Positions 1 through 64,000 of a DNA stretch of 64,000 nt are shown in pieces. The translations under genes were made by a program, and so were the position numbers. The DNA is from Planctomycetota bacterium. Lineage in GTDB: Bacteria; Planctomycetota; Phycisphaerae; Phycisphaerales; UBA1924. Where the stretch lies: assembly GCA_018242625.1 (NCBI GenBank), contig JAFEBO010000009.1, positions 1 to 64,000 of the forward strand. The letters are read 5' to 3'. Within the stretch, counting starts at the first letter, position 1, and every line of letters starts with the position of its first letter. Below the pieces are notes generated by a model. The model was given only the letters and a program-made list of their open reading frames with translations. It was not told the DNA's origin and did no database searches.

Positions 1-3000
1 ACCGCCCCAAGCAGGTCGACCGACGACGCCAGGATGCTCACATCCCCGCCAAGCCTCGAAGCACCCTGCACCGAGAACAGCCCGCCCGCGTTCGCCGTGA
101 TCGGACCGTCAAACAGCACGTCCCCGTCAAAGCTCTGGGTGCCGGCAGAATCCGTATTTCCCTTCAGGATGGTGAGTCCGCCGCCCGTTCGGTTGATCGA
201 CGCGACGATTCCGGCGCCCGGCACACCCGAGCCGACGGTGGAGCTGAAAGTAACCAGACCCGGGGTATCGACCGCAAGCCCGATGTTGCTCGTGAGTGCG
301 CCGACCGCGCCGCTGAAGAGGATGTCTCCGCCGGTGGAATCAAACAGCCTGTTCCCCGCGGCCCCGGTGAGCCTGAGCTGGGAATAGGCCTGATTCTGAG
401 TCGTGAATACGTTCCCGCCGACCTGGGTGAGGAACGCCGCAGAGGTATCGATCGACCGCAGCGCCCGGCCGGCGCCGACATCCGTTGCAAAGCTCATCGT
501 GCCCGGACCGGTCGCGACCAGCGAGAACGGCCCCGCAGCGCCCGAATCCAGGGCCTGGGCAAAGGTGAAACTTCCGCCGGTCAGAAGAACATCGCTGAGC
601 AGTTCGGTCGCGTTGAAGAACTGGCCCTGCCCGGCTCCGGTCAGATTGAGCGTGCCGGTGATCCTTGTCAGGCCTCCGCCGTTCACCGTGAGATTGCGCA
701 GAGCGCCGCCAAGCCCGACATCCGAAGCAAAGGTGATGAGCCCCGGGCTTGAGACGGAAAGATCACGCCCGGCCGATGAGGTCACCGCACCCGAGAAGAA
801 GACGGTGCTGGCATTCACGGTGGCCGACTGCGCAAGGCTCGTCGCACCCAGCACGCTCCACGAGCCGCCCGCGAGGAAATCGCTCGCGCCGGTGACATTC
901 AGGTTCGAGCCGAAGGTCTGCGAGCCGGTGGTGCGGACGTTTCCCGCCACGGTCGCGTTGCCGACCGTGAGCAAAGAAGAAAGCGCCCTCGTCTGCCCGA
1001 CGCCGCCGAGGAAGGACACGTTCGTCCCGCCGATGCCCCCGAGGAACGTCGCGCTGAACGGGCCGCCGGCTCCCGAATCAAGCGAACTCAGGAACGAAAC
1101 CGTTCCTCCACTGAACGTGGTGTTGGTCGCGATTTCCGTGGCGTTCGCAAAGGTCGCCGAGCCCGCACGCACCAGATTGCGGACGCGGGTGAGCCCGCCG
1201 CCATCGACGTTCAGGCTCGCCAGCGCCGACCCGGCACCGATCGAGTTCACAAAGTTCACGAGCCCCGGCGAGCTCACGCGGAAGTTTGCTCCCGCACCGG
1301 AAGCATCGACAAGCCCGCCAAAGAAGGCAGACGAGGCCGACAGAGTCACCGAGCCGGGGCCGACGAGCGTCCGCCCGTTGTTGCTGAAGGAGCTCGTTCC
1401 GCCCGTAAGCGTCAGGCTGGAATTGAGCGCGAACGCTCCGGATCCGAGCAGGACGTTCATCGCACGCGCCATGGAGAGCGCCGAGTCGATCGACACGTTG
1501 CCGCTCTGGCCGGTCTTGATCAGGTCGAGGGTTGTGAACCCCCCGCCGATATTCGCCAGTTCGACCGCCGAAAGAATGAGCGCTCCCGGGCCGCTGCCGC
1601 CGAGCGAGATGTTCTGTGAGCTCGTACCCGTCGCGAAACGCAGGCGGCCACCGACGACCGAGTTGAGCGATCCGGCCAGGTTGACGTCGTCCGCCGTCAT
1701 TGTGAGCGTGGCGTCGTTGGTCTGTGCGACCGTCACCCCGCCCTGGATATCGATCAGGCCCGCACCGGCGCTGATCGAAGTGGATTTCAGCGTGCTGGTC
1801 AGGTTGACCGATCGTGCAAAGCGGACGGTTGAGCCGGGGATCGCCGAGTTGCCGGCGGCCAGGCTGATCGTGCTCCCCTGCAGATTCAGGGCCGGACCCG
1901 CGCCGGTAAATGCCAGCACGCCCAGCCCGTCGCGTCCGGCGCGGATGTCGAGCACTCCCGTGCCGATGATGTTGGCCGAGATCGTCGCATCCTTGCCGGA
2001 GAAGAGCGAAATGTTGTTTCCGGTGATCGGTGCCGAGGAGACAAGCGTGTCTTTCGCGCGGATCGAGATATCGCCCGAGCCCGCATCCACCACCACGCCC
2101 GGTCCGCCGCCGATGTCGACGCCGCCGGCGGAGGTCTGGATATCAATGTTGCCGCCGATCGTCTTCAGAGTGCCGGTGCTCTTGAAGGAAGTCCCTCGCA
2201 CCCACAGGCTGGTCGAGCCCGGTGCAGCAGCAAGCGTCGTCACAGAACCCAGCGAGATATCGCCCGTGTGATTCAGCCAGACCCCGCCCCCGCCGGCGGA
2301 GATCAGCTTGCCCCCGCTGAAGTCGACGCCGCTGCTGGTGAACGTGCCCGAGTTCAGAAGGACCTCGACGCCGGACGCGATCGTCACATTGCCGGCGGCG
2401 GTCAGGTTGAGATTGAGCGCATCACCCGTCGTGGACGCCTTGATGGCGGCGTTGATCTCGATGCCGCCGGCCGAAAAGACGTTGAGCGTGTGAGTTCCGG
2501 CCATGGAACCCAAGTCCAGCATCGTCTGGAAGCGGATGAGCCCGGTTCCCGCGCCGACGGTGCCGGTGGTCTTCAGCGTGACGACGCTGTTGGACGAGAG
2601 TGCCGCCAGCAGGTCCGTCACCGAAAGGAAGCCGGTGGTGCTTGTCGGAGTGAAGACCGGAGGTCCGCTCACATCGACCGAGGGACCGGCGATAACGTCG
2701 AGGTTGAGCGGGTCGATCAGCCACTGGCCGCCCTTGCCGAGCAGCGCGCGTGCGGCCGTATTGGGCGAACCGGAGACGGCAAGCCAGCCGCCCGAAGTCT
2801 CGATAAAGCCGCCGTTGCCGGAATGAAGTCCGCCACGGGCGGTGAGAGTTCCGCCCGTGCGGGTCGAATTCTTCGAATAGAGAACGATCGTGCCGCCGTT
2901 GCCGGAAGTAATGGCATCGGCGTTGATGGTCGAAGCGCTGTCAACGTAAAGCGCCTCGGCGTTGGCGAGCGGCCCCTTGCCCTCACGCCCTCCGCCGATC

Positions 3001-3992
3001 AGCGCGGTGCCGCCCCCCGCGTCGCCCGAGACATCCACATCAGCACCGGTCAGCGCAACGTTTTGACCCGTGATTTCAACGCGGCCGCCCTTTTCTCCGG
3101 CGTCCTTCCCCGAAGCGTCGAGCCGACCGGCCACGCGCACTTCGCCGTGCTTGCCGCCGTCGATCTTGATCGAACGTGCGACCACACGGCCGGTGTTGAC
3201 CACCGCCATGCCGTAAATGTCGCCGGCGGCCATGAGCGTGCGACCCTTGGCAGCCTCGATGACGCCGTCGTTCCGCACACCCTCAGGACGGGCCACGCCG
3301 TCGCCCGAGATCCGGGCATAAATCCTTCCGCCCGATTCGCCAACCAGCACGTCATTGCCGGCGGCGAGGACGATCGTGCCCTGCGGGGCGATGATCTGGC
3401 CGTAGTTGGCCACGTGCTGGCCGATGAGCTGCACCGTGCCGCCCTTCGCGACCTCGATCTGCCCGTGGTTGACCACGTTGCCGCTCAGGTTGGTGAAGTG
3501 GTCACGCCCCTGCAGGAAGTCCTGGTCCGAAAGCTGACCGGCCGCGGCCGCAAAGCTGCCGCAGTTGATGACCGCGCCGTTGCCGAAAATCACACCGGCC
3601 GGATTGACGAAGTACACATGGCCGTTGGCCATGAGCGTGCCTTCGATGCGGGTCGGCGCCGAGCCGTCGATCCGGTTCAGCACCCGCGAATCCGCGCCGG
3701 GCTGGATGAACTTCACCCACTGGCCCCAGGCGATATCGAAAGACGAATAACTGATGATCGCCTTGCCCGAAGTCGTGATGACCCAGTTGTTGCCGACCTT
3801 CTGGAAGGCGGCGTTGCCGTAGGTGACCCGCGGGTTCACGGGCCCGCCCGCGCGGGCTGAAGCAAGCAGCAGCAGCGCCCCAAGCGTGGCGCCGACCCAC
3901 GAGAGATCCCGCCGCCTCGCGCGCGCCGAAATCACACCCCCCGCGGACTGGGCGAGGGTTCGGGCTTGCGAATTGGATCGTTTCCTCTTCAT
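1..3992 (-). CDS. TpsA-like filamentous haemagglutinin family exoprotein (3' end outside window)
   Basis: Large secreted beta-helix protein, the cargo half of a two-partner secretion system. The reading frame is open from ATG at 3992 to the window edge, about 1330 residues with no stop. The first ~45 residues are basic followed by a hydrophobic stretch (GALLLLASARA), as in an extended signal peptide. A TPS (haemagglutination activity) domain follows: F128-VNPAGVIFGNG is the family hallmark that normally reads NPNGVxFG. Beyond ~residue 300 come Gly/Ser/Ala/Thr-rich beta-helix repeats, with recurring elements such as LDSGAxGPFS and GGGLTR. The TpsB partner lies 264 bp upstream on the same strand. 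That leader contains only a weak 6-bp hairpin and no riboswitch I can identify. Secretion across the outer membrane is inferred from the family. The ligand or function of the passenger is unknown. Confidence 0.85.
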   Translation of the reverse strand, partial: MKRKRSNSQARTLAQSAGGVISARARRRDLSWVGATLGALLLLASARAGGPVNPRVTYGNAAFQKVGNNWVITTSGKAIISYSSFDIAWGQWVKFIQPGADSRVLNRIDGSAPTRIEGTLMANGHVYFVNPAGVIFGNGAVINCGSFAAAAGQLSDQDFLQGRDHFTNLSGNVVNHGQIEVAKGGTVQLIGQHVANYGQIIAPQGTIVLAAGNDVLVGESGGRIYARISGDGVARPEGVRNDGVIEAAKGRTLMAAGDIYGMAVVNTGRVVARSIKIDGGKHGEVRVAGRLDASGKDAGEKGGRVEITGQNVALTGADVDVSGDAGGGTALIGGGREGKGPLANAEALYVDSASTINADAITSGNGGTIVLYSKNSTRTGGTLTARGGLHSGNGGFIETSGGWLAVSGSPNTAARALLGKGGQWLIDPLNLDVIAGPSVDVSGPPVFTPTSTTGFLSVTDLLAALSSNSVVTLKTTGTVGAGTGLIRFQTMLDLGSMAGTHTLNVFSAGGIEINAAIKASTTGDALNLNLTAAGNVTIASGVEVLLNSGTFTSSGVDFSGGKLISAGGGGVWLNHTGDISLGSVTTLAAAPGSTSLWVRGTSFKSTGTLKTIGGNIDIQTSAGGVDIGGGPGVVVDAGSGDISIRAKDTLVSSAPITGNNISLFSGKDATISANIIGTGVLDIRAGRDGLGVLAFTGAGPALNLQGSTISLAAGNSAIPGSTVRFARSVNLTSTLKSTSISAGAGLIDIQGGVTVAQTNDATLTMTADDVNLAGSLNSVVGGRLRFATGTSSQNISLGGSGPGALILSAVELANIGGGFTTLDLIKTGQSGNVSIDSALSMARAMNVLLGSGAFALNSSLTLTGGTSSFSNNGRTLVGPGSVTLSASSAFFGGLVDASGAGANFRVSSPGLVNFVNSIGAGSALASLNVDGGGLTRVRNLVRAGSATFANATEIATNTTFSGGTVSFLSSLDSGAGGPFSATFLGGIGGTNVSFLGGVGQTRALSSLLTVGNATVAGNVRTTGSQTFGSNLNVTGASDFLAGGSWSVLGATSLAQSATVNASTVFFSGAVTSSAGRDLSVSSPGLITFASDVGLGGALRNLTVNGGGLTRITGTLNLTGAGQGQFFNATELLSDVLLTGGSFTFAQALDSGAAGPFSLVATGPGTMSFATDVGAGRALRSIDTSAAFLTQVGGNVFTTQNQAYSQLRLTGAAGNRLFDSTGGDILFSGAVGALTSNIGLAVDTPGLVTFSSTVGSGVPGAGIVASINRTGGGLTILKGNTDSAGTQSFDGDVLFDGPITANAGGLFSVQGASRLGGDVSILASSVDLLGA

Positions 3993-4256
3993 TCTGCGGC
4001 AGACACAACCTGCGGCCACGACACAGCGGGCCCGCCGCCCATTCTCCTCACACCCATACGTCCGGCATCGGGCCGGGTTTCCGGGCTTTCTCCGCTCAAA
4101 GAAGCGGATTCGGTGAAGAGACAACGCAGCGTCCCGCTCTGGAAATGTACCTTGGAGGGAGCTCTTCTGCCCGCCAAGTCGGCTCCGGCACAAATTGCCG
4201 ATACGGTCTGTAACGGCTCGGCGTTCGTCAGGTCCGAAAAACCGACCCGAACGCCA

Positions 4257-6293
4257 TCAATACAGGACGGTCAGGATGAAATTGACGCGGCTATACCCGC
4301 TGTTGACGGGCTCCTGACCCTGAATCCCGCGGAGCGCTACGCCCCAGTCCACACGAATACTGAGATTCTGCTGGAACTGAAGCTCGAGCCCCACTCCCGT
4401 GCCGAGCATCGTCGCGTTGCTCTCGTAGGGCTCCTTCTGGCTATTGACGGTGCGCCCGACATCCACAAAGGCGCGGAAGATGAGGTCCCAGTCGGCGCGG
4501 CCGTAAGGCTGCTGGGGCGCGAAACGGAAGGGCTTGTCGCGGAACTTTGTGGTGTTGGGGTCGCGGGGCGCGAGAATGCGCGGAAAATGGAAGCGATACT
4601 CGGCCGTGGCGAGAAAGACTGAATCGCCGGCCGAAGCCGATTCGGGATAGCCGCGCACGCTGTAGACGCCGCCGGCAACCTGCTCGATATTTGGGATAAC
4701 CCGGCGATCAAAGGCGTACTGCCCTCGCGTCGAGAGGAAAATCTCGTTGGCGAGGGTCATATTGGGACTGGGCTTGGTGCCGGGAGGGATCACCCCGTCT
4801 GCGTGCCCGTTGATCAGGGGCTCCAGATAGAAGCTGTGCTGGACATCCCACTTAAAGAGGAGCCACGCGCTGCTGGGGTTCAAGCGTCCCAGGTTCGCCA
4901 TCTGCGGAGCGGTGACGCCGGTCACAAACGGGGTCATCCCCTCGAATCCGCCGTAGGCACGCGTGGTTGTGACATCGGAGTCCCGCGAAAGCGTGAGTCC
5001 TCCGTAGGGCGAGAAGATGGCGGCGTTTCCCGGCTGGTCCACCGCCTCGTTGTTCACGGTGATGACGTCAAATCGCCCCCCCACGCTCGCCTCGAGAAAC
5101 CACTCCCGCTGCTGGAGGAGCAGTTGGGCCACCTCACCGCCGATTGTGACGTCGTTACCGGTGAAGTTTTCGCCCGCAAGCCCGACGTCGGCGGCGGTGT
5201 ACTCGTTGGCTCCGGCGTAGGGCCGGAGCACAAAGCCGCTGTCTCCGAGCGGCCGGTCATAGCTTGCGTTGAGGGCGTTGACCTGGTCGAACGCGCTGGT
5301 TATGAAGTCCAGCCGGAGAGTGTCGTCGTGCCCGGATATCTGGCTGTTCACGTATCCGACGCGCTCGCGCCACTCGTTGGTCTGTTCGGTTCCGGTGTTG
5401 GAGACCTGGGCGTAGAGCGACCAGGGCCGCGATTCGCTGACGAGGTAGTCAAGGACCACTTCGCCCGAATCCTTTGTGGGGCCAAGCGCGACATCGACGC
5501 GTCTGGCCGGGTGACGGTTCTGGCGGATCGCATAGTTGTCGAGTTTGTCCTTGCGGAGCAGATCGCCCTTCTGGAGCGGGCTGTTCTCGCGGAGGCTCTT
5601 GTGGATCGGGTTGTTGATCCGCTCGCCATCGTCACCAACTCGATCGCCGGAAGCGACGCTGCGCACTTCGTTGACCACGCCTGTCCAGATCATGAGACGG
5701 AGATCGGTGCGTTCCTGATCGGTCTCCGCTCGAAGATCATCCGCTGTTACTTCATCGATGTCCCTCCCGTCGGGAACGCTGAAGAGCCCGATCAGGTTGC
5801 GCCGCGCGAGCTCGGACACAATTGCCGCGTTCACTCTCTGGATGGCGCTGTAGTAAAACCTCGCTCCCCCGGTGTTGATTCCTCCGAAGGTGTCTCCCAC
5901 CCGGATCACAACCTTTGGAACGCCGTCGCGAGGCGCGATGTATCCCTGTTTCGTGAGGCCGAGTTCAACGGGGAGCAGCTCCAGTTCACTCAGGGGAGGA
6001 AGCCCCGGGTGGGGCTTGCGATATTCGAGGACAAACCTGCGGACCTTGTAGAACTTCTCGTTGGGATCCGTCACGACGTCCGGAAGGTTGTCCTCATCCA
6101 CCGGCAGAGCGAGCGTCGGGGGGATCGGCGTCAGTTCCGGTCCGGAGGCCTTCTCGGCCGGTGCCGGCAGTTCGCTTCGCGAAGGGGAGGCACGGGGCGG
6201 CGAGGGCAACTCGGCCGCGACAACGGCAGACGCCATCGCACAGGCCATCAGGATGGCGCTTCGCTTACCCGGAGTTGTTCGGCAACCCGCCAT
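4257..6293 (-). CDS. TpsB-like outer-membrane transporter (ShlB/FhaC/HecB family)
   Basis: 678 residues. Predicted 16-strand Omp85-superfamily barrel that secretes the adjacent TpsA protein. It has an N-terminal signal peptide (KRSAILMACAMASAVVAA), a Pro-rich linker, a POTRA-like region around residues 75-200, then a C-terminal barrel. V546-RGY is the conserved L6-loop motif of Omp85 proteins. FVDVGR occurs near the last strands, and the chain ends in an aliphatic/aromatic strand (FILTVLY) typical of outer-membrane barrels. The ATG immediately follows the stop codon of the TagF-like gene with no spacer, so translational coupling and one operon with the T6SS-like genes are likely. A start at the internal Met of MACAM would shorten the signal peptide and is less convincing. 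Confidence 0.85.
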   Translation of the reverse strand: MAGCRTTPGKRSAILMACAMASAVVAAELPSPPRASPSRSELPAPAEKASGPELTPIPPTLALPVDEDNLPDVVTDPNEKFYKVRRFVLEYRKPHPGLPPLSELELLPVELGLTKQGYIAPRDGVPKVVIRVGDTFGGINTGGARFYYSAIQRVNAAIVSELARRNLIGLFSVPDGRDIDEVTADDLRAETDQERTDLRLMIWTGVVNEVRSVASGDRVGDDGERINNPIHKSLRENSPLQKGDLLRKDKLDNYAIRQNRHPARRVDVALGPTKDSGEVVLDYLVSESRPWSLYAQVSNTGTEQTNEWRERVGYVNSQISGHDDTLRLDFITSAFDQVNALNASYDRPLGDSGFVLRPYAGANEYTAADVGLAGENFTGNDVTIGGEVAQLLLQQREWFLEASVGGRFDVITVNNEAVDQPGNAAIFSPYGGLTLSRDSDVTTTRAYGGFEGMTPFVTGVTAPQMANLGRLNPSSAWLLFKWDVQHSFYLEPLINGHADGVIPPGTKPSPNMTLANEIFLSTRGQYAFDRRVIPNIEQVAGGVYSVRGYPESASAGDSVFLATAEYRFHFPRILAPRDPNTTKFRDKPFRFAPQQPYGRADWDLIFRAFVDVGRTVNSQKEPYESNATMLGTGVGLELQFQQNLSIRVDWGVALRGIQGQEPVNSGYSRVNFILTVLY

Positions 6294-7280
6294 TTATCCG
6301 GCACGCCCCCCCTCGTTCTGACGCCACAGCCCGACTCGGGAACGGACGCGATCGGCAAACTCGGCAGGTATTGAAAATGGAACGTCGCTTGTAAGAGGCA
6401 CCGCCGTCAGCGGAGCTTTCAGGCAGAACAGCTCCGTGGCGCTGACCCGCCCGAAAAGCAGGTCGACCCAGCCTCCTTCGACCGCCTCGATCGCCAGCAT
6501 GCCCTCATCCAGCCCCTGCGGCCGTCCCAGCAAATCCAGAGATGCGGCGCTCCAGGCCCAGGCGCTCCCGCCGACTCCAAGCCCTTCCATCCTTCTTGCC
6601 CGCAGGTGCACTCCCCGGGAAATATGGGTGGATTCCTTCTTGATCGCCGGCTCGGCCTCCCTGTGAAGGGCGTAGGCAACGCGCTCGAGACCCAGGGCGT
6701 GTTCTGGATGCGCCGAGGCATCCATTGCCATGCCGGCGCGGCAGATCCTGTCGAAGCGCTCGTCGGGCGGGCTCAGCATCGCGGAGGCCTGCGCTTTCAA
6801 TGCCTCACTCTCGCGCATGAAAAGGGCGCGGACCGACTGCGCATCGCGCTCCGAACGGCAACCCTCCATGGCTCGCGTAACGGTCTCGGCGGCCCGGGCG
6901 CTGATCTTCGCGGGATCAAGTCCGCGTGCGTGAACGCAGGCGATCATCGGGTACTTCGATCTGCCGCGCCCGTCGGAACTGGCCCACATCCTGCCGTAGA
7001 CAAATTCGTCGCGCCGGAACCGCCAGAGAAACGCGTGATCGAAACGTTCGACGCGGGCGGGCAGTTTTTCCCATGCTCCGCTGTCAATGTTCCCGGCGAT
7101 GCCTTCGGAATAGAGCAGGCGCCGGACCTCGACGAGCCGGTCGGTGGTCAGGCCCATGTCCTGCATGTGGTCGTCCCATCCGGGATGCTTGCCGAACAGG
7201 CAGAGCTGGGCGAGGGGCTCCCCGCCGACGCCGGGCCCGGCGCTCAATCCGCCCAGAAATTGAGTGATTTTTTTGAGCAT
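6294..7280 (-). CDS. TagF-like type VI secretion-associated protein
   Basis: 328 residues, soluble. The N-terminal half carries FGKHPGWDDH and, about 85 residues on, SSDGRGRSKYPM. These correspond in order to the 'FGKxPxxGDF' and 'SxDxxGRxxPL' signatures of TagF N-terminal domains. TagF proteins are post-translational negative regulators of T6SS assembly, acting with or independently of the threonine phosphorylation pathway. The C-terminal half (about residues 180-328) is not recognisable. The gene lies 25 bp downstream of the TssM-like gene and abuts the TpsB gene, so it links the secretion-like cluster to the two-partner pair. The assignment rests on motif resemblance and context. A structure prediction would be the real test. 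Confidence 0.55.
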   Translation of the reverse strand: MLKKITQFLGGLSAGPGVGGEPLAQLCLFGKHPGWDDHMQDMGLTTDRLVEVRRLLYSEGIAGNIDSGAWEKLPARVERFDHAFLWRFRRDEFVYGRMWASSDGRGRSKYPMIACVHARGLDPAKISARAAETVTRAMEGCRSERDAQSVRALFMRESEALKAQASAMLSPPDERFDRICRAGMAMDASAHPEHALGLERVAYALHREAEPAIKKESTHISRGVHLRARRMEGLGVGGSAWAWSAASLDLLGRPQGLDEGMLAIEAVEGGWVDLLFGRVSATELFCLKAPLTAVPLTSDVPFSIPAEFADRVRSRVGLWRQNEGGRAG

Positions 7281-7305
7281 CCGTGCAAACCGATGCCGCC
7301 ACCAA

Positions 7306-10300
7306 CTACTTGGGCCAGGAGGTCGCGCCCGGCCAGTCTCCCGCCGGGGGCATCGCTGAAGAGAACGTCACATTCATCCAGAGGTGAAACGTCTGCTTGG
7401 AAGCCGGCTCCAGGACGGGGAGCGGCACAACCCAGGCGTTTCCGCCCGGGGCCGCGGCGTGAGCACCGGGGAAAAGTGCAACGACGGCGGCGGTCCACGG
7501 CCCGGGAATCCGGGCTTCGCCGGCCGGGGCGCTGTCGCCGATATTCCGATAGAACCTGAAGGTGACACCCGGACCGGGGCTGGTGATCGAGAGCTGCTTG
7601 ACGAGTTCCGAAGCACGGGCCGCATCAAGCCCCCGCAGACCGATGCGGGGTCCGGCGGCCTCGCCATCACGGACGACATCCATCTGTTCGAACCATTCGA
7701 CCGCGTCGCCGCTGCTCCCGATGTTCAAGCTTGACAGCGGAGGGAGCGCTTCCGCATCGCGGCGGCTCCAGACGGGGACCATCGACACAATGACCGGCTG
7801 CTTCTGGTCGAGCCCGTTGGCGAGAGCGGCCGCAACCGTCCGGACTTTTTCGACTCGCTGACGCTGCGCGTCGGTCAGGACCTGCCTGCCGCGAAGATCT
7901 CCGAAGAGAGCCTGGACCTCTCCGGTGAGCTCCACGGTTCCCGCGGGAGGAGCCGAGAGCAGTTCCGCGGCAGCAAGCGCCCTGAGCAGCGCCGTTTCAT
8001 CGAGAGGTTTGGCGACATCGCCGGTGCGCGAGAGAGGCCACTTGTCCGAAGCCCGGAGCACGTCGAGTGCTTCTCGAGCGGACGGCTCGTATTTGGCCCT
8101 CAGGGCTCGCAGCACGCCGACCGCAATGCTCTCGCCGAGCACGTCGTGGGGCTTGGCGCAGCCCAGCACCGCCAGCGATTCCACCTTGCTCTGCCCGGCG
8201 CCGGGCGCCAGCAGCGCCGCCCGGGCGGTTTGCCAGTCGAGCGCACCCAGCGGGGCAAGATTTTTCATCGCGTCACCCCGGCGGCGGACGGCGCTCTCGT
8301 CGGAAAGCTGTTCGATGGAAGCCCGGAGCTTCTCGATGGCGCTCTTGACTTCCGGGAGGTTCTTCACGCTCGCAGGAAGGGGCTCAACGGCATCGACCGC
8401 TGCGCTCGCGAGCTGCCGGAGCGCGGGCCCGGAATCGGCCGCCCGGTCCAGGCCCCCGGTCATCGCCGGTCCGAGAGAATCCCAGCTCTTGAGGCTCTCG
8501 CTGAGCGACATCTCTCGTACGAGTCCGCTGGCCCAGACACCCGCGTAACTCCGGGCATATTCGTCGAGTCCTTTGCCGCGCGCACGGACCTCCGCGAGCA
8601 GGCGATCCTTGTCGATCACCGCTCCGCCGGAAGAAAGCTCGCTCTCGGCGCGCGTCAGCCCGCCCAGAACGATTCCGGCGGCCGCGGGCGAATAGGGCAC
8701 GGGTATCTCACCACCCTTGAGATCGGTGAGCGGAACGGTCGGCTTGGTGTACGGCCGAACACCCTTCACCCTGGCGATCGATTCCACGGCCTTGAGTACG
8801 CCTTCGGCGGTGTCCGGAAGCTTGGCAAGGAAGCCGGAGAGAACTTCTGTGGCGCCCGCCGCTCTGCCCGTGCGGGCGAGTGCTTTGGCCGCACCGCCAA
8901 CCAACTTGCGGGCCTGCGCGTCCGCGAGGCCACGCACGATCGAGTCGATGTCTGCGCTGGCACGCTCGAGTGTTGTGTCGAGCCGGCGGAAGCGATCCGA
9001 AAGACCGTACCAGTCGGCGTCGCCCGAGGCGGACTGACGGTCGAACAGGTCCTGCGCGCCACGCTTGTAGGCGTCGAGGTGGACGCGATAAGCAAGCTCG
9101 GATTCGCGCCCGCCGGGTCCGGGGGCCGCGAGCGGCATGACCGAAGCAAGAGCCGCGTCGATCTTCTGGGCCGCTCCGTCCACGAGCTTCTCCGCGTTCT
9201 CCCGCCGGGCCGCGATCTGGCGCCGGATGTCGTCGATCGGGGGCGGCTCGGTCGAATCTCCCTCGCCCTGGGTCGGCAGCTGCGAGAGCAGGAGCGCGTA
9301 TTCACCGTTGATCTGATCGAGTGCCTCGCGCTTGGTGCGCCCGATGGCGCCGCTGAGCTCCGAGGGGGCCAACTTCAGTTCCGCCAGCAGCGCATCGCAC
9401 TTGCCGGCGGCGGCGGCCATGCCGTCGATCCGGCTCCGGGCCTGGCTTGAGAACGATTCGAGTTCCGCGTTCGTCTGGACGAGCGGGGTGGGATTTGCAT
9501 CGGCGTCGGGCATGCCGCGCAGCGACATCAGCTTGGCTTCCTCGGAGCGGAACTGCGCGAGCGACTCGGCAACCAGAGAAAGCTTGCCCATGGCGAACTC
9601 GTCGCCGCGAGCACGCTCGCCCCAGGCCCCGGCAAACCGCTGAAGCCCTTCGCCGATCGAACGGACCGAGGCGACATCACCGACCTTGAGGCTCGCGGGC
9701 GGCCACGGGAGCTTGCCCGAGGAAGGGGCCGCTCCGAGGCCGTAGGTGGATTCGACCGCGTCCTGCCACTTGCTGAGATCTTCGGGCGCGGGCTTGCCGC
9801 CGAGCACGTAGGAAAAGAGCGCCTTGAGGTCGATCAGATTCGCCCGGGGCCCGCCGGCGGGCGCCAGGTTGAGCTTGAGCGTTTCGAGCCTGAGCAGTTC
9901 GGCCAGCGCCGCGGTTGCCCGCGAATCCCAGGCTTTGTCTTCACGCAGCCGCTGCCGCGCGCCTTCGACCAGCGGAATGAGAACCGACTTCTCCAGAACA
10001 GCCGCGCTCGCCTGCTGCTGCTCCTGCTTGAATCCGCCTCCGGCTCCAACCACAACCGCGGCGGGGGAGAAGACAACGGGGACTTTGACCGGCTCGGAGG
10101 CGCGCTGCGTTGCCAGTTCGGGAAGCTTGGCGCGTGGGGCCACCGAATCGGGAAGGCCGATGTCGGAACGATCGCCGAGGTAGACCCAGTTGGGCGCCTC
10201 GTATCGAACGATGGCGGTATCGCCGCGGGTGAGCGCCGTGCCCGTCGGTGCTGCCTGGGTGTCGCCCTCGGGCTTCTCGGCCTGAAGCACTCCCATCGCG

Positions 10301-11754
10301 ACCCCCACCGACTTCCAGAAATCGCGCGGCCCTTCGATCGACCGGCCCAGCTGACTCTGCCCGTAAATGGCAAAGCCGAGCACCGCGACCGCCGCGGCAA
10401 CGGCCGAGCCGAGCAAAGCCAGGCGGCGCCGATTCTGCTCCTGACGCACGTTGGTTGCGCGCGTCACCAGACCCTTTTCGCGGAAGGCCTTCGAAAGGAA
10501 AACATCGCGGAGGAAGAAGCTCCGCTCCTTCTCCCAGATTTTTCCGCCGGGCAGGCTGTCGAGCGTGAGACCGAGTGCTTTGGCCAGGTCCTGATCGAGA
10601 GCTTCGCCCTCGCGCATCGAGCTTGTGAAGTAGATGCCTCGGAGGAAGAGCGGCTTCGGGCTCCACTCACCCCCCGCGAAGATCGTTTCGAGATAGCGTC
10701 GCAGGCGCGGCACGACCTTTTCGAGATTCTCGGGCAGGGCGTACAGCTCATCGACTTCGTCGATGCGCTTGCCGGTGCCCTGGGCGTACTTCGTGGTATC
10801 GGCGACGAGCGCAAGGCGCCGGGCGAGCAGTCGCTGCTTGACCTGCCTCATGTGCTCCTCGACGAGTTCGATGCGCAGCGGCGCATCGAGATTGTCGGGG
10901 TTGCTCCAGCCGAGCAACTGGTGTTGCAGGTTGGGGTCGTGGATGTTGTCGAAGAACTCGCGGAAACCCGCGATCAGATCGCACTTGGTGATGATGACAA
11001 AGACCGGGAAGCGGACATCGAGCGTCCGCTGAATCGTGTCCAGCTGCTGCGCGATCCGGCCGGCCTTGCTCTCGATTTCCTCGGCCTTGTCCCGGATCAG
11101 GCTGTCGGCGCCGATCACCAGGAACATGCCGTTCACCGGCTCGTTGGGCCTGCTCCGCTTGAGCAGCCGCAAAAACTCCGCCCATTCCCCTCCGTCGCCG
11201 CCGTCCGCCGTGCCCGCCGCTTCCATGAACATGCGCCCGGCCGTGTCGAGCACGACGGCGTGGTTTGTGAACCACCAGTGCATGTTCAAGGTACCGCCGG
11301 CACCCTGCAGGTAGTCCTGCAGGCCGGGAGGGAATCCCACGTTGCAGTGACGAAGCGCTTCGGTCTTGCCGGAACCCGCGGGCCCGACAAGCAGATACCA
11401 GGGCAGGCTGTACAGGTCCTTGCCCGCGGCGCGGAACTTTTCCACTCCGTCGTCAAACTTGCGGCGCAGATCGTCCAGCCGTGCCCGCTGGGCGGGATCG
11501 GCGATCACCGGAGCCATCCCGGCGGCGTTCTTGATTAGATCAGCAAAGGGCGCTCCCTTTGCCTTGTCCCGCACCTGGATGAACCACTGAAAGACGCCGA
11601 TCAGCAGCGCAACGACCACCGCGCCGGCACCGAGCACCGCGAGGAATGTTCCGTCGCGCGGGATCAGCTTCAGAAGCGCGGAGTAATCTCCGGCCGCGAA
11701 AAGCCTCGTCGCGCCGACGCCGCTCACGCACATCCCAAGAAGCAGCGAGTTCAC
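7306..11754 (-). CDS. TssM/IcmF-like inner-membrane ATPase-fold protein
   Basis: 1482 residues. IcmF/TssM proteins span the inner membrane and anchor the T6SS membrane complex. The N-terminal hydrophobic segments lie near residues 36-58. A cytoplasmic NTPase domain follows with Walker A GPAGSGKT (124-131), DTAG (170-173) and the base-recognition-like TKCD (256-259). A further transmembrane helix is near 435-457. A ~1000-residue, Ala/Glu-rich periplasmic region follows and ends in a beta-rich tail. The start overlaps the TssL-like stop by 4 bp (11751-11754), so the two are translationally coupled. It is longer than proteobacterial TssM (about 1100-1300). The family call is strong; participation in a true contractile T6SS is not shown, because no tube or sheath genes are in the window. 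Confidence 0.85.
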   Translation of the reverse strand: MNSLLLGMCVSGVGATRLFAAGDYSALLKLIPRDGTFLAVLGAGAVVVALLIGVFQWFIQVRDKAKGAPFADLIKNAAGMAPVIADPAQRARLDDLRRKFDDGVEKFRAAGKDLYSLPWYLLVGPAGSGKTEALRHCNVGFPPGLQDYLQGAGGTLNMHWWFTNHAVVLDTAGRMFMEAAGTADGGDGGEWAEFLRLLKRSRPNEPVNGMFLVIGADSLIRDKAEEIESKAGRIAQQLDTIQRTLDVRFPVFVIITKCDLIAGFREFFDNIHDPNLQHQLLGWSNPDNLDAPLRIELVEEHMRQVKQRLLARRLALVADTTKYAQGTGKRIDEVDELYALPENLEKVVPRLRRYLETIFAGGEWSPKPLFLRGIYFTSSMREGEALDQDLAKALGLTLDSLPGGKIWEKERSFFLRDVFLSKAFREKGLVTRATNVRQEQNRRRLALLGSAVAAAVAVLGFAIYGQSQLGRSIEGPRDFWKSVGVAMGVLQAEKPEGDTQAAPTGTALTRGDTAIVRYEAPNWVYLGDRSDIGLPDSVAPRAKLPELATQRASEPVKVPVVFSPAAVVVGAGGGFKQEQQQASAAVLEKSVLIPLVEGARQRLREDKAWDSRATAALAELLRLETLKLNLAPAGGPRANLIDLKALFSYVLGGKPAPEDLSKWQDAVESTYGLGAAPSSGKLPWPPASLKVGDVASVRSIGEGLQRFAGAWGERARGDEFAMGKLSLVAESLAQFRSEEAKLMSLRGMPDADANPTPLVQTNAELESFSSQARSRIDGMAAAAGKCDALLAELKLAPSELSGAIGRTKREALDQINGEYALLLSQLPTQGEGDSTEPPPIDDIRRQIAARRENAEKLVDGAAQKIDAALASVMPLAAPGPGGRESELAYRVHLDAYKRGAQDLFDRQSASGDADWYGLSDRFRRLDTTLERASADIDSIVRGLADAQARKLVGGAAKALARTGRAAGATEVLSGFLAKLPDTAEGVLKAVESIARVKGVRPYTKPTVPLTDLKGGEIPVPYSPAAAGIVLGGLTRAESELSSGGAVIDKDRLLAEVRARGKGLDEYARSYAGVWASGLVREMSLSESLKSWDSLGPAMTGGLDRAADSGPALRQLASAAVDAVEPLPASVKNLPEVKSAIEKLRASIEQLSDESAVRRRGDAMKNLAPLGALDWQTARAALLAPGAGQSKVESLAVLGCAKPHDVLGESIAVGVLRALRAKYEPSAREALDVLRASDKWPLSRTGDVAKPLDETALLRALAAAELLSAPPAGTVELTGEVQALFGDLRGRQVLTDAQRQRVEKVRTVAAALANGLDQKQPVIVSMVPVWSRRDAEALPPLSSLNIGSSGDAVEWFEQMDVVRDGEAAGPRIGLRGLDAARASELVKQLSITSPGPGVTFRFYRNIGDSAPAGEARIPGPWTAAVVALFPGAHAAAPGGNAWVVPLPVLEPASKQTFHLWMNVTFSSAMPPAGDWPGATSWPK

Positions 11755-12449
11755 TTGCCACCTCCCGTACCGGCGGAGGCGGAGTCCTTGATCTGCTGCA
11801 GCGTCGTTCGCAGTTCACCGGATGAGCGTGCGAACATCATGAAATAGGCCGCCACAACAACCGCGATCATGCCGACCGCCGCGATCGCCACGCTCGTCAG
11901 GCTGCGGACCGGGGGCAACGCGAGCTTTCGCACGTCCACATTCCTGTACGCCTCGGGGCAGACGCGTTCGGTCTGATCGATCTCCGCCAGCCCGCCCAGG
12001 CGCGGCAGCACCTCGGCGAGTTTTTTGGCCCCCGTCTCGCGGTTGCCGCCGTACGCGCCGGGAAGGCCGAGCCCCAGGATCTCGGCAAGAACCGCCAGTC
12101 GCTCGCTCGAGCCCGGCGTGTCGTCGGCGATCGCCCGCTCCAGGGCTTCTTCGAAAACTTTGACGGTCGATTCCACGCCACGCTCGGGCGCGAGAGGCTT
12201 CCAGACTCCCGCGAAGCCGGCCCGCATCGAGCGGACCATCGCATCAATAAAGACCAGCACCGAGGGCTCCACCGCCTCAAAGCCCCGCATCAGTTCCGGA
12301 TCCGCGGCGGCTTTGGCCCGCGCATCATTCACCGCGGAACGCAGTTCGGATCGCACGACCGAAAGGTCGATCGCGGCCCCCTTCCGGGCCAGCCTGTTCA
12401 GGCGGCAGACCTGCTGCAACACCGGCTCTACCAGTTCCAGGAGCGTCAT
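11751..12449 (-). CDS. TssL/DotU-like inner-membrane protein
   Basis: 232 residues with an all-helical cytoplasmic N-terminal domain that opens LLELVEPVLQQVCRL, as in the DotU/TssL fold. A single C-terminal transmembrane helix lies near residues 184-206 (VAIAAVGMIAVVVAAYFMM), followed by a short periplasmic tail. This C-tail-anchored layout is characteristic of TssL/DotU. In T6SS and T4bSS, TssL/DotU pairs with TssM/IcmF, the product of the next gene, which overlaps it by 4 bp. No peptidoglycan-binding extension is present. The upstream gene also overlaps by 4 bp (12446-12449). Family call from topology, the opening motif and neighbour; sequence identity to proteobacterial TssL appears low. 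Confidence 0.7.
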   Translation of the reverse strand: MTLLELVEPVLQQVCRLNRLARKGAAIDLSVVRSELRSAVNDARAKAAADPELMRGFEAVEPSVLVFIDAMVRSMRAGFAGVWKPLAPERGVESTVKVFEEALERAIADDTPGSSERLAVLAEILGLGLPGAYGGNRETGAKKLAEVLPRLGGLAEIDQTERVCPEAYRNVDVRKLALPPVRSLTSVAIAAVGMIAVVVAAYFMMFARSSGELRTTLQQIKDSASAGTGGGK

Positions 12450-13129
12450 GAACTTCCTCCGACCTCACGCTGCGACTGCGACAGGCTGTCCTTCTCCGCG
12501 CTCGCGAAGGTCCCTGCAAGGCTTTCCGCAAATTCCGCCACCGCCCGCAGGATTTCTGCTTCGATGTTCGCTTCGGCGGCTCCCGAAGTCTCACCCATCA
12601 ACTCTTTGTATTTCCGCCACGAGGCGGCGTCCGTGTTGCCCAGCCGGGCCGCCCCGGTCCTGCCGTTTTCCGCCCCCGCAACAGCCTCGATCGTGTCGAC
12701 ACCGAATCTCATCACATGGCGGCTCGCGTATCGCTCCGCGGCCTGCGCGATGGCGGCGATCAGGGCCGCGGTCATCCGCCGGGTCGACGCCAGAGCCCGG
12801 TCGGTTTCAACAAGCGCCTTCTCGCGGCGTTCCTGATCACCCTCGGAAAGCACACGCGCCAGGGCCTGACCGAAGGCTCCTTCGCGGGTAAGGCCCGAAT
12901 CCGGCGCGATCTTCTTGCTCCACGCGTTCCAGACGAGCTGATCGAGCTGCGTGAGTGTCTCGGCCATTTCGGCGGCCGCGAAGAGGTCGAGCTTGGCCCG
13001 GTCGAGCTGTCCCGCGGCCTCGTCCAGCGCCGCGAGCTGTTCGGGCGAAGCCCCTTCGCGGGCACGAAGGAGGGCGGCCTCCGCCTGGAGGAGCCTGGTG
13101 TGCCATGCTGTTGCTGTCCGGTTCGCCAA
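12446..13129 (-). CDS. Helical protein of unknown function in the T6SS-like operon
   Basis: 227 residues from a TTG start at 13129. It is Ala/Glu-rich and predicted almost entirely alpha-helical, with no signal peptide or transmembrane segment. I do not recognise the family. The TTG was chosen because AAGGA lies about 8 bp upstream and the sequence starts ANRTATAWHT. The in-frame extension to 13270 reads like non-coding DNA. The stop overlaps the TssL-like start by 4 bp, so it is the first gene of the downstream operon and probably a cytoplasmic component or regulator of the membrane complex. That role is inferred from position only. Confidence 0.65.
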   Translation of the reverse strand: MANRTATAWHTRLLQAEAALLRAREGASPEQLAALDEAAGQLDRAKLDLFAAAEMAETLTQLDQLVWNAWSKKIAPDSGLTREGAFGQALARVLSEGDQERREKALVETDRALASTRRMTAALIAAIAQAAERYASRHVMRFGVDTIEAVAGAENGRTGAARLGNTDAASWRKYKELMGETSGAAEANIEAEILRAVAEFAESLAGTFASAEKDSLSQSQREVGGSS

Positions 13130-13467
13130 GTCTTTTCCTTCCCCACTCCCTCTGCCGTTCGTTTGCCGCCCCACAAGGCCAATAACAAACCCGCCGAGCA
13201 TACCGGCCCGGCTCCACCCATGACGCCGCCCCCGCCCCGGAAGCGGATCGAAGGCTCGTCCTTCGTCCATACGTCGGCCCGCGGTCCGTGCAGGCGTTAC
13301 AGACGGTGCGGCCCGCGCGATTCTTGCGCGAATCGTGGGTCAAAGCTGGTTCTGGGCAAACCGTATTCGATGGTTTTCCTGAGGGCCATTTCCGGCCTTC
13401 GAGGCATTTGAGGTTGCGCGCACGGCCCGCCGTGCACATTGCCCCGCGAGGGGCGGGGAGCTCGGAG
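13130..13467. other. Divergent intergenic region
   Basis: About 340 bases between the first gene of the TssL-TssM operon (minus) and a small lipoprotein gene (plus). It must hold promoters for both directions, but I see no convincing sigma-70 hexamers, operator or riboswitch. The only clear sites are the ribosome-binding sequences at each end. Confidence 0.4.
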
Positions 13468-13791
13468 ATGCAGACGGTTCAACGCCGTCCTTTTTCTTTT
13501 TTGGGCACGCCGCTTCTGGGAGTGATCCTCCTGGGAGGTGCGGCGGTCCTGGGGGGCTGTTCCTCGGCTCGCACGGTCCAGGCGACCGGCCCTGCCTCCG
13601 GGCTTGCCGCCGGCGATGCCTTCGCTGGAGTCGTCACGCCGCGGGGCACGATGGCGATGGCCGCGGGTGATCAGCTGGGAATGGCCGCGTACGCACAGGA
13701 TTACCAGCTCGCACAGAGCAACAAGGCCGAATCGACGCGGTACGCCCGGCGCCCGGGCCTCAAGCCGGCCGTGGCCCTCGCGGACGAGTAG
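13468..13791 (+). CDS. Small secreted lipoprotein
   Basis: 107 residues from ATG at 13468, preceded by GGGGAGCTCGGAG as ribosome-binding site. Upstream in-frame Met codons read through non-coding sequence and were rejected. It has a signal peptide with a hydrophobic core (LLGVILLGGAAVLGG) and a lipobox LGGC, with lipidated Cys near residue 29. The rest is a short Ala/Gly/Gln-rich chain without a recognised domain. It is the only plus-strand gene between 1 and 21.9 kb. It stops 5 bp before the convergent end of the pseudokinase-FGE gene, so it splits the T6SS-like cluster into two transcription units. T6SS membrane complexes contain a lipoprotein (TssJ). This protein seems too short and simple for that, but an envelope role in the cluster is possible. 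Confidence 0.7.
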   Translation: MQTVQRRPFSFLGTPLLGVILLGGAAVLGGCSSARTVQATGPASGLAAGDAFAGVVTPRGTMAMAAGDQLGMAAYAQDYQLAQSNKAESTRYARRPGLKPAVALADE

Positions 13792-13796
13792 AAGCC

Positions 13797-16700
13797 TTAT
13801 TTATGGTCAGCGGCAGGGCCCAGGAACACCGCCTGTTCCAGAGCCCGCGCGGTCAGGACCGCGGGGGGCTCTTTCGGCCTGCCGTTGCCGCCTTCGGAAA
13901 ATGCCAGGCGGAAACCGACATCGGAGTATCCCTTGCGGGCTTCGCGGATACTGGGGTTTGCGTACGGCTCATCGACTTCGTAGGGCTTGCTGTCGCGCAA
14001 GGTGATTGCGGAAAGAGCCGATCCGCCAATCACCCGCCACTTCAGTTCCGGGTTGTCGATCGCCGCCGTCACGGCTTCAACGTTGGGTTCGAGCGAGGCG
14101 ATCGCGTCGGGATTGCCCTCGAGCACTATCTCGGAGACGTTGCCTACGAGGTGGGACCACCCCTGACTATCCCGCAGAACGGGGGCGAACCAGAGATAGC
14201 CGTCGTTGTAGGTGAGAGCCGAATCATCGGCCGCGTTGACGTAGAGCAACTTTCCGTCGGGCTGCTTTTCTGCGGGCTTGAGACCGCGGGGCCAGAAAAT
14301 GCCCGCGTGCGGCCATTCCTTGGTGGGGATGTCGAGATCCTTGACGTAGTCGAATTGCATCGTCCAGTTCTTGTCTCGCCGGTTGGACTTGTCGGAGACC
14401 TTTTCCAGGCCTCCCGCATCATCAACCGCGGCTCTCCACTCCTCCACCGTGGGAAGCCGGGCGCCCATCAATCGTGACAAAAGGAGTGCGGCGTCCGGAG
14501 AGATCCAGTCCATTGGGCTGTCGTAGGCGGGGGGCGCAATCGTTCCCAGGGCTGGCGCGTAGTAAGGCTTGTCGTGGAGGTCTTCCAGCACCTGCATCCA
14601 GCCGGAAGACTGATTGCGGGAAGAAATATTCATCAGAACAAGCTTGCGCCGTGAATCCCACGTCCACGTGGCGGGCCCGTACCGCGGATCGGGGCCATCG
14701 TCCCACCAGCGCAGTGTGAGACGGAGCTGTTCCCAGAGTGAGGAAGAGCGATAGACCTCGACCGCTCCCATGACCATCCCCACAGAGACCTCGTGGGTGC
14801 TCACGTAGGTCGCGATCGGGCCGCCCGAGCCCATGATTTTGACGGGGCGGAACTCGAGTTTCACCGGGGGCTGGCCCGGGGCCATGCGGCCCGGCGGAAG
14901 ATCGAGCGAGTAGATGTACCGATCGCCCTCCCGCGAGGCTTTCCACACTTGTTTCTTGTCGAGCACAATCGATGCAGGCCCGTTCTTCAGCGGGTCAAAG
15001 GCCGGCCGCGCTTCTCGCTCGGCAATGCCCGATAGAGCTTTCTGCAGGTTCGAAACTGCGGAATTGCCTCCGAGCCCCAGCGACGCTGAGCCTTCCTGAA
15101 GCCGGCGGAGCAGATCCGATGCGAACCGCGTCTGGGCGGAGAGCGCGGCCGCATCGGAGCCCGCGCCCACCCCTCTCTGAGTCTCCTTGGTCAGAAAATC
15201 CCGGGCCTGATTGCCGAGCTCCCAGACCAACGCGTTGTAGCGCGCGCTGGGCGCCAGGCCGTCGGCCTCGGAAGGCGTGACGCCGAAAAGACCCGCATCG
15301 GTCAGGCCCCGCTCGATGCCGGCTCGATCGGATCCGGGGCGCTGGTTCATGTAGGCGACCCACATGCGCGCTGCCCGGCGGCGGACGCTTTCTGTGACGG
15401 ACTCCCTTGCTTCCGGCGGTATGGCGATGTCGATGATCGCGGGCAATGTGCGGGAGATCGCCTGGGAAGCCTGCGTGAAAGACACGTTGTCCGAAGGCCA
15501 GCCCAGCTCGCCGAGTCGCGTCCAGGCGGCAAGAGCAACAGGCGCGGGCGATCCGGGGGCCAGCCAGCGGGCGATCTGAGCGGCGTCCGCCGAGGCGCCG
15601 ATCGCGCGGATTTCCCTGATCGCTCCCCAACCGTCGGGAAGGACCGGACCCAACACGGCGATGTCGGGATCGGACTCGACCCGGCGGACGAGTTCGGCGA
15701 GATGGGAGTCTTTTTCGGCCCCCTGAAATTCCTGGCCGCGGAAGAGCAACTGCCCGGCCTGCGAAAGGTCCTTCAATGTCTGCGTGGAGCGCGAAAGCCA
15801 GAGCTGATACTGCGCGCCCGCGCCGGCGATGTCGGGCGTGCCGGTCGAGAGCGCTCGAGCGAAAATCGCGTCGCGTGCCTGCGAGACCGCGATCTTCCAG
15901 GATTCGGCGTTTCCGCCCTGTATTGGGCACGGAACCTTTTCGGGAAGCTGCAGATCCAGCGCGTGCAGCGTTTCGCGAACGCCGCGCAACTTTCCGAACG
16001 CTTCACGCTTGGTCGATGCCGATCTCGCCGCAGAGAGCGCCTGCTCCCAGGCTCCGGTCAGCGCCTTGCTGGAGAACTGCCCTGGGTCCTGGCGCGCGAT
16101 CGCCTCGCCGAGCGTGAGCATCGCGGTCGTGAACGCATCCGCAGAATCTCGCTCGAGCGAATCGATCTCCTGATCGAGTTTGCGGCTGAGGTCTTCCGCG
16201 GCGGTCCGGTTGCGGTTGCTCCAGGCGGTCCCCTTGAGCGTCTGCACGTCTTTGCCGATCTGCGCAAGCCGCTGGTCGAACTCGGCCGGGAGCAGCGTGA
16301 GTTCGCGACCCGTCTTTTCCAGCCCCTGCAGCCGCTCGCCGAAAGGCTTGAGCGTTTCGGTCGTCTTTGCCGCCTTTTCGAGCACCGGCACGCGCGGATC
16401 GGGGGCGTCCACAGCCGCGAAGTCGGGCCTGGCGGCTTCTTCGCGCCAGGCCACGAGCTGCGCGAGCCCCGCTTGGCCGGAAGCAATTTCTTTCAGGCGC
16501 GCCGACTCACGGAAACCGGCGCGATCCCAGCCGGCGATCTCGCCTTTCTCAAAGGCCATCGCGGCGCTTGCCGCCCCGTCCACACGCTCGAGCGAAGTGC
16601 GGAGAGCCTGCAGCGCGGGCTCACCCGCAGCCGCGGCGGCAAGAGCCTTGTCCGTCTCAGCCCGGGCGATCAGGTCGAGCTTGGAAAGCACCGGATCGCC

Positions 16701-18242
16701 GCTGGCCTTTTCGGATTCCACGATCTTGGTGATCGCGTCCCAGATTCCATCGATTCGAGCGGCGTTTTCGATGGCGCTCTGAGCGGCAAGCACCGCGGGC
16801 ACGATGTCACCCGAGCGTTCGACCGGGGGCGCCTCGGTATTGGCTTCCTTGACAATGACAACCGGGAGCGCCGCCGTGACACCTCCCGCGGCGTTCAAAA
16901 GCGGAGGCGTCGCCTTGCCCCACCCGCGAGATTCCCAGGCACCGGCGATTTCCCGCAGGCGGGCCAGTTCGGTCCAGCCCAGCAGCTGATCCCGGGCTTT
17001 GTCGATCCGAGAGAGCGATGCATCACCGGCGATGATTTTCTCGCCCTGGATGGCGTCCCCGGGGTTATCTCGGAGGTCCAGAAGGCTCGCGCCCGAACCC
17101 GCGCCCGCAACCTCGCGCGGATCTCGAACCGCTGGGTCGTTGAGCAGGTTGGAGAGCTCGCGGATTGTGCTGGTCGGGGGCGCGCCGGCCGCCAGAGCGG
17201 AGATCTGCCCGCGTGCGGCGTGCAGATCCCCGAACCAGAGCCGCCAGCGTTCGACAAAGGCCTGCCACTTGGCGAGACGCGCCCGTTCTTCGAGTTGATC
17301 GGCGCTCAGAACCACCGCCTCGCGGACCGGAGTGCGGAGCATCAGGTAGCCGGCGCCGGCCACCAGCACGACGGCAACGATTCCCCCGGCGAACATCGCC
17401 TGCCTCTTGGGGAACGGCTTATGGGGCCGGTGTTCCAGAACCTGCTGGCGGATCTGGGCCAGGGTCGGGACGGCGCCCGCATCGGCGACTGCTGTGCCCG
17501 CCGCCATCAGCCGGTTTGCGAGGTCGAACCACCAGCGCCCGTCTCCCACTGTTTCCCAGCCATCGTTCCATGTGGCCGACCAGCCGCTGACCGCCTTGAG
17601 CGGCGGCCGCTTATGGAGCACCATCTCATAAATGAGGCGCCCGACAGCCCGGAGGTCGGCCACGTGCGCGTCGGTCCCAAGCCGCTCGCGGGATTCGAGT
17701 TCCGTAAGCACGACCGCCGACCCGTCGGCCAGTCGGGCGTCTCCCGGGCCGGCGGCGAGCATCACGGTGGAACTGGAGAGGTTTCCCCATTGGCGCGCCG
17801 AGTTCCGCTCCAGTTCGATCAGGCCGTCGAGCACGCCGAGCACGATGCCCCGCAGTTCCACGGAGGTGAGCACGTACTGCGCGAGGACAAGGCGTTCAAC
17901 GGTCCAGGCGAGCGAAGGACGGACGACAAAGGCGCCGCGGCCGTCGTCCATCAGCCCAAAGTCGGCGATGATCGACCAGCGCTTGGCGCCGGCGCCCACG
18001 AGCTGAGCCTGATCGCGGGCGGCGCCCACAAGACGGCGCGCTTCTTCATCGAGGCCCGCCCGAGGCAGCCACGGCACAACGACGCTTGGTCCCACGGCGG
18101 TTGCCAGGAACCGGTCGCCGAATGGCTTGGCGGCCTTGAGCGAGGTCGATGAAATTGTGGCCGGGAGTGCGGCTTCCCACCGGGCGCAGAACCCGGTGCC
18201 GGCAACTTCTCGGCGAGCTTCGTAGGACCCGAACGAAGGCAT
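13797..18242 (-). CDS. Pseudokinase - transmembrane - helical - FGE/SUMF1-like giant protein
   Basis: 1481 residues. Residues ~1-270 resemble a Hanks-type kinase fold. The catalytic loop reads QWGNLSSSTVML in place of HRDLKPSN, the DFG position reads ADG, and no VAIK lysine is evident, so it is predicted to be catalytically dead. A transmembrane helix follows at about 281-302 (GGIVAVVLVAGAGYLML). Next comes a ~800-residue Ala/Glu-rich helical periplasmic region. The C-terminal ~320 residues carry formylglycine-generating-enzyme-like signatures: GARLPTVEEWRAA, LVGNVSEIV, GGSAL and DVGFRLAF. Proteobacterial T6SS loci often encode PpkA-type kinases and FGE-domain proteins. Here both ideas sit in one polypeptide beside TssL/TssM-like genes. 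A structural or sensory role in envelope assembly is inferred. Sulfatase maturation is unlikely, as no sulfatase gene is nearby. Confidence 0.7.
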   Translation of the reverse strand: MPSFGSYEARREVAGTGFCARWEAALPATISSTSLKAAKPFGDRFLATAVGPSVVVPWLPRAGLDEEARRLVGAARDQAQLVGAGAKRWSIIADFGLMDDGRGAFVVRPSLAWTVERLVLAQYVLTSVELRGIVLGVLDGLIELERNSARQWGNLSSSTVMLAAGPGDARLADGSAVVLTELESRERLGTDAHVADLRAVGRLIYEMVLHKRPPLKAVSGWSATWNDGWETVGDGRWWFDLANRLMAAGTAVADAGAVPTLAQIRQQVLEHRPHKPFPKRQAMFAGGIVAVVLVAGAGYLMLRTPVREAVVLSADQLEERARLAKWQAFVERWRLWFGDLHAARGQISALAAGAPPTSTIRELSNLLNDPAVRDPREVAGAGSGASLLDLRDNPGDAIQGEKIIAGDASLSRIDKARDQLLGWTELARLREIAGAWESRGWGKATPPLLNAAGGVTAALPVVIVKEANTEAPPVERSGDIVPAVLAAQSAIENAARIDGIWDAITKIVESEKASGDPVLSKLDLIARAETDKALAAAAAGEPALQALRTSLERVDGAASAAMAFEKGEIAGWDRAGFRESARLKEIASGQAGLAQLVAWREEAARPDFAAVDAPDPRVPVLEKAAKTTETLKPFGERLQGLEKTGRELTLLPAEFDQRLAQIGKDVQTLKGTAWSNRNRTAAEDLSRKLDQEIDSLERDSADAFTTAMLTLGEAIARQDPGQFSSKALTGAWEQALSAARSASTKREAFGKLRGVRETLHALDLQLPEKVPCPIQGGNAESWKIAVSQARDAIFARALSTGTPDIAGAGAQYQLWLSRSTQTLKDLSQAGQLLFRGQEFQGAEKDSHLAELVRRVESDPDIAVLGPVLPDGWGAIREIRAIGASADAAQIARWLAPGSPAPVALAAWTRLGELGWPSDNVSFTQASQAISRTLPAIIDIAIPPEARESVTESVRRRAARMWVAYMNQRPGSDRAGIERGLTDAGLFGVTPSEADGLAPSARYNALVWELGNQARDFLTKETQRGVGAGSDAAALSAQTRFASDLLRRLQEGSASLGLGGNSAVSNLQKALSGIAEREARPAFDPLKNGPASIVLDKKQVWKASREGDRYIYSLDLPPGRMAPGQPPVKLEFRPVKIMGSGGPIATYVSTHEVSVGMVMGAVEVYRSSSLWEQLRLTLRWWDDGPDPRYGPATWTWDSRRKLVLMNISSRNQSSGWMQVLEDLHDKPYYAPALGTIAPPAYDSPMDWISPDAALLLSRLMGARLPTVEEWRAAVDDAGGLEKVSDKSNRRDKNWTMQFDYVKDLDIPTKEWPHAGIFWPRGLKPAEKQPDGKLLYVNAADDSALTYNDGYLWFAPVLRDSQGWSHLVGNVSEIVLEGNPDAIASLEPNVEAVTAAIDNPELKWRVIGGSALSAITLRDSKPYEVDEPYANPSIREARKGYSDVGFRLAFSEGGNGRPKEPPAVLTARALEQAVFLGPAADHK

Positions 18243-18298
18243 GTGGGAATTGTCCGCGAATTCCCGCCGCCGTGCAAATCAATCGGCGCAATTCGCTG

Positions 18299-18943
18299 TT
18301 ATTGTCCCGCGGGCAGCGCCCTGGCTTCGCGCAGTTTCAACCCGGCCGGAACGGCCTTCACGCCCGCGCGGTCGACTTCAAGGACCACCCCCTGACGCTT
18401 GACCGCGGCGGTGGTCACCAGGACCGCCCGCCGGTCCGGGCCCGGCGGCGCCGGCTCGGGGCGGGGCTCGGCCACGAACTGCGAGATCTCGCGTCCCTTC
18501 TCGTCAAAGACGGCGAAACGCTCGACATAGTTCTGCGGCTCACCTTCGGGAGCCGCCCAGGCCACGGCGGCGGCAGCGAAGACATATTGCTCCGAAAACA
18601 GGCTGTCGGTGGGGCCGATCGTCGCGATGCGCCGGTCCTGATTGAGGGGAATGTCGATACGCCGCACATCGGGTCGCGCGACATCGTCGGCTACGACCGC
18701 GGTGACATCGAGCGAGTCGCTGTGCATGAGCTCCTGGCTGACGCCGATGAGCCGAACCGTGACGGGCGGGAACTTGTTGTTCGCGGGGTCCCGCATCGCC
18801 TCTGAGTACATGATCGTGAGGCCGGGCTGATCGGGCCCCTTGGCGAGTTCGAATTTCTGCGGCAGATGCTCGTAGTCCACCCGGCAGCCCGAAACCGAGC
18901 ACAATGCCGCCAGCAATGTGGCCCCCAGCAACGGGCGATTCAT
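18299..18943 (-). CDS. Lipoprotein, possibly TssJ-like
   Basis: 214 residues from ATG at 18943 (MNRPLLGATLL). A TTG 33 bases earlier overlaps the ybaB stop and would break the signal peptide. The lipobox is SVSGC, with Cys at residue 20. The mature part is beta-rich. The element PVTVRLIGVSQEL around residues 60-72 resembles the first strand and loop of TssJ lipoproteins ('xPVxVRIYQL'). In T6SS, outer-membrane TssJ contacts the TssM periplasmic domain. The gene lies between ybaB and the pseudokinase-FGE gene on the same strand, in the cluster that contains TssL/TssM-like genes. The TssJ assignment is a hypothesis; the lipoprotein call is firm. Confidence 0.6.
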   Translation of the reverse strand: MNRPLLGATLLAALCSVSGCRVDYEHLPQKFELAKGPDQPGLTIMYSEAMRDPANNKFPPVTVRLIGVSQELMHSDSLDVTAVVADDVARPDVRRIDIPLNQDRRIATIGPTDSLFSEQYVFAAAAVAWAAPEGEPQNYVERFAVFDEKGREISQFVAEPRPEPAPPGPDRRAVLVTTAAVKRQGVVLEVDRAGVKAVPAGLKLREARALPAGQ

Positions 18944-18972
18944 GGCGTGAGCATACTGCATCGCGGCGGAGC

Positions 18973-19341
18973 TCAACCGAAGAGCCCGCCCAGACCGGGA
19001 ATGTCCGGCAGCCCGAGTTCGCGGGTTTTCTTCTGGACTGCTTCGTGGAGCTTCTCCTGCGCCTGGCGGATACCGTCATTCACAGCCTCGGCGATAAGAG
19101 TCGAGGCCTGCTGGCGCGTCTTCGCGTCGGCCACCATGCCGTTGAGCAGCGCGGGGCTGATCTCAACCGAAAGTACCTCGAGTTTCCCGTTCACTCGAGC
19201 CGTGGCGGCACCCCCTCCGGCCCGCCCGGTCACCTCGGTTTTGGCCATTTGATCTTTCACTTCCTGCATCGAAGACTGGAGCTTGTCGCGGTTCTTCATG
19301 ATTCCCGCGAGAGCGCCCATGGCTTTGAGTTGGTCCAGCAT
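18973..19341 (-). CDS. ybaB: YbaB/EbfC family nucleoid-associated protein
   Basis: 122 residues. A small dimeric DNA-binding protein that in many bacteria is encoded directly after dnaX. It has an N-terminal helix (LAGIMKNRDKLQSSMQEVKD), a central sheet (KLEVLSVEISP) and a C-terminal helix pair, the usual EbfC layout, followed by a Gly/Pro-rich tail. A strong ribosome-binding site GGAGG lies 7-8 bp before the ATG, and the gene is 32 bp after the tau stop codon. In Bacillus and many other phyla recR follows dnaX-ybaB. Here the next gene is the lipoprotein of the T6SS-like cluster instead. Confidence 0.9.
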   Translation of the reverse strand: MLDQLKAMGALAGIMKNRDKLQSSMQEVKDQMAKTEVTGRAGGGAATARVNGKLEVLSVEISPALLNGMVADAKTRQQASTLIAEAVNDGIRQAQEKLHEAVQKKTRELGLPDIPGLGGLFG

Positions 19342-19373
19342 TCACAAACCTCCGATCGACGACAACCGCACAT

Positions 19374-20977
19374 TCACCGCTGACGCGGATACACGCCCAC
19401 CACCTTGGCGCCCAGCAATTCAACCGCACGGGCGATCAGCGGGTGTTCGGTCGCGTTCGCGACCGTCATTGTTGGTGCGGCGGGGGCTTCCTGTTCCACG
19501 CTTTGAACTGTTTCGGCGACCTCAACGCAGGAAAACTCCACCTGAACGCTCCGGCCCCACACGCGGCCGATGAGCTGGCGGATGTCTTCCCGCACGCCGA
19601 CGGCCGCGGTCATGAGGTCGGACGCCACCCTGAGATGGACACGGCCGTCCTTAAACTCGGTGAGCGTCGCCTCTTCAACCACCGCCCTGATCTGGCGACG
19701 TTCGTGGGCCGCCGCCTCACGGACCGAATTCCAGTCTCCGGGCGCTGCGCCGGGGCGCGCCGGTACCTCGGCCTGCTTGGTTTGAGGCGTCGCCGGCAGG
19801 AGCGGTCGCTCCGGCTCCTCCGGCGTCAGCGTTTTTTTGGCGCGGCCACTCCGGAATGAACGGCGCCGCCGGAGACCGCCTTCGCCTCGTGCACAACAGA
19901 CGCCGCGTCCGCGAGCCGATCGGTGAGCGCCAGCCGGACAACGCACGCATCGAGAAGAGCCCGGGGGCACGCGCTGCTCCTGGCGCTGCGCTGGATGCTC
20001 TCGACGATGGCGATCATGTGAACCGTGGACGCGGGATCAAACTTGCGGCTGCGGGCTGCCTCGGCGGCGCGTGCTTCTTCCGAGAGTTCGACAAGCGCAG
20101 TCTTTTCGCCGCACGCCGCCAGCACCAGCAGGTCGCGCATGCGCTCGAGCAGGCTTTCGAGGATCTGATCGATACTGATGCCGGCGGACAGAAGCGCGTC
20201 GCAGGCCTCGAGCGCCTGCCCGGGATTCGCGGCCGCTATTGCATCGAGCAGCGTGCCCACGAGCTCCCGCGCGGGCAGGCCGAGCAGGTTTTCGAGAGTC
20301 TTGACCGTCAGCTTTTTCTCACCGGCCGCGATCAGCCTGTCGAGCAGGCTCAGCGCGTCACGCATGGAGCCGTTGCCGAGCTTGGCGAGTTGAAACACCA
20401 GCTCCGGTTCGGCCGCCTGACCTTCTTTCTTGAGAACATCCGTCAGGTGTTCGGTGATCTTCGAAGCGGGAATGTTGCGAAAGTCGAAGCGCTGGCAGCG
20501 GCTCTGGATGGTCGCGGGGACCTTCTGGGGGTCCGTCGTCGCCAGGATGAACATCACGTGCTCGGGCGGCTCCTCCATCGTCTTGAGCAGCGCGTTGAAC
20601 GCCGCCGTCGAGAGCATGTGCACTTCGTCGATGATGTAGATCTTCTTCTTTCCGCGGAGCGGGCGATAGGCCGCGTTGGCTATCAGCTCGCGCGCGTTGT
20701 CCACGCTGTTGTTGCTCGCCGCGTCGATCTCGATGACGTCGGTGTCCTTGCCCGCCATGATGGCGGCATCGATCTCTTCCTTGCCCCCATTCAACGCCTT
20801 CGCAAAGACGCGGGCCATCGATGTCTTGCCCACGCCACGGGTGCCACAGAAGAGATAAGCGTGCGCAACGCGATTGAGCTTGATCGCGTTCTGAAGAGTC
20901 TGCGCGATTGCTTCCTGGCCGATCACTTCGTCGAAATCGGTGGAGCGGTAGCGGCGGGCGAGGACGGTGTAGGCCAT
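19374..20977 (-). CDS. dnaX: DNA polymerase III tau subunit, made by -1 frameshifting
   Basis: Full-length clamp-loader subunit of 534 residues if the ribosome shifts -1 at the A7 run (19832-19838). The first 382 residues are shared with gamma: GTRGVGKTS Walker A near residue 45, DEVH Walker B and SRCQR sensor-region motifs. After the slip the -1 frame continues TLTPEEPERP through a Pro-rich linker into a ~150-residue C-terminal region containing VEEATLTEFKDGRVHLRV, which resembles the tau/gamma C-terminal domain, and stops at 19374. The reading frame has no other interruption. If the A-run is a sequencing error (A8 in reality), this would be a plain single-frame dnaX. Position 5' of ybaB and 3' of an SRP RNA matches the conserved scr-dnaX-ybaB order. 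Confidence 0.8.
19792..19838 (-). promoter_or_regulatory. Programmed -1 ribosomal frameshift signal in dnaX
   Basis: Read on the minus strand: slippery heptamer A AAA AAA in the zero frame (19838-19832), a 7-nt spacer (19831-19825) that contains the gamma TGA stop, then a hairpin. The 5' arm 19824-19814 pairs with 19803-19792 in 11 base pairs with a single bulged G at 19797 and a 10-nt loop. Heptamer, 5-8 nt spacer and stable stem are the canonical parts of a bacterial -1 frameshift site. Transcriptional slippage on the A-run would produce the same protein. Confidence 0.75.
19826..20977 (-). CDS. dnaX: DNA polymerase III gamma subunit (zero-frame product of dnaX)
   Basis: 383 residues ending APKKR, then TGA at 19828-19826, directly after the slippery A-run. 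It contains domain I (AAA+ ATPase with GTRGVGKTS, the IDAASNN segment, DEVHML and SRCQRFDF), domain II and a domain III that mediates clamp-loader oligomerisation. In this organism the short form is made by normal reading and the long form by frameshifting, the reverse of Escherichia coli, where frameshifting makes the short form. A cysteine zinc module is not obvious in the segment after Walker A (LNGGKEEIDAAIMAG), where many DnaX proteins have four Cys. The organism may have lost this module. Confidence 0.85.
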   Translation of the reverse strand: MAYTVLARRYRSTDFDEVIGQEAIAQTLQNAIKLNRVAHAYLFCGTRGVGKTSMARVFAKALNGGKEEIDAAIMAGKDTDVIEIDAASNNSVDNARELIANAAYRPLRGKKKIYIIDEVHMLSTAAFNALLKTMEEPPEHVMFILATTDPQKVPATIQSRCQRFDFRNIPASKITEHLTDVLKKEGQAAEPELVFQLAKLGNGSMRDALSLLDRLIAAGEKKLTVKTLENLLGLPARELVGTLLDAIAAANPGQALEACDALLSAGISIDQILESLLERMRDLLVLAACGEKTALVELSEEARAAEAARSRKFDPASTVHMIAIVESIQRSARSSACPRALLDACVVRLALTDRLADAASVVHEAKAVSGGAVHSGVAAPKKR

Positions 20978-21050
20978 GGGGCCATTCTACGAGGCGGATC
21001 GGCATGCCCCATCCCGGCGCGAAGGGAAACTCGAATCGCCAAAAGGGCCT

Positions 21051-21587
21051 TCAGGCCGTTGCCGCCCGTGTCCATTTCCCCGCGCGTTTTCGCCCCCAGA
21101 GCGTCCACGCACACAAGGCCAGCCCACCCCAGAACCCCGCCTCGTAGCTCGCGCCGTGCGCCCCGCAGCAAACAAGGAAGGCGCGGTACTTTTCTGCCGG
21201 GATTCGCCCTCCCCACAAACCGCCACCCCCCGGCGGCACCGGGATTTGGGGCAGCAGCCAGCCCCAGAAACACGCGTAAAAGGCCATCACGACTAGGAGC
21301 AATGAGATCGGTCGAATCAGATCTCGCCACTTCCGCCGCGGCCAGGTTCCAACGCGAGCGGCGAGCGAGAGGAGTATTCCGAGCCCCAGGCCCACCCACC
21401 ACGTTGCAGCGACCCCCCACGCGAGACCGATGGCGGTCGGAGAGCTCGAGTCGATGAGCCTTGGGTGTGCGACCGTGAAGTACTCGATGCAGATGCGTGC
21501 GGTGATCTGGTCGTGCACGACGCCATAGATCGCCGCGGCGGCGATGCAGCACGCAACGATCTTGATGGTCTCCCCGAACTCTCGCAA
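21051..21587 (-). CDS. Multi-pass membrane protein of unknown function
   Basis: 178 residues with about four predicted transmembrane helices: IVACCIAAAAIYGVV, AATWWVGLGLGILLSL, ISLLLVVMAFYACFWGWLL and a last one near FWGGLALCAWTLW. It ends in a basic tail. I recognise no family. The listed start is TTG at 21587; no in-frame ATG is available upstream. A GGGGAG sequence 6 bp upstream could serve as ribosome-binding site, and it is the 3' strand of the SRP RNA terminal stem. It sits between the SRP RNA and dnaX, where most genomes have no gene. The start is uncertain. Confidence 0.55.
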   Translation of the reverse strand: MREFGETIKIVACCIAAAAIYGVVHDQITARICIEYFTVAHPRLIDSSSPTAIGLAWGVAATWWVGLGLGILLSLAARVGTWPRRKWRDLIRPISLLLVVMAFYACFWGWLLPQIPVPPGGGGLWGGRIPAEKYRAFLVCCGAHGASYEAGFWGGLALCAWTLWGRKRAGKWTRAATA

Positions 21588-21592
21588 ATGAA

Positions 21593-21720
21593 TCTCCCCC
21601 CGATCGACGGCCAGGACACCGGCGGCACCGGACGACGGCCGCTTATGGCTGCTGCGGTCAAGCCCTGACCAGGTTCACGGGCCATCCGTGCACCGGGCCC
21701 GGCCGTCGATCGGGGGGAGA
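21593..21720 (-). ncRNA. ffs: Small bacterial signal recognition particle RNA (4.5S-type)
   Basis: About 128 nt on the minus strand. The two ends form a perfect 20-bp stem: 21720-21701 pairs with 21612-21593. The apical part reads CCTGGTCAGG, then an 11-nt apical segment, then GCAGCC and CATAAGCGG. The 11-nt spacing between GTCAGG and GCAGCC equals that of the Escherichia coli RNA, so these are the Ffh-binding internal loops of helix 8. The tip is not the usual GGAA tetraloop; it reads GCTTGACCGC, probably a six-base loop closed by GC pairs. Location upstream of dnaX-ybaB matches the Bacillus scr-dnaX order. Exact ends are inferred from the stem. Confidence 0.85.
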
Positions 21721-21904
21721 CGCTCCAAGCGTAGGCAAAGAGGCGGTTCTCTCCTGCCCGCGCGGTGCCCGGACCCGCCTCCTTCCGCATCAAAAAGAAG
21801 GTCCGAAATCCGCTGCAGCCGCAAAAGAACTCGCTCGCTCGGCCCCGCCGGCCAAAGTCTCCCGCACCCACGGCCAGGCATCGTCCGTACACTGAAACAA
21901 CCGG

Positions 21905-23233
21905 ATGGATGAGCTCGATAAACAGTTTGCCGCGGAGACCCGTGCCAGGGGCACGCCCCTGCCGAGCGCGGCGGACGAAACCGAATCCATACGCGCCTCG
22001 CTCGTGCGCATTTCGCGCCTGGCGTTCCTGGCCCTCTTTGTTGTCGTCACGACGCTTTCGGTTCTGTACTTCCGCCCCAATCAGGCGGTGCCGCAGGAAT
22101 GGCCGCGAGTCGCGATGGTGATCCTCGCGATCGCCTTTGTAATCGCGGCGATCGTCGGAAGCGTGGACCTGCTGACACGCCGCAAGAAAATCGGAGCTGT
22201 CATCGCCGTGTTCTTCGGGCTGGCGGCGGCCATGCTCGCCACGGCAGCGCTCGGTTCGATCGTGGATCTGCTCGGCTCGCTCTACGAGATCGATTTCAAG
22301 ATCATCAACGCCTCGAAGGTGCTGCTGGGCATCGCCCTCGCCTATCTGGCGGTCACCACCATCCTGCAGACCCAGGACGATTTCCGGCTGGTCATCCCGT
22401 ACGTGGAATTCGCCAAGCAGATGCGGGGTTCCAAGCCGCTCATTCTCGATACGTCGGCCCTGATCGACGCCCGCATCGTGGATATCGCGGCCACCGGGCT
22501 GCTGCAATCGCCGGTTCTGATCCCGCGGTTTGTCGTGCTGGAATTGCAGCGGCTTGCGGATTCGGGCGAGCGCCTCACGCGGACCAAGGGCCGGCGCGGG
22601 CTCGACATGATTTCGCGGCTTCAGCGCCTGGGAACGATCTCGGTCACCATCGACGAAATTCCCGTGCCGGGCGCGAACGTGGACCAGATGCTCATCGAGT
22701 TCGCGCGAGTCTCCCCGGGGATCATCCTCACGACCGACCTTGCCCTGGCACGCATCGCGGAGATCCAGTCGATCTCGGTGATCAACATCCATCAGCTCGC
22801 CAACGCGCTCAAGCCCGCGCTCGTTCCGGGAGAGTCGCTCACGGTCGTGCTCGTGCGGGCGGGCGAGCAGCCCGGGCAGGGCGTCGGATACCTGGACGAC
22901 GGGACCATGGTCGTCGCGGAAAACTCCGCCCATCTGATCGGCGATCGGGCCGAACTGATCGTCTCGAGCAACCTGCAGACCGCCGCCGGAAGGCTGGTTT
23001 TCGCCAAGCCCGCAAGCGCCAGGGAAAAACCGCAGCCTCCAAAGGGCGATGAACCGCAGGATCTTCCCGAGCAGCCGGCGCCGGCCGCAGAACCAGAGCC
23101 CAAAGCCGAATCGCAGGAATCACCGATGACCGTGAGCGCGCCGGAAGAAGCCTCGCCGCGGCCGCGCTCGCCCTATCCACCCAACCCTCCGCGCTCGACG
23201 CGTGAGGGTTCGCCCCGCAATCCGCGCCGGTGA
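21905..23233 (+). CDS. YacL-type membrane protein with PIN and TRAM domains
   Basis: 442 residues. The N-terminal membrane part has four helices between about residues 37 and 155. A PIN-like nuclease domain follows, starting SKPLILDTSALIDARI with acidic residues in the expected places (D-TS-AL-ID, then TTDLALARI). Then comes a TRAM-like RNA-binding segment (ESLTVVLVRAGEQPGQGVGYLDD) and a Pro/Glu-rich disordered tail of ~90 residues. This order is typical of the YacL/PIN-TRAM family found in Gram-positives and planctomycetes. Family members are presumed membrane-attached ribonucleases; the substrate is unknown. It is transcribed divergently from the SRP RNA/dnaX unit. Confidence 0.85.
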   Translation: MDELDKQFAAETRARGTPLPSAADETESIRASLVRISRLAFLALFVVVTTLSVLYFRPNQAVPQEWPRVAMVILAIAFVIAAIVGSVDLLTRRKKIGAVIAVFFGLAAAMLATAALGSIVDLLGSLYEIDFKIINASKVLLGIALAYLAVTTILQTQDDFRLVIPYVEFAKQMRGSKPLILDTSALIDARIVDIAATGLLQSPVLIPRFVVLELQRLADSGERLTRTKGRRGLDMISRLQRLGTISVTIDEIPVPGANVDQMLIEFARVSPGIILTTDLALARIAEIQSISVINIHQLANALKPALVPGESLTVVLVRAGEQPGQGVGYLDDGTMVVAENSAHLIGDRAELIVSSNLQTAAGRLVFAKPASAREKPQPPKGDEPQDLPEQPAPAAEPEPKAESQESPMTVSAPEEASPRPRSPYPPNPPRSTREGSPRNPRR

Positions 23234-23234
23234 T

Positions 23235-23843
23235 TCACTCCCCGGGCTCGTCGGGGGCCTTTGGGATCGGCCGGTTGTTCAGGCCCTGGGCAAGCGAAGT
23301 AAACGCCGCAAAACCGAACGGCTTGCCGGGTTCCTCCTGCCCCGTCTGCTGGCTGGCCTCCCGCAGTTCGTCCATCACGGACTCCGACAGCGCGTGCAGC
23401 CCCCGGATCTCGTGCAGCGGCAGCGTGAACACGTCTCCATCCGGTGTCACGATCTGAAAGACGCTGCCCTGCAGCATCATCGAGAGCTGCTGCTCCTGCC
23501 GGGTCGTCCCGACTCCAAAGTTAATCAGCGGGCGGACCGCGGCGATGGGCACTCGCTCGCCGCGAAACGTGATCACCGTCAGTCGCCCGTCGAGCATCTG
23601 CGGCTTCCCGTTCGCGTCGGACATCCCGGTTTCGATACACAGCGCCATGAGCATCTCGCGGACGATGTTGTGCCAGAGCATCTCGCGGAGCACTTTGGTC
23701 TCGCGCGGATCCATCATGAGCGGCACAGCCATCGCAGCGCTCGAAGCAACCGGGGCCTTTGGCGCTTCGCCGCCCTTGCCGGCCGGCGGATGACGTCGCG
23801 TGCGGGTTGGCTTGGGTTTCCTGCCTCGTCGATTGGGACGCAT
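23235..23843 (-). CDS. Conserved hypothetical protein
   Basis: 202 residues from ATG at 23843 (MRPNRRGRKPK), with AGGAGGGGAG upstream. The longer in-frame ORF upstream overlaps the neighbouring gene and was rejected. It has a very basic disordered N-terminus (~40 residues) and then a compact domain with LMALCIETGMSD, TFRGERVPIAAVRPL and VTPDGDVFTLPLHEI. I do not recognise the family. It is the last gene of a probable three-gene minus-strand unit (ABC ATPase, ClpP-fold protein, this gene) with gaps of 46 and 28 bp. The C-terminal stop lies 1 bp from the convergent YacL-type gene. Confidence 0.7.
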   Translation of the reverse strand: MRPNRRGRKPKPTRTRRHPPAGKGGEAPKAPVASSAAMAVPLMMDPRETKVLREMLWHNIVREMLMALCIETGMSDANGKPQMLDGRLTVITFRGERVPIAAVRPLINFGVGTTRQEQQLSMMLQGSVFQIVTPDGDVFTLPLHEIRGLHALSESVMDELREASQQTGQEEPGKPFGFAAFTSLAQGLNNRPIPKAPDEPGE

Positions 23844-23871
23844 ATCGGGATCGCTCCCCTCCTGAGTGCCG

Positions 23872-24939
23872 CTACCGGCGATTGTTGATCGCCTTTTCGA
23901 TCCTGTCGGCGCGCCCGGCAAGCTGAGCCTGCAGGTGGTTCCACCGCTGCTCATGTGCCGCCGGACGCCGGACCGACTCGGGCTGCCCGGGCGCCGGAGT
24001 GCGGAGAATCTCGGGCACTTCCTTGAGCGCGGCGGCAATCGCACTCAACTGCTCCCGCGCCAGCGCAACCGACTCTCTTTCGGGCTTCCACTGCCCCCCC
24101 GTCTGCGTGTTCGCCTCGCGAATGCCCCTCTCCGCATCGGCAAGAGCGGCCTGAGCCTTTTCAACCATCGCCACAACCTTCTCCCGCTGTGATTCGAGCG
24201 AAGATCCCGCCGCCTCCGTGCGCAAAGTCTCTGTGACCCCCAGTTCGCTCAGCACCGCACGGGCATCGAGCGCGGGCCCCCGCACCAGTCCGATCTGAAT
24301 GAGCTCCGCCTCACTCATCACCAGGCGATCGCTTCCGACAGCCGCCAGAACCTTCGCACCCTCGCGCGTCCCCAGGCCCGTCCGCACGCTTCCGGGTTCG
24401 GCAAGGAGCCAGAATCCCTTGGCCGGCTCGAGAATCGCCTCACGCAGCGATGCGAGCGCCAGGCCGCCCCCCTCGCCGGCCGCCTTGCCCGTCCAGTTCT
24501 TCTCCTCTTTCTTCAGGCGGGCCGGTTCGGGCGCCGCGTCCCTCGCGATGTCGCTTTCGCGCAGTTCCCACTTGCCGTTTGAATACGCGAACGCGCCGGC
24601 GTTTGCACGCGCAGCGGCAACGAAGGCTCCGGCACCCGCGCCTTCGGGCACAAACGCCGCGGCGGGCGGTTCACTGGCCGCCAGCAATTCGCCTAGCGCC
24701 AGCGCGACATCAAGACGCCAGGCCCTGGCGCCGATTTCAAGACAGATCAGCCCGACACCGTCCCGCCTCGCTTCCATCAGTTTCTGTCGAACGGCATCGA
24801 CCTGAGCCATGTAGTCGAGGTCGCCTTCCAAACGAACGACCTGACCGGTTCTCCTGGAAGCCGCGGGCGCCGCGCCGCAACAGGCCGGGATGCACAACAG
24901 CCCGAGCACAAAGGCGATCCATGACGGCGGCAAGCGCAT
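23872..24939 (-). CDS. Exported ClpP/crotonase-fold protein (NfeD N-domain-like), probably inactive
   Basis: 355 residues from ATG at 24939, giving a clean signal peptide (WIAFVLGLLCIPACCGAA). Residues ~30-230 follow the pattern of NfeD/SppA-type serine proteases: a beta strand GQVVRLEGDLD, then VDAVRQKLMEARRDGVGLICLEI, a central AAAFVPEGAGAGAFVAAARANA, and AELIQIGLVRG near the end (compare 'AxELGLADG'). In active members the central motif is 'SAGAF'; here it is GAGAF, so the nucleophile Ser seems lost. A ~100-residue coiled-coil-like C-terminus rich in Glu/Ala/Arg follows. A role as a periplasmic scaffold is speculation; the fold assignment is moderately sure. Confidence 0.6.
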   Translation of the reverse strand: MRLPPSWIAFVLGLLCIPACCGAAPAASRRTGQVVRLEGDLDYMAQVDAVRQKLMEARRDGVGLICLEIGARAWRLDVALALGELLAASEPPAAAFVPEGAGAGAFVAAARANAGAFAYSNGKWELRESDIARDAAPEPARLKKEEKNWTGKAAGEGGGLALASLREAILEPAKGFWLLAEPGSVRTGLGTREGAKVLAAVGSDRLVMSEAELIQIGLVRGPALDARAVLSELGVTETLRTEAAGSSLESQREKVVAMVEKAQAALADAERGIREANTQTGGQWKPERESVALAREQLSAIAAALKEVPEILRTPAPGQPESVRRPAAHEQRWNHLQAQLAGRADRIEKAINNRR

Positions 24940-24985
24940 GCGCTCCAGAATCGCACACATGCCCCCCGAACGCAAGCCCGGCCTT

Positions 24986-26110
24986 TCAGGCCCCGTGACC
25001 GGGCGCGATATTCCGACCGAATTCACCCGGCTCAAAGAAGTGAACTTCGTTCATATCCACGGCCAGCGTGACCTCATGACCCGCCGTGATTCCCGCACGG
25101 GAGGGCAGTCGCGCGACCAGTCCCGGGTGATTCGCAGTCGCACAGGCGATATCGATCGTGTCGCCCAGCGGCTCCACGACGTTCGATCGCACACGCAGCG
25201 GGGTGCTGCCGGGAACGTTGACGCCGAAGGAGAACATCTGCGGGCGGATCCCAAGCACGAGGGGCTTGCCGGTCAGGGGCTCGAGCGCCGAGCGCCGCGA
25301 TTCCGGGCACGCAAGCGTCTGGCCGCCCTCACCCGCCTCCACAAACGCAAGGCCCGAAGCGCCGCGCCGGATCTCGCCCTGCAGGAAGTTCATGGGCGGC
25401 ATCCCCACAAAAGCGGCAACAAACCTGTTGGCCGGGCGGTGGTACACCTCCAGTGGCGGCCCGGCCTGCTGGATGAGGCCATTGCTCATGACGACGATGC
25501 GGTCGCCGAGCGTCATGGCCTCTTCCTGATCGTGCGTGACGTAGATCGTGGTGGTTTTCAGCCGCTGGTGCAGGGCCTTGAGCTCGGCGCGGGTTGTAAC
25601 CCGGAGCTTGGCGTCGAGGTTGGAAAGAGGCTCGTCGAAAAGGAACGCCTTGGGCTCGCGGACGATGGCCCGCCCGAGAGCAACGCGCTGGCGCTGGCCG
25701 CCGGAAAGCTGCTTGGGCTTGCGATCGAGCAGTTCGGTCAGCCCCAGCGTCTTCGCGGCCCCCTGCACGCGGCGGTCGATCTCATGACGCGGAACCCCCC
25801 GCAGCTTGAGCGCAAAGGCCATGTTCTTGTAGACGCTCATGTGCGGGTAGAGCGCGTACGACTGAAAGACCATCGCGATGTCGCGGTCCTTCGGGTGCAC
25901 GTCGTTCACGACGCGATCATCAATCGAAATGGTCCCGCCGGAAACATCCTCAAGCCCCGCGACCATGCGGAGCGTGGTGGACTTCCCGCAGCCCGATGGC
26001 CCCACAAGCACAACGAACTCGCCGTCGCGAATGTCGAGATTAAAGTCCTTTACGGCGGCGAAGCCGTTGGGGTATTTCTTCTGTACGGAGGAAAGTACGA
26101 CTCGCGCCAT
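24986..26110 (-). CDS. ABC transporter ATPase, MalK/UgpC type
   Basis: 374 residues from ATG at 26110; a TTG further upstream was rejected. Nucleotide-binding domain: Walker A GPSGCGKST, Q-loop FQSYALYPHM, signature LSGGQRQR, Walker B AFLFDEPLSNLD and H-loop VTHDQEEAM. After ~residue 235 comes the C-terminal MOBE/TOBE regulatory domain (GIRPQMF, LGDTIDIAC) typical of ATPases energising sugar or glycerol-phosphate importers (MalK, UgpC, MsmK). No permease or solute-binding protein is adjacent. Family members can serve several carbohydrate importers in trans. No Shine-Dalgarno is visible; a 400-bp leader with a terminator hairpin lies upstream. Confidence 0.9.
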   Translation of the reverse strand: MARVVLSSVQKKYPNGFAAVKDFNLDIRDGEFVVLVGPSGCGKSTTLRMVAGLEDVSGGTISIDDRVVNDVHPKDRDIAMVFQSYALYPHMSVYKNMAFALKLRGVPRHEIDRRVQGAAKTLGLTELLDRKPKQLSGGQRQRVALGRAIVREPKAFLFDEPLSNLDAKLRVTTRAELKALHQRLKTTTIYVTHDQEEAMTLGDRIVVMSNGLIQQAGPPLEVYHRPANRFVAAFVGMPPMNFLQGEIRRGASGLAFVEAGEGGQTLACPESRRSALEPLTGKPLVLGIRPQMFSFGVNVPGSTPLRVRSNVVEPLGDTIDIACATANHPGLVARLPSRAGITAGHEVTLAVDMNEVHFFEPGEFGRNIAPGHGA

Positions 26111-26510
26111 GGGCCGAAAGATTAGCGTGTTGGGAAGCGCTGCGCATTCCAACCGTTACATGGAGAAGCCCGGCGTTACATCAAAGGTGCCTCAGCAATT
26201 GCCAGACGCAACTTCCGCACCCCGCCGCGCCGGCCCAATGCCGCTTCAGAAGAACGCACCGCCCTGCCTGAATCAATGAAAAAGGCCCGCGACGTTCATT
26301 GCTGAACGGCCGCGGGCTTGGGGTGGGGGCAAGGGATGGAAGCTTGGGATGAGACCTGATCGGGAGACGAGATGAAAGAGAGCAGGCCGAGACGCGATGG
26401 GTTTTCCGCTTGCCCATCCGACTCGACCTCACCCCATTAGACGGGGCAAAGCGCCGACCAGATTCACATTTTTTCAGATTCTCGAAGTGATCGTCCGGTA
26501 GATTACCCCG
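26111..26510. other. Intergenic leader between ABC ATPase and MHS transporter
   Basis: 400 bases between divergent genes. It holds one strong minus-strand terminator-like hairpin (26279-26317, separate entry). It also holds a short direct repeat TGTAACG near 26151-26180 and a possible small basic minus-strand ORF starting near 26421, which looks more like chance than a gene. The hairpin sits 168 bp upstream of the ABC start codon, so the region could produce a short RNA or act as an attenuator. Confidence 0.4.
26279..26317 (-). terminator. Rho-independent terminator-like hairpin
   Basis: On the minus strand GCCCGCG (26317-26311) pairs with CGCGGGC (26291-26285). After a small internal loop, CGTTCA pairs with TGAACG around a 4-nt loop. 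A run of five T (26283-26279) follows. All elements of an intrinsic terminator are present only in the minus direction. No annotated gene ends here, so it would terminate an unannotated short transcript or act in the ABC ATPase leader. Confidence 0.65.
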
Positions 26511-28121
26511 ATGCCACCGGACTCTACACCCCACTCCCCCCACTCCCCCCACCACCACAAACACACCGAGCCCGTTCTCTCCAAGCACAGCCTCTGGACG
26601 ATCATCGCGGCGTCGTCGGCAGGCACTCTGATCGAGTGGTACGACTTCTACATTTTCGGCGCGCTCGCCGTCACCATCTCCGACGTCTTTTTCCCCGCCG
26701 ATTCAGGCGCCACCGGCCTGCTCTCGACCCTGGCCACCTTTGCCATCGGCTTTGTCGTAAGACCTTTCGGGGCCATCGTTTTCGGCGCGCTCGGCGACAT
26801 GATCGGCCGCAAGTACACGTTCATGGTCACGCTGCTGCTCATGGGCGGGGCGACCTTCGTCATCGGTGTTTTGCCCGGCTATTCCTCCATCGGCTGGCTC
26901 GCGCCCGCGCTCCTCATCATCCTGCGCCTCGGGCAGGGTCTTGCGCTCGGCGGCGAATATGGCGGAGCGGCCACCTACGTCGCCGAGCATTGCCCCGACG
27001 GCAAGCGGGGATACTGGACGAGCTGGATTCAGACCACCGCCACACTCGGCCTGTTCCTCTCGCTGGGCGTCATCCTGCTCTGCCGGTTCCTGCTCACGCC
27101 GGATCAGTTCAGCGCCTGGGGCTGGCGAATCCCCTTCTGGGTATCGCTCGTGCTGGTCTTTTTCAGCTGGTTCATCCGCCGTCGGATGAGCGAATCGCCG
27201 CTCTTCCAGGCCATGAAGGCGAGCGGCAAGGGGGCAAAAAACCCGATCCGCGAGTCCTTCGCACACAAGCAGAACCTCCGGCTCGTTCTCCTGGCACTCT
27301 TTGGCGCAACCGCGGGCCAGGGTGTCGTCTGGTACACGGGCCAGTTCTACGCCATGAACTTCACCAAGCTCACGCTCAACATCGAGGCCTCCCAGACCGA
27401 GATCATCGTCGGTATCGCGCTCGTCTTGGGAACTCCATTCTTTGTGTTCTGCGGCTGGCTTTCGGACCGGATCGGCCGCAAGCCCATCATGATGGCCGGA
27501 TGCCTGCTGGCCTTGATCCTCTATTACCCCATCTACGGGGCGATGGCCGCCGCGGCCAACGTGGCCGACCCCGCCCGATTCCCCCCCGCCGGACCCGTCC
27601 AGACCTTGGGCGAACCCAAAGTGGAGCACTTCGCCGCCGACACCGCGGAATCCAAACCCGCAAGGACGGTGACCGTCTCGAAAGAGCGGCAGACGTTCAC
27701 GGACGGCACGACAAACACCATCACGACAACCCAAACGGACGCCGATGGGAAGGTGGTGACGACACGCAAGAGCACGATCCACCTTGGCTCGCTCTCTTCG
27801 ACACCCGCCCTGACGCTGGTCTTTCTGATCTGGGTGCAGGTGCTGCTGGTCACGCTGGTTTACGGACCCATAGCCGCCTTTTTGGTGGAGCTTTTCCCCA
27901 CACGCATCCGGTACACGAGCATGTCGCTGCCCTATCACGTAGGAAACGGCATCTTCGGGGGAATGGTTCCCTTCATCGGGGCCCTGCTGGTGGAGCGCAC
28001 CTCCAATCCGTACTCGGGACTCTGGTATCCCATGGCGGTCTGCGCCCTGACTCTGGTCGTGGGAACGTTCCTGCTCGTCGAACGCCGCGATGTGCGTCTG
28101 CACGAAGAAGCAACAAACTGA
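26511..28121 (+). CDS. MFS transporter, metabolite:H+ symporter (MHS) family
   Basis: 536 residues. Twelve-helix major facilitator with the MHS start SSAGTLIEWYDFYIFG. MFS motif A appears in loop 2-3 (GALGDMIGRKYTF) and again in loop 8-9 (GWLSDRIGRKP). LRLGQGLALGGEYGG is the typical family signature. The N-terminus is His-rich (HHHKH). Between TM9 and TM10 a ~90-residue hydrophilic insert rich in Thr and charged residues replaces a normally short periplasmic loop. Homologues import organic acids such as citrate, shikimate, proline-betaine or ketoglutarate; the substrate here cannot be deduced. It stands alone between the ABC ATPase (divergent) and speA. Confidence 0.85.
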   Translation: MPPDSTPHSPHSPHHHKHTEPVLSKHSLWTIIAASSAGTLIEWYDFYIFGALAVTISDVFFPADSGATGLLSTLATFAIGFVVRPFGAIVFGALGDMIGRKYTFMVTLLLMGGATFVIGVLPGYSSIGWLAPALLIILRLGQGLALGGEYGGAATYVAEHCPDGKRGYWTSWIQTTATLGLFLSLGVILLCRFLLTPDQFSAWGWRIPFWVSLVLVFFSWFIRRRMSESPLFQAMKASGKGAKNPIRESFAHKQNLRLVLLALFGATAGQGVVWYTGQFYAMNFTKLTLNIEASQTEIIVGIALVLGTPFFVFCGWLSDRIGRKPIMMAGCLLALILYYPIYGAMAAAANVADPARFPPAGPVQTLGEPKVEHFAADTAESKPARTVTVSKERQTFTDGTTNTITTTQTDADGKVVTTRKSTIHLGSLSSTPALTLVFLIWVQVLLVTLVYGPIAAFLVELFPTRIRYTSMSLPYHVGNGIFGGMVPFIGALLVERTSNPYSGLWYPMAVCALTLVVGTFLLVERRDVRLHEEATN

Positions 28122-28323
28122 TCCCGCCAGACCCCTTTCAAGTGGCGAACGCGCGGGAACACGCTATCTTTTTGGGTTGAGGCGCAGGACGCGCCGCTCT
28201 TTCTGACGCACGGACGCACCCAGAATGCCGGCGCGCAAGCGCCGTGAAGGGTTGGTGTTCGCACAATTCCCGCGCCCATCACAGCGCGGAGCACGGGAGC
28301 CGCGGACACGCGGCGAAAGCACG

Positions 28324-30363
28324 ATGGCAACGGTTACGACCGCGAGCGGCGCCAATCTCTCTTCCATGAAAGTCGAGGTCCCGGGGATGTCCGAGCAGAC
28401 GGCCGCGCCCAAACAGCCCTGGAGCATCCAGGACTCGGAGCGTCTCTTCGGAATCCGCGAATGGGGCGACGGCTATTTCGCGGTCAACGGCGAGGGACAC
28501 CTCGTTGTCATGCCCGAACGCGATCCCAAGCGCCAGATCGATCTCCACGAGGTGATCGAAGGGCTGCGCGAGCGCGAGATCGGCACGCCCGTCATCATCC
28601 GCCTCCGCGACCTCCTGAAGCACCGGCTCACCGAGATCCGCGAAGCCTTCGACAACGCGATCAAGGAACACCAGTACACCGGATCCTACTGCTGCGTGTA
28701 TCCGATCAAGGTCAACCAGCAGCGCCAGCTCTGCGAAGAAGTGCGTGACTACGGCTCGGCCCTGGGATTCGGCCTCGAGGCCGGCTCCAAGCCCGAACTG
28801 CTCGCCGTCTTGGGCCTCACCGAGAACCTCCCCAACATGCCCGTCGTCTGCAACGGGTTCAAGGACAGCGAGTTCATCGAGACCGTCATCCTCGCCACCA
28901 AGCTCGGACGACACATCATCCCCGTCGTCGAGCGCTTCACCGATCTCGAACTCATCGTCCATCACGCCAAGCGCTACGGCGTGCGTCCCAGGATCGGCAT
29001 CCGCGCCAAGCCTTCGTCGCAGGGCTCGGGACGCTGGGAGTCCTCCGGCGGCATGCGTTCCAAATTCGGCCTCACCGTCTCCGAGATGCTCCACGCCCTG
29101 GAGTTCCTCAAGAAGCACGACATGGCCGATTGTCTCAACATGATCCACTTCCACATCGGAAGCCAGGTCGGAGACATCCGCAACATCAAGGCCGCCGTCA
29201 ACGAACTCGCCCACATCTACGTCGAACTCAAGAAACTCGGCGCCGGGCTCGACACCATCGACGTCGGCGGCGGCATGGGCATCGACTACGACGGCAGCCA
29301 GAGCGACTCGCCCTCCAGCGTCAACTACGGCGTCGCCGAGTACGCGGCCGACATCGTCTACCGCATCAAGAGCGTCTGCGACACCGCCGAACTTCCCCAC
29401 CCGCGCATCCTCAGCGAATCCGGGCGCGCCATGGTGGCTCATTCGTCGCTCCTCATCGTCGACGTCCTGGGCAAGACCAACTTCCCGAGCGACCCGGACA
29501 TGCCGGCGCTCAAGAAGCTGATGAAGGAAGAGAAGCAAAAGCCCCAGCCCATCATCGAGCTCGTCGATGCGTTCGAGATGCTCGACCAGCCGAAGGTGAA
29601 CCTCGTCGAGGTCTACCACGACGCCGTCCAGGCCCGTGACGAGGCGATGAGCCTGTTCAACCTCGGCTACATGTCCCTCCGGATGCGCGCAAGCGCCGAA
29701 CGGCTTTTCTGGGCCATCGGGCGCAAGGTGCTCGCCCTCGCCACGGCCAAGGGCGAACTCCCCGACGACCTGATCGACCTGCCGCAGGTGCTTTCCGACA
29801 TCTACTACGTCAATTTCAGCGTCTTCCAGAGCCTGCCCGACCACTGGGCCATCGACCAGCTCTTCCCCATCTGCCCGATCCACCGGCTGAACGAAGAGCC
29901 GATCCGCCGCGCCATCCTCGCCGACATCACCTGCGACTCCGATGGCCAGGTCGACAAGTTCTGCGACAAGCGCACCACCAGCAAGCCCGTGCTCGAACTG
30001 CACGAACTCAACTACAACAACGGCGACCACAAGCCGCAGCCCTACTACCTCGGCATGTTCCTGCTCGGCGCCTATCAGGAAGTGCTGGGCGACCTGCACA
30101 ACCTCTACGGCGACACCCACGTCGTGCACGTCAGCTTCGACGATTCACCCGGCGTAGGCGACTGGGACCTCGACGAAGTTGTCGAGGGCGACACCGTCAA
30201 GGAAGTGCTGAGCTACGTCCAGTACGACCACGAAGACCTCATCAAGTCCATGCGCCGCGACATCGAACGCGCCGTCAAGGCGGGCACGATGAGCGTCGGC
30301 GATGGCCAGTCACTGCTCAAATTTTACGATCAGGGCATGGAGGGGTATACGTACCTCGAGTAG
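28324..30363 (+). CDS. speA: Biosynthetic arginine decarboxylase
   Basis: 679 residues from ATG at 28324, close to the family norm of ~660. PLP-dependent enzyme converting arginine to agmatine plus CO2, the first step of the agmatine route to putrescine. Visible motifs: PLP lysine region YPIKVNQQRQ, FHIGSQV, glycine loop GGGMGIDYDG, SESGRAMVAHS, and C-terminal SFDDSPGVGDWDLDE and SYVQYDHEDL. The in-frame extension to 28225 has unusual composition and no obvious conservation, and was not used. Together with the deoxyhypusine-synthase-like gene 5.5 kb downstream it suggests local polyamine metabolism. It is convergent, 2 bp from the next gene, without a visible terminator. Confidence 0.95.
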   Translation: MATVTTASGANLSSMKVEVPGMSEQTAAPKQPWSIQDSERLFGIREWGDGYFAVNGEGHLVVMPERDPKRQIDLHEVIEGLREREIGTPVIIRLRDLLKHRLTEIREAFDNAIKEHQYTGSYCCVYPIKVNQQRQLCEEVRDYGSALGFGLEAGSKPELLAVLGLTENLPNMPVVCNGFKDSEFIETVILATKLGRHIIPVVERFTDLELIVHHAKRYGVRPRIGIRAKPSSQGSGRWESSGGMRSKFGLTVSEMLHALEFLKKHDMADCLNMIHFHIGSQVGDIRNIKAAVNELAHIYVELKKLGAGLDTIDVGGGMGIDYDGSQSDSPSSVNYGVAEYAADIVYRIKSVCDTAELPHPRILSESGRAMVAHSSLLIVDVLGKTNFPSDPDMPALKKLMKEEKQKPQPIIELVDAFEMLDQPKVNLVEVYHDAVQARDEAMSLFNLGYMSLRMRASAERLFWAIGRKVLALATAKGELPDDLIDLPQVLSDIYYVNFSVFQSLPDHWAIDQLFPICPIHRLNEEPIRRAILADITCDSDGQVDKFCDKRTTSKPVLELHELNYNNGDHKPQPYYLGMFLLGAYQEVLGDLHNLYGDTHVVHVSFDDSPGVGDWDLDEVVEGDTVKEVLSYVQYDHEDLIKSMRRDIERAVKAGTMSVGDGQSLLKFYDQGMEGYTYLE

Positions 30364-30365
30364 GT

Positions 30366-32252
30366 CTACCGCACGCCGCACTCTTTGCGTGCGCGGGCGA
30401 TTGTGTCGCTTCCAAGCCAACGGTGGCGCGAAAAGAGCGACCACGGCGATGATTTCCCTATGACCTTGAGGTGTTCGGCGGCGGCATCGACTTCTCCCGC
30501 GCGCCAAAGCGCATACGCAAAGAACTGCCGCGACCTCGCCGTGTCCATCGTCGGCTTGAAACTTCCGGCACGAAACATTTTTTCGTTAGCCGAACGAAGT
30601 TCGGCACGGACCGCCGGCTGCTGAAGATACTCATCGATCGCCTTGATGCCGCGCTGCCGGGCAATCGTGCCCGCCGCCTCCAGATGGGCTTCAGCGATCA
30701 CCGTGTGCACACTTTTGCCGGCGGGAGCCGACGCACTCCCGCGCCGGGCGATCTCGAGCATTTTCTCGTCAGACCCGCCCCACTTCTCCGCAAAGCATGT
30801 GACGATGAAGGAGTACGCCGGACGGTTTGCCGGCCACCGAGCGATGGCCGCTTCGAACCGTTCCAATGCTACAGGTTTCGGAAGGCCAAGCCCCATCGCC
30901 GTATAAACCAGCCAGGCTCTGGAAATCGGATCCTTCTCTTCCATCGCGGCGGCCCGCTGAAGTTCGTTGTCGGCCATTTCGAGCCGTTCGAGGAACCTGC
31001 CAACGTTCTTTGCTTTCCACTTCATCCCCCTCGCGTGCCATCCCCACTTGAGATAGAAAATGCCGCGGACCATCCGGGGGACAAACGAGTCCGGCCGCTC
31101 CTCGATCCAGCCATCGAACCACTCCGGAACAACATCCCAGTCGGCCATGGCCTCGACCACGAAGGCGAGGTCGTCGGGGTGCCGCTGCATGCGGATTGCG
31201 TCTTCCGCGGCGAGAAAATCTCCGGATTTGACGCGCGCACGAACAGCCCTTGTAAATTCGTTGTCAACGTAGCTGTCGCTCGCGCCAAGCCATTTCGATC
31301 CTCGACGGAGCGAAACGTGCTCGCCGCTCGGCCGCAGAAGCTCCATAACTGCCTTGTCTTCGGAGAGCGGGCGGTGAGCCCGGTTGGCCCTTGGCCTGTC
31401 GGCCAACTCCAGTTTCGGACGTTTGGCCTCAAGCGAAGGATCGTGCGATTCTGCCCATGCAAGCAATTGGCCAAGAGTTTGAAGCGAGAGGGCAATATCT
31501 TCCCGCAGAACGGCCCTTTCTTCTTCGTCTTTCTTCTTGAAGATACTCGTGATCTTGAGCGAAGCCACTTTTCCGCAGCGACAGCCATGCACGGCGTACT
31601 CGAGAGTCGGGCCCGAACCGCCGGAGAGAGGAGCGGGCGAGAGCAGCACTTCAAACTTGGCGGCATCTTTCAGGGAATCAAGAGACGTTTCGGCAACATC
31701 CCGCATCTTGAACTCCCAGAGCGACCGATTCGCCCAACTGCGGCAGGACTCGCAGTACACGCGCTCTGTTGCAGCCGCGGCGGCGCCCATTCCGACCAGC
31801 AGAAAAGCCCCCGCCTCGAGAATCCAAAGAATGATGAGAATCCAACCGTTCACAGCCAGGCCTGAAGTCGCTCCCCCACCCTTGAATACCGGAATGCCTG
31901 TCGCGACTCGGGCAGAAAGAAATTCCAAGAAGCCCTTTCCGGAAGATGCCCCCGCCGCATCGATCTTGTAGATCGCGATATACCCGGTCACCGGGAAGAG
32001 AATGACGGCGGCGAGACCAACCATCGCACCCGCGCCCGGACTGCGCCAATGTGAATAGGTCAACGCACGATCCACCGCGATGCCAATGCCCGCAATATAT
32101 AAAAGCACGCAGAAACCAAAGACCCACATTGGTGCGGCCGCCTGGATTCCTTCGTACGCAACCGCACCCGCCGAAACAACCACAAACAACAACGGGATAA
32201 AGAACCACCCTCGGGCGCTCTTCCGCCCGGAAGGTTTGTAAGTGCTCAGCAT
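30366..32252 (-). CDS. Membrane protein with cysteine-rich module and helical C-terminal domain
   Basis: 628 residues; family not recognised. Four transmembrane helices lie in the first 160 residues: FFIPLLFVVVSAGAV, VFGFCVLLYIAGIGIAV, MVGLAAVILFPVTGY and ILIILWILEAGAFLLVGMG. Then comes a possible zinc module, YCESCRSW and, about 55 residues later, HGCRCGKV. The remaining ~350 residues are helical with alternating A/L/E/W spacing resembling TPR-like repeats (GDFLAAEDAIRMQRHPDD; GEVDAAAEHL). A small ORF ends 13 bp upstream on the same strand and may be co-transcribed. No enzymatic motif is seen. Confidence 0.75.
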   Translation of the reverse strand: MLSTYKPSGRKSARGWFFIPLLFVVVSAGAVAYEGIQAAAPMWVFGFCVLLYIAGIGIAVDRALTYSHWRSPGAGAMVGLAAVILFPVTGYIAIYKIDAAGASSGKGFLEFLSARVATGIPVFKGGGATSGLAVNGWILIILWILEAGAFLLVGMGAAAAATERVYCESCRSWANRSLWEFKMRDVAETSLDSLKDAAKFEVLLSPAPLSGGSGPTLEYAVHGCRCGKVASLKITSIFKKKDEEERAVLREDIALSLQTLGQLLAWAESHDPSLEAKRPKLELADRPRANRAHRPLSEDKAVMELLRPSGEHVSLRRGSKWLGASDSYVDNEFTRAVRARVKSGDFLAAEDAIRMQRHPDDLAFVVEAMADWDVVPEWFDGWIEERPDSFVPRMVRGIFYLKWGWHARGMKWKAKNVGRFLERLEMADNELQRAAAMEEKDPISRAWLVYTAMGLGLPKPVALERFEAAIARWPANRPAYSFIVTCFAEKWGGSDEKMLEIARRGSASAPAGKSVHTVIAEAHLEAAGTIARQRGIKAIDEYLQQPAVRAELRSANEKMFRAGSFKPTMDTARSRQFFAYALWRAGEVDAAAEHLKVIGKSSPWSLFSRHRWLGSDTIARARKECGVR

Positions 32253-32265
32253 GACAAAATACTCC

Positions 32266-32421
32266 TCACGTCAATGTCTTCTGCAGAGTGCCCGCCCGAT
32301 CACCCTGCCAGACTTTGGCCTTCTCCATCGTCTTCGCATCTCGCAGCTTCTCGTGCTGAAGCCCCATCTGGGACTTCGGCGGCTTTGCTTTCCTGCGCAC
32401 TCGGAGTTCTGATTTGGCCAT
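32266..32421 (-). CDS. Small basic protein (51 aa)
   Basis: Begins MAKSELRVRRKAKPPKSQMG and ends with a Lys/Thr-rich tail; strongly basic and hydrophilic. No Shine-Dalgarno is obvious. In its favour are its position 13 bp upstream of the next minus-strand gene and a composition unlike a GC shadow ORF. Function unknown; nucleic-acid or ribosome association would fit the composition but is speculative. Confidence 0.45.
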   Translation of the reverse strand: MAKSELRVRRKAKPPKSQMGLQHEKLRDAKTMEKAKVWQGDRAGTLQKTLT

Positions 32422-32473
32422 TGTGGCAGAATAACGGCCGCAAGCCCGATCGGCCGATTCCCAATGACTCCCC

Positions 32474-33196
32474 ATGCTCGAGCTCGGCCTGCATCTGGCG
32501 ATTTACGCGGCCCTCTTCGGCCTCTTCGCTCTGGTCACAGGCAAGCCCACGCTCCGCGCGCTCGCCCTGGGGGCCGCAATCTACGCCGCGCAGGCTCTTG
32601 CGCTCCGTTACGCCCACTACCTCCCCACGCCGGCATTTCTACAGGCCTCAAGCTGGAACTGGATCGGCAAAGCCGTGTCCATCGTCGCAGTGCTGGCGCT
32701 CTTTCCGTTGCTCACTACCGATGAACGCCGCGAAACCGGCCTGACAATCCGCTTCAAAAAGGGCTGGGCGATCCGCGCTCTTCCTGTCGTTTTCCTGCTT
32801 GTCCTTCTCCCCATCTACTTCGCGCGCAATGCCAAGCCCGAGCCCTGGAACACAGAAGCAATCGCCTTCCAGGCCACCATGCCCGGCTTTGCCGAAGAGC
32901 TCGCCTACCGCGGCCTGATGCTCGCCGTCCTCAATGTCGCATTTCTGCGACCATGGAAACTCCCCGGCGCGAAGTTTGGGCCCGCACTCATCATCACCAG
33001 CTTGATGTTCGGCGTCTCTCACGGCGTCACGCTCGACGATGCTGGATTTTCGGTGAACACCTTCAACCTCGTCCGCACCACCCTCTCCGGCTTCCTCTAC
33101 GGCTACATCATGGAAGCGTGCGGCACGCTCATCGCCCCCATCTTCGCCCACAACCTCTCCAACGCCGCCCGCTACCTCTTCGTCATGTTGAAATGA
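32474..33196 (+). CDS. CPBP family intramembrane metalloprotease
   Basis: 240 residues with about six to eight membrane helices. The three conserved CPBP (Abi/Rce1-like) motifs are present in order: EELAYRG (E-E-x3-R), FGVSHG (F-x3-H) and HNLSNAARYL (H-x3-N). These residues bind metal and form the active site within the membrane. Bacterial CPBP proteins process prenylated or peptide substrates, confer bacteriocin immunity, or have unknown roles. No bacteriocin-like gene is nearby. The divergent neighbour is the small basic ORF; the downstream gene is convergent. Confidence 0.85.
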   Translation: MLELGLHLAIYAALFGLFALVTGKPTLRALALGAAIYAAQALALRYAHYLPTPAFLQASSWNWIGKAVSIVAVLALFPLLTTDERRETGLTIRFKKGWAIRALPVVFLLVLLPIYFARNAKPEPWNTEAIAFQATMPGFAEELAYRGLMLAVLNVAFLRPWKLPGAKFGPALIITSLMFGVSHGVTLDDAGFSVNTFNLVRTTLSGFLYGYIMEACGTLIAPIFAHNLSNAARYLFVMLK

Positions 33197-33206
33197 CGCG
33201 AGCGCA

Positions 33207-34445
33207 TCACCCGATCAGCACCGGCTCATCCTGCACGCAGCTCGTGATCTCCGGCCCTTTCGTCGGATCGACATACACATTGATCTCATTCCGAACCCCA
33301 AAGCTCGGCGTCCCCGCGCCGCACTCCTTCTCCGCGGCCTCCTTCGACAGATACAGCCCCGGCTCGATCGTGAAGCCGATATCCGGGAGCATCTCGCGGG
33401 TATCCCTCGTCTCGAAGTTGTCGAGATTCATCCCCATCCCGTGCACCATCACGCCCGGGCTCAGGCTGTGCCCGGTGCGATGCTTGACGTACGGCATCAG
33501 CCCCGCCTTCTCAAACACCCCGCGCGCCGCCTCATCAAGCTGCCAGCCCTGCACCGTCCGCCCCGCCCTCCACGATTCCTGCGCCAGCTTCACCGATGCA
33601 TCGCGGGCATTGCGCACCGCATCAAACACCCGGCGCATGCCCTTTGGCACTTCCTTGCCGACATACCCCGTCCACGTGATGTCCGAGTAAACGTTCTCTT
33701 CCCCTTCCTTCGATCCCTTCACCCGCGCCCACAAATCAATCAACACCCAGTCGCCCTTCCTGATCTGCGTCGGCGTCCGCTCCGTCGGCTCATAGTGCGG
33801 ATCGGCGGCATGCCCGTTCACGCTCACGATCGGCCCATCCGGCCACTCCAGCCCCTTCGCCTTGAACTGAGCCCGAATCCAATCCGCAACCTCAAGCTCC
33901 CAGACATCCTTCCCGCCGCGGATCCGCTCGGCGATGTAGGCAAACGCCCCCGGCATGATCTCGCCGCACGCCTTGCTCGCCGTCGCGTGCTTCGCCCTCG
34001 CCTCGGCCCCCCACCGCGCCACCGACACCTGCACAAGATTCGCGCTCGAAACAACCTCGACACCCAGCGAACGCACCAGCTCAACGACTCCGCAAGGCGT
34101 GACATCCATCACGGGAAGCGAATCCCCCGGCGTGTATTCCATCGCGACGCGGCCGAGCCCTCCGAGCTCGCGTGCCAGGGCGGCGTGCAGTTCCCGCCAG
34201 CCGCCATACACAACCCGTGCGATCGACTTGGTGCTGTCTCCTGTGGCGAAGGCACCCTCGTCGAGGCTCTGAGTGATCAGGCGAGGCTGACCGGCCGCAG
34301 GAATCAACGCAAATGAGCGCCGGGTCACGTGGCGCTTGCCCGGGAAGAGCCTCAGGAAGACCGAATTTGTGTTCCGGAAGTCGTGCAGAAGCCACGCATC
34401 GATCCCGCGCTGCTTCATGAACGACTGCAGTGCTTCCTTCTCCAT
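33207..34445 (-). CDS. M24 family metallopeptidase (Xaa-Pro aminopeptidase-like)
   Basis: 412 residues. The N-terminal creatinase-like domain (about 1-155, HDFRNTNSVFLRLFPGKR) precedes a pita-bread catalytic domain. All five dinuclear-metal ligands can be placed: D in VLIDLWARV, D in VYSDITWTGY, H in RTGHSLSPG, E in FTIEPGLYL and E in VRNEINVYV. Family members cleave an N-terminal residue before proline. No signal peptide, so probably cytoplasmic. ATG at 34445. Convergent with the CPBP gene and divergent from the exported protein at 34580. Confidence 0.9.
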   Translation of the reverse strand: MEKEALQSFMKQRGIDAWLLHDFRNTNSVFLRLFPGKRHVTRRSFALIPAAGQPRLITQSLDEGAFATGDSTKSIARVVYGGWRELHAALARELGGLGRVAMEYTPGDSLPVMDVTPCGVVELVRSLGVEVVSSANLVQVSVARWGAEARAKHATASKACGEIMPGAFAYIAERIRGGKDVWELEVADWIRAQFKAKGLEWPDGPIVSVNGHAADPHYEPTERTPTQIRKGDWVLIDLWARVKGSKEGEENVYSDITWTGYVGKEVPKGMRRVFDAVRNARDASVKLAQESWRAGRTVQGWQLDEAARGVFEKAGLMPYVKHRTGHSLSPGVMVHGMGMNLDNFETRDTREMLPDIGFTIEPGLYLSKEAAEKECGAGTPSFGVRNEINVYVDPTKGPEITSCVQDEPVLIG

Positions 34446-34579
34446 AGCTCACTCCCGACGGTCCGAAAACCAATCCCCATTCATGGGGTTTTTGTTTGCG
34501 TTCAAGGCCCCGAAAGGACAGAATAGCGATGTACCCAACGTTCCGGGTTCGATGCGCTTGTGCAAGGGGAGAAGAACAG

Positions 34580-35656
34580 ATGTGCCGTGTACTTGCTTTC
34601 AGCGCCGTGCTCGTCGCCGCCTCCGTCGCGAATGCCCAGATCGCTATCAACCCGGACTTCGGCGGGTGCTACGCCATCCGGGATCTGGGCCAGGTGCCCG
34701 GCGTTCCATTCAACTACGGGGGCATCACCTTCCTCTACGACGATCCGGATGTCCTTCTCATCGGCGGCCATGCAAACAACGCCGACGCCGCAATCTACGC
34801 GATCCGCGTCACACGCGATGTCGACGGCATCATCAACGGCTTCGACGGAACGGCCCAGGTGTACGCGAGCGCCCCGGGCATCGACGGCGGTCTCGCGTAC
34901 GGCCCCGGAAATGTGCTCTTCTACTCAACCTACCCCAGCCACACCGTCGGACAAATCAAGCCCGGCTCCACAGCGCCCGACAAGACCACCGCGATGGACA
35001 GCGTCGCCACTCTTTCGCTGGGCTCGCTGCAGTTCGTGCCCCCGGGCTTCCCCGGTGCCGGCCGGTTCAAAATCGCTTCCTATTCCACGGCAGAATGGGC
35101 CGATGTCTCGTTCTCGCCCGATGGCACCGGCACGTTCAACCTGGGCAATTCGGCGAACTCCCTCGTCGTGCTGGCCGACGCGGTCGGTCTCGTGGGGCCC
35201 GAAGGGATCGTCTACGTCCAGCCCGGAAATCCCGGCATCACAAAGCACTCCGTACTCATCTCCGAATACGGACGGGGCATGGTCTCCTGCTATGAAGTCG
35301 ATCCCCTCGGAGATCCGATCGTCTCGACCCGGCGCCCTCTCCTGACCGGGCTTTACGGCGCCGAGGGCGGCACGAGAGACCCCCGCACGGGGCACTTCAT
35401 GTTCTCGACGTTCGGCGCCGGCAGCAGCGTCATCCTCGTCACCGGATTCAACATCAACTGCCGCCCGAACCTCAACGGCGACTGCTACACCGACGACACC
35501 GACTTCTCACTCTTCGCGATCATGTACAACATCCTCGACTGCGCCGACCCGGCCATGCCCGCGGGCTGCCCGGCCGATTTCAATGACGACGGCCTTGTGG
35601 ACGACTCCGATTTCGTTACCTTCGTCGCGGCGTACGACCGCCTCATCTGCCAGTAG
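34580..35656 (+). CDS. Exported protein with dockerin-like C-terminus
   Basis: 358 residues from ATG at 34580, preceded by AGGGGAG; the signal peptide is MCRVLAFSAVLVAASVANAQ. The middle (about 20-290) looks like a beta-propeller or beta-rich domain with GGHANNADAAIYAI and YGPGNVLFYSTYPSHT. The last ~65 residues hold two EF-hand-like calcium loops, NGDCYTDDTDFSLF and NDDGLVDDSDFVTF, joined by the linker ILDCADPAMPAGCPAD and ending in a conserved Cys. This tail is widespread in Phycisphaerae exported proteins and is taken as a dockerin-related module. The same linker recurs in the gene at 45810. Function of the front domain unknown. Confidence 0.8.
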   Translation: MCRVLAFSAVLVAASVANAQIAINPDFGGCYAIRDLGQVPGVPFNYGGITFLYDDPDVLLIGGHANNADAAIYAIRVTRDVDGIINGFDGTAQVYASAPGIDGGLAYGPGNVLFYSTYPSHTVGQIKPGSTAPDKTTAMDSVATLSLGSLQFVPPGFPGAGRFKIASYSTAEWADVSFSPDGTGTFNLGNSANSLVVLADAVGLVGPEGIVYVQPGNPGITKHSVLISEYGRGMVSCYEVDPLGDPIVSTRRPLLTGLYGAEGGTRDPRTGHFMFSTFGAGSSVILVTGFNINCRPNLNGDCYTDDTDFSLFAIMYNILDCADPAMPAGCPADFNDDGLVDDSDFVTFVAAYDRLICQ

Positions 35657-35832
35657 TTCCGCCGGCAGTGCCGGCAGCAGTCAGCCGCAATTCCTCACGC
35701 TTCCCGCCGCACTTCCCGGCGTGATCCGCATACCATCCCCCCGCCGCGTCACCCCCGCGGCCAAACCACATCTCACACAGGGCCAGGGGGGCTTGGCCAG
35801 ATCCGGCGAATCACGCCGAAGGGTTTCTCATC

Positions 35833-37014
35833 ATGGCAAAGTCCCCGAAGAACACCTGGACCAAAAAGCAGCTCCTCTCCCGACCCATCCAGCACATCGA
35901 TATCACCGCCTTCGATGCCCGCGCCATCATCGACTCCTACCGCGATATGGCGTACTCGAGCCGCACGCTCGCCAACGCCGCCGACATCTATTCGATGATG
36001 CTCAAGGACAAGGACTGCGCCGTCATCCTGACCCTCGCCGGCTCACTCATCTCCGCCGGTCTCAAGAAGGCCATCATCACGCTCCTCGAAAACAACATGG
36101 TCGACGCCATCGTCTCGACCGGCGCCAACATCGTCGATCAGGACTTCTTCGAAGGCCTCGGTTTCAAGCACTACATCGCCCCCGGCTCGCCCGAAGCCCC
36201 GCCCGTCGATGACATGACGCTCCGCAACTGGATGATCGACCGCATCTACGACACCTACATCAACGAGGACGATCTCCGCGACTGCGACGCCGCCACCTAC
36301 GAGATCTTCAACCAGTTCGCCCCCGGCGCCTACTCCAGCCGCGAGTTCATCGAGGCGATGGGCAAGTACCTCGTCGACAATCACCCCAAGAACGAATCGC
36401 TGGTGAAGACCGCCTACCAGAAGCGCGTCCCTATCTTCTGCCCCGCCTTCAGCGACTGCTCCGCCGGCTTCGGCATCGTGCTCCAGCAGACCGAGGCCAT
36501 CGAACAGGGCCGCGGCCAGGTCGCCTTCGACAGCGGCAAGGACTTCCGCGAACTGACCGACATCAAGCTCGCCTGCAAGGACACCGGCCTGCTCATGCTC
36601 GGCGGCGGCGTGCCCAAGAACTTCGCCCAGGACATCGTCGTCGCCGCCGAACTCCTCAACGAACGCAAGGGCGGCAAGGCCCGCGGCGATATCGGCATGC
36701 ACAAGTACGCCGTCCAGATGACCGTCGCCGACAGCCGCGACGGCGCCCTCTCCGGCTCCACCCTCCGCGAAGCCTGCTCCTGGGGCAAGGTCGACGTCGT
36801 CCACGAGCAGATGGTCTTCGGCGAACTCTCCGCCCTCTTCCCCATCCTCGCCAGCGACGCCTACCACCGCGCCGAGTGGAAGAAGCGCAAGCCCTTCAAG
36901 TTCGCCGACCTCTACGAGAAACAGGCCGCCGAACGCCTCCTCACCGAGATCAAGACCAGCCGCGTCAAGAAGACCGTCGGCAAACTCGGCATGAAGCAGA
37001 CCGCCGGACGCTGA
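35833..37014 (+). CDS. Deoxyhypusine synthase family protein
   Basis: 393 residues, full family length. NAD-dependent enzymes of this fold transfer the aminobutyl group of spermidine. In eukaryotes and archaea the acceptor is eIF5A/aIF5A; bacterial members without an eIF5A substrate typically act on putrescine as homospermidine-synthase-like enzymes. Visible: NAD-binding TLAGSLISAGLKKAI and STGANIVDQDF, the active-site lysine in ACSWGKVDVVHEQ, and LLMLGGGVPKNFAQDI. With speA 5.5 kb upstream, synthesis of homospermidine or a related polyamine is the best inference. A strong bidirectional terminator follows 70 bp downstream. Confidence 0.9.
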   Translation: MAKSPKNTWTKKQLLSRPIQHIDITAFDARAIIDSYRDMAYSSRTLANAADIYSMMLKDKDCAVILTLAGSLISAGLKKAIITLLENNMVDAIVSTGANIVDQDFFEGLGFKHYIAPGSPEAPPVDDMTLRNWMIDRIYDTYINEDDLRDCDAATYEIFNQFAPGAYSSREFIEAMGKYLVDNHPKNESLVKTAYQKRVPIFCPAFSDCSAGFGIVLQQTEAIEQGRGQVAFDSGKDFRELTDIKLACKDTGLLMLGGGVPKNFAQDIVVAAELLNERKGGKARGDIGMHKYAVQMTVADSRDGALSGSTLREACSWGKVDVVHEQMVFGELSALFPILASDAYHRAEWKKRKPFKFADLYEKQAAERLLTEIKTSRVKKTVGKLGMKQTAGR

Positions 37015-37083
37015 TCAAATCCCAAGCTCTTCCGGCCACGGAAAGAGCTCGGGGAACAGTCGGTCGCCGTTTCAAAACACAAA

Positions 37084-37114
37084 GGGCCCCGCATCTGTGC
37101 GGGGCCCTCTTTTC
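37084..37114. terminator. Strong bidirectional intrinsic terminator
   Basis: Ten-bp GC-rich stem: GGGCCCCGCA pairs with TGCGGGGCCC around a TCTG loop (37084-37107), followed by TCTTTTC on the plus strand. Read from the minus side the stem is followed by CTTTGTGTTTT. It lies between the convergent deoxyhypusine-synthase-like and prolyl oligopeptidase genes and probably serves both. Confidence 0.9.
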
Positions 37115-37144
37115 TTGCATTTGCTCCCGCCGCGAGTCCGCGGC

Positions 37145-39172
37145 TTACTGCGTGATCCCAAGCTGCTCGAGCACCCACGCGTAGCGGAACGCTTCTTCCT
37201 TCATGCGTTCATACCGCCCGCTCGAGCCGCCGTGCGCGGCCTCCAAGTTGATCTTCAGCAGCACAGGATTCCCGCCCGGGTTCATCGCCCGGATCTTCTG
37301 CACCCATTTCGTCGGCTCCCAGTACGAAACCTGCGAGTCGTGCAACCCCGTCGTCGCAAGGATCGTCGGATACGGCTTCTTCCCCACGTTGTCGTAAGGC
37401 GAATAGGTGATCATGTAGTCAAACGCGGGCTTCTCGTTGGGATTGCCCCACTGTTCGTACTCCGCCACCGTGAGCGGGAGGTCCTTGTCCAGCATCGTGT
37501 TGATCACGTCCACGAACGGCACGTCCGCAACAACCGCCCTGAACAAGTCCGGACGCATGTTCACAACCGCGCCCATCAGCAATCCGCCCGCCGATCCGCC
37601 GCGGATAGCCAGCTTGTTCGGACTGGTGTAGCCCTTGGCGATCAGCGCCTCCGCCGCGGCAATGAAATCCGTAAATGTGTTCTTCTTGTTCATCATCCGG
37701 CCGTCTTCGTACCACTGCCGGCCCTTGTCGCTGCCCCCGCGAATCTGGGCGATGGCGTACACCATGCCGCGATCCAGCAGAGACAGGATGCTGCTGGAAA
37801 ACCCGACGTCGGTGTTGATCCCGTACGAACCGTACGAATACAGCAGCGTCGGATTGCCCCCATCCAGCTTGAGGTCCTTGCGGTGCACGACCGTGACGGG
37901 CACCTCCGCACCATCCGGCGCCTTCGCGAAGAACCGCTTGCTGACGTACTTCGTCCGGTCGTAGCCGCCCAGCACTGGAGTTTCCTTCAGCAACGTGAGC
38001 GACCGCGTGTTCATGTCATAGTCGAAAACGCTGCCGGGCGTGATGAACGACGAATAGCCCAGCCGCAGTGTCGAGGTGTCGTACTCCGCATTGGAACGCG
38101 GAAAAACCGAATACGCCTCTTCCGGAAACTGGACAACATGCTCCGACCCATCGCTGAACTTGCGGATCCGGATCGTGCCCAGCCCGCCCTCGCGCGCTTG
38201 GATCACCAGAAAGTCCTTGAACGCGATCACGCCGGTGAGATACGAGTCCTTGCTGTGCGGTATCACGGTCTTCCAGCTCGCGCGGCCGGGCGACGCGATC
38301 GGCGCCTCCGCCAGCGTGAAGTTGATCGCCCCGTCGTTGTGGCGGATCAGGAACTTGTCGCCGTGATCGGTCACCGAATACTCCACACCCTGCCGCCGCG
38401 GCTCGATAACCTGGAACTTCCCGGCCGGATCATCCGCCGCCAGAAACCAGTGCTCGCCCGATTTCATGCTGGTCGAATGCATCATCACAAACCGGCGGCT
38501 GAGCGTCGGACTCACGCCCACATCGAACCGTTCGTCCGTCTCATCCAGAAGTAACTCCGCCTTGGAGTGATCCTTCCCAAGCGCAGACCGGAACACCTTC
38601 GCCGACCGCAGCGCGTGATCCTGCGTCACAAACACAAACGTCTTGCTGTCCCCAAACCAGGCCATATCGCCCGCCGTCCCCTCGATCGCGTCGGGCAGCA
38701 AATCCCCCGTCCGGAGATTCTTGAACCGGATCGTGACGATCCGTCCCCCCGTCGGATCTTCACCAAACGCCAGGATCGTGTTGTCGGGGCTCACACCCAG
38801 CGGCGTGACAAATAAGGTCGGCTTCCCCTCCGCCATCCTGTTCACATCAAGCATCACTTCTTCGGGCGCATCCAGCGAACCCTTCTTGCGGCAGTAAATC
38901 GGATACGACTTCCCCTCCTCGGTCCGGGTGTAGTAGAAGTAACCGTTCTCCCGATACGGCACCGACAGATCCGTCTGCTTGATGCGCGCCAGCATCTCGT
39001 CGTACAGCTTCTTCTCCAGCCCCTTCTGCCCCGCCGTCATCGCCTCCGTGTACGCATTCTCCGCCTTAAGCAGTTCAATGACCTTCGGGTTCTCCCGTTC
39101 ACGCAGCCAGAAGTACTCGTCGGTCAGTTTCTGCCCGTGAATCTCGGTGACGTGGGGCACCTTCGCCGCCAC
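37145..39172 (-). CDS. S9 prolyl oligopeptidase / oligopeptidase B-like, separated from its signal peptide by an amber codon
   Basis: 675 residues if translation begins at GTG 39172. N-terminal beta-propeller (from YFWLRERENP) and C-terminal alpha/beta-hydrolase with the catalytic triad Ser527 (GGSAGG), Asp612 (GLHDSQVSYWEP) and His647 (AAHGG). S9 enzymes cleave short peptides, POP after Pro, OpB after basic residues. The same frame continues upstream, without any shift, through CCC CCC to a TAG at 39181-39179 and then a perfect signal peptide whose ATG (39253) has AGAGGAG 8 bp ahead. The GTG itself has a poor ribosome-binding site. The gene is thus either a nonsense mutant, a readthrough gene, re-initiated as a cytoplasmic form, or a sequencing error (CAG to TAG). 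Confidence 0.85.
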   Translation of the reverse strand: MAAKVPHVTEIHGQKLTDEYFWLRERENPKVIELLKAENAYTEAMTAGQKGLEKKLYDEMLARIKQTDLSVPYRENGYFYYTRTEEGKSYPIYCRKKGSLDAPEEVMLDVNRMAEGKPTLFVTPLGVSPDNTILAFGEDPTGGRIVTIRFKNLRTGDLLPDAIEGTAGDMAWFGDSKTFVFVTQDHALRSAKVFRSALGKDHSKAELLLDETDERFDVGVSPTLSRRFVMMHSTSMKSGEHWFLAADDPAGKFQVIEPRRQGVEYSVTDHGDKFLIRHNDGAINFTLAEAPIASPGRASWKTVIPHSKDSYLTGVIAFKDFLVIQAREGGLGTIRIRKFSDGSEHVVQFPEEAYSVFPRSNAEYDTSTLRLGYSSFITPGSVFDYDMNTRSLTLLKETPVLGGYDRTKYVSKRFFAKAPDGAEVPVTVVHRKDLKLDGGNPTLLYSYGSYGINTDVGFSSSILSLLDRGMVYAIAQIRGGSDKGRQWYEDGRMMNKKNTFTDFIAAAEALIAKGYTSPNKLAIRGGSAGGLLMGAVVNMRPDLFRAVVADVPFVDVINTMLDKDLPLTVAEYEQWGNPNEKPAFDYMITYSPYDNVGKKPYPTILATTGLHDSQVSYWEPTKWVQKIRAMNPGGNPVLLKINLEAAHGGSSGRYERMKEEAFRYAWVLEQLGITQ

Positions 39173-39178
39173 GGGGGG

Positions 39179-39253
39179 CTACGGAGTCTCCGCCGCGACC
39201 GCAAGACCACCGATCATGACACCACACCCCAGAATTGCCGCCGCGATCCGCAT
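39179..39253 (-). other. Orphaned signal peptide of the prolyl oligopeptidase gene, ended by TAG
   Basis: Encodes MRIAAAILGCGVMIGGLAVA followed by AETP and a TAG at codon 25. It has a strong Shine-Dalgarno (AGAGGAG) and a typical signal peptide core, with an Ala-x-Ala cleavage site (VAA). Six bases after the TAG the frame carries the GTG now used as start of the peptidase. Upstream and downstream parts are in the same frame. Confidence 0.85.
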
Positions 39254-39525
39254 TGTCTGACTCCTCTGAAAAATGTCATCCGTGCACACTGTACTTGTCC
39301 AGGCTCTCCCCGTTGCACGCGCCGCCCATTCTCCCCCACAACGCCGCAAGGTTCCGGATGTCTCAAGACAGGGCCCGGCCAAGACTCCGGGACGGCTCTG
39401 TGACAACCGCTCGCCGGCACCACTCTTAGCGCATCGCAGCCTGCGAAGGTGTTACACTCACTCAACCGGTGGAAAGCCGCGGCAGAGCATGGGGCCTCCG
39501 CAGTCCTTGGTCCATCCGGTACGGC

Positions 39526-40112
39526 ATGCAAGGCGCGCAAGGCAATACAGGGGCCGACTCAAGAGATCTCCGCACCCTGCTCGAACAGGTGTCCGGACGC
39601 GTTCCCGGCTCCCAAGACCGATTGCTCGAACTCCTCTATACGGAATTACGGGCCGTCGCCGGATCGTTCTTCCGGACCGAGCGCCCCGATCACACCCTGC
39701 AACCCACCGCCCTGGTCCACGAGGCCTACCTGCGCCTCCTGGGTGACGACAACGCCTCCTGGCAGAACCGCGCCCACTTCGTCGCCGTCGCCGCCAAGGT
39801 TATGCGACACGTCCTGATCGACCACGCCCGCGCCAAACGCACTCAAAAACGCAGCGGGGGCGAGCGCGTCACGCTCACCGGTCTCTGGGCCGAAGACACC
39901 GCGCAGCCGATCGATGCCCTCGATATCCACGAGCAACTCGAACGCCTCGAAAAACTCGACGCTCGCCAGGCCCAGATCGTCGAGATGCGTTTCTTCGCCG
40001 ACATGCAGATCCGCGAGATCGCCGCCGTCCTGGGGCTGGACGAACGCGACGTGCAGCTTGAGTGGCGCATGGCCCGCGCCTGGCTTCGCCGCGAAATCGA
40101 AATGGGGCGTTC

Positions 40113-40116
<4 letters not shown>
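39526..40116 (+). CDS. Planctomycete-type ECF sigma factor (TIGR02999-like)
   Basis: 196 residues from ATG at 39526. Region 2 begins LLELLYTELRAVAGSFFR and includes TLQPTALVHEAYLRLL, characteristic of the planctomycetal ECF family (SigX6-like). Region 4 includes QIVEMRFFADMQIREIAAVLG with a helix-turn-helix. The stop overlaps the next gene's start (ATGA at 40113), so sigma factor and kinase are translationally coupled. This pairing is common in planctomycetes and suggests that the kinase controls the sigma factor. The in-frame GTG at 39469 is less likely as a start. Confidence 0.9.
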
Positions 40117-42296
<2,180 letters not shown>

Positions 42297-42323
42297 CAGC
42301 GCCGGCCCGACTCCGCATTCGCC

Positions 42324-44984
42324 CTATTTGCCCGCTTCGTTCCGCGCCGCTTCCAGGATCGCCTTTGCATTGTCCGCTTCGATCGCATATTCCATCGCGG
42401 CATCCGCCTGGCGGAGGCCCTCATCAACGTGCTCGCCGCTCCCCACCAATTTGGCCAGGCGGACGTAATTCGCCAAGTACGCCGCCCGCCGCCGATGCCC
42501 CGGGGGCGCAAAGAAATCCCGCCTCTCCCACATCACCTCCACCGCCGCCCGATCATCAAACGTCGCCCCGATCGATGCGAGCTGTTTCTTCACCGCCGCC
42601 AGCGAATCCGTCAGGTTGCTCACCTCGTGCGCACGCGCCAACATCATCCGAGCTTTGATCCCCTGCAGACCCCACTCTCGCAATTGGTCGGCGTGGCCCG
42701 GCCAGCGCTGGTACAGCGCACGAAAGTTGTTGATGTTCTGCTCGATCGACCAGTTGAACTCGGGAAACAACGCCACATGGATGTCGTACGCCTTGCGCAT
42801 GTACTTTTCCGATTCCTCGAACTGATCCGCGCGACCCAGAAGATTCCCCACGATGAGGTAATGCGCCCCGCGATCCGGGCTGAGCGGCGGAAAAGTCCGC
42901 TCCGCGGGGGCGATCAGCCCCCTCGCGATCTCCGCGGCCTCTTTCACACGCCCGTCTCTGGCCATGACCACCGCCAGATTGGACCGCGAAGCGATCGAAG
43001 CGCGATGATCCGGCCCGTACGTCTTCTCGTTGAACTCGACCGTGCGCTCCCGCATCTCGAATGCCGCGGCCTTGTTTCCCAGTACTTCCTCGCAAGTGGT
43101 CAGCCAGATCAGAATATTGCCGTACGCCTCGGCGTTGGCCTTGGGGTCGAGCGCCGCCGCCGCAAGCCCCTCCCGCAAGATCGGCGCGGCCTCGCGGTGA
43201 CGCCCCAGAGTCACCAGCGCCCCGCCAACCTGGTTAAGCGCATAGATTGCCTCCGGCTGGTTCGGCGACAATGCCCGGCGCGCCCTCGCCAGCGACTCAT
43301 TCGCGGTCTCAAGCCATTCGTTGTTGGCCGTCTGCATCTGGTATGCGGTGGATAGGTTGTTCATTGCCGCGATTGTCACACGGTCGTCCTTGCCCCGGGT
43401 CGCCTCGAGCATCGGGATCGCCAGCTTCCACTGCTCGATGCTCGCCGCGGGCTTGCCGATCTGGCTCAGCACCGACGCCAGATCGGATCGGATGCTCGCC
43501 TCAACATCGGGATTGTCTTTGAATTGCTCGTGGAGGCCGTCCGCAGCCTGGGTCAGAACGTCGAGCATCCTGACGTCGTAACCCATTCGGTCCGGACCCG
43601 CCGCGAGCAGCAACCCGCTGATCATGTATTCCCGGACGGCCGCGCTCAGTCGTTCCTTCGCATCGGCCCGCTCTCGGGCCCGCTGCTCGCGCACGAACAT
43701 GGTCGTGCTTGCCGCCAGCCCGGCCATGAGCGCGACCGCAACCGCCGAAAGCGCGAGCACCAGCCCCTTGTTTCGCCGCACGAACTTCCGCGCCCGGTAC
43801 GCCCGGCTCGGCGGGGCCGCAACCACCGCTTCTCCGCTCAGGTAACGCCGGATGTCCATCGCCAGTCCGTTCGCGGTCTCGTACCGACGCTGCCGATCCT
43901 TCTCGAGCGCCTTCATCACGATCCAGTCGAGCTCCCCCCGAATCGTCGATGCCAGCCGCCCCGGCTCGGTGTGGCGCCTCGCGGCCACGCCCGCCAGCGT
44001 GTCCTTGCTCTCCCCAAGTCTCGTCGAGGGCTTGGGGGGATCCACTTCGCGGATGATCCGCTGGATCTCCCCGTACGCCGCGGAACGCAGACTCTTGGAG
44101 TCAAAAGGCGTCGTGCCCGTCAGGAGTTCGTAAAGCAGCACCCCCAGCGAGTACACATCCGTTCGTGTGTCGATATCAAGCGAACCTTCGGCCTGCTCGG
44201 GGCTCATGTACTCCGGCGTCCCGATCAACTGCCGATGTTCCGTAAACAGCGTCTTCTCGGTCAGCTTCGATGCCGTCGCCTTCGCCACGCCGAAGTCGAT
44301 CACCTTCGCCACCGGCTTGCCGTCCTGCACCCCCACCAAAATGTTGCTGGGCTTCAGATCCCGATGGATAATCCCCTTCGTGTGCGCGTGCTGCACCGCT
44401 TGGCACACCTGCTCGAACAACGCCAGTCGCTCTTCAATTCTCAGGTTGTTCTTGTCGCAATAGTCCGAGATCGGTTCGCCCTTCACGAACTCCATCACGA
44501 AGTACGGCCTGCCCGTCTCGGTCGCGCCAGCATCCAGCACCCGCGCAATGTTCGGATGATCGAGGATCGCCAGCGCCTGGCGCTCCTGCTCGAACCGCGC
44601 CACCACCTGCCCCATGTCCATCCCCACCCGGATGATCTTGATCGCCACCGTCCGCTGCGGGTTCTTCTGCTCCGCCTGGTACACCACCCCCATCCCGCCC
44701 TTGCCGATCTCACGCCCGATCCGGTACGGACCGATCATTTCCGGCACATCCTTCCGCGGCAGATCCAGCATCTCCCGACCCAACGTCGTGTGGTCCGGGT
44801 TGAAGCGGCTGCCCACGTCGTCGCCCGCCGCGAGCAAGCCGAGCAGCGCCTCGCGCAGCACGTCATCGCCCCCGCTCTCACGCTCGACAAACGCCGCACG
44901 CTCCGGCGCCGGCATCTCCGAGGCCCTCGCAAAGAGCTCGCGCAATCGCACGAAATTCTGCTGCGTCAGGCCGTCCTTGGGCAT
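42324..44984 (-). CDS. Transmembrane Ser/Thr protein kinase with TPR region (second pair)
   Basis: 886 residues from ATG at 44984, 11 bp after the sigma-factor stop. The N-terminal ~80 residues contain the planctomycetal leader FVRLRELFARASEMPAPERA. The kinase is complete: [47 protein letters not shown] and SPEQAEG. A transmembrane helix lies near residues 420-440 (LVLALSAVAVALMAGLAAS), followed by ~440 residues of TPR-like repeats (SIEQWKLAIPMLEATRG; ANESLARARRAL). It resembles the partial kinase at the right window edge, down to the [15 protein letters not shown] segment, more than its tail-to-tail neighbour. Confidence 0.92.
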   Translation of the reverse strand: MPKDGLTQQNFVRLRELFARASEMPAPERAAFVERESGGDDVLREALLGLLAAGDDVGSRFNPDHTTLGREMLDLPRKDVPEMIGPYRIGREIGKGGMGVVYQAEQKNPQRTVAIKIIRVGMDMGQVVARFEQERQALAILDHPNIARVLDAGATETGRPYFVMEFVKGEPISDYCDKNNLRIEERLALFEQVCQAVQHAHTKGIIHRDLKPSNILVGVQDGKPVAKVIDFGVAKATASKLTEKTLFTEHRQLIGTPEYMSPEQAEGSLDIDTRTDVYSLGVLLYELLTGTTPFDSKSLRSAAYGEIQRIIREVDPPKPSTRLGESKDTLAGVAARRHTEPGRLASTIRGELDWIVMKALEKDRQRRYETANGLAMDIRRYLSGEAVVAAPPSRAYRARKFVRRNKGLVLALSAVAVALMAGLAASTTMFVREQRARERADAKERLSAAVREYMISGLLLAAGPDRMGYDVRMLDVLTQAADGLHEQFKDNPDVEASIRSDLASVLSQIGKPAASIEQWKLAIPMLEATRGKDDRVTIAAMNNLSTAYQMQTANNEWLETANESLARARRALSPNQPEAIYALNQVGGALVTLGRHREAAPILREGLAAAALDPKANAEAYGNILIWLTTCEEVLGNKAAAFEMRERTVEFNEKTYGPDHRASIASRSNLAVVMARDGRVKEAAEIARGLIAPAERTFPPLSPDRGAHYLIVGNLLGRADQFEESEKYMRKAYDIHVALFPEFNWSIEQNINNFRALYQRWPGHADQLREWGLQGIKARMMLARAHEVSNLTDSLAAVKKQLASIGATFDDRAAVEVMWERRDFFAPPGHRRRAAYLANYVRLAKLVGSGEHVDEGLRQADAAMEYAIEADNAKAILEAARNEAGK

Positions 44985-44995
44985 TTGAGAATCAC

Positions 44996-45574
44996 TCACC
45001 TGGTCAGTTCCTTCTGGAGCCACGCCCGGATGAACTGGGTGTCCAGTTCAACCGTCCGGGATGAGACCTCCGCGATCTCCGCTGTCCTTTCAACGGATAA
45101 TCCGACCAGGAAGCGCAATTCAAAAATCCGACCCAGCCGCTCATCAAGCTCCGCAAGACGGGTGATCGTCTCGTCCAACTCCACCAGATCGACCTGATTG
45201 GATCGCGCTGAGGCCTCCGACCCATCCAGCGTGACCTTGATCCCTCCGCCCCCGCGCCGCTCGGCCTTCTTCGCCCGGGCGTGGTCGGTGAGAAGGTTCC
45301 GCATCGCCTTGGCCGCCACCCGGAAGAAGTGCTTGCGATCGTTCCATTCCGAAGCATTCCCCGTCTGCTGTGAGTTCATCAGCCTGATGCAAACCTCGTT
45401 CACCAGCGCCGTCGGCTGGAGCGTGTGCCCGCCCGCCTGATCCTTGAAAACGTGCCCCGCGATCGCCCGCAATTCGTTGTAAGCCACGCTCATCAGTTCA
45501 TTGGTGGCCGCATCGTCGCCGGACTTGATCCGGTCGAGCAAAACCGTGACATTGCGGCTTCTTTCGCTCGTCAT
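44996..45574 (-). CDS. Planctomycete-type ECF sigma factor (second pair)
   Basis: 192 residues from ATG at 45574 (MTSERSRNVT). In-frame sequence to 46033 overlaps a divergent exported protein and was excluded. Region 2: NELMSVAYNELRAIAGHVF and TLQPTALVNEVCIRL. Region 4: RIFELRFLVGLSVERTAEIAEVSSRTVELD. Same family as the sigma factor at 39526 but clearly diverged. The kinase starts 11 bp downstream, so the two form an operon. The divergent neighbour, 235 bp away, is a dockerin-tailed exported protein, a possible regulon member by position only. Confidence 0.9.
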   Translation of the reverse strand: MTSERSRNVTVLLDRIKSGDDAATNELMSVAYNELRAIAGHVFKDQAGGHTLQPTALVNEVCIRLMNSQQTGNASEWNDRKHFFRVAAKAMRNLLTDHARAKKAERRGGGGIKVTLDGSEASARSNQVDLVELDETITRLAELDERLGRIFELRFLVGLSVERTAEIAEVSSRTVELDTQFIRAWLQKELTR

Positions 45575-45809
45575 ACCCCCCGCGCGGCCGCATCCCGGTG
45601 GAATCCCCCCGGACCGCCGCCCTTGCGGTACCCAGAAATCTACCACAAACCCTTGCGCCCGCCCCCCGGAATTCTCGTTGCTCCAGACGAAGGGCACCGT
45701 GGCAATCACCAAAGTCTGCCCGGAACCGTCCGAAATCCCGCTCCCAAAGGTCGGAAACGGGTTCGGCGCGACCAACCAACGGGCCACGGGGCCAGAAAGA
45801 GTCTCAGCC

Positions 45810-47261
45810 ATGTTCACCAGCATCAAGAATCGACCCGCCGTCCTCCTCGCAGCCGCGCTCGTACTGGCCGGAATCGCTGGCTCCGCATTGGCCGGCAACA
45901 CCGTGGTCATTTCCGACAGCAACTTCGCGAACACCGACTGGACGCTCACCAACTTCGGAAACCGAGTCGCCACGGCCACCCAAACCCCCGCCGGCTTTGT
46001 CGGCACCGGTCGCGAGGTGAGCCATCCGCTCAACGGCTCGTCAAACGTATTGGTCTTTCACAAGTTCAACACCGCCGGGGGAGAGATCAAGCCCGCCAAC
46101 GGCGCCATCACCTCGCTCGATTTCGCGATCCGTTTCAGCTTTGTTTCCGGCGTCGGCGTCAACGGCCACGGACTCGGCTTCGCTCTTGAGCAAGGCGGCG
46201 TCGCCTATCGCACCGCGAGTGCTGCAACCGGAATTTCCGCAACCTGGACGCTCCGAAACACCACCGCCCTGACCGCTTCCGACTTCACCCGCTACGACGG
46301 TCAACCCGGCAATCCTGATTTCTCAACAAGCGGTGCGCCCATCCGCTTCGGCTTTCGCACCGGCAATCTCAACGCCGGCCAGGTTATCAACCAGATCGTT
46401 CGCTACGACGATTTCTCGGTCTCCATCACGCGCAACAAGACGCAGTCCACGCAGGGCGCCTTTCCACCCGGCAGCACCGATGTGAATCAAAGCTCCAACG
46501 ACCCGGGCACGTCCGGCAACACCGCGCCCGTTTCGGACGGTGCGCAGGGTGAAGCGCAGCAGACTGCGCATTCTCGTGCCGCCCCGCCCTCAAACGGCTC
46601 GGCAACCTCGGTCGACACCTTCATCGTCATGACCGATCCCTCCGCTCAGATTGAACCATCGAAAGGCGCAGCCGACACTGTCCAGATGACGATCAAGCAC
46701 CGGCGAGTCAAAGGGCAGCCCCAGCCCACCACCGGCCCCCAGAAGTTCCGCGTGGCTGTCAAGCAGGGCGCCGACGAATATGTCTCCAAAGCCGAATTCT
46801 CTTCAACCCCGGACGCCTCTGTGCAGCAAACCGACTACACCACTACGAAAACTCCCCGCCTCAAGGAATCCGACTTCAAGAAGCGTGACGGTTCCCCCGG
46901 CCAGCCGGATTTCAAAAACCCCACCACAGCGCCCGCCATGCTCGGCTACAGCCCCAAGACCGACTTCCCCGCAACGCCTTCGGCACGGGGCACCGGCACC
47001 CTTGGTATCGAAGAGGAGATCGTCAACTACGACGATATCGTCTTCGAAGTCTCTTTCGTCGCCTGCAAGAGCGATCTCACCGCCGACGGCATCATCGACG
47101 ACACCGACTTCGTCCTCTTCGCCACCGCCTACGACATCCTCGACTGCGCCGATCCGGCCATGCCCGCGGGCTGCCCGGCCGACAGCAACGGCGACGGCAT
47201 CGTGGACGACAGCGACTTCGTCCAGTTCGCCGAGGCCTACGACATCCTCGAGTGCCCCTGA
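45810..47261 (+). CDS. Exported beta-sandwich protein with dockerin-like C-terminus
   Basis: 483 residues from ATG at 45810. Signal peptide VLLAAALVLAGIAGSALA. The front domain (about 30-205) starts SNFANTDWTLTNFGNR and includes FDGQPGNPDFSTSGAPI-like text (here YDGQPGNPDFSTSGAPIRF), GFRTGN and YDDFSVS, shared with the next gene. A Ser/Asn/Pro-rich linker leads to a divergent second copy (KRDGSPGQPDF) around 300-420. The tail has two calcium-loop-like repeats, TADGIIDDTDF and NGDGIVDDSDF, with the ILDCADPAMPAGCPAD linker. Both repeats and linker match the protein at 34580. Lectin-like or adhesive function is only a guess. An intrinsic terminator follows 24 bp after the stop. Confidence 0.8.
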   Translation: MFTSIKNRPAVLLAAALVLAGIAGSALAGNTVVISDSNFANTDWTLTNFGNRVATATQTPAGFVGTGREVSHPLNGSSNVLVFHKFNTAGGEIKPANGAITSLDFAIRFSFVSGVGVNGHGLGFALEQGGVAYRTASAATGISATWTLRNTTALTASDFTRYDGQPGNPDFSTSGAPIRFGFRTGNLNAGQVINQIVRYDDFSVSITRNKTQSTQGAFPPGSTDVNQSSNDPGTSGNTAPVSDGAQGEAQQTAHSRAAPPSNGSATSVDTFIVMTDPSAQIEPSKGAADTVQMTIKHRRVKGQPQPTTGPQKFRVAVKQGADEYVSKAEFSSTPDASVQQTDYTTTKTPRLKESDFKKRDGSPGQPDFKNPTTAPAMLGYSPKTDFPATPSARGTGTLGIEEEIVNYDDIVFEVSFVACKSDLTADGIIDDTDFVLFATAYDILDCADPAMPAGCPADSNGDGIVDDSDFVQFAEAYDILECP

Positions 47262-47285
47262 GTTTCCGCGGCATTCTTCCGATCG

Positions 47286-47314
47286 GCCCGTGGGCTACGC
47301 CCCGGGCTTTTTTT
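47286..47314 (+). terminator. Intrinsic terminator
   Basis: GCCCG and GGG (with a bulged T) pair with CCC and CGGGC around a CTACG loop (47286-47307), followed by seven T (47308-47314). It lies directly after the first of the two paralogous exported-protein genes, so these are separate transcription units despite their tandem order. Confidence 0.9.
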
Positions 47315-47419
47315 CTTTGGAAAACGTTGCGCCCCGCGCCGCTCGACTCCGTTGCTGAGTGTGGCGGGGATCAGTCTCCCGCACCCATTAAGCCGCCAAC
47401 TTTTCTCAGGAGTCCGATC

Positions 47420-48805
47420 ATGAACACAACCCATCGCAACTTCCCGACCTGTGCCGCTCTTGCTTTGGCGGCCATGACGCTCGGCATCCCGCCGCAGATC
47501 GCCCGGGCCGATCACGCCCAACCCTTCACCGAGGGCACCTTCGCAAACACAGACTGGACAGTCACCAACTTCGGCAATCGCACCGCGACCGTCACCCAGG
47601 TCGCCGGCGGCTTGAGCGGCACCGCCCGCCAGGTCACCCACCCGCTCAACGGCACCTCGAACGTGCAGGCCTGCCACCTCTACAACAGTGCGCAACTTAA
47701 TCCTGCCAACGGCGCCATCCAGTCGCTCGATTTCTCCATCCAGGCCAAGTTCATAAGCGGAGTCGGCGTCAACGGCCACCAGGTCGGCCTCGCTCTTATC
47801 CAGAGCGGAGTCTGCTATCGCGCCGGCAGTGTCGCCACCGGGACGTCCGGCAACTGGGTCCAGTTGAGCCTCTCCGGCCTCACCAGCGCCGACTTCACTC
47901 GCTTCGACGGACAGCCCGGCAACCCCGATTTCTCCACCTCCGGCGCGCCGATCTCCTTCGGGTTCCGCACCGGCAACGGCAACGCCGGCCAGTCCATCAA
48001 CCAGATCGTCCTCTACGACGACTTCAGCATCGTCGTTCACCGCGGCTCGCTCATCGTCAGCGTGACCGACCCTTCCGCTGCGGACTGGGATGAGTGGCTC
48101 TCCACCACCGGCAGCGGCGGCACGTTCACCATGTCCGGCCCGGTGAGCGGCGGCAACCCGGGGACCTGCCAGTCGCTGGCCTTTGGCGTCAACGCCGGAA
48201 CATCCTCCATCGAGGTGCTTCAATTCAGCAACGACCCGGCGGGCACCTTCGACCCGCAGTTCGGAACCATCGCAAACATCGAGTTCTCCATGGATCTGAG
48301 AAGCGCGCCCAACGCTTCTGCGTCTTCCATGACCATCAACTTGCTGTTTGAACAGGCGGGCGTGTTCTACCGGGGACCCGACATGTCCAGCGGCACATCC
48401 CAGGATTGGCACACCATCCAGCGTCGAAATCTCGTCCCCGCGAATTTCAAACGCAACGACGGCCTCGCGGGTTTGCCCGACTTCTCCACCACCGGCCAGC
48501 CGATCCGGGTCGGCCGCCGCGTGCTGGCCTCGCACGGAGCCGCCGGAGGAAACGTCACCCTCAAGCAGTATGTGGACAATTTCTACGTCCGCGCCCACTT
48601 TACTGCCTGCCCCTGCGACCTGACCGGCGACAACCTCGTCGACGACGCCGACTTCACCATGTTTCTCCGGGCGTACAACATCCTCGACTGTTCCGACCCG
48701 GACTTGGAGGGCTGGTGCGGAGCCGACTTCAACGGCGACGGATTCGTCGACGACACCGACTTCCAGCAATTCGTCGTCGCCTACGACCAGCTCGTCTGCC
48801 CCTGA
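47420..48805 (+). CDS. Exported beta-sandwich protein with dockerin-like C-terminus (paralogue)
   Basis: 461 residues from ATG at 47420, with CAGGAG 7 bp upstream. Signal peptide with core LALAAMTLGIPPQIARA. The first domain begins GTFANTDWTVTNFGNR and contains FDGQPGNPDFSTSGAPISF and GFRTGN, clearly homologous to the preceding gene, indicating tandem duplication. A second copy of the domain occupies ~215-390 (KRNDGLAGLPDFSTTGQPI). The dockerin-like tail has TGDNLVDDADFTMF and NGDGFVDDTDFQQF with linker ILDCSDPDLEGWCGAD. Function unknown; surface or extracellular location inferred from signal peptide and tail. Confidence 0.8.
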   Translation: MNTTHRNFPTCAALALAAMTLGIPPQIARADHAQPFTEGTFANTDWTVTNFGNRTATVTQVAGGLSGTARQVTHPLNGTSNVQACHLYNSAQLNPANGAIQSLDFSIQAKFISGVGVNGHQVGLALIQSGVCYRAGSVATGTSGNWVQLSLSGLTSADFTRFDGQPGNPDFSTSGAPISFGFRTGNGNAGQSINQIVLYDDFSIVVHRGSLIVSVTDPSAADWDEWLSTTGSGGTFTMSGPVSGGNPGTCQSLAFGVNAGTSSIEVLQFSNDPAGTFDPQFGTIANIEFSMDLRSAPNASASSMTINLLFEQAGVFYRGPDMSSGTSQDWHTIQRRNLVPANFKRNDGLAGLPDFSTTGQPIRVGRRVLASHGAAGGNVTLKQYVDNFYVRAHFTACPCDLTGDNLVDDADFTMFLRAYNILDCSDPDLEGWCGADFNGDGFVDDTDFQQFVVAYDQLVCP

Positions 48806-49002
48806 CCTGCCCCACCCTGCCCCACGTCGCCCGCGCGAAACCGCACGCGGCGTGTTTTCACCGGCTTCGCATCGCCCCAAATCTGCTGACTCCTCCTTCC
48901 CAAAAACAATCGCCGCCGCAGTCTGATTTCAGAACGCGGCGGACGATCGGCGCACCCGCGAAGCAGGTCTCCAGACCCGAGGTGCTTTTCCTCTCTCCCG
49001 GC

Positions 49003-49623
49003 CTACCGCCGACGACGAATCATCGCCAGCCCGCCCAGGCCGAGCAGTGCCGCAGCGCCCGGCGCGGGCACCGCCTGCGTGATCACGCGGATCTGCGCGA
49101 CCTCAGCGACCGAGGCGAGCGAATTCAGGTTGAACGTCAGCACGTTCGCGTTGATCGAGAAGAACGACGGCTGAATGGTGTTGGTGCCGCGGAAGGGATA
49201 CCCGGTCGGATACGTCGTCCCGGGCGAGCCGCAGGTCACATCCGAGAGATCGAGCGTCGTGTTCTTGAAGATCACGCCGACGATGTTGGTCGCGAAGGTC
49301 ACCGACCCCTGCACGCCGATGATGCCCGGGATGCCCTCAAAGTGGATGAAGTGGCTGTCGAACGTGCCGCCGAGCAGCCCCGGGATAGTGAACGAGCTGT
49401 TCCCCGGGTTGTTGGTCATGTCGACCGCCAGCGTGGCGAGCGTGATGTTCTGCTGCTCATCCCAGGCGAACGCCGTGGTACCCATCAGCGCGCCCGGATT
49501 GCAGGAAAGCGGAGGCGTGCCGAGCCACGTCGTCTGTCCCGCCACACCAGTGATCGCCGCGCTCGCCGAACCCGCCGCCAGAGCCGTTCCCAACACCGCC
49601 GCCATCGTGAATGCAATCTTCAT
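49003..49623 (-). CDS. Exported protein with PEP-CTERM-like sorting tail (tandem copy 1)
   Basis: 206 residues. Signal peptide MKIAFTMAAVLGTALAAGSASA. C-terminal sorting signal: VPAPGAAALLGLGGLAMIRRRR, i.e. a short motif, a hydrophobic helix and an Arg cluster, as in the VPAPG variant of PEP-CTERM handled by exosortase-type transpeptidases. The core begins VAGQTTWLGTPP and includes FAWDEQQN, NNPGNSS, DSHFIHFEG, GSPGTTYPTGYPFRG, all shared with the next two genes. Shine-Dalgarno AGAGG precedes the ATG. Extracellular, function unknown; likely a beta-sandwich. No exosortase gene is in the window. Confidence 0.8.
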   Translation of the reverse strand: MKIAFTMAAVLGTALAAGSASAAITGVAGQTTWLGTPPLSCNPGALMGTTAFAWDEQQNITLATLAVDMTNNPGNSSFTIPGLLGGTFDSHFIHFEGIPGIIGVQGSVTFATNIVGVIFKNTTLDLSDVTCGSPGTTYPTGYPFRGTNTIQPSFFSINANVLTFNLNSLASVAEVAQIRVITQAVPAPGAAALLGLGGLAMIRRRR

Positions 49624-49679
49624 AGTTCAACCTCTTTTGCTTTGTTCGTGATTCAAACTGTTCGTTCAGGAGACACTCT

Positions 49680-50303
49680 TCAGGCCCGGCGCCGACGCGC
49701 GGCGACGAGCAGCCCGCCCATGCCCGCCATCGTGACGGCGCCCGGCGCGGGAACCACGTGCTCGGTGAGAACACGCAGCTGCAGAAGATCCGGCGTCGGA
49801 ATCGGCCCGACGAAGTGAAAGCTCAGCACGTTGTTGTTGATCTGGAAGAACGACGCGGCATTCAGCCCGCGCCAGCCGTAGCCGGTCGGATACACAGTGC
49901 CCGGCGAGCCCAGGGACGCGTCGGTGATGTCGAGCGTGTTCTGCCGGAACATCACGCCCCGGATCTTCCCCAGGAACGTCACCTTTCCGGTCACGACGTT
50001 GGCCGCGGTGTTGGGTTCGAAGTGGATGAAGTGGCTGTCGACCAGGCCGCTCACCGTGCCGAAGACCGGCGAGCTGCTGTTGCCGGGGTTATTGACCATG
50101 TCGCAGAGCGCATTCGAAACAACCTGCGCCTGCTTTTCATCCCACGCAAACGCGTTCGGACCCAAGAGCGAACCCGGCGTGCAGGCGATCGGGGGCACGC
50201 CAAGCCAGGTCGTCTGACCCGCCACACCCGCGATCGCACCCAGCGCCGAGACCGAACCGGCCGCACCCGCCACCACCGCCACCATCATCTTCGCGTACTT
50301 CAT
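49680..50303 (-). CDS. Exported protein with PEP-CTERM-like sorting tail (tandem copy 2)
   Basis: 207 residues. Signal peptide VAVVAGAAGSVSALGAIA; core begins VAGQTTWLGVPP with FAWDEKQAQ, NNPGNSSS, DSHFIHFEP, GSPGTVYPTGYGWRG. Tail VVPAPGAVTMAGMGGLLVAARRRR. AAAGGGG lies ~7 bp before the ATG. The first ~180 residues align end to end with copies 1 and 3. Gaps between the three genes are about 55 bp each, so they are probably co-transcribed. Confidence 0.8.
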   Translation of the reverse strand: MKYAKMMVAVVAGAAGSVSALGAIAGVAGQTTWLGVPPIACTPGSLLGPNAFAWDEKQAQVVSNALCDMVNNPGNSSSPVFGTVSGLVDSHFIHFEPNTAANVVTGKVTFLGKIRGVMFRQNTLDITDASLGSPGTVYPTGYGWRGLNAASFFQINNNVLSFHFVGPIPTPDLLQLRVLTEHVVPAPGAVTMAGMGGLLVAARRRRA

Positions 50304-50358
50304 GATCAGGCCCCTTTATTCTGTTCCAGTTGTGTGTCTGAACTTTGTTGTGATTGGT

Positions 50359-50970
50359 TCACCGACGCCGGCGTGCCATCGCCAGCCCGCCCAGTCCCAT
50401 CAGCGCCATCGGACCCGGTGCCGGCACCGGATGCGTCAGGACCCGTATCTGCACCACATCCGCCACCGGCGAGATCCACATCAGGCTGAAATTGATCGTG
50501 TTCCCGCTCACCGTGAACGATGACTGCGGCCCAAGCCCGCGGAACGGATACGCCGTCGGATACACCGTCCCGCCCGAACCGAACATCGAGTCCGTTGCGT
50601 CCAGCGTCAGGTTGTTGAAAATGACTCCGACGATCGGGCCGTCAAAGGTCACCGATCCGTTGAACGGGCCCGCTCCCGAGTAGTCCTCAAGGTGCAGGAA
50701 GTGGCTGTTGAACGTCCCCGCGATCACTCCGGGGATCGCGCCCGAGCTCGGACCCGAATTCACCATGTCCACGAACACGCCCGAGGTCGTGACGTTCTGC
50801 TGCTCGTCCCAGGCATAAACCGTCTGGCCCATGAGGAAGGTCGGGGAGCAGTTCGCCGGCGCCGACGTCAGCCAGTTCGTCGCGCCCGACACAATGCTGA
50901 TCGCCGCCGATGCCGAACCAGCCATCCAACCCACCAGAGACAGAGCGACAGCAACGCTTGCGCGGTTCAT
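50359..50970 (-). CDS. Exported protein with PEP-CTERM-like sorting tail (tandem copy 3)
   Basis: 203 residues from ATG at 50970 (AAGGGG 7 bp upstream); the frame extends further upstream only by chance opposite the methyltransferase gene. Signal peptide VAVALSLVGWMAGSASA; core with VSGATNWLTSAP, YAWDEQQNV, DMVNSGPSSG, NSHFLHLED, GSGGTVYPTAYPFRG. Tail HPVPAPGPMALMGLGGLAMARRRR. The most diverged of the three copies and the first transcribed. Possible binding or matrix protein; no enzymatic motif. Confidence 0.8.
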   Translation of the reverse strand: MNRASVAVALSLVGWMAGSASAAISIVSGATNWLTSAPANCSPTFLMGQTVYAWDEQQNVTTSGVFVDMVNSGPSSGAIPGVIAGTFNSHFLHLEDYSGAGPFNGSVTFDGPIVGVIFNNLTLDATDSMFGSGGTVYPTAYPFRGLGPQSSFTVSGNTINFSLMWISPVADVVQIRVLTHPVPAPGPMALMGLGGLAMARRRR

Positions 50971-51120
50971 GTCAGATCCCCTTGTGTATTCATCCGGGCT
51001 CCGCGACAAACCTGCCGCGGACACTGGGATTTGCCCGCCGAGGCCCAAACCTTGCAGCGATCTGCCGATTTTCCTTGCAGACCCGGATTTCTCCATCCCG
51101 GCCCGGCAATAGCCTTCGGC

Positions 51121-51897
51121 ATGGATCGCGCCCGCTTCTCCGCACTCGCCCACAGCTCCCACTCCTACTGCAATCCGATCTCGGCCCCCGCCATCGAGCA
51201 CGCCCTCGATCTCATCGCTTCCTCGCATGCGCTCCCGGGCGCCGCCCCGCTCGCCTCGGCCCTGGACATCGGGTGCGGCAAGGCCGAACTGCTTCTCCGC
51301 CTGTGCGAGCGCTTCCCGGCCCCGTTTCGCGCTCTCGGCATTGAAAACTCGCCCCTCATGCTCGACCAGGGCCAGAAACGGGCCGCAACCCGCAACGTCT
51401 CCGACCGAGTCTTGCTCCGCCTGAGCGACGCCGAACACGTCGTCCCGCTTCTTCCCGGCTCCAGTTTCGATCTCGTGAGCTGCATCGGCTCTTCGCACGC
51501 TCTCCATGATGTCCTTCGCACGCTCGAACACATGGCACGAGTGGTCACCCGCCGCGGCCACATCCTGCTGGGTGAGGGCTGCTGGAAGAAAGAGCCCGAT
51601 CCCGCGTATCTCGCGGCGCTCGGCGCCTCCGAATCCGAACTGACAACGCACGAAGCCAATGAGAAGCTCGGCGCACCGCACAACCTGCGTCTGGTCTGGT
51701 CCACCACCGCGAGCGACGAAGACTGGGACGCCTACGAGAACGCCTACGCCGCCAACATCGAAACCTTCGCTCGCGAGAATCCCCAAGACCCCGATGTCCC
51801 CGCAATGCTCGAACGCTCACGCCGCTGGCACGCGCTCTACCGCGACCATGGTCGCACCACCATGGGCTTTGGTCTCTATCTCTTCAATCGCGGGTAG
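51121..51897 (+). CDS. Class I SAM-dependent methyltransferase
   Basis: 258 residues from ATG at 51121. Rossmann-fold methyltransferase: motif I LDIGCGKAELLLRL, motif II acidic GIENSPLMLDQG, DAEHVVPLL near the adenine pocket, and SFDLVSCIGSSHAL as motif IV. The C-terminal ~90 residues (EDWDAYENAYAANIETF) are as in SAM methyltransferases of the UbiE/small-molecule type. Substrate unknown. It is divergent from the exported triplet, with a 150-bp spacer. Confidence 0.85.
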   Translation: MDRARFSALAHSSHSYCNPISAPAIEHALDLIASSHALPGAAPLASALDIGCGKAELLLRLCERFPAPFRALGIENSPLMLDQGQKRAATRNVSDRVLLRLSDAEHVVPLLPGSSFDLVSCIGSSHALHDVLRTLEHMARVVTRRGHILLGEGCWKKEPDPAYLAALGASESELTTHEANEKLGAPHNLRLVWSTTASDEDWDAYENAYAANIETFARENPQDPDVPAMLERSRRWHALYRDHGRTTMGFGLYLFNRG

Positions 51898-52382
51898 GGT
51901 TGACCAAACAACGCTGCGCGCCGCCGCACCGCCCCCTGTTCCTCGCTGCAAAACAGCGGTGTTCCTCGCTCGGTTCCCGTTCGACTCGCATCAGGCTTAC
52001 CCCTTGCCGCACCAACGCCGAATGGATTTCCCCGCTCAACCTGATACCGTTTTGCGGTCAGAGTTCGACGTACACCCGGAGGGCAGAATGCTCCTGAGCG
52101 TGCGCCAGAAATCTCGAGCGGCGGAAACCCGGTACCTGGGCCTCGTTGCCGGCGATACGCGGCGGATCGACTTTGTCGTGCCGCACGCGGTTCGCGGGCA
52201 GCAGCCGTACCCGCCGCCCTAGTCGTTCCAGACTCACGCACCGCGAGCCCGTGGATTGCCGCGCATGGAGCGCGGCGCGGGCGACCGGAGCGTTCCCGCT
52301 TTTTCCAACACCTGTTTACGACCGGCATGCCCGGCCTTGTTGGCCGGTGCGCTCGGCCGGTGATGTCAGAGAGGAGTACGCC
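51898..52382. other. Intergenic region upstream of the SPFH gene
   Basis: About 485 bases without a confident gene. It holds one possible small ORF (52088-52222, separate entry) and the ribosome-binding site AGAGGAG of the SPFH gene. There is no clear repeat, tRNA or intrinsic terminator after the methyltransferase gene. Confidence 0.4.
52088..52222 (+). CDS. Possible small protein (44 aa)
   Basis: ATG preceded by GGAGGGC 4-9 bp upstream. It encodes a basic peptide starting MLLSVRQKSRAAETRYLGLV, with LVAGDTRRIDFVVPHAV in the middle, ending in Pro. The frame is open further upstream to 52022, so a 66-residue version is possible. No homologue is recognised. The only support is the ribosome-binding site and plausible composition. 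Confidence 0.3.
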   Translation: MLLSVRQKSRAAETRYLGLVAGDTRRIDFVVPHAVRGQQPYPPP

Positions 52383-54419
52383 ATGCTTGCGACCATTCTC
52401 GGAGTTCAGAGTCTTGCGCTCATCACGACCCCGACCATGATCGCTTCCGCGGCAGGAGTTACGGCGCTCGTAGCGGCCGTGTTCGCGCTCCTGGGTCTCC
52501 GTCACGTTCCCAACAACATGGTCGGCGTCGTTGAGAAGCGCTTCGCGGGCAAGGGCTCGCTGGCTGAAGGTTTCATCGCTCTGAGCGGTGAGGCCGGCTA
52601 TCAGCCGGAGCTGCTCCGCGGCGGACTGCACTGGCGCATGCCGCTGCAGTACAAGGTCCACAAGCAGCCCCTGGTCACCATCCCGCAGGGCCACCTGGGA
52701 TACGTCTTTGCCCGAGACGGCAGGCCGCTCGATCCCACGCAGTCTCTCGGCTCCAACATCGAAGCCGGTGACTTCGAGAACGTGCGCGACTTCCTCGCCA
52801 AAGGCGGCCAGCGCGGCCCGCAGCGCAAGGTCCTCCGCGAGGGCACCTACGCCATCAACCTCGCGCAGTTCGTCGTCATCACCGACTCCAAGCTCTACTA
52901 CCTCGCGCTCGAACGCGAAGACGCCAAGGTCTTCGGCGAGATGGCCGACGTCATCGAAGACCGCGCCGGCTTCACGCCCGTCGTGATCAAGGGCGCGGAC
53001 GATATTGTCGGCGTCGTCACGGTGCACGACGGCCCGGGCCTCAGCGCCGGACAGATCATCGCGCCCAGCGTCGGCTCCGAGGGCGACGACGGGCACAACA
53101 GCTTCCAGGATCCCGAGAAGTTCCTCGCCGCCGGCGGCCTCCGCGGGCGGCAGTTCCAGGTGCTGGTGGACGGCACGTACTACATCAACCGGCTCTTCGC
53201 GACCGTCGAGTTCATCCCCAAGACCGTCGTCGAGGTCGGCCACGTCGGCGTGGTCGTCTCTTACACCGGCGAGCACGGCGCCGATCTCTCGGGCACCGAG
53301 TACCGCCACGGCGAACTCGTCAGGCCCGGCGAGCGCGGCGTGTGGAGCGATCCGCTCCTGCCCGGCAAGTACGCCTTCAACACCTACGCCGGAAAGGTCA
53401 TCATGGTGCCCACGACCAACTTCCTGCTCAAGTGGATCAGCGGCGACATCGGCGACCACCGCTTCGATGAGCACCTCGCCGAGGTTTCGCTTATCACCAA
53501 GGACGCGTTCGAGCCGACGCTCCCGCTCAGCGTGGTCGTGCACATCGACTACCGCAAGGCGCCGCTGGTCATCCAGCGCTTTGGCGATGTGCAGAAGCTG
53601 GTGGAGCAGACGCTCGACCCGATGGTCTCGGCCTACTTCAAAAACGTGGCCCAGACCCGCACGCTCATCCAGCTGCTCCAGGATCGGAGCGCGATCCAGC
53701 AGCAGGCCTCGCAGGAGATGCGGGCGAAGTTTGAGTATTACAACCTCCAGCTCGAGGAAGTGCTGATCGGCACACCCAAGAGCGTGAAGGGTGATACCAA
53801 GCTCGAGCAGATCCTCGATCAGCTCCGCATCCGGCAGGTTGCGGAAGAACGCATCCAGACCTACGCCCAGCAGGAAAAGGCGGCGGTCCAGGAACGCGTG
53901 CTTCGCCAGGCCGAGAGCATCGCGGCCCAGCAGGCCCGGCTCACCGAGTCGGAGATCGCCGTCACGGTCGAGACCAACAAGGGCAAGGCCGAGTACCAGC
54001 GCTCTCTGCAGGAAGCCTCGCGGATCAAGGCCATGGCCGAGGCGGAGGCGAGCAAGATCCGATTCCTGGCCGAGGCCGACGCCGAGCGTGCCGCTCGCGT
54101 GGGTATCGCGCAGGCGATGGCGGTGGAAGAACAGGTCCGCGCCTACGGCGGCCCTGTCTACCAGCTCACGCAATCGGTGATGAACCGCTTCGCCGAGGCC
54201 ATCGAGGAATCCCGCGTTGACGTTGTTCCCAAGGTCATCGTCGGGGGCAACGCATCGGGCGGCCAGGGTTCGAATGTGATGGAGTCGCTGCTCACGATGA
54301 TGCTCTCCGAGAAGATGCTCGGCAACGTGGCGGCGATGCAGCCTGGCCCGCAGGATCCCAAGGTGGCCGCGGTCCGTGAGCGGCTGGTGAAGAGCCTGGA
54401 AAACGGCAACCCCGCGTGA
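52383..54419 (+). CDS. SPFH/band 7 (flotillin-like) membrane protein
   Basis: 678 residues from ATG at 52383 (AGAGGAG upstream). One N-terminal membrane region (~15-45: ASAAGVTALVAAVFALLGL). SPFH segment in two parts, from NNMVGVVEKRFAGKG and later VVEVGHVGVVVSYTGEHG; PTTNFLLKWISGD and LSVVVHIDYRKAPLVIQRFG in the middle. A long Glu/Ala/Gln coiled coil (about 450-600, with QEKAAVQERVLRQAESIAAQQ) is the usual flotillin C-terminal region. Then a Gly/Ser-rich tail with NASGGQGSNVMESLL. These proteins form ring assemblies in membrane microdomains and scaffold other proteins. Longer than typical bacterial flotillins (~500). No NfeD partner adjoins it, although an NfeD-like domain protein is encoded ~28 kb away. 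Confidence 0.85.
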   Translation: MLATILGVQSLALITTPTMIASAAGVTALVAAVFALLGLRHVPNNMVGVVEKRFAGKGSLAEGFIALSGEAGYQPELLRGGLHWRMPLQYKVHKQPLVTIPQGHLGYVFARDGRPLDPTQSLGSNIEAGDFENVRDFLAKGGQRGPQRKVLREGTYAINLAQFVVITDSKLYYLALEREDAKVFGEMADVIEDRAGFTPVVIKGADDIVGVVTVHDGPGLSAGQIIAPSVGSEGDDGHNSFQDPEKFLAAGGLRGRQFQVLVDGTYYINRLFATVEFIPKTVVEVGHVGVVVSYTGEHGADLSGTEYRHGELVRPGERGVWSDPLLPGKYAFNTYAGKVIMVPTTNFLLKWISGDIGDHRFDEHLAEVSLITKDAFEPTLPLSVVVHIDYRKAPLVIQRFGDVQKLVEQTLDPMVSAYFKNVAQTRTLIQLLQDRSAIQQQASQEMRAKFEYYNLQLEEVLIGTPKSVKGDTKLEQILDQLRIRQVAEERIQTYAQQEKAAVQERVLRQAESIAAQQARLTESEIAVTVETNKGKAEYQRSLQEASRIKAMAEAEASKIRFLAEADAERAARVGIAQAMAVEEQVRAYGGPVYQLTQSVMNRFAEAIEESRVDVVPKVIVGGNASGGQGSNVMESLLTMMLSEKMLGNVAAMQPGPQDPKVAAVRERLVKSLENGNPA

Positions 54420-54430
54420 GTGGATGGGGG

Positions 54431-54454
54431 GCGGCCGCACCAGCGTGCGGCCGC
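54431..54454 (+). terminator. Hairpin after SPFH gene, weak terminator
   Basis: Ten-bp perfect stem GCGGCCGCAC / GTGCGGCCGC with a CAGC loop, starting 12 bp after the SPFH stop. Only TCCATTTG follows, so the T-tract is poor; it could still slow RNA polymerase or protect the 3' end. Confidence 0.5.
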
Positions 54455-54515
54455 TCCATTTGTATCCTGCCCCGGCTACCCTTCGGGCACACTTCTTTGC
54501 AAAGGAACTGCACGC

Positions 54516-55382
54516 ATGCGAATCGCTGCCTTTCTTGTCGCCGCCGCCTGCCTTCCGGCTCTTGCCGCCGATCCGAAGCCGGTGACGGCAACTCCGACTT
54601 CCAAGGCGCCCGCCCCGGCTCAGTCCGGGGCGCAGCAGGCCCCGTCTCAGGCCCAGCCCGAGGCCGATGCTCTCCCGCCCCCGCCGCCGAAGATCGCCAT
54701 TCCCGATGGCCCGGCGGTCAGCAAGCAGGAGCTTGAGGGTGGGCTCATCATCGAGGACATCAAGATCGGTGAGGGGTACGAGGTGAAGCCGGGCGGCGCT
54801 GTGGTCGCTCTCTATCACGGCACGCTGAAGGAGAGCGGCAAGGAGTTTGACTCTGCTTTCCGCCGGGGCGAACCGGTTGCGTTTCCTCTGAGCGGCGTGA
54901 TCGAAGGCTGGCAGAAGGGTGTGCCGGGGATGAAGATCGGCGGGATCCGCAAGCTGACCGTGCCTGCCAAGATGGGCTACGGCGAGCGCGGGGCCGGCGC
55001 CAGCATCCCGCCCAACTCTGATCTGGTGTTCATCATCCAGCTCGAGGATGCGCTGCAGGTGATTGACGAGAAGCCGGGCACCGGGGAAGAGGCCACGAAT
55101 CAGGCCGTCGCCGTCACCACGTACGAGATCAAGGACAACGAGGGCAAGGTGGTGAGCAAGGCCGATTCGAGCAATCCTTATATCTGGGTTCCCAATGAGC
55201 TCATGGCCATGACGTACGGTCTGGAGGGAATGAAGGTCGGCGGTCGGCGCAAGATCATCGTCCCCAAGCAGATGTGCAAGACCAACCCGCAGTCGCAGAT
55301 CACGCTCCCGGCCGATCAGGGGGTGACGATCGAGTTCGATCTGCTGGGCGTGCGGAACTTTGGTCCCAAGAAGGGCAAGTGA
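54516..55382 (+). CDS. Exported FKBP-type peptidyl-prolyl isomerase with two FKBP domains
   Basis: 288 residues from ATG at 54516 (AAAGGAA 8 bp upstream). Signal peptide MRIAAFLVAAACLPALAA and a Pro/Ala linker with PAPAQSGAQQAPSQ. The first FKBP domain (~85-185) has AVVALYHGTLKESGKEFDSA, GVIEGWQKGVPGMKIGG and YGERGAGASIPPNSDLVF, matching active-site residues (aromatic, VI-x-GW, IPPN). The second (~190-285, GLEGMKVGGRRKIIVPKQM) lacks several active-site residues and may act as a chaperone or binding module. Periplasmic folding catalyst by inference. A strong terminator follows. Confidence 0.9.
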   Translation: MRIAAFLVAAACLPALAADPKPVTATPTSKAPAPAQSGAQQAPSQAQPEADALPPPPPKIAIPDGPAVSKQELEGGLIIEDIKIGEGYEVKPGGAVVALYHGTLKESGKEFDSAFRRGEPVAFPLSGVIEGWQKGVPGMKIGGIRKLTVPAKMGYGERGAGASIPPNSDLVFIIQLEDALQVIDEKPGTGEEATNQAVAVTTYEIKDNEGKVVSKADSSNPYIWVPNELMAMTYGLEGMKVGGRRKIIVPKQMCKTNPQSQITLPADQGVTIEFDLLGVRNFGPKKGK

Positions 55383-55407
55383 TTCGCCGGGAGATTTGAA
55401 CTCTTGA

Positions 55408-55436
55408 GGGCGAGCCGGCGGCTCGCCCTTTTCTTT
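55408..55436 (+). terminator. Intrinsic terminator after the FKBP gene
   Basis: GGGCGAGCC pairs with GGCTCGCCC (9 bp) around a GGC loop, followed by TTTTCTTTT. It lies between the convergent FKBP and Nudix genes and starts 25 bp after the FKBP stop. Confidence 0.9.
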
Positions 55437-55470
55437 TGCTGCAACGGAGATCGCGAGAACAGAGCAAGGG

Positions 55471-55881
55471 CTAGATGCGGGCCGATTTGAGGCCGGCGGC
55501 GATGGCGAGAAATGCGGCGCGGTGCCAGTCGGAGAGGTCGCTGGCGCTGAGCATGGCGGTTTCTTCCATCCATACGGCTTCGTAGCCGGGCTCGAGTGCG
55601 CGGACTGTTCCTTCTTCGGGGCCCTCGAGGAGGTAGAACCAGGCTTGGCCCTTGGGGGTGTGGAGGACGAGGACGAGGGTGAGATCTCCGGCGACGAAGC
55701 CGAGTTCTTCGACGAGTTCGCGGCGCAGGCAGAGTTGGGGATCTTCGTCGTCGTGGCGCGTGCCGCCGAAGCAGGTGAGGAGGCCGGGGGCGTCGGCCTC
55801 GGTGAGGGGGCGGCGTTCGAGCACGTGGCGTCCCTTCGAATCGATGAGCACGGCGCAGCAGAAGCGGGGTTGCGCGTTCAT
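55471..55881 (-). CDS. Nudix hydrolase
   Basis: 136 residues, a minimal Nudix domain. The Nudix box is complete: G-x5-E-x7-RE-x2-EE-x-G, read here as GTRHDDE followed by RELVEELGF. Preceded by the strand CCAVLIDSKGRHVLERR and by LTCFGG. Members hydrolyse nucleoside diphosphates linked to other moieties; substrate not predictable. Cytoplasmic. Convergent with the FKBP gene. Confidence 0.9.
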   Translation of the reverse strand: MNAQPRFCCAVLIDSKGRHVLERRPLTEADAPGLLTCFGGTRHDDEDPQLCLRRELVEELGFVAGDLTLVLVLHTPKGQAWFYLLEGPEEGTVRALEPGYEAVWMEETAMLSASDLSDWHRAAFLAIAAGLKSARI

Positions 55882-55960
55882 CGCGGAAGAGTAGTTGATC
55901 CTGCGGAATCAACCCCCTTGGCCGGGAGGCGGCCGGACGGTTCCGGCCGCCGGCTGCGTT

Positions 55961-56167
55961 TCAGGACTTCTGGCTGGAACGTCCCTGGTCCTGGCGTTCG
56001 TGATTCTGGCGTTCGTGGTCCTGGCGTCCCTGGTTCTGGCCTCCCTGCTTGTCGCCGGACTTCTCGTGCTGCGAGGCGCCGGATTTACCCTGCGCGGAGC
56101 GGGAGTTTTCCGACCCCTTCTTGTCGCTTGATGTCTGACCCGACTGAGATTTTTCTTTCGCTGCCAT
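55961..56167 (-). CDS. Low-complexity hydrophilic small protein with pentapeptide repeats
   Basis: 68 residues (MAAKEKSQSGQTSSDKKGSE), with AGGAG 7 bp before the ATG. Almost no hydrophobic residues; rich in Gln, Ser, Lys, Gly. The C-terminal third consists of four tandem five-residue units of the type [QH]-[GE]-[GR]-Q-[ND], encoded by four 15-bp DNA repeats at 55988-56047. Composition resembles stress-induced hydrophilins or disordered DNA-binding tails. It follows the Ser/Arg-rich small gene by 35 bp on the same strand. Confidence 0.6.
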   Translation of the reverse strand: MAAKEKSQSGQTSSDKKGSENSRSAQGKSGASQHEKSGDKQGGQNQGRQDHERQNHERQDQGRSSQKS

Positions 56168-56202
56168 GATTGGGCTCCTGGTGTGGCCTGGGGTGGTGGG
56201 GC

Positions 56203-56349
56203 TCAGTGCCTGCTTTCGCCGGAACGGCCGCGGCCGGTGGAGCGGCTGCGGGTGGACGTCTTTGCGCGCCCGCCCTGGCCGCCGCGGCGAGAGGTGCTCT
56301 TCTGCGAGGATGAACGATTCGATGACCTGCTGCTGCGTGTGGACTGCAT
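56203..56349 (-). CDS. Ser/Arg-rich small protein
   Basis: 48 residues from ATG at 56349 (TCGGAG 8 bp upstream). Begins MQSTRSSRSSNRSSSQKS; almost only Ser, Arg, Gly, Thr and Gln, with an RGGQGGR element. Strongly basic and disordered, so nucleic-acid binding is plausible. Same strand and 35 bp upstream of the next small low-complexity gene; likely a two-gene unit. Family unknown. Confidence 0.5.
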   Translation of the reverse strand: MQSTRSSRSSNRSSSQKSTSRRGGQGGRAKTSTRSRSTGRGRSGESRH

Positions 56350-56797
56350 GGCTGAACTCCGATTTGCCCGAGAGGTCGTTCCGACGCGGACCGAGCGGCT
56401 CGGGGCGGACACCGCTTGTGCGGCACGGGGAATTCTGCTTCGCTCACTCAACTACTTTGTGAAGTGTGATTCAGAAGATGTTCAGAGAGGTGCGTGTTCA
56501 CAGCAGACGCCGCCACGTCCAGTGCCATCGGATCCTGCGGTGGGAACGCGTGCGGGCTCTTTTGGCGGCACGGTCTCTCCGCAGGAAAGGCATCGCAATC
56601 GCATCAACACGGCAGAGTCGCACTATGCGCATACAGACCTCCACGAGCAAACTTGGAGCGGCGTACACGGAGGCGGTGAGCAGGCAATAAATAGCGGTTT
56701 ATGCGCTTTGCGCGCATCCGGATGCGGGAAGGCGTGGACGGGGAGGATTACCCAGGATGCGCGGCGGGCGTGCGACGGAATTCCCCGTTCGGAAAAC
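56350..56797. other. Intergenic region
   Basis: About 450 bases without a convincing gene on either strand. It contains a perfect 14-bp palindrome CGCATCCGGATGCG at 56713-56726 and should contain the promoter of the two small minus-strand genes, but no clear hexamers are visible. Unlike the sequence right of 57.5 kb it shows no REP-like palindromes. Confidence 0.4.
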
Positions 56798-57427
56798 TCA
56801 CGTCTGAGGGATTGAGCTTGGGGCAGGAGGGGCGTGGGGAGGAGGAGTCTCGGGCTGGCGCTTCTTGGCGGGCGAGGCGGATGGGATGTGCGATTTTTGG
56901 GTCGGCAGGCCGAGGCTGGCGATGCGGATGAGAAGGGCGGAGGCCTGCATGGCGGCTTTGTCGGAGCGGTTGTTGTGGGGGTCGCCGGTTGTGCCTTTGG
57001 AGTTGTGGCAGCGATCGACCTGATGGAGCGCGAGGATGTGGCCGGCGGAGCGGGCGGCGGCGGGGAGGAAGGATTTGGCGACGAAGCGGGCACGGACCAC
57101 AACGGCCTGAGCGATGGATTCCATGCGGGCGGCGATATCGGGGCGGAGCATCCACACGGTGAGGGCTTCGAGCGAGATCTCGAAGTCGTTGGCGATATCC
57201 ATGAGCGAGGCGGACGGATCGGCGAGGGCGAGGAAAAGCTCGTGCTCGACTTTGGGCGGGATGGGGCGGCCGAAGTCGGGCGAGAAGTCGGGCGAAATTT
57301 CGGGCTTGAGCGGGTCGGCGATGGGGTGGGGGTTGTGGGGGTCGGGGGAATGGGGGTCGGGGCGGGCGGAGCGATTGAGGTTGGGGAGGCTTTGGAGGTC
57401 GGGAGAGGGCGGGTTTGCGTGGATCAT
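56798..57427 (-). CDS. Hypothetical protein with helix-turn-helix-like segment
   Basis: 209 residues from ATG at 57427; an ATG 24 bases upstream gives a slightly longer form. Both ends are Pro-rich and low-complexity. The centre (about 65-110) reads VEHELFLALADPSASLMDIANDFEISLEALTVW, with the spacing of a helix-turn-helix as in terminase-small-subunit-like or other phage proteins. HQVDRCHNS and DKAAMQASALLIRIASLG follow. Proteins of this kind recur in planctomycete genomes without known function. It borders the palindrome-rich RAYT region. Weak support beyond the ORF itself. Confidence 0.5.
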   Translation of the reverse strand: MIHANPPSPDLQSLPNLNRSARPDPHSPDPHNPHPIADPLKPEISPDFSPDFGRPIPPKVEHELFLALADPSASLMDIANDFEISLEALTVWMLRPDIAARMESIAQAVVVRARFVAKSFLPAAARSAGHILALHQVDRCHNSKGTTGDPHNNRSDKAAMQASALLIRIASLGLPTQKSHIPSASPAKKRQPETPPPHAPPAPSSIPQT

Positions 57428-57599
57428 GGTTCTGGGCAGCATGCCATACATTTACCGTACGCAATCCTGGAATCGCTGGTTTTGGGGCGGATTTTTGTAA
57501 GTGGTGAAGGGAGAGGGGGTTGGGAGGTTGGGAGACGAAGGCCGAGGGCCGGGGAGGCCATGGGCTTTGACGGGGACGAGGTGTGAGAGAGGGCATTCC

Positions 57600-57630
57600 A
57601 AAGCCCATGGCTTGGAAAGCCATGGGCTTT
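57600..57630. repeat. REP-like palindrome 1
   Basis: Perfect 14-bp inverted repeat AAAGCCCATGGCTT / AAGCCATGGGCTTT with a GGA loop. A half-site GCCATGGGCTTT occurs 32 bp to its left (57557-57568). Located downstream (3') of the RAYT gene. Confidence 0.85.
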
Positions 57631-57655
57631 TCGTTGTTGACAAGGCGGGAGCGTC

Positions 57656-57686
57656 AAAGCCCATGAGCTCGGAGCTCATGGGCTTT
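57656..57686. repeat. REP-like palindrome 2
   Basis: Perfect 15-bp inverted repeat AAAGCCCATGAGCTC / GAGCTCATGGGCTTT separated by a single G. The outer arm AAAGCCCATG is identical to palindromes 1 and 3 while the inner four or five bases vary with compensating changes, so the pairing is conserved. It ends 17 bp from the RAYT stop codon. Confidence 0.85.
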
Positions 57687-57703
57687 CGGAGACGGGGGGA
57701 CGC

Positions 57704-58255
57704 TTACGAGTGCTCTCTGGTCTTGGATGGCAGTCGCCAGATCGCGGCGCCGGAGTTTTCGTGACGCAGGATGTAACGGGCGGTCGCGATCTGGTGGTCG
57801 CGGTCTCTGATGGGCCAGGGACGGTTGCGGATTGCCCAGATTCCGCCGGCGTCGCAGTGGCCGGACTCTGAGAGTGCGCGGGCGCTGCGCGACTTGGCGA
57901 TGCCCATCCACTTTCTTGGATTGTGATCACGGAACCGGGCGAGGACGTGGTAGTGGATGCGATCGACGGCGACGGCCACCACTTCGATGTTGTGAAACGT
58001 CAGAGTGGAGACGAAGACATCGCGGGCGATGCATTGCGCTGCTGGCGTCAGCCTGATCGCATCGTTTGGGATCATCAGCGCTTTGGATTGCGCGAGCAGA
58101 TTCTCATATTGCTCGGGCCTGGGTGGATTCCTGTAGTCGCCCTCGACGTGCTCGCGATGGTGACGCGTGCGCCAGCCACGCGGATCGCCACGCAGCCAGC
58201 TCCCGTAGGTGCAGCCTGTGATGTGGTACCAGTCGTTCCATGGCTGGTGCGCCAT
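57704..58255 (-). CDS. REP-associated tyrosine transposase (RAYT, IS200/IS605-like HUH endonuclease)
   Basis: 183 residues. Single-strand-specific HUH nuclease: the HUH motif is H101-Y-H103 in DRIHYHVLARF, and the catalytic Tyr is probably Y161 in TARYILRHE. The N-terminus WYHITGCTYGSWLRGD is typical of planctomycetal members. RAYTs are immobile, domesticated relatives of IS200/IS605 transposases thought to spread REP palindromes. The gene is bracketed by palindromes 1 and 2 on its 3' side and 3 on its 5' side with no terminal inverted repeats of a normal insertion sequence, so this is a REPtron-like arrangement rather than an intact IS. Confidence 0.85.
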   Translation of the reverse strand: MAHQPWNDWYHITGCTYGSWLRGDPRGWRTRHHREHVEGDYRNPPRPEQYENLLAQSKALMIPNDAIRLTPAAQCIARDVFVSTLTFHNIEVVAVAVDRIHYHVLARFRDHNPRKWMGIAKSRSARALSESGHCDAGGIWAIRNRPWPIRDRDHQIATARYILRHENSGAAIWRLPSKTREHS

Positions 58256-58346
58256 GGGGGGAGTACATCAAGGTCGAGGGGTCGCGTCAAGCGGAGAGGA
58301 AAGCCGGTGGTGGGAACGACCTTTGGCGTCAAACGGGGAGAAGACG

Positions 58347-58377
58347 AAAGCCCATGGCCTGGGAGGCCATGGGCTTT
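58347..58377. repeat. REP-like palindrome 3
   Basis: Perfect 14-bp inverted repeat AAAGCCCATGGCCT / AGGCCATGGGCTTT with a GGG loop, 91 bp upstream of the RAYT start codon. Outer arm AAAGCCCATG identical to palindromes 1 and 2. Confidence 0.85.
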
Positions 58378-58426
58378 GGGGGCATCAGGATGTTCATGCG
58401 CGCGGGCGGGATGGTGAGCGGAAGAA

Positions 58427-58472
58427 GAAAGGCACGCGGACCTCGGAGGAGGCGGGGTTTGTGGCACGATGC
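58427..58472. repeat. Degenerate GTGGCAC-type palindrome
   Basis: GGCAC...ACCTCGGAGGA...TGTGGCACGATGCG matches the palindrome at 60359-60387 and its GTGGCACGGTGCG tail, but the 3' arm is decayed. It stands ~50 bp left of the 96-bp repeat copy A, the same order seen for palindrome and copy B around 60.2 kb. Confidence 0.6.
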
Positions 58473-58518
58473 GGGGGTGGGTTGGGGTTGGGGAATGCTG
58501 GAGGTCAGGGGCAACGGC

Positions 58519-58614
58519 GTTTGACCTCGAAACCAAAGACACACCACTCGCTCAAAGCCGCGAGTGGTGGCAAGAACGGTTGGAGGCTTCAGGTTGGCGA
58601 GTGGTGCCACCTGC
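58519..58614. repeat. 96-bp repeat, copy A
   Basis: Starts GTTTGACCTCGAAACC, carries a 10-bp inverted repeat CACCACTCGC / GCGAGTGGTG (58542-58569), and ends GGCGAGTGGTGCCACCTGC. Copy B at 60247-60342 has the same length; by my count they differ at five positions. The copies bracket the hypothetical gene at 58653-59630 as direct repeats. Confidence 0.9.
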
Positions 58615-58652
58615 CGGGGACGGCAATCGCATCCGACGCAAGACAAGATGCA

Positions 58653-59630
58653 TTACTGCGCCCATCCCACTTCCATCATGTATTTCTGAAGCTCTTCAGG
58701 CGGCATGATTGCAGTATGCGTCCCTTCCACCTTGTACGCAATCTCAAACCACCTTCCGTCTCGATACCACCAAAGTCGCTTCGATACAGAGCCCGGGCCC
58801 TGCTGGAAGCACCAGCACGCGAAACGGATGAACTCGCCCACGAATGCCAGGTCGCCCGCCGTTTCCAGCGGCAGCGCAAAGACTTGGGCCCGGGTGGGGA
58901 TGGTCACAAACGCGCCGTGCGGCCCGAGAAGCGCGGGGTACTTTTCAAGCTCAAGTGCCGCGCCCGCTGAATAGAACGAATCGGCTTGCACCACCTGCGC
59001 CGGCCCGAAACGACTGGAGTCAATCGTCGTTGCCTCCGCGGCAAAGGACTTCATGGTGTTCTCGAGGGCGATCTCGAAGAGTTCCGAATCGGTCCGATGC
59101 CACTTGGCAGCCCTTTCCGGCGACACAGAATCGATCGACTCCGGAAGATCGACGGAAAGAGTTGTAGCCAGGCCCGGGATGTCCGACCGCGTGACCGAAT
59201 TGGTCAAAAACGACCCGACCTCCACGTCCCAAAGCCTGACTCGAAGTCGGGGCTTGGCAAACTCCCAGCTCTCGAGTTGCTCTGTGAACTTCCGATTCTG
59301 ATCTTGCGCCCGAGTCATCGTGTCGAAGTGATCCGCGACGCGCCCCCTCATCTCGCTCAAGTCGCGAGCGTCCGCCCACGCGCAATTCTGCAAGAGATTC
59401 TGAAGCCCGTACACGCTTTCACTCCCGGTCGGCGTAACCGTCCCCTCCCGACTGATCGTGACCGCGATGCCCCGCCGAACGAAGTAGTCTTCCACGACAT
59501 TCATGAACGCGCGAAATGGCTCCGCCGATTTCATCGGCTCGGCCCAATCCGGGAATTCCGATTCCCACCAGCGCTCCTGCGCCACCGGCTTCGGCGATCT
59601 AGTAAACAACTTGCGGATGCGTTGAAACAC
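58653..59630 (-). CDS. Hypothetical protein between two repeat blocks
   Basis: About 325 residues if the GTG at 59630 is the start; the frame remains open to 59846, but that upstream part consists of palindromic repeats and no good ribosome-binding site is visible, so the start is uncertain. Begins VFQRIRKLFTRSPKPVAQ. Soluble; contains WWESEFPDWAEPMKSAEPF, an aromatic-rich C-terminal end (LWWYRDGRWFEIAYKVEGTH) and no recognised domain. GC is lower and codon use less biased than in core genes nearby, consistent with an acquired or fast-evolving gene. It may be cargo of the flanking repeats. Confidence 0.6.
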   Translation of the reverse strand: MFQRIRKLFTRSPKPVAQERWWESEFPDWAEPMKSAEPFRAFMNVVEDYFVRRGIAVTISREGTVTPTGSESVYGLQNLLQNCAWADARDLSEMRGRVADHFDTMTRAQDQNRKFTEQLESWEFAKPRLRVRLWDVEVGSFLTNSVTRSDIPGLATTLSVDLPESIDSVSPERAAKWHRTDSELFEIALENTMKSFAAEATTIDSSRFGPAQVVQADSFYSAGAALELEKYPALLGPHGAFVTIPTRAQVFALPLETAGDLAFVGEFIRFACWCFQQGPGSVSKRLWWYRDGRWFEIAYKVEGTHTAIMPPEELQKYMMEVGWAQ

Positions 59631-59714
59631 AGGAGTCAGTCTACTCAAAGGCGCAAACCAATGCTTCAGAGCATCTCTATCGCCTCCACCCCCGGTCCGC
59701 CGCCCCACAATTCC

Positions 59715-59831
59715 GCACTCCGAAGGAGTGCAACCTCTCCCCGCCTCCCGCCCCAAAGGGGCACCCGAGCCCCAGCCCAGGGCACCGCCCTGGGTCCCCG
59801 CGAACAAAACAATCCCAAGCCCCAAAGGGGC
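59715..59831. repeat. Cluster of short palindromes
   Basis: Four inverted repeats in 117 bp: GCACTCC/GGAGTGC (59715-59731), GCCCC/GGGGC with AAA loop (59750-59762), CCCAGGGC/GCCCTGGG with ACC loop (59776-59794), and GCCCC/GGGGC again (59819-59831). None has a T-tract. They are unrelated in sequence to the REP-like AAAGCCCATG family. Confidence 0.75.
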
Positions 59832-60103
59832 GACCCACACTCGCACGCCACGACCCGCGGCCGATTCATGGGCCTTACCCAGGACACGGCTTGTGCCGCG
59901 CTACCAGCGTCCGATCTTTGCTTGTTCGGCTGTCTCAGTGGGAGTCACACAACCAGACCCAAGGCCGCCGTCCTTCAAACCACAACCTGGTCAGCGCGTT
60001 CAATCTGGTCCGAAGGAGGACAAAGGGCGAGGCCACCCGCCGTTCGATGTGGAAGCAGACGGTACATCCTGGGATTCGGTGAACTTGCCTTCGGGTTTTC
60101 GTG

Positions 60104-60133
60104 CCACTGACGTTGGCTTGGCAACGTCAGTGG
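60104..60133. repeat. CACTGAC palindrome 1
   Basis: CCACTGACGTTG pairs perfectly with CAACGTCAGTGG (12 bp) around GCTTGG. The outer CACTGAC arm is shared with the palindromes at 60160 and 60359. Confidence 0.8.
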
Positions 60134-60159
60134 GCTTGAATCAAGAGGATCCGAAGACA

Positions 60160-60188
60160 CACTGACCTCGGAGGAACCGAGGTCAGTG
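60160..60188. repeat. CACTGAC palindrome 2
   Basis: CACTGACCTCGG pairs perfectly with CCGAGGTCAGTG (12 bp) around AGGAA, followed by GCACGGTGCG, a tail also present after the palindrome at 60359 and (as GCACGATGCG) after the degenerate copy at 58427. Confidence 0.85.
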
Positions 60189-60246
60189 GCACGGTGCGCT
60201 CAAGGACATCTGGCCGGAAGCAGGACAAGGGTCGATGCCGCCGGCC

Positions 60247-60342
60247 GTTTGACCTCGAAACCAAAGACACACCACTCGCTCAAAGCCGCGAGTGGTGGCA
60301 CGTGCGGTTGGAGGTTTCAGGTTGGCGAGTGGTGCCATCTGC
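60247..60342. repeat. 96-bp repeat, copy B
   Basis: Second copy of the 96-bp unit described at 58519-58614, in direct orientation, about 1.73 kb to the right. Its inverted repeat CACCACTCGC / GCGAGTGGTG is intact. It is flanked on both sides by CACTGAC palindromes (60160 and 60359). Confidence 0.9.
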
Positions 60343-60358
60343 ACGAAGCAGAAAGGCA

Positions 60359-60387
60359 CACTGACCTTGGAGGAACCAAGGTCTGTG
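60359..60387. repeat. CACTGAC palindrome 3
   Basis: CACTGACCTTGG pairs with CCAAGGTCTGTG with one mismatch (12 positions), loop AGGAA, then GCACGGTGCG. Differences from palindrome 2 in the inner arm are compensated on the other side, so pairing has been maintained. Confidence 0.75.
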
Positions 60388-60407
60388 GCACGGTGCGTTG
60401 GGCGCCT

Positions 60408-61214
60408 TCAGCGCTGGGGCGATGCCGGAAGGTCAGGGCCGCCCGCCGCGGCTGGCGAAGGCGTCGTTATGCGCTTCTCGATCGCGCGAATGAATCTCAC
60501 AACTGCAACAACATGGCTGTAAATCAGGAGTGCTTCGTCGTAATTTAGCAGTGCGTTTGGGTGCGCCAGGCTCTGGTTGTTCCGAACGTGGTTGAACGGG
60601 TCCATCGTTCCGAGCGCGTACTTCAGAATCTTCTCGGCCATTTCTGATTCGAGATGATTGTTGCTCTTCAGGTACTTCAAGTACTTACCAAGAACGCTGT
60701 GGGCTGGTTCATCGCGAGTGGCGTCGACGCCGTGAGTCAAACAAAGCTGCCGCAGGTACGTCACGAAATACGTATGTAGTCGATCAAGACCAGTTTGCGG
60801 CATATTCGTCTCGATGGCCTGCTTCACAGAATTCGCGAGAGCAGAAAAGGTCGCTTCACTGGTATCCGCAACTACGTGCTCAAGCACTGGCGCGCTCTGC
60901 TTCAACCGCTGCGCAATCCGTTCGCAAGTGGCGATCGTCTCGTCCGAAGGTCTGTTGGGGGTCGATTTAACGTATTCGACTAGCGCTGAGACAAGACTTC
61001 CGACAATGTGATTCGGCTCTGCTTCGAAAAACGATCGGAGGCGATTCGCCTTGGACGTTCCTCTGCTCAGGTATTTTCCGTTGTCAATGTTGCAGGCGAC
61101 CGCGTCTTGGATAAATTCGTTAAACGTCCTATCGGAGAAATCCGAGACGTATCCCGAGCCCATGCCCAGGCATTGTTCAATCGCCCGCTTCTCGACAAAA
61201 TTCAAATCTGACAT
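60408..61214 (-). CDS. AbiJ-like abortive-infection protein with HEPN nuclease motif
   Basis: 268 residues from ATG at 61214; an in-frame GTG at 61271 overlaps the upstream kinase and was rejected. The N-terminal ~80 residues (GMGSGYVSDFSDRTFNEF, GTSKANRLRSFFEAE) match the small N-terminal domain found in AbiJ-type phage-defence proteins. The C-terminal part (~190-250) is HEPN-like and carries R211-x6-H218 (RNNQSLAH), the R-x4-6-H motif of HEPN ribonucleases, followed by NALLNYDEALLIYSHVVAVV. AbiJ proteins are thought to shut down translation by cleaving RNA after phage infection. It lies 37 bp after the stop of a large Ser/Thr kinase on the same strand and beside a repeat array, i.e. in an accessory region. 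Confidence 0.75.
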   Translation of the reverse strand: MSDLNFVEKRAIEQCLGMGSGYVSDFSDRTFNEFIQDAVACNIDNGKYLSRGTSKANRLRSFFEAEPNHIVGSLVSALVEYVKSTPNRPSDETIATCERIAQRLKQSAPVLEHVVADTSEATFSALANSVKQAIETNMPQTGLDRLHTYFVTYLRQLCLTHGVDATRDEPAHSVLGKYLKYLKSNNHLESEMAEKILKYALGTMDPFNHVRNNQSLAHPNALLNYDEALLIYSHVVAVVRFIRAIEKRITTPSPAAAGGPDLPASPQR

Positions 61215-61251
61215 GCCAGATTCTACAGGCGCTGGCCATTGACCTACCCGG

Positions 61252-64000
61252 TCATTTTTTACCGTGCTCACCTACAGGTTGTTGCGTGCTCAGCCTTGCC
61301 TTCCACTCCGCGGCTTTTTCTTTCTTTCCCGCTCCCGGCTCGGCCTTTTCCCATTCCTCGTACATCAGCACGATCGCTTCGTCGCACGACTTGGTGTCTT
61401 TGTGTGATTCGCCCCGCATCTTTGCGGAGCGTGCGCGGGCATCGAGCAGGTTTTTTTCGGCGCCGGCGAAGTCGCCGGTGCCGGATCGTGCTTTGCCCAG
61501 GTTGAGGAGGTAGCGGTGCAAGCGGGGGGTGCCTTTGAGGGTTGTGTGGGCGGCGGACTCGCCGGGGGACATGACGTCGAGGGCTTCTTTGTATTTGGCG
61601 GGGCTTGGGATGTCTTTGGCTTGTTTCAGCAGGAGGCCGCCGAGGCTGTTGACGCTGATGAGCGTGTCGAGGTTTTCGTAGCCGAAGGCTTTGATCTGTT
61701 TCGCGAGCACGGCGCGGCAGATTGGTTCGGCTTCGGCCACTTTTCCCTGGGCCTGGAGCAGGACCTCGAGCTCGCTCATGGCCACGAGCGTGTGCGAGTG
61801 GTCTTCGCCGAGCAGTTTGCGGCGGCGCTCGAGGGTTTCGCGCATGAGGGGCTCGGCCTCGGCGAGTTTGCCCTGGGCCTTGAGGGCGGTGGCCAGATTG
61901 CCCAGCGCGCTCAGGGTGTCCTGATGGTCGCTTCCGTGTGCCGCGCGGTTCAGTTCGAGGGCTTCGCGGTCGTACTTTTCGGCCTCTTCGAACTTGCCCT
62001 GCTCGTTCTTGAGCGTGCCGATGGCGCCGAGCATGTTGATCAGGACCTGGTTGGGCTTGTCGGTCAGTTTGCGGCTGCGTTCCAAGCCTTCGGCGTAGAG
62101 CGGTTCTGCTTCGGCAGCCCGGCCCATGTAGAGCATCTGTGAGCCGAGGTTGGCGATCGCGATGATGGTTTCTTCTTTGTCATCGCCGTAGACGCGGCGT
62201 TTGCGTTCGAGGCACTCGCGGAGGTAGGGCTCTGCCTCCTTGAGCTTCCCCCACCACTGCAGCAGGATCGCCATGTTGTTGATCGATGTGAGGGTTTCGG
62301 GGTGATCGTTGCCGAGCAGTCTGCGGCGGGTCGCGAGGGCTGATTCCTGGAGGGGGAATGCCTCGGCGTACATCGAGAGGTCTCCGTAGCGGTCGGCGAT
62401 GACCTGGCGGAGTGCGGCGTCGACCAGCGGCTGGTCCTTGAAATCCGTGTCGATCGCCTTAACGGCGGGCTTCAGGATTGTCTCGTCGATGAGATCGCGG
62501 GCGGTGTCGGTGGCGTTGATCTTCTTCCAATTCCAATCGAACCCCGCTTCTTTGAGCATTTGCTCGGGCTGAGGAAGGTTCTCCTTGGCGACTGCTTCCC
62601 GAAACTTCTTCTCGACGTTGGCCGTCAGCATTCTTCCGGCCGCGGAGGGGTCGACCTGGGCGAGCATTTTGGCCTGGAAGTCGGAGACTTTTTTGAGTTC
62701 TTCTGCGCGTTTGGCGGTTTCTGCTTCTGCCGCCAGGGCGCGGTTTCGTTCTGATTCTGCGGTGTCGCGTTCCCGTCGGGCGACGCTGGCCTGCCAGGCG
62801 AAACCTGCGACGCCCACCAGCAGGGAAAGACCGACGGCGCCGGTTCCGATCGCGAGGCTCCTGTTGCGTGCGGCGAACTTGCGGAGCTGGTATCCGCGGC
62901 TGGGCGGCGCGGCGAGAACGGCCTCGCCGACCAGGTAGCGGCGGAGGTCGGACGCGAGTGCGCCGGCGGATTCGTACCGGCGTGAGCGATCCTTTTCCAT
63001 CGCCTTCATCACGATCCAGTCGAGTTCGCCGCGTACCAGGGTTCCCAGTCGCTGCGGGGCGGTGCCGCGCGTCGCGGCGACGGCGTTCAGGCTGCCGCCC
63101 ATTGAACTCAGCCGCGTGCTGGGTTTGGGGGGGTCTTCCTCGCGGATGATCCGCAGCAATTCGCCGTACGCCGCCGACCGCAGGCGTTTGGAGTCGAAGG
63201 GCGTTGCGCCGGTGAGCAGTTCGTAGAGGAGCACGCCCACGGCGTACACGTCTGTGCGTGTGTCGATATCGTCGGCGGACTGACCGGCCTGCTCGGGGCT
63301 CATGTACTCGGGCGTGCCGATCAACTGGCGGAATTCGGTGAAGATCGTCTTCTCCGTGAGGCGGGCGCTTGTTGCCTTGGCCACGCCGAAGTCGATGACC
63401 TTTGCGCTGATACGTCCGTCGATGCGTGCGACGAGCACGTTGCTCGGCTTGATGTCGCGGTGGATGACGCCCTTCTGGTGGGCATGCTGCAGGGCATCGC
63501 AGACCGTGGCGGCGATCTCGAGGCGGTCGCGGATCCCGAGCTTTTCGGCATCGCAAAAGTCGGTTGCGGGCGCGCCCTTGACGAGTTCCATCACGAAGTA
63601 CGGGCGGCCGGCGGGTGTTGCGCCGGCATCGAAGACCTTGGCGATGTTGGGGTGATCCATGAGCGCCAGCGCCTGGCGCTCGGCCTCGAAGCGGGCGACG
63701 ACCTGCCTGGTGTCCATTCCGAGCTTGATCACCTTGAGGGCGACGCGACGGCGAACCGGGCGTTCCTGCTCGGCTTCGTAGACGATGCCGAAGCCGCCCT
63801 CGCCGATGCGGGAGATCAGGCGGTAGTTCCCGATGCGATCCCCGCCGCCACTTCCGCCGGCTTCGTCCTTTCCGCCTTCGGCGGCGGCGCGAATTTCGTC
63901 GGCGAGGCCCTCGATCGGCATGGGAGCTTCGCCGCCGCGCAGGAGGAGCAGCACGACTTCTTTGAGTTTTTCATCACCTGCGCAGAGGCTGGCGATCGCG
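61252..64000 (-). CDS. Ser/Thr protein kinase with TPR array (N-terminus outside window)
   Basis: At least 915 residues; the frame stays open to base 64000 with ...[19 protein letters not shown], the usual planctomycetal leader before the kinase, so the true start is upstream. Kinase motifs complete: [56 protein letters not shown] transmembrane helix follows ([19 protein letters not shown]), then a coiled segment ([18 protein letters not shown]) and six or more 42-residue kinesin-light-chain-like TPRs ([34 protein letters not shown]). C-terminal tail Lys-rich. Closely resembles the kinase at 42324. No ECF sigma gene is visible next to it, but the upstream side is outside the window. Confidence 0.9.

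What the first reader, a model, noticed from the sequence alone, without database searches (positions are those of the whole stretch)
4257..18943. T6SS-like envelope complex without a contractile machine, fused in one strand block to a two-partner secretion pair
Visible: TssM/IcmF-like (Walker A 124-131), TssL/DotU-like C-tail anchor, TagF-like, a possible TssJ-like lipoprotein and a pseudokinase-FGE protein. TagF abuts TpsB with no spacer and TpsA follows. No Hcp, TssB/C, VgrG, ClpV or baseplate gene occurs in 64 kb. Known systems combine TssJLM with a tube and sheath. A TssJLM-like complex coupled to TpsB/TpsA could be a distinct envelope-spanning machine that energises or gates two-partner secretion. 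Coupling to TPS is inference from adjacency.
Basis: partly seen in the sequence, partly recalled or inferred. Interest (0 to 1): 0.8.

Follow-up and report, generated by a model that had tools for sequence, protein, structure and literature searches.

The report
Sheathless type VI complex with adhesin exporter
These planctomycete bacteria have repeatedly thrown away the "spear" of a type VI secretion machine but kept its membrane base together with a giant adhesin and its exporter, which suggests that the base has a second, unstudied job at the cell surface.

Summary
The block encodes TssL, TssM, a TagF relative, a pseudokinase-FGE protein, a small conserved protein (ORF274) and a lipoprotein, and runs straight into TpsB and TpsA. 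The window starts at a contig end inside tpsA, so "no sheath in 64 kb" proved little. I closed that gap: tpsA continues on contig C7 and is followed by nuo genes, as in three same-genus genomes. TssC, TssK and TssF are absent from all 8 genomes of the genus. In the family, 24 of 78 TssM genomes (12 genera) lack TssC; all 24 also lack TssK inside the operon, and TpsB follows TagF wherever the contig allows. Relatives with a full T6SS carry the same TPS pair inside the cluster, between TagF and TssA. The tree needs 7 changes of sheath state (at least 5 well supported), so the contractile machine was lost repeatedly while the same subset stayed, under purifying selection and with its P-loop motifs. 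Coupling to TPS is inferred, not shown: TPS pairs of the same family also occur alone, and one Opitutales module is sheathless without TPS. Best reading: a T6SS-derived envelope complex that anchors or gates a giant TPS adhesin.

The parts
3..3992 (-). tpsA, 5' part (giant TPS exoprotein); the ORF is open to 4193, likely ATG at 3992; gene cut by the contig end, 3' part at G000:C7:3-3515
   Evidence: PF05860 TPS 9.5e-29; C7 piece 62% identical to the C-terminal half of TpsA of same-genus genomes
4257..6293 (-). tpsB, Omp85/ShlB-type TPS transporter, 678 aa
   Evidence: PF03865 3.8e-8; 38-44% identical to TpsB at the same place in full T6SS clusters
6294..7280 (-). TagF-like protein, 328 aa; abuts tpsB with no spacer
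   Evidence: TIGR03373 E 0.0047, below cut-off; alignment of 20 members, 8 of which hit TIGR03373
7306..11754 (-). tssM/icmF, 1482 aa: P-loop domain with Walker A GPAGSGKT, DTAGR and TKCD motifs, membrane segments, ~1000-aa periplasmic part
   Evidence: motifs kept in the sheathless homologues; periplasmic model aligns with TssM of PDB 6hs7, Z 6.5 over 395 residues
11751..12449 (-). tssL/dotU, 232 aa, C-terminal membrane anchor; 4-bp overlaps with both neighbours
   Evidence: PF09850 1.1e-8; 31 of 31 aligned members hit it
12446..13270 (-). ORF274, conserved protein that precedes TssK in full clusters; here TssK is missing and ORF274 overlaps tssL; its N-terminal domain is eroded in most sheathless genomes
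13797..18242 (-). pseudokinase - membrane segment - helical region - FGE-like protein (PpkA/TagR-like by layout), 1481 aa
   Evidence: weak FGE hit, recurrent in relatives; HGNLKPxN catalytic loop in relatives; same gene in relatives' clusters
18299..18943 (-). lipoprotein (lipobox VSGC), positional counterpart of the TssJ-like lipoprotein of full clusters; identity as TssJ unproven
   Evidence: conserved in four other same-genus genomes; hhalign to the lipoproteins of full clusters probability 40%, E 3e-4

Best explanation
A T6SS-derived, sheathless trans-envelope complex that works with a two-partner adhesin. Shown: the locus matches a full T6SS cluster of relatives that holds tpsB-tpsA between tagF and tssA; TssK, TssA, TssB, TssC, Hcp, TagJ/TssE, TssF, TssG, ClpV and VgrG are gone from the locus, while TssL, TssM, TagF, the pseudokinase-FGE protein, ORF274 and TPS stayed and evolve under constraint. 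Inferred: TssL and TssM (with a lipoprotein in TssJ's place) still form an envelope-spanning scaffold; its periplasmic arm docks at TpsB and holds, positions or times the giant TpsA exoprotein at the surface; the TssM NTPase, TagF and the pseudokinase-FGE protein act as the switch that in a T6SS would license firing and here licenses display or release of TpsA, or reports its contact state inward. TpsA itself would still cross the inner membrane by Sec, as in known TPS.
For: Gene content all-or-nothing: in 24 sheathless family genomes TssK is missing inside the operon, and TpsB follows TagF in 23; the other contig ends after TagF. TPS inside complete T6SS clusters. Repeated loss: 7 state changes on the TssM tree, 5 forced by starred branches, bootstrap 7-8; within-genus cases (G320 beside G259, G280 beside G302). 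Loss is derived: the ORF274 N-terminal domain is present in sheath+ genomes and in sheathless G320 and G225, eroded in most others. Purifying selection in the window's genus: pN/pS TssL 0.11-0.23, TssM 0.13-0.27, TpsB 0.17-0.32. Walker A and DTAG motifs kept in all 24, TKxD in nearly all; the cytoplasmic domain is as conserved as in sheath+ genomes. TpsB stays beside TagF even where TpsA has moved away (G325, G316). Closed chromosome CP054186.1 shows the same arrangement and no TssC.
Against: No physical or genetic link between TssLM and TPS was tested. TpsB-TpsA pairs of the same family occur alone in six genomes without TssM. An Opitutales genome keeps the sheathless module without TPS, with a DUF748 protein instead, so TPS is not the only possible partner. 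The TpsA C-terminal domain is not special to TssM genomes. In two sheathless clades TssM diverges faster than TpsB/TpsA.
Confidence: 0.5

Rival explanations
1. The retained TssL-TssM-TagF-pseudokinase unit has an envelope job of its own (signalling, wall or envelope upkeep), and TPS is an ordinary neighbouring adhesin that stays by operon inertia.
For: Solo TPS pairs without TssM; Opitutales sheathless module without TPS but with DUF748; in the window's genus TssL and TssM are more constrained than TpsB and TpsA.
Against: TpsB stays beside TagF in all 23 sheathless loci that can be read, and even where TpsA has moved away; in two other sheathless clades TpsB and TpsA are the more constrained genes.
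Confidence: 0.3
2. TssM's NTPase powers TpsA export, making an energised form of two-partner secretion.
For: P-loop motifs kept in sheathless TssM; cytoplasmic domain as conserved as in full T6SS; giant TpsA of about 1900-5200 aa.
Against: Known TPS needs no NTPase in the envelope (established knowledge); solo TPS of the same family exists without TssM.
Confidence: 0.12
3. Decaying remnant: the locus is what is left of a T6SS on its way out and does nothing.
For: The sheath has been lost several times, some losses recent (G320, G280); the ORF274 N-terminal domain erodes afterwards.
Against: Same subset kept in at least five losses; open frames; low pN/pS across a genus whose members are 58-91% identical in these proteins; motifs kept.
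Confidence: 0.06
4. The complex serves an unrecognised contractile or tube machine encoded elsewhere.
For: Two same-genus genomes have a weak Hcp-like hit away from the locus; TssB, TssG, VgrG and eCIS-type sheaths were not searched genome-wide.
Against: TssC, TssK and TssF 0 of 8 in the genus, ClpV none above cut-off, no Hcp in the window's own genome.
Confidence: 0.05

Closest known systems
Type VI secretion system membrane complex (TssJ-TssL-TssM) with TagF and PpkA/TagR-type control proteins
   Same: TssL and TssM homologous, TagF-like protein, kinase-like/FGE-like control protein, gene order as in the T6SS clusters of related Planctomycetota and Verrucomicrobiota
   Different: no TssK, TssA, TssB/C, Hcp, TssE/F/G, ClpV or VgrG in the locus; the kinase domain lacks the catalytic Asp; TssJ identity unproven
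IcmF-DotU of the Legionella Dot/Icm type IVB secretion system
   Same: precedent for TssM/TssL relatives that work without a contractile sheath (established knowledge; PMC2660368 notes IcmF and DotU were first studied in T4SS)
   Different: no Dot/Icm genes are seen in the locus; TssM scores far higher with the T6SS model (TIGR03348 2e-79) than with the T4B model NF038226 (9e-8)
Two-partner secretion (type Vb): FhaC/FhaB, ShlB/ShlA
   Same: TpsB of ShlB/Omp85 type, TpsA with N-terminal TPS domain, adjacent genes
   Different: embedded in a T6SS-derived operon, abutting tagF
T6SSiii of Bacteroidota
   Same: shows that membrane complex and contractile machine are separable
   Different: the reverse case: sheath without the classical trans-envelope complex (PMC4793230)

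Membership tests
Type VI secretion system (T6SS) | contractile sheath TssB/TssC | tested here: not met
   TssC 0 of 8 genus genomes; neither TssB nor TssC in the locus
Type VI secretion system (T6SS) | baseplate TssK/TssF | tested here: not met
   TssK and TssF 0 of 8 genus genomes
Type VI secretion system (T6SS) | tube protein Hcp and unfoldase ClpV | tested here: not met
   No Hcp hit in the window's genome; ClpV hits all under cut-off and ClpB-like; weak Hcp-like hits in two other genus genomes
Type VI secretion system (T6SS) | spike VgrG/PAAR | tested here: inconclusive
   No VgrG in the locus or flanks; not searched genome-wide
T6SS membrane complex TssLM | TssM with IcmF-type P-loop domain and TssM-like periplasmic fold | tested here: met
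   for the P-loop domain; for the fold PDB 6hs7 Z 6.5 over 395 residues, collinear, though under the level called clear
T6SS membrane complex TssLM | TssL/DotU with C-terminal membrane anchor | tested here: met
T6SS membrane complex TssLM | outer-membrane lipoprotein TssJ | tested here: inconclusive
   lipobox and conserved position; no Pfam or PDB match for the related lipoproteins, profile match weak, model pLDDT 48
TagF | match to TIGR03373/PF09867 | tested here: inconclusive
   window protein below cut-off; 8 of 20 aligned members hit TIGR03373, best 1.2e-4
Two-partner secretion (T5bSS) | TpsA with N-terminal TPS domain and adjacent Omp85/ShlB-type TpsB | tested here: met
Type IVB secretion IcmF/DotU | Dot/Icm core genes in the locus | tested here: not met
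   none among the locus proteins scanned; T6SS model fits TssM far better than the T4B model

The most novel reading that the evidence does not exclude
A trans-envelope machine in its own right: the T6SS membrane complex, freed from the contractile tube, became an NTP-controlled anchor or gate for two-partner secretion, arising repeatedly in Phycisphaerales (and once in Opitutales with a DUF748 protein in place of TPS), so that TssJLM is a reusable envelope chassis rather than a T6SS-only part.
Probability: 0.4. Interest if true: 0.9.

Novelty: new variant of a known kind. Interest (0 to 1): 0.8.

Why it matters
The T6SS membrane complex is studied as the docking base of a spear. Here at least five lineages dropped the spear and its baseplate but kept the base, its control proteins and an embedded two-partner adhesin. 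That makes directly testable whether TssJLM has a function besides docking the baseplate, whether the TssM NTPase matters without one, and whether two-partner secretion can be placed or gated by an inner-membrane machine. It also shows that T6SS surveys that call systems by TssM or IcmF alone will count sheathless loci. I found no description of either arrangement in the paper library, which does not hold most subscription journals.

Tried and rejected
Contig truncation as the explanation of the missing sheath: first suspected strongly, rejected by the C7 continuation and the genus. A conserved TpsA C-terminal domain as a dedicated TssM dock: rejected as specific, because it occurs in 121 of 150 family genomes, including many without TssM. 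Structure of the ORF225 lipoprotein: pLDDT 48, unusable. Foldseek with the whole periplasmic TssM: only generic helical matches; the second look with VIA-align gave the T6SS membrane complex 6hs7. PDB and Pfam searches with the lipoprotein family: nothing useful. PDB sequence search with TssM and TagF: nothing useful. Promoter/terminator scan: counts no different from shuffles. The simple gene caller mis-called the antisense strand in G216, G225 and G241; six-frame HMM labelling replaced it. The rate comparison of TssM domains is a plain identity comparison, not corrected for the tree. Five TssC-negative genomes of the class sample are fragmentary or of another T6SS type and were not counted (G021, G031, G047, G068, G176).
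Full report
What is in the window. On the minus strand from 18.9 kb to the window's start lie, in order, a lipoprotein, a pseudokinase-FGE protein, ORF274, TssL, TssM, a TagF-like protein, TpsB and TpsA. TssM is secure for its cytoplasmic domain (IcmF-related_N 3e-54; TIGR03348 2e-79), TssL is secure (DotU 1e-8), TpsB and TpsA are secure (ShlB 4e-8; TPS domain 1e-28). TagF is weak alone but 8 of 20 aligned members hit the TagF model. ORF274-TssL and TssL-TssM overlap by 4 bp and TagF abuts TpsB, so co-translation is likely (sequence).

Was the missing sheath an artefact? The window is C12:1-64000, so tpsA is cut by the contig end only about 7 kb downstream of the end of tssM. In relatives with a full T6SS the sheath genes lie just beyond tpsA, so truncation was the obvious suspicion. 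It is rejected. The ends of the other contigs of the genome were read. The other half of tpsA begins contig C7 (3-3515, 62% identical to the C-terminal half of TpsA in three same-genus genomes) and the next genes are nuoN, nuoM, nuoL, nuoK, nuoJ, pgsA, pgpA and comM (names are my reading of the proteins), in the same order as in those genomes. The join C12-C7 is inferred from homology, not from reads. Whole-genome searches of the 8 genomes of the genus gave TssM in 7, TssC in 0, TssK in 0, TssF in 0, no ClpV above cut-off, and Hcp only as weak off-locus hits in two other genomes. TssB, TssG, TssA and VgrG were tested only in the loci.

How widespread. Of 150 family genomes, 78 have TssM and 55 TssC; 24 genomes in 12 genera have TssM without TssC, and TssK follows TssC, not TssM. 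I read the locus in all 24. All lack TssK between ORF274 and TssL; none has TssA, TssB, TssC, Hcp, TagJ, TssF, TssG, ClpV or VgrG in the stretch read; 23 have TpsB directly after TagF (one, G216, continued on a second contig), and the remaining contig (G272) ends after TagF. How far the flank beyond tpsA could be read differs: over 10 kb in about half, little or nothing in G233, G294, G300 and G334. A closed chromosome (CP054186.1, Phycisphaeraceae bacterium H1_PLA1) shows the same arrangement and has no TssC. In two genomes (G325, G316) tpsA has moved, yet tpsB stays beside tagF.

Where TPS comes from. In relatives with a full T6SS the order is lipoprotein, pseudokinase-FGE, ORF274, TssK, TssL, TssM, TagF (sometimes fused to a second FGE-like part), TpsB, TpsA, TssA, TssB, TssC, Hcp, TagJ, TssF, TssG, ClpV, VgrG, with local rearrangements in G032 and G063. 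So the TPS pair sits inside T6SS clusters of Phycisphaerales. Verrucomicrobiota carry the same kind of T6SS with TssA directly after TagF and no TPS.

Direction and number of losses. A TssM tree of 51 rows needs 7 changes of sheath state, 5 forced by starred branches, 7-8 over bootstrap trees. Counts do not give direction, but the outgroups have sheaths, some losses are within a genus, and the N-terminal domain of ORF274 is present in sheath-bearing genomes and in two sheathless ones (G320, G225) while eroded in most others; loss is therefore the better reading.

Is it functional? Within the window's genus pN/pS is 0.11-0.23 for TssL, 0.13-0.27 for TssM and 0.17-0.32 for TpsB (pS is near saturation for some pairs, so these are rough). 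Walker A and DTAG are kept in all 24 sheathless TssM and TKxD in nearly all. The cytoplasmic domain is as conserved among sheathless as among sheath-bearing genomes. The periplasmic part of TssM models well (pLDDT 84) and aligns with TssM of the T6SS membrane complex 6hs7 over 395 residues, Z 6.5, which is suggestive but below the level the tool calls clear.

What weakens coupling to TPS. TpsB-TpsA pairs of the same family stand alone in six genomes without TssM, two of them nested among T6SS-linked ones in a quick TpsB tree. A conserved TpsA C-terminal domain is not confined to TssM genomes. One Opitutales genome has lipoprotein, pseudokinase-FGE, ORF274, TssL, TssM and TagF with no TssK, no TPS and no TssC, and a DUF748 envelope protein next door. 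The common denominator is thus the TssLM-TagF-pseudokinase unit, with TPS as the usual partner in Phycisphaerales.

Verdict. The sheathless locus is real, genus-wide, and one of several independent reductions that kept the same set of genes. The likeliest mechanism is that the T6SS-derived envelope complex places or gates the TPS adhesin; the physical link is inferred. No paper found describes TPS inside T6SS clusters of Planctomycetota or sheathless TssLM loci; the library lacks most subscription journals.

Noticed in passing
L271:1-14389: Opitutales genome with lipoprotein-PK/FGE-ORF274-TssL-TssM-TagF, no TssK, no TPS and no TssC in the genome; next gene is a 1121-aa DUF748 (AsmA-like) protein. 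A second kind of sheathless module with another envelope partner.
   Followed up: partly
L272-L283 (genomes G212, G201, G224, G096, G119, G209): TpsB-TpsA pairs of the same family standing alone in genomes without TssM.
   Followed up: partly
L065:2913-3512 and relatives (alignment A6): A conserved helical-looking C-terminal domain of TpsA (Y.D...VT..RL...LGL(S/T)..E) with no good Pfam match; 121 of 150 family genomes have it.
   Followed up: partly
L157-L158 (genome G031, C7:25001-65000): A divergent TssM in the middle of a 228-kb contig with no other T6SS gene recognised within the stretch read and no TssC in the genome.
   Followed up: no
L122 and L286-L287 (G325, G316): tpsA has moved or inverted away from tpsB in G325 and G316 although tpsB stays with tagF; a natural separation useful for testing which partner is tied to TssM.
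   Followed up: no
L210, L231, L262, L251: Records titled Leptolyngbya, Cyanobacteria, Acidimicrobiales and Variovorax carry this planctomycete-type locus or its TagF; probably mislabelled metagenome bins.
   Followed up: no
window 42324-45023 and 61252-63954, minus strand: Two large Ser/Thr kinase-TPR proteins in the same window, with strong kinase domain matches, unlike the pseudokinase of the module.
   Followed up: no
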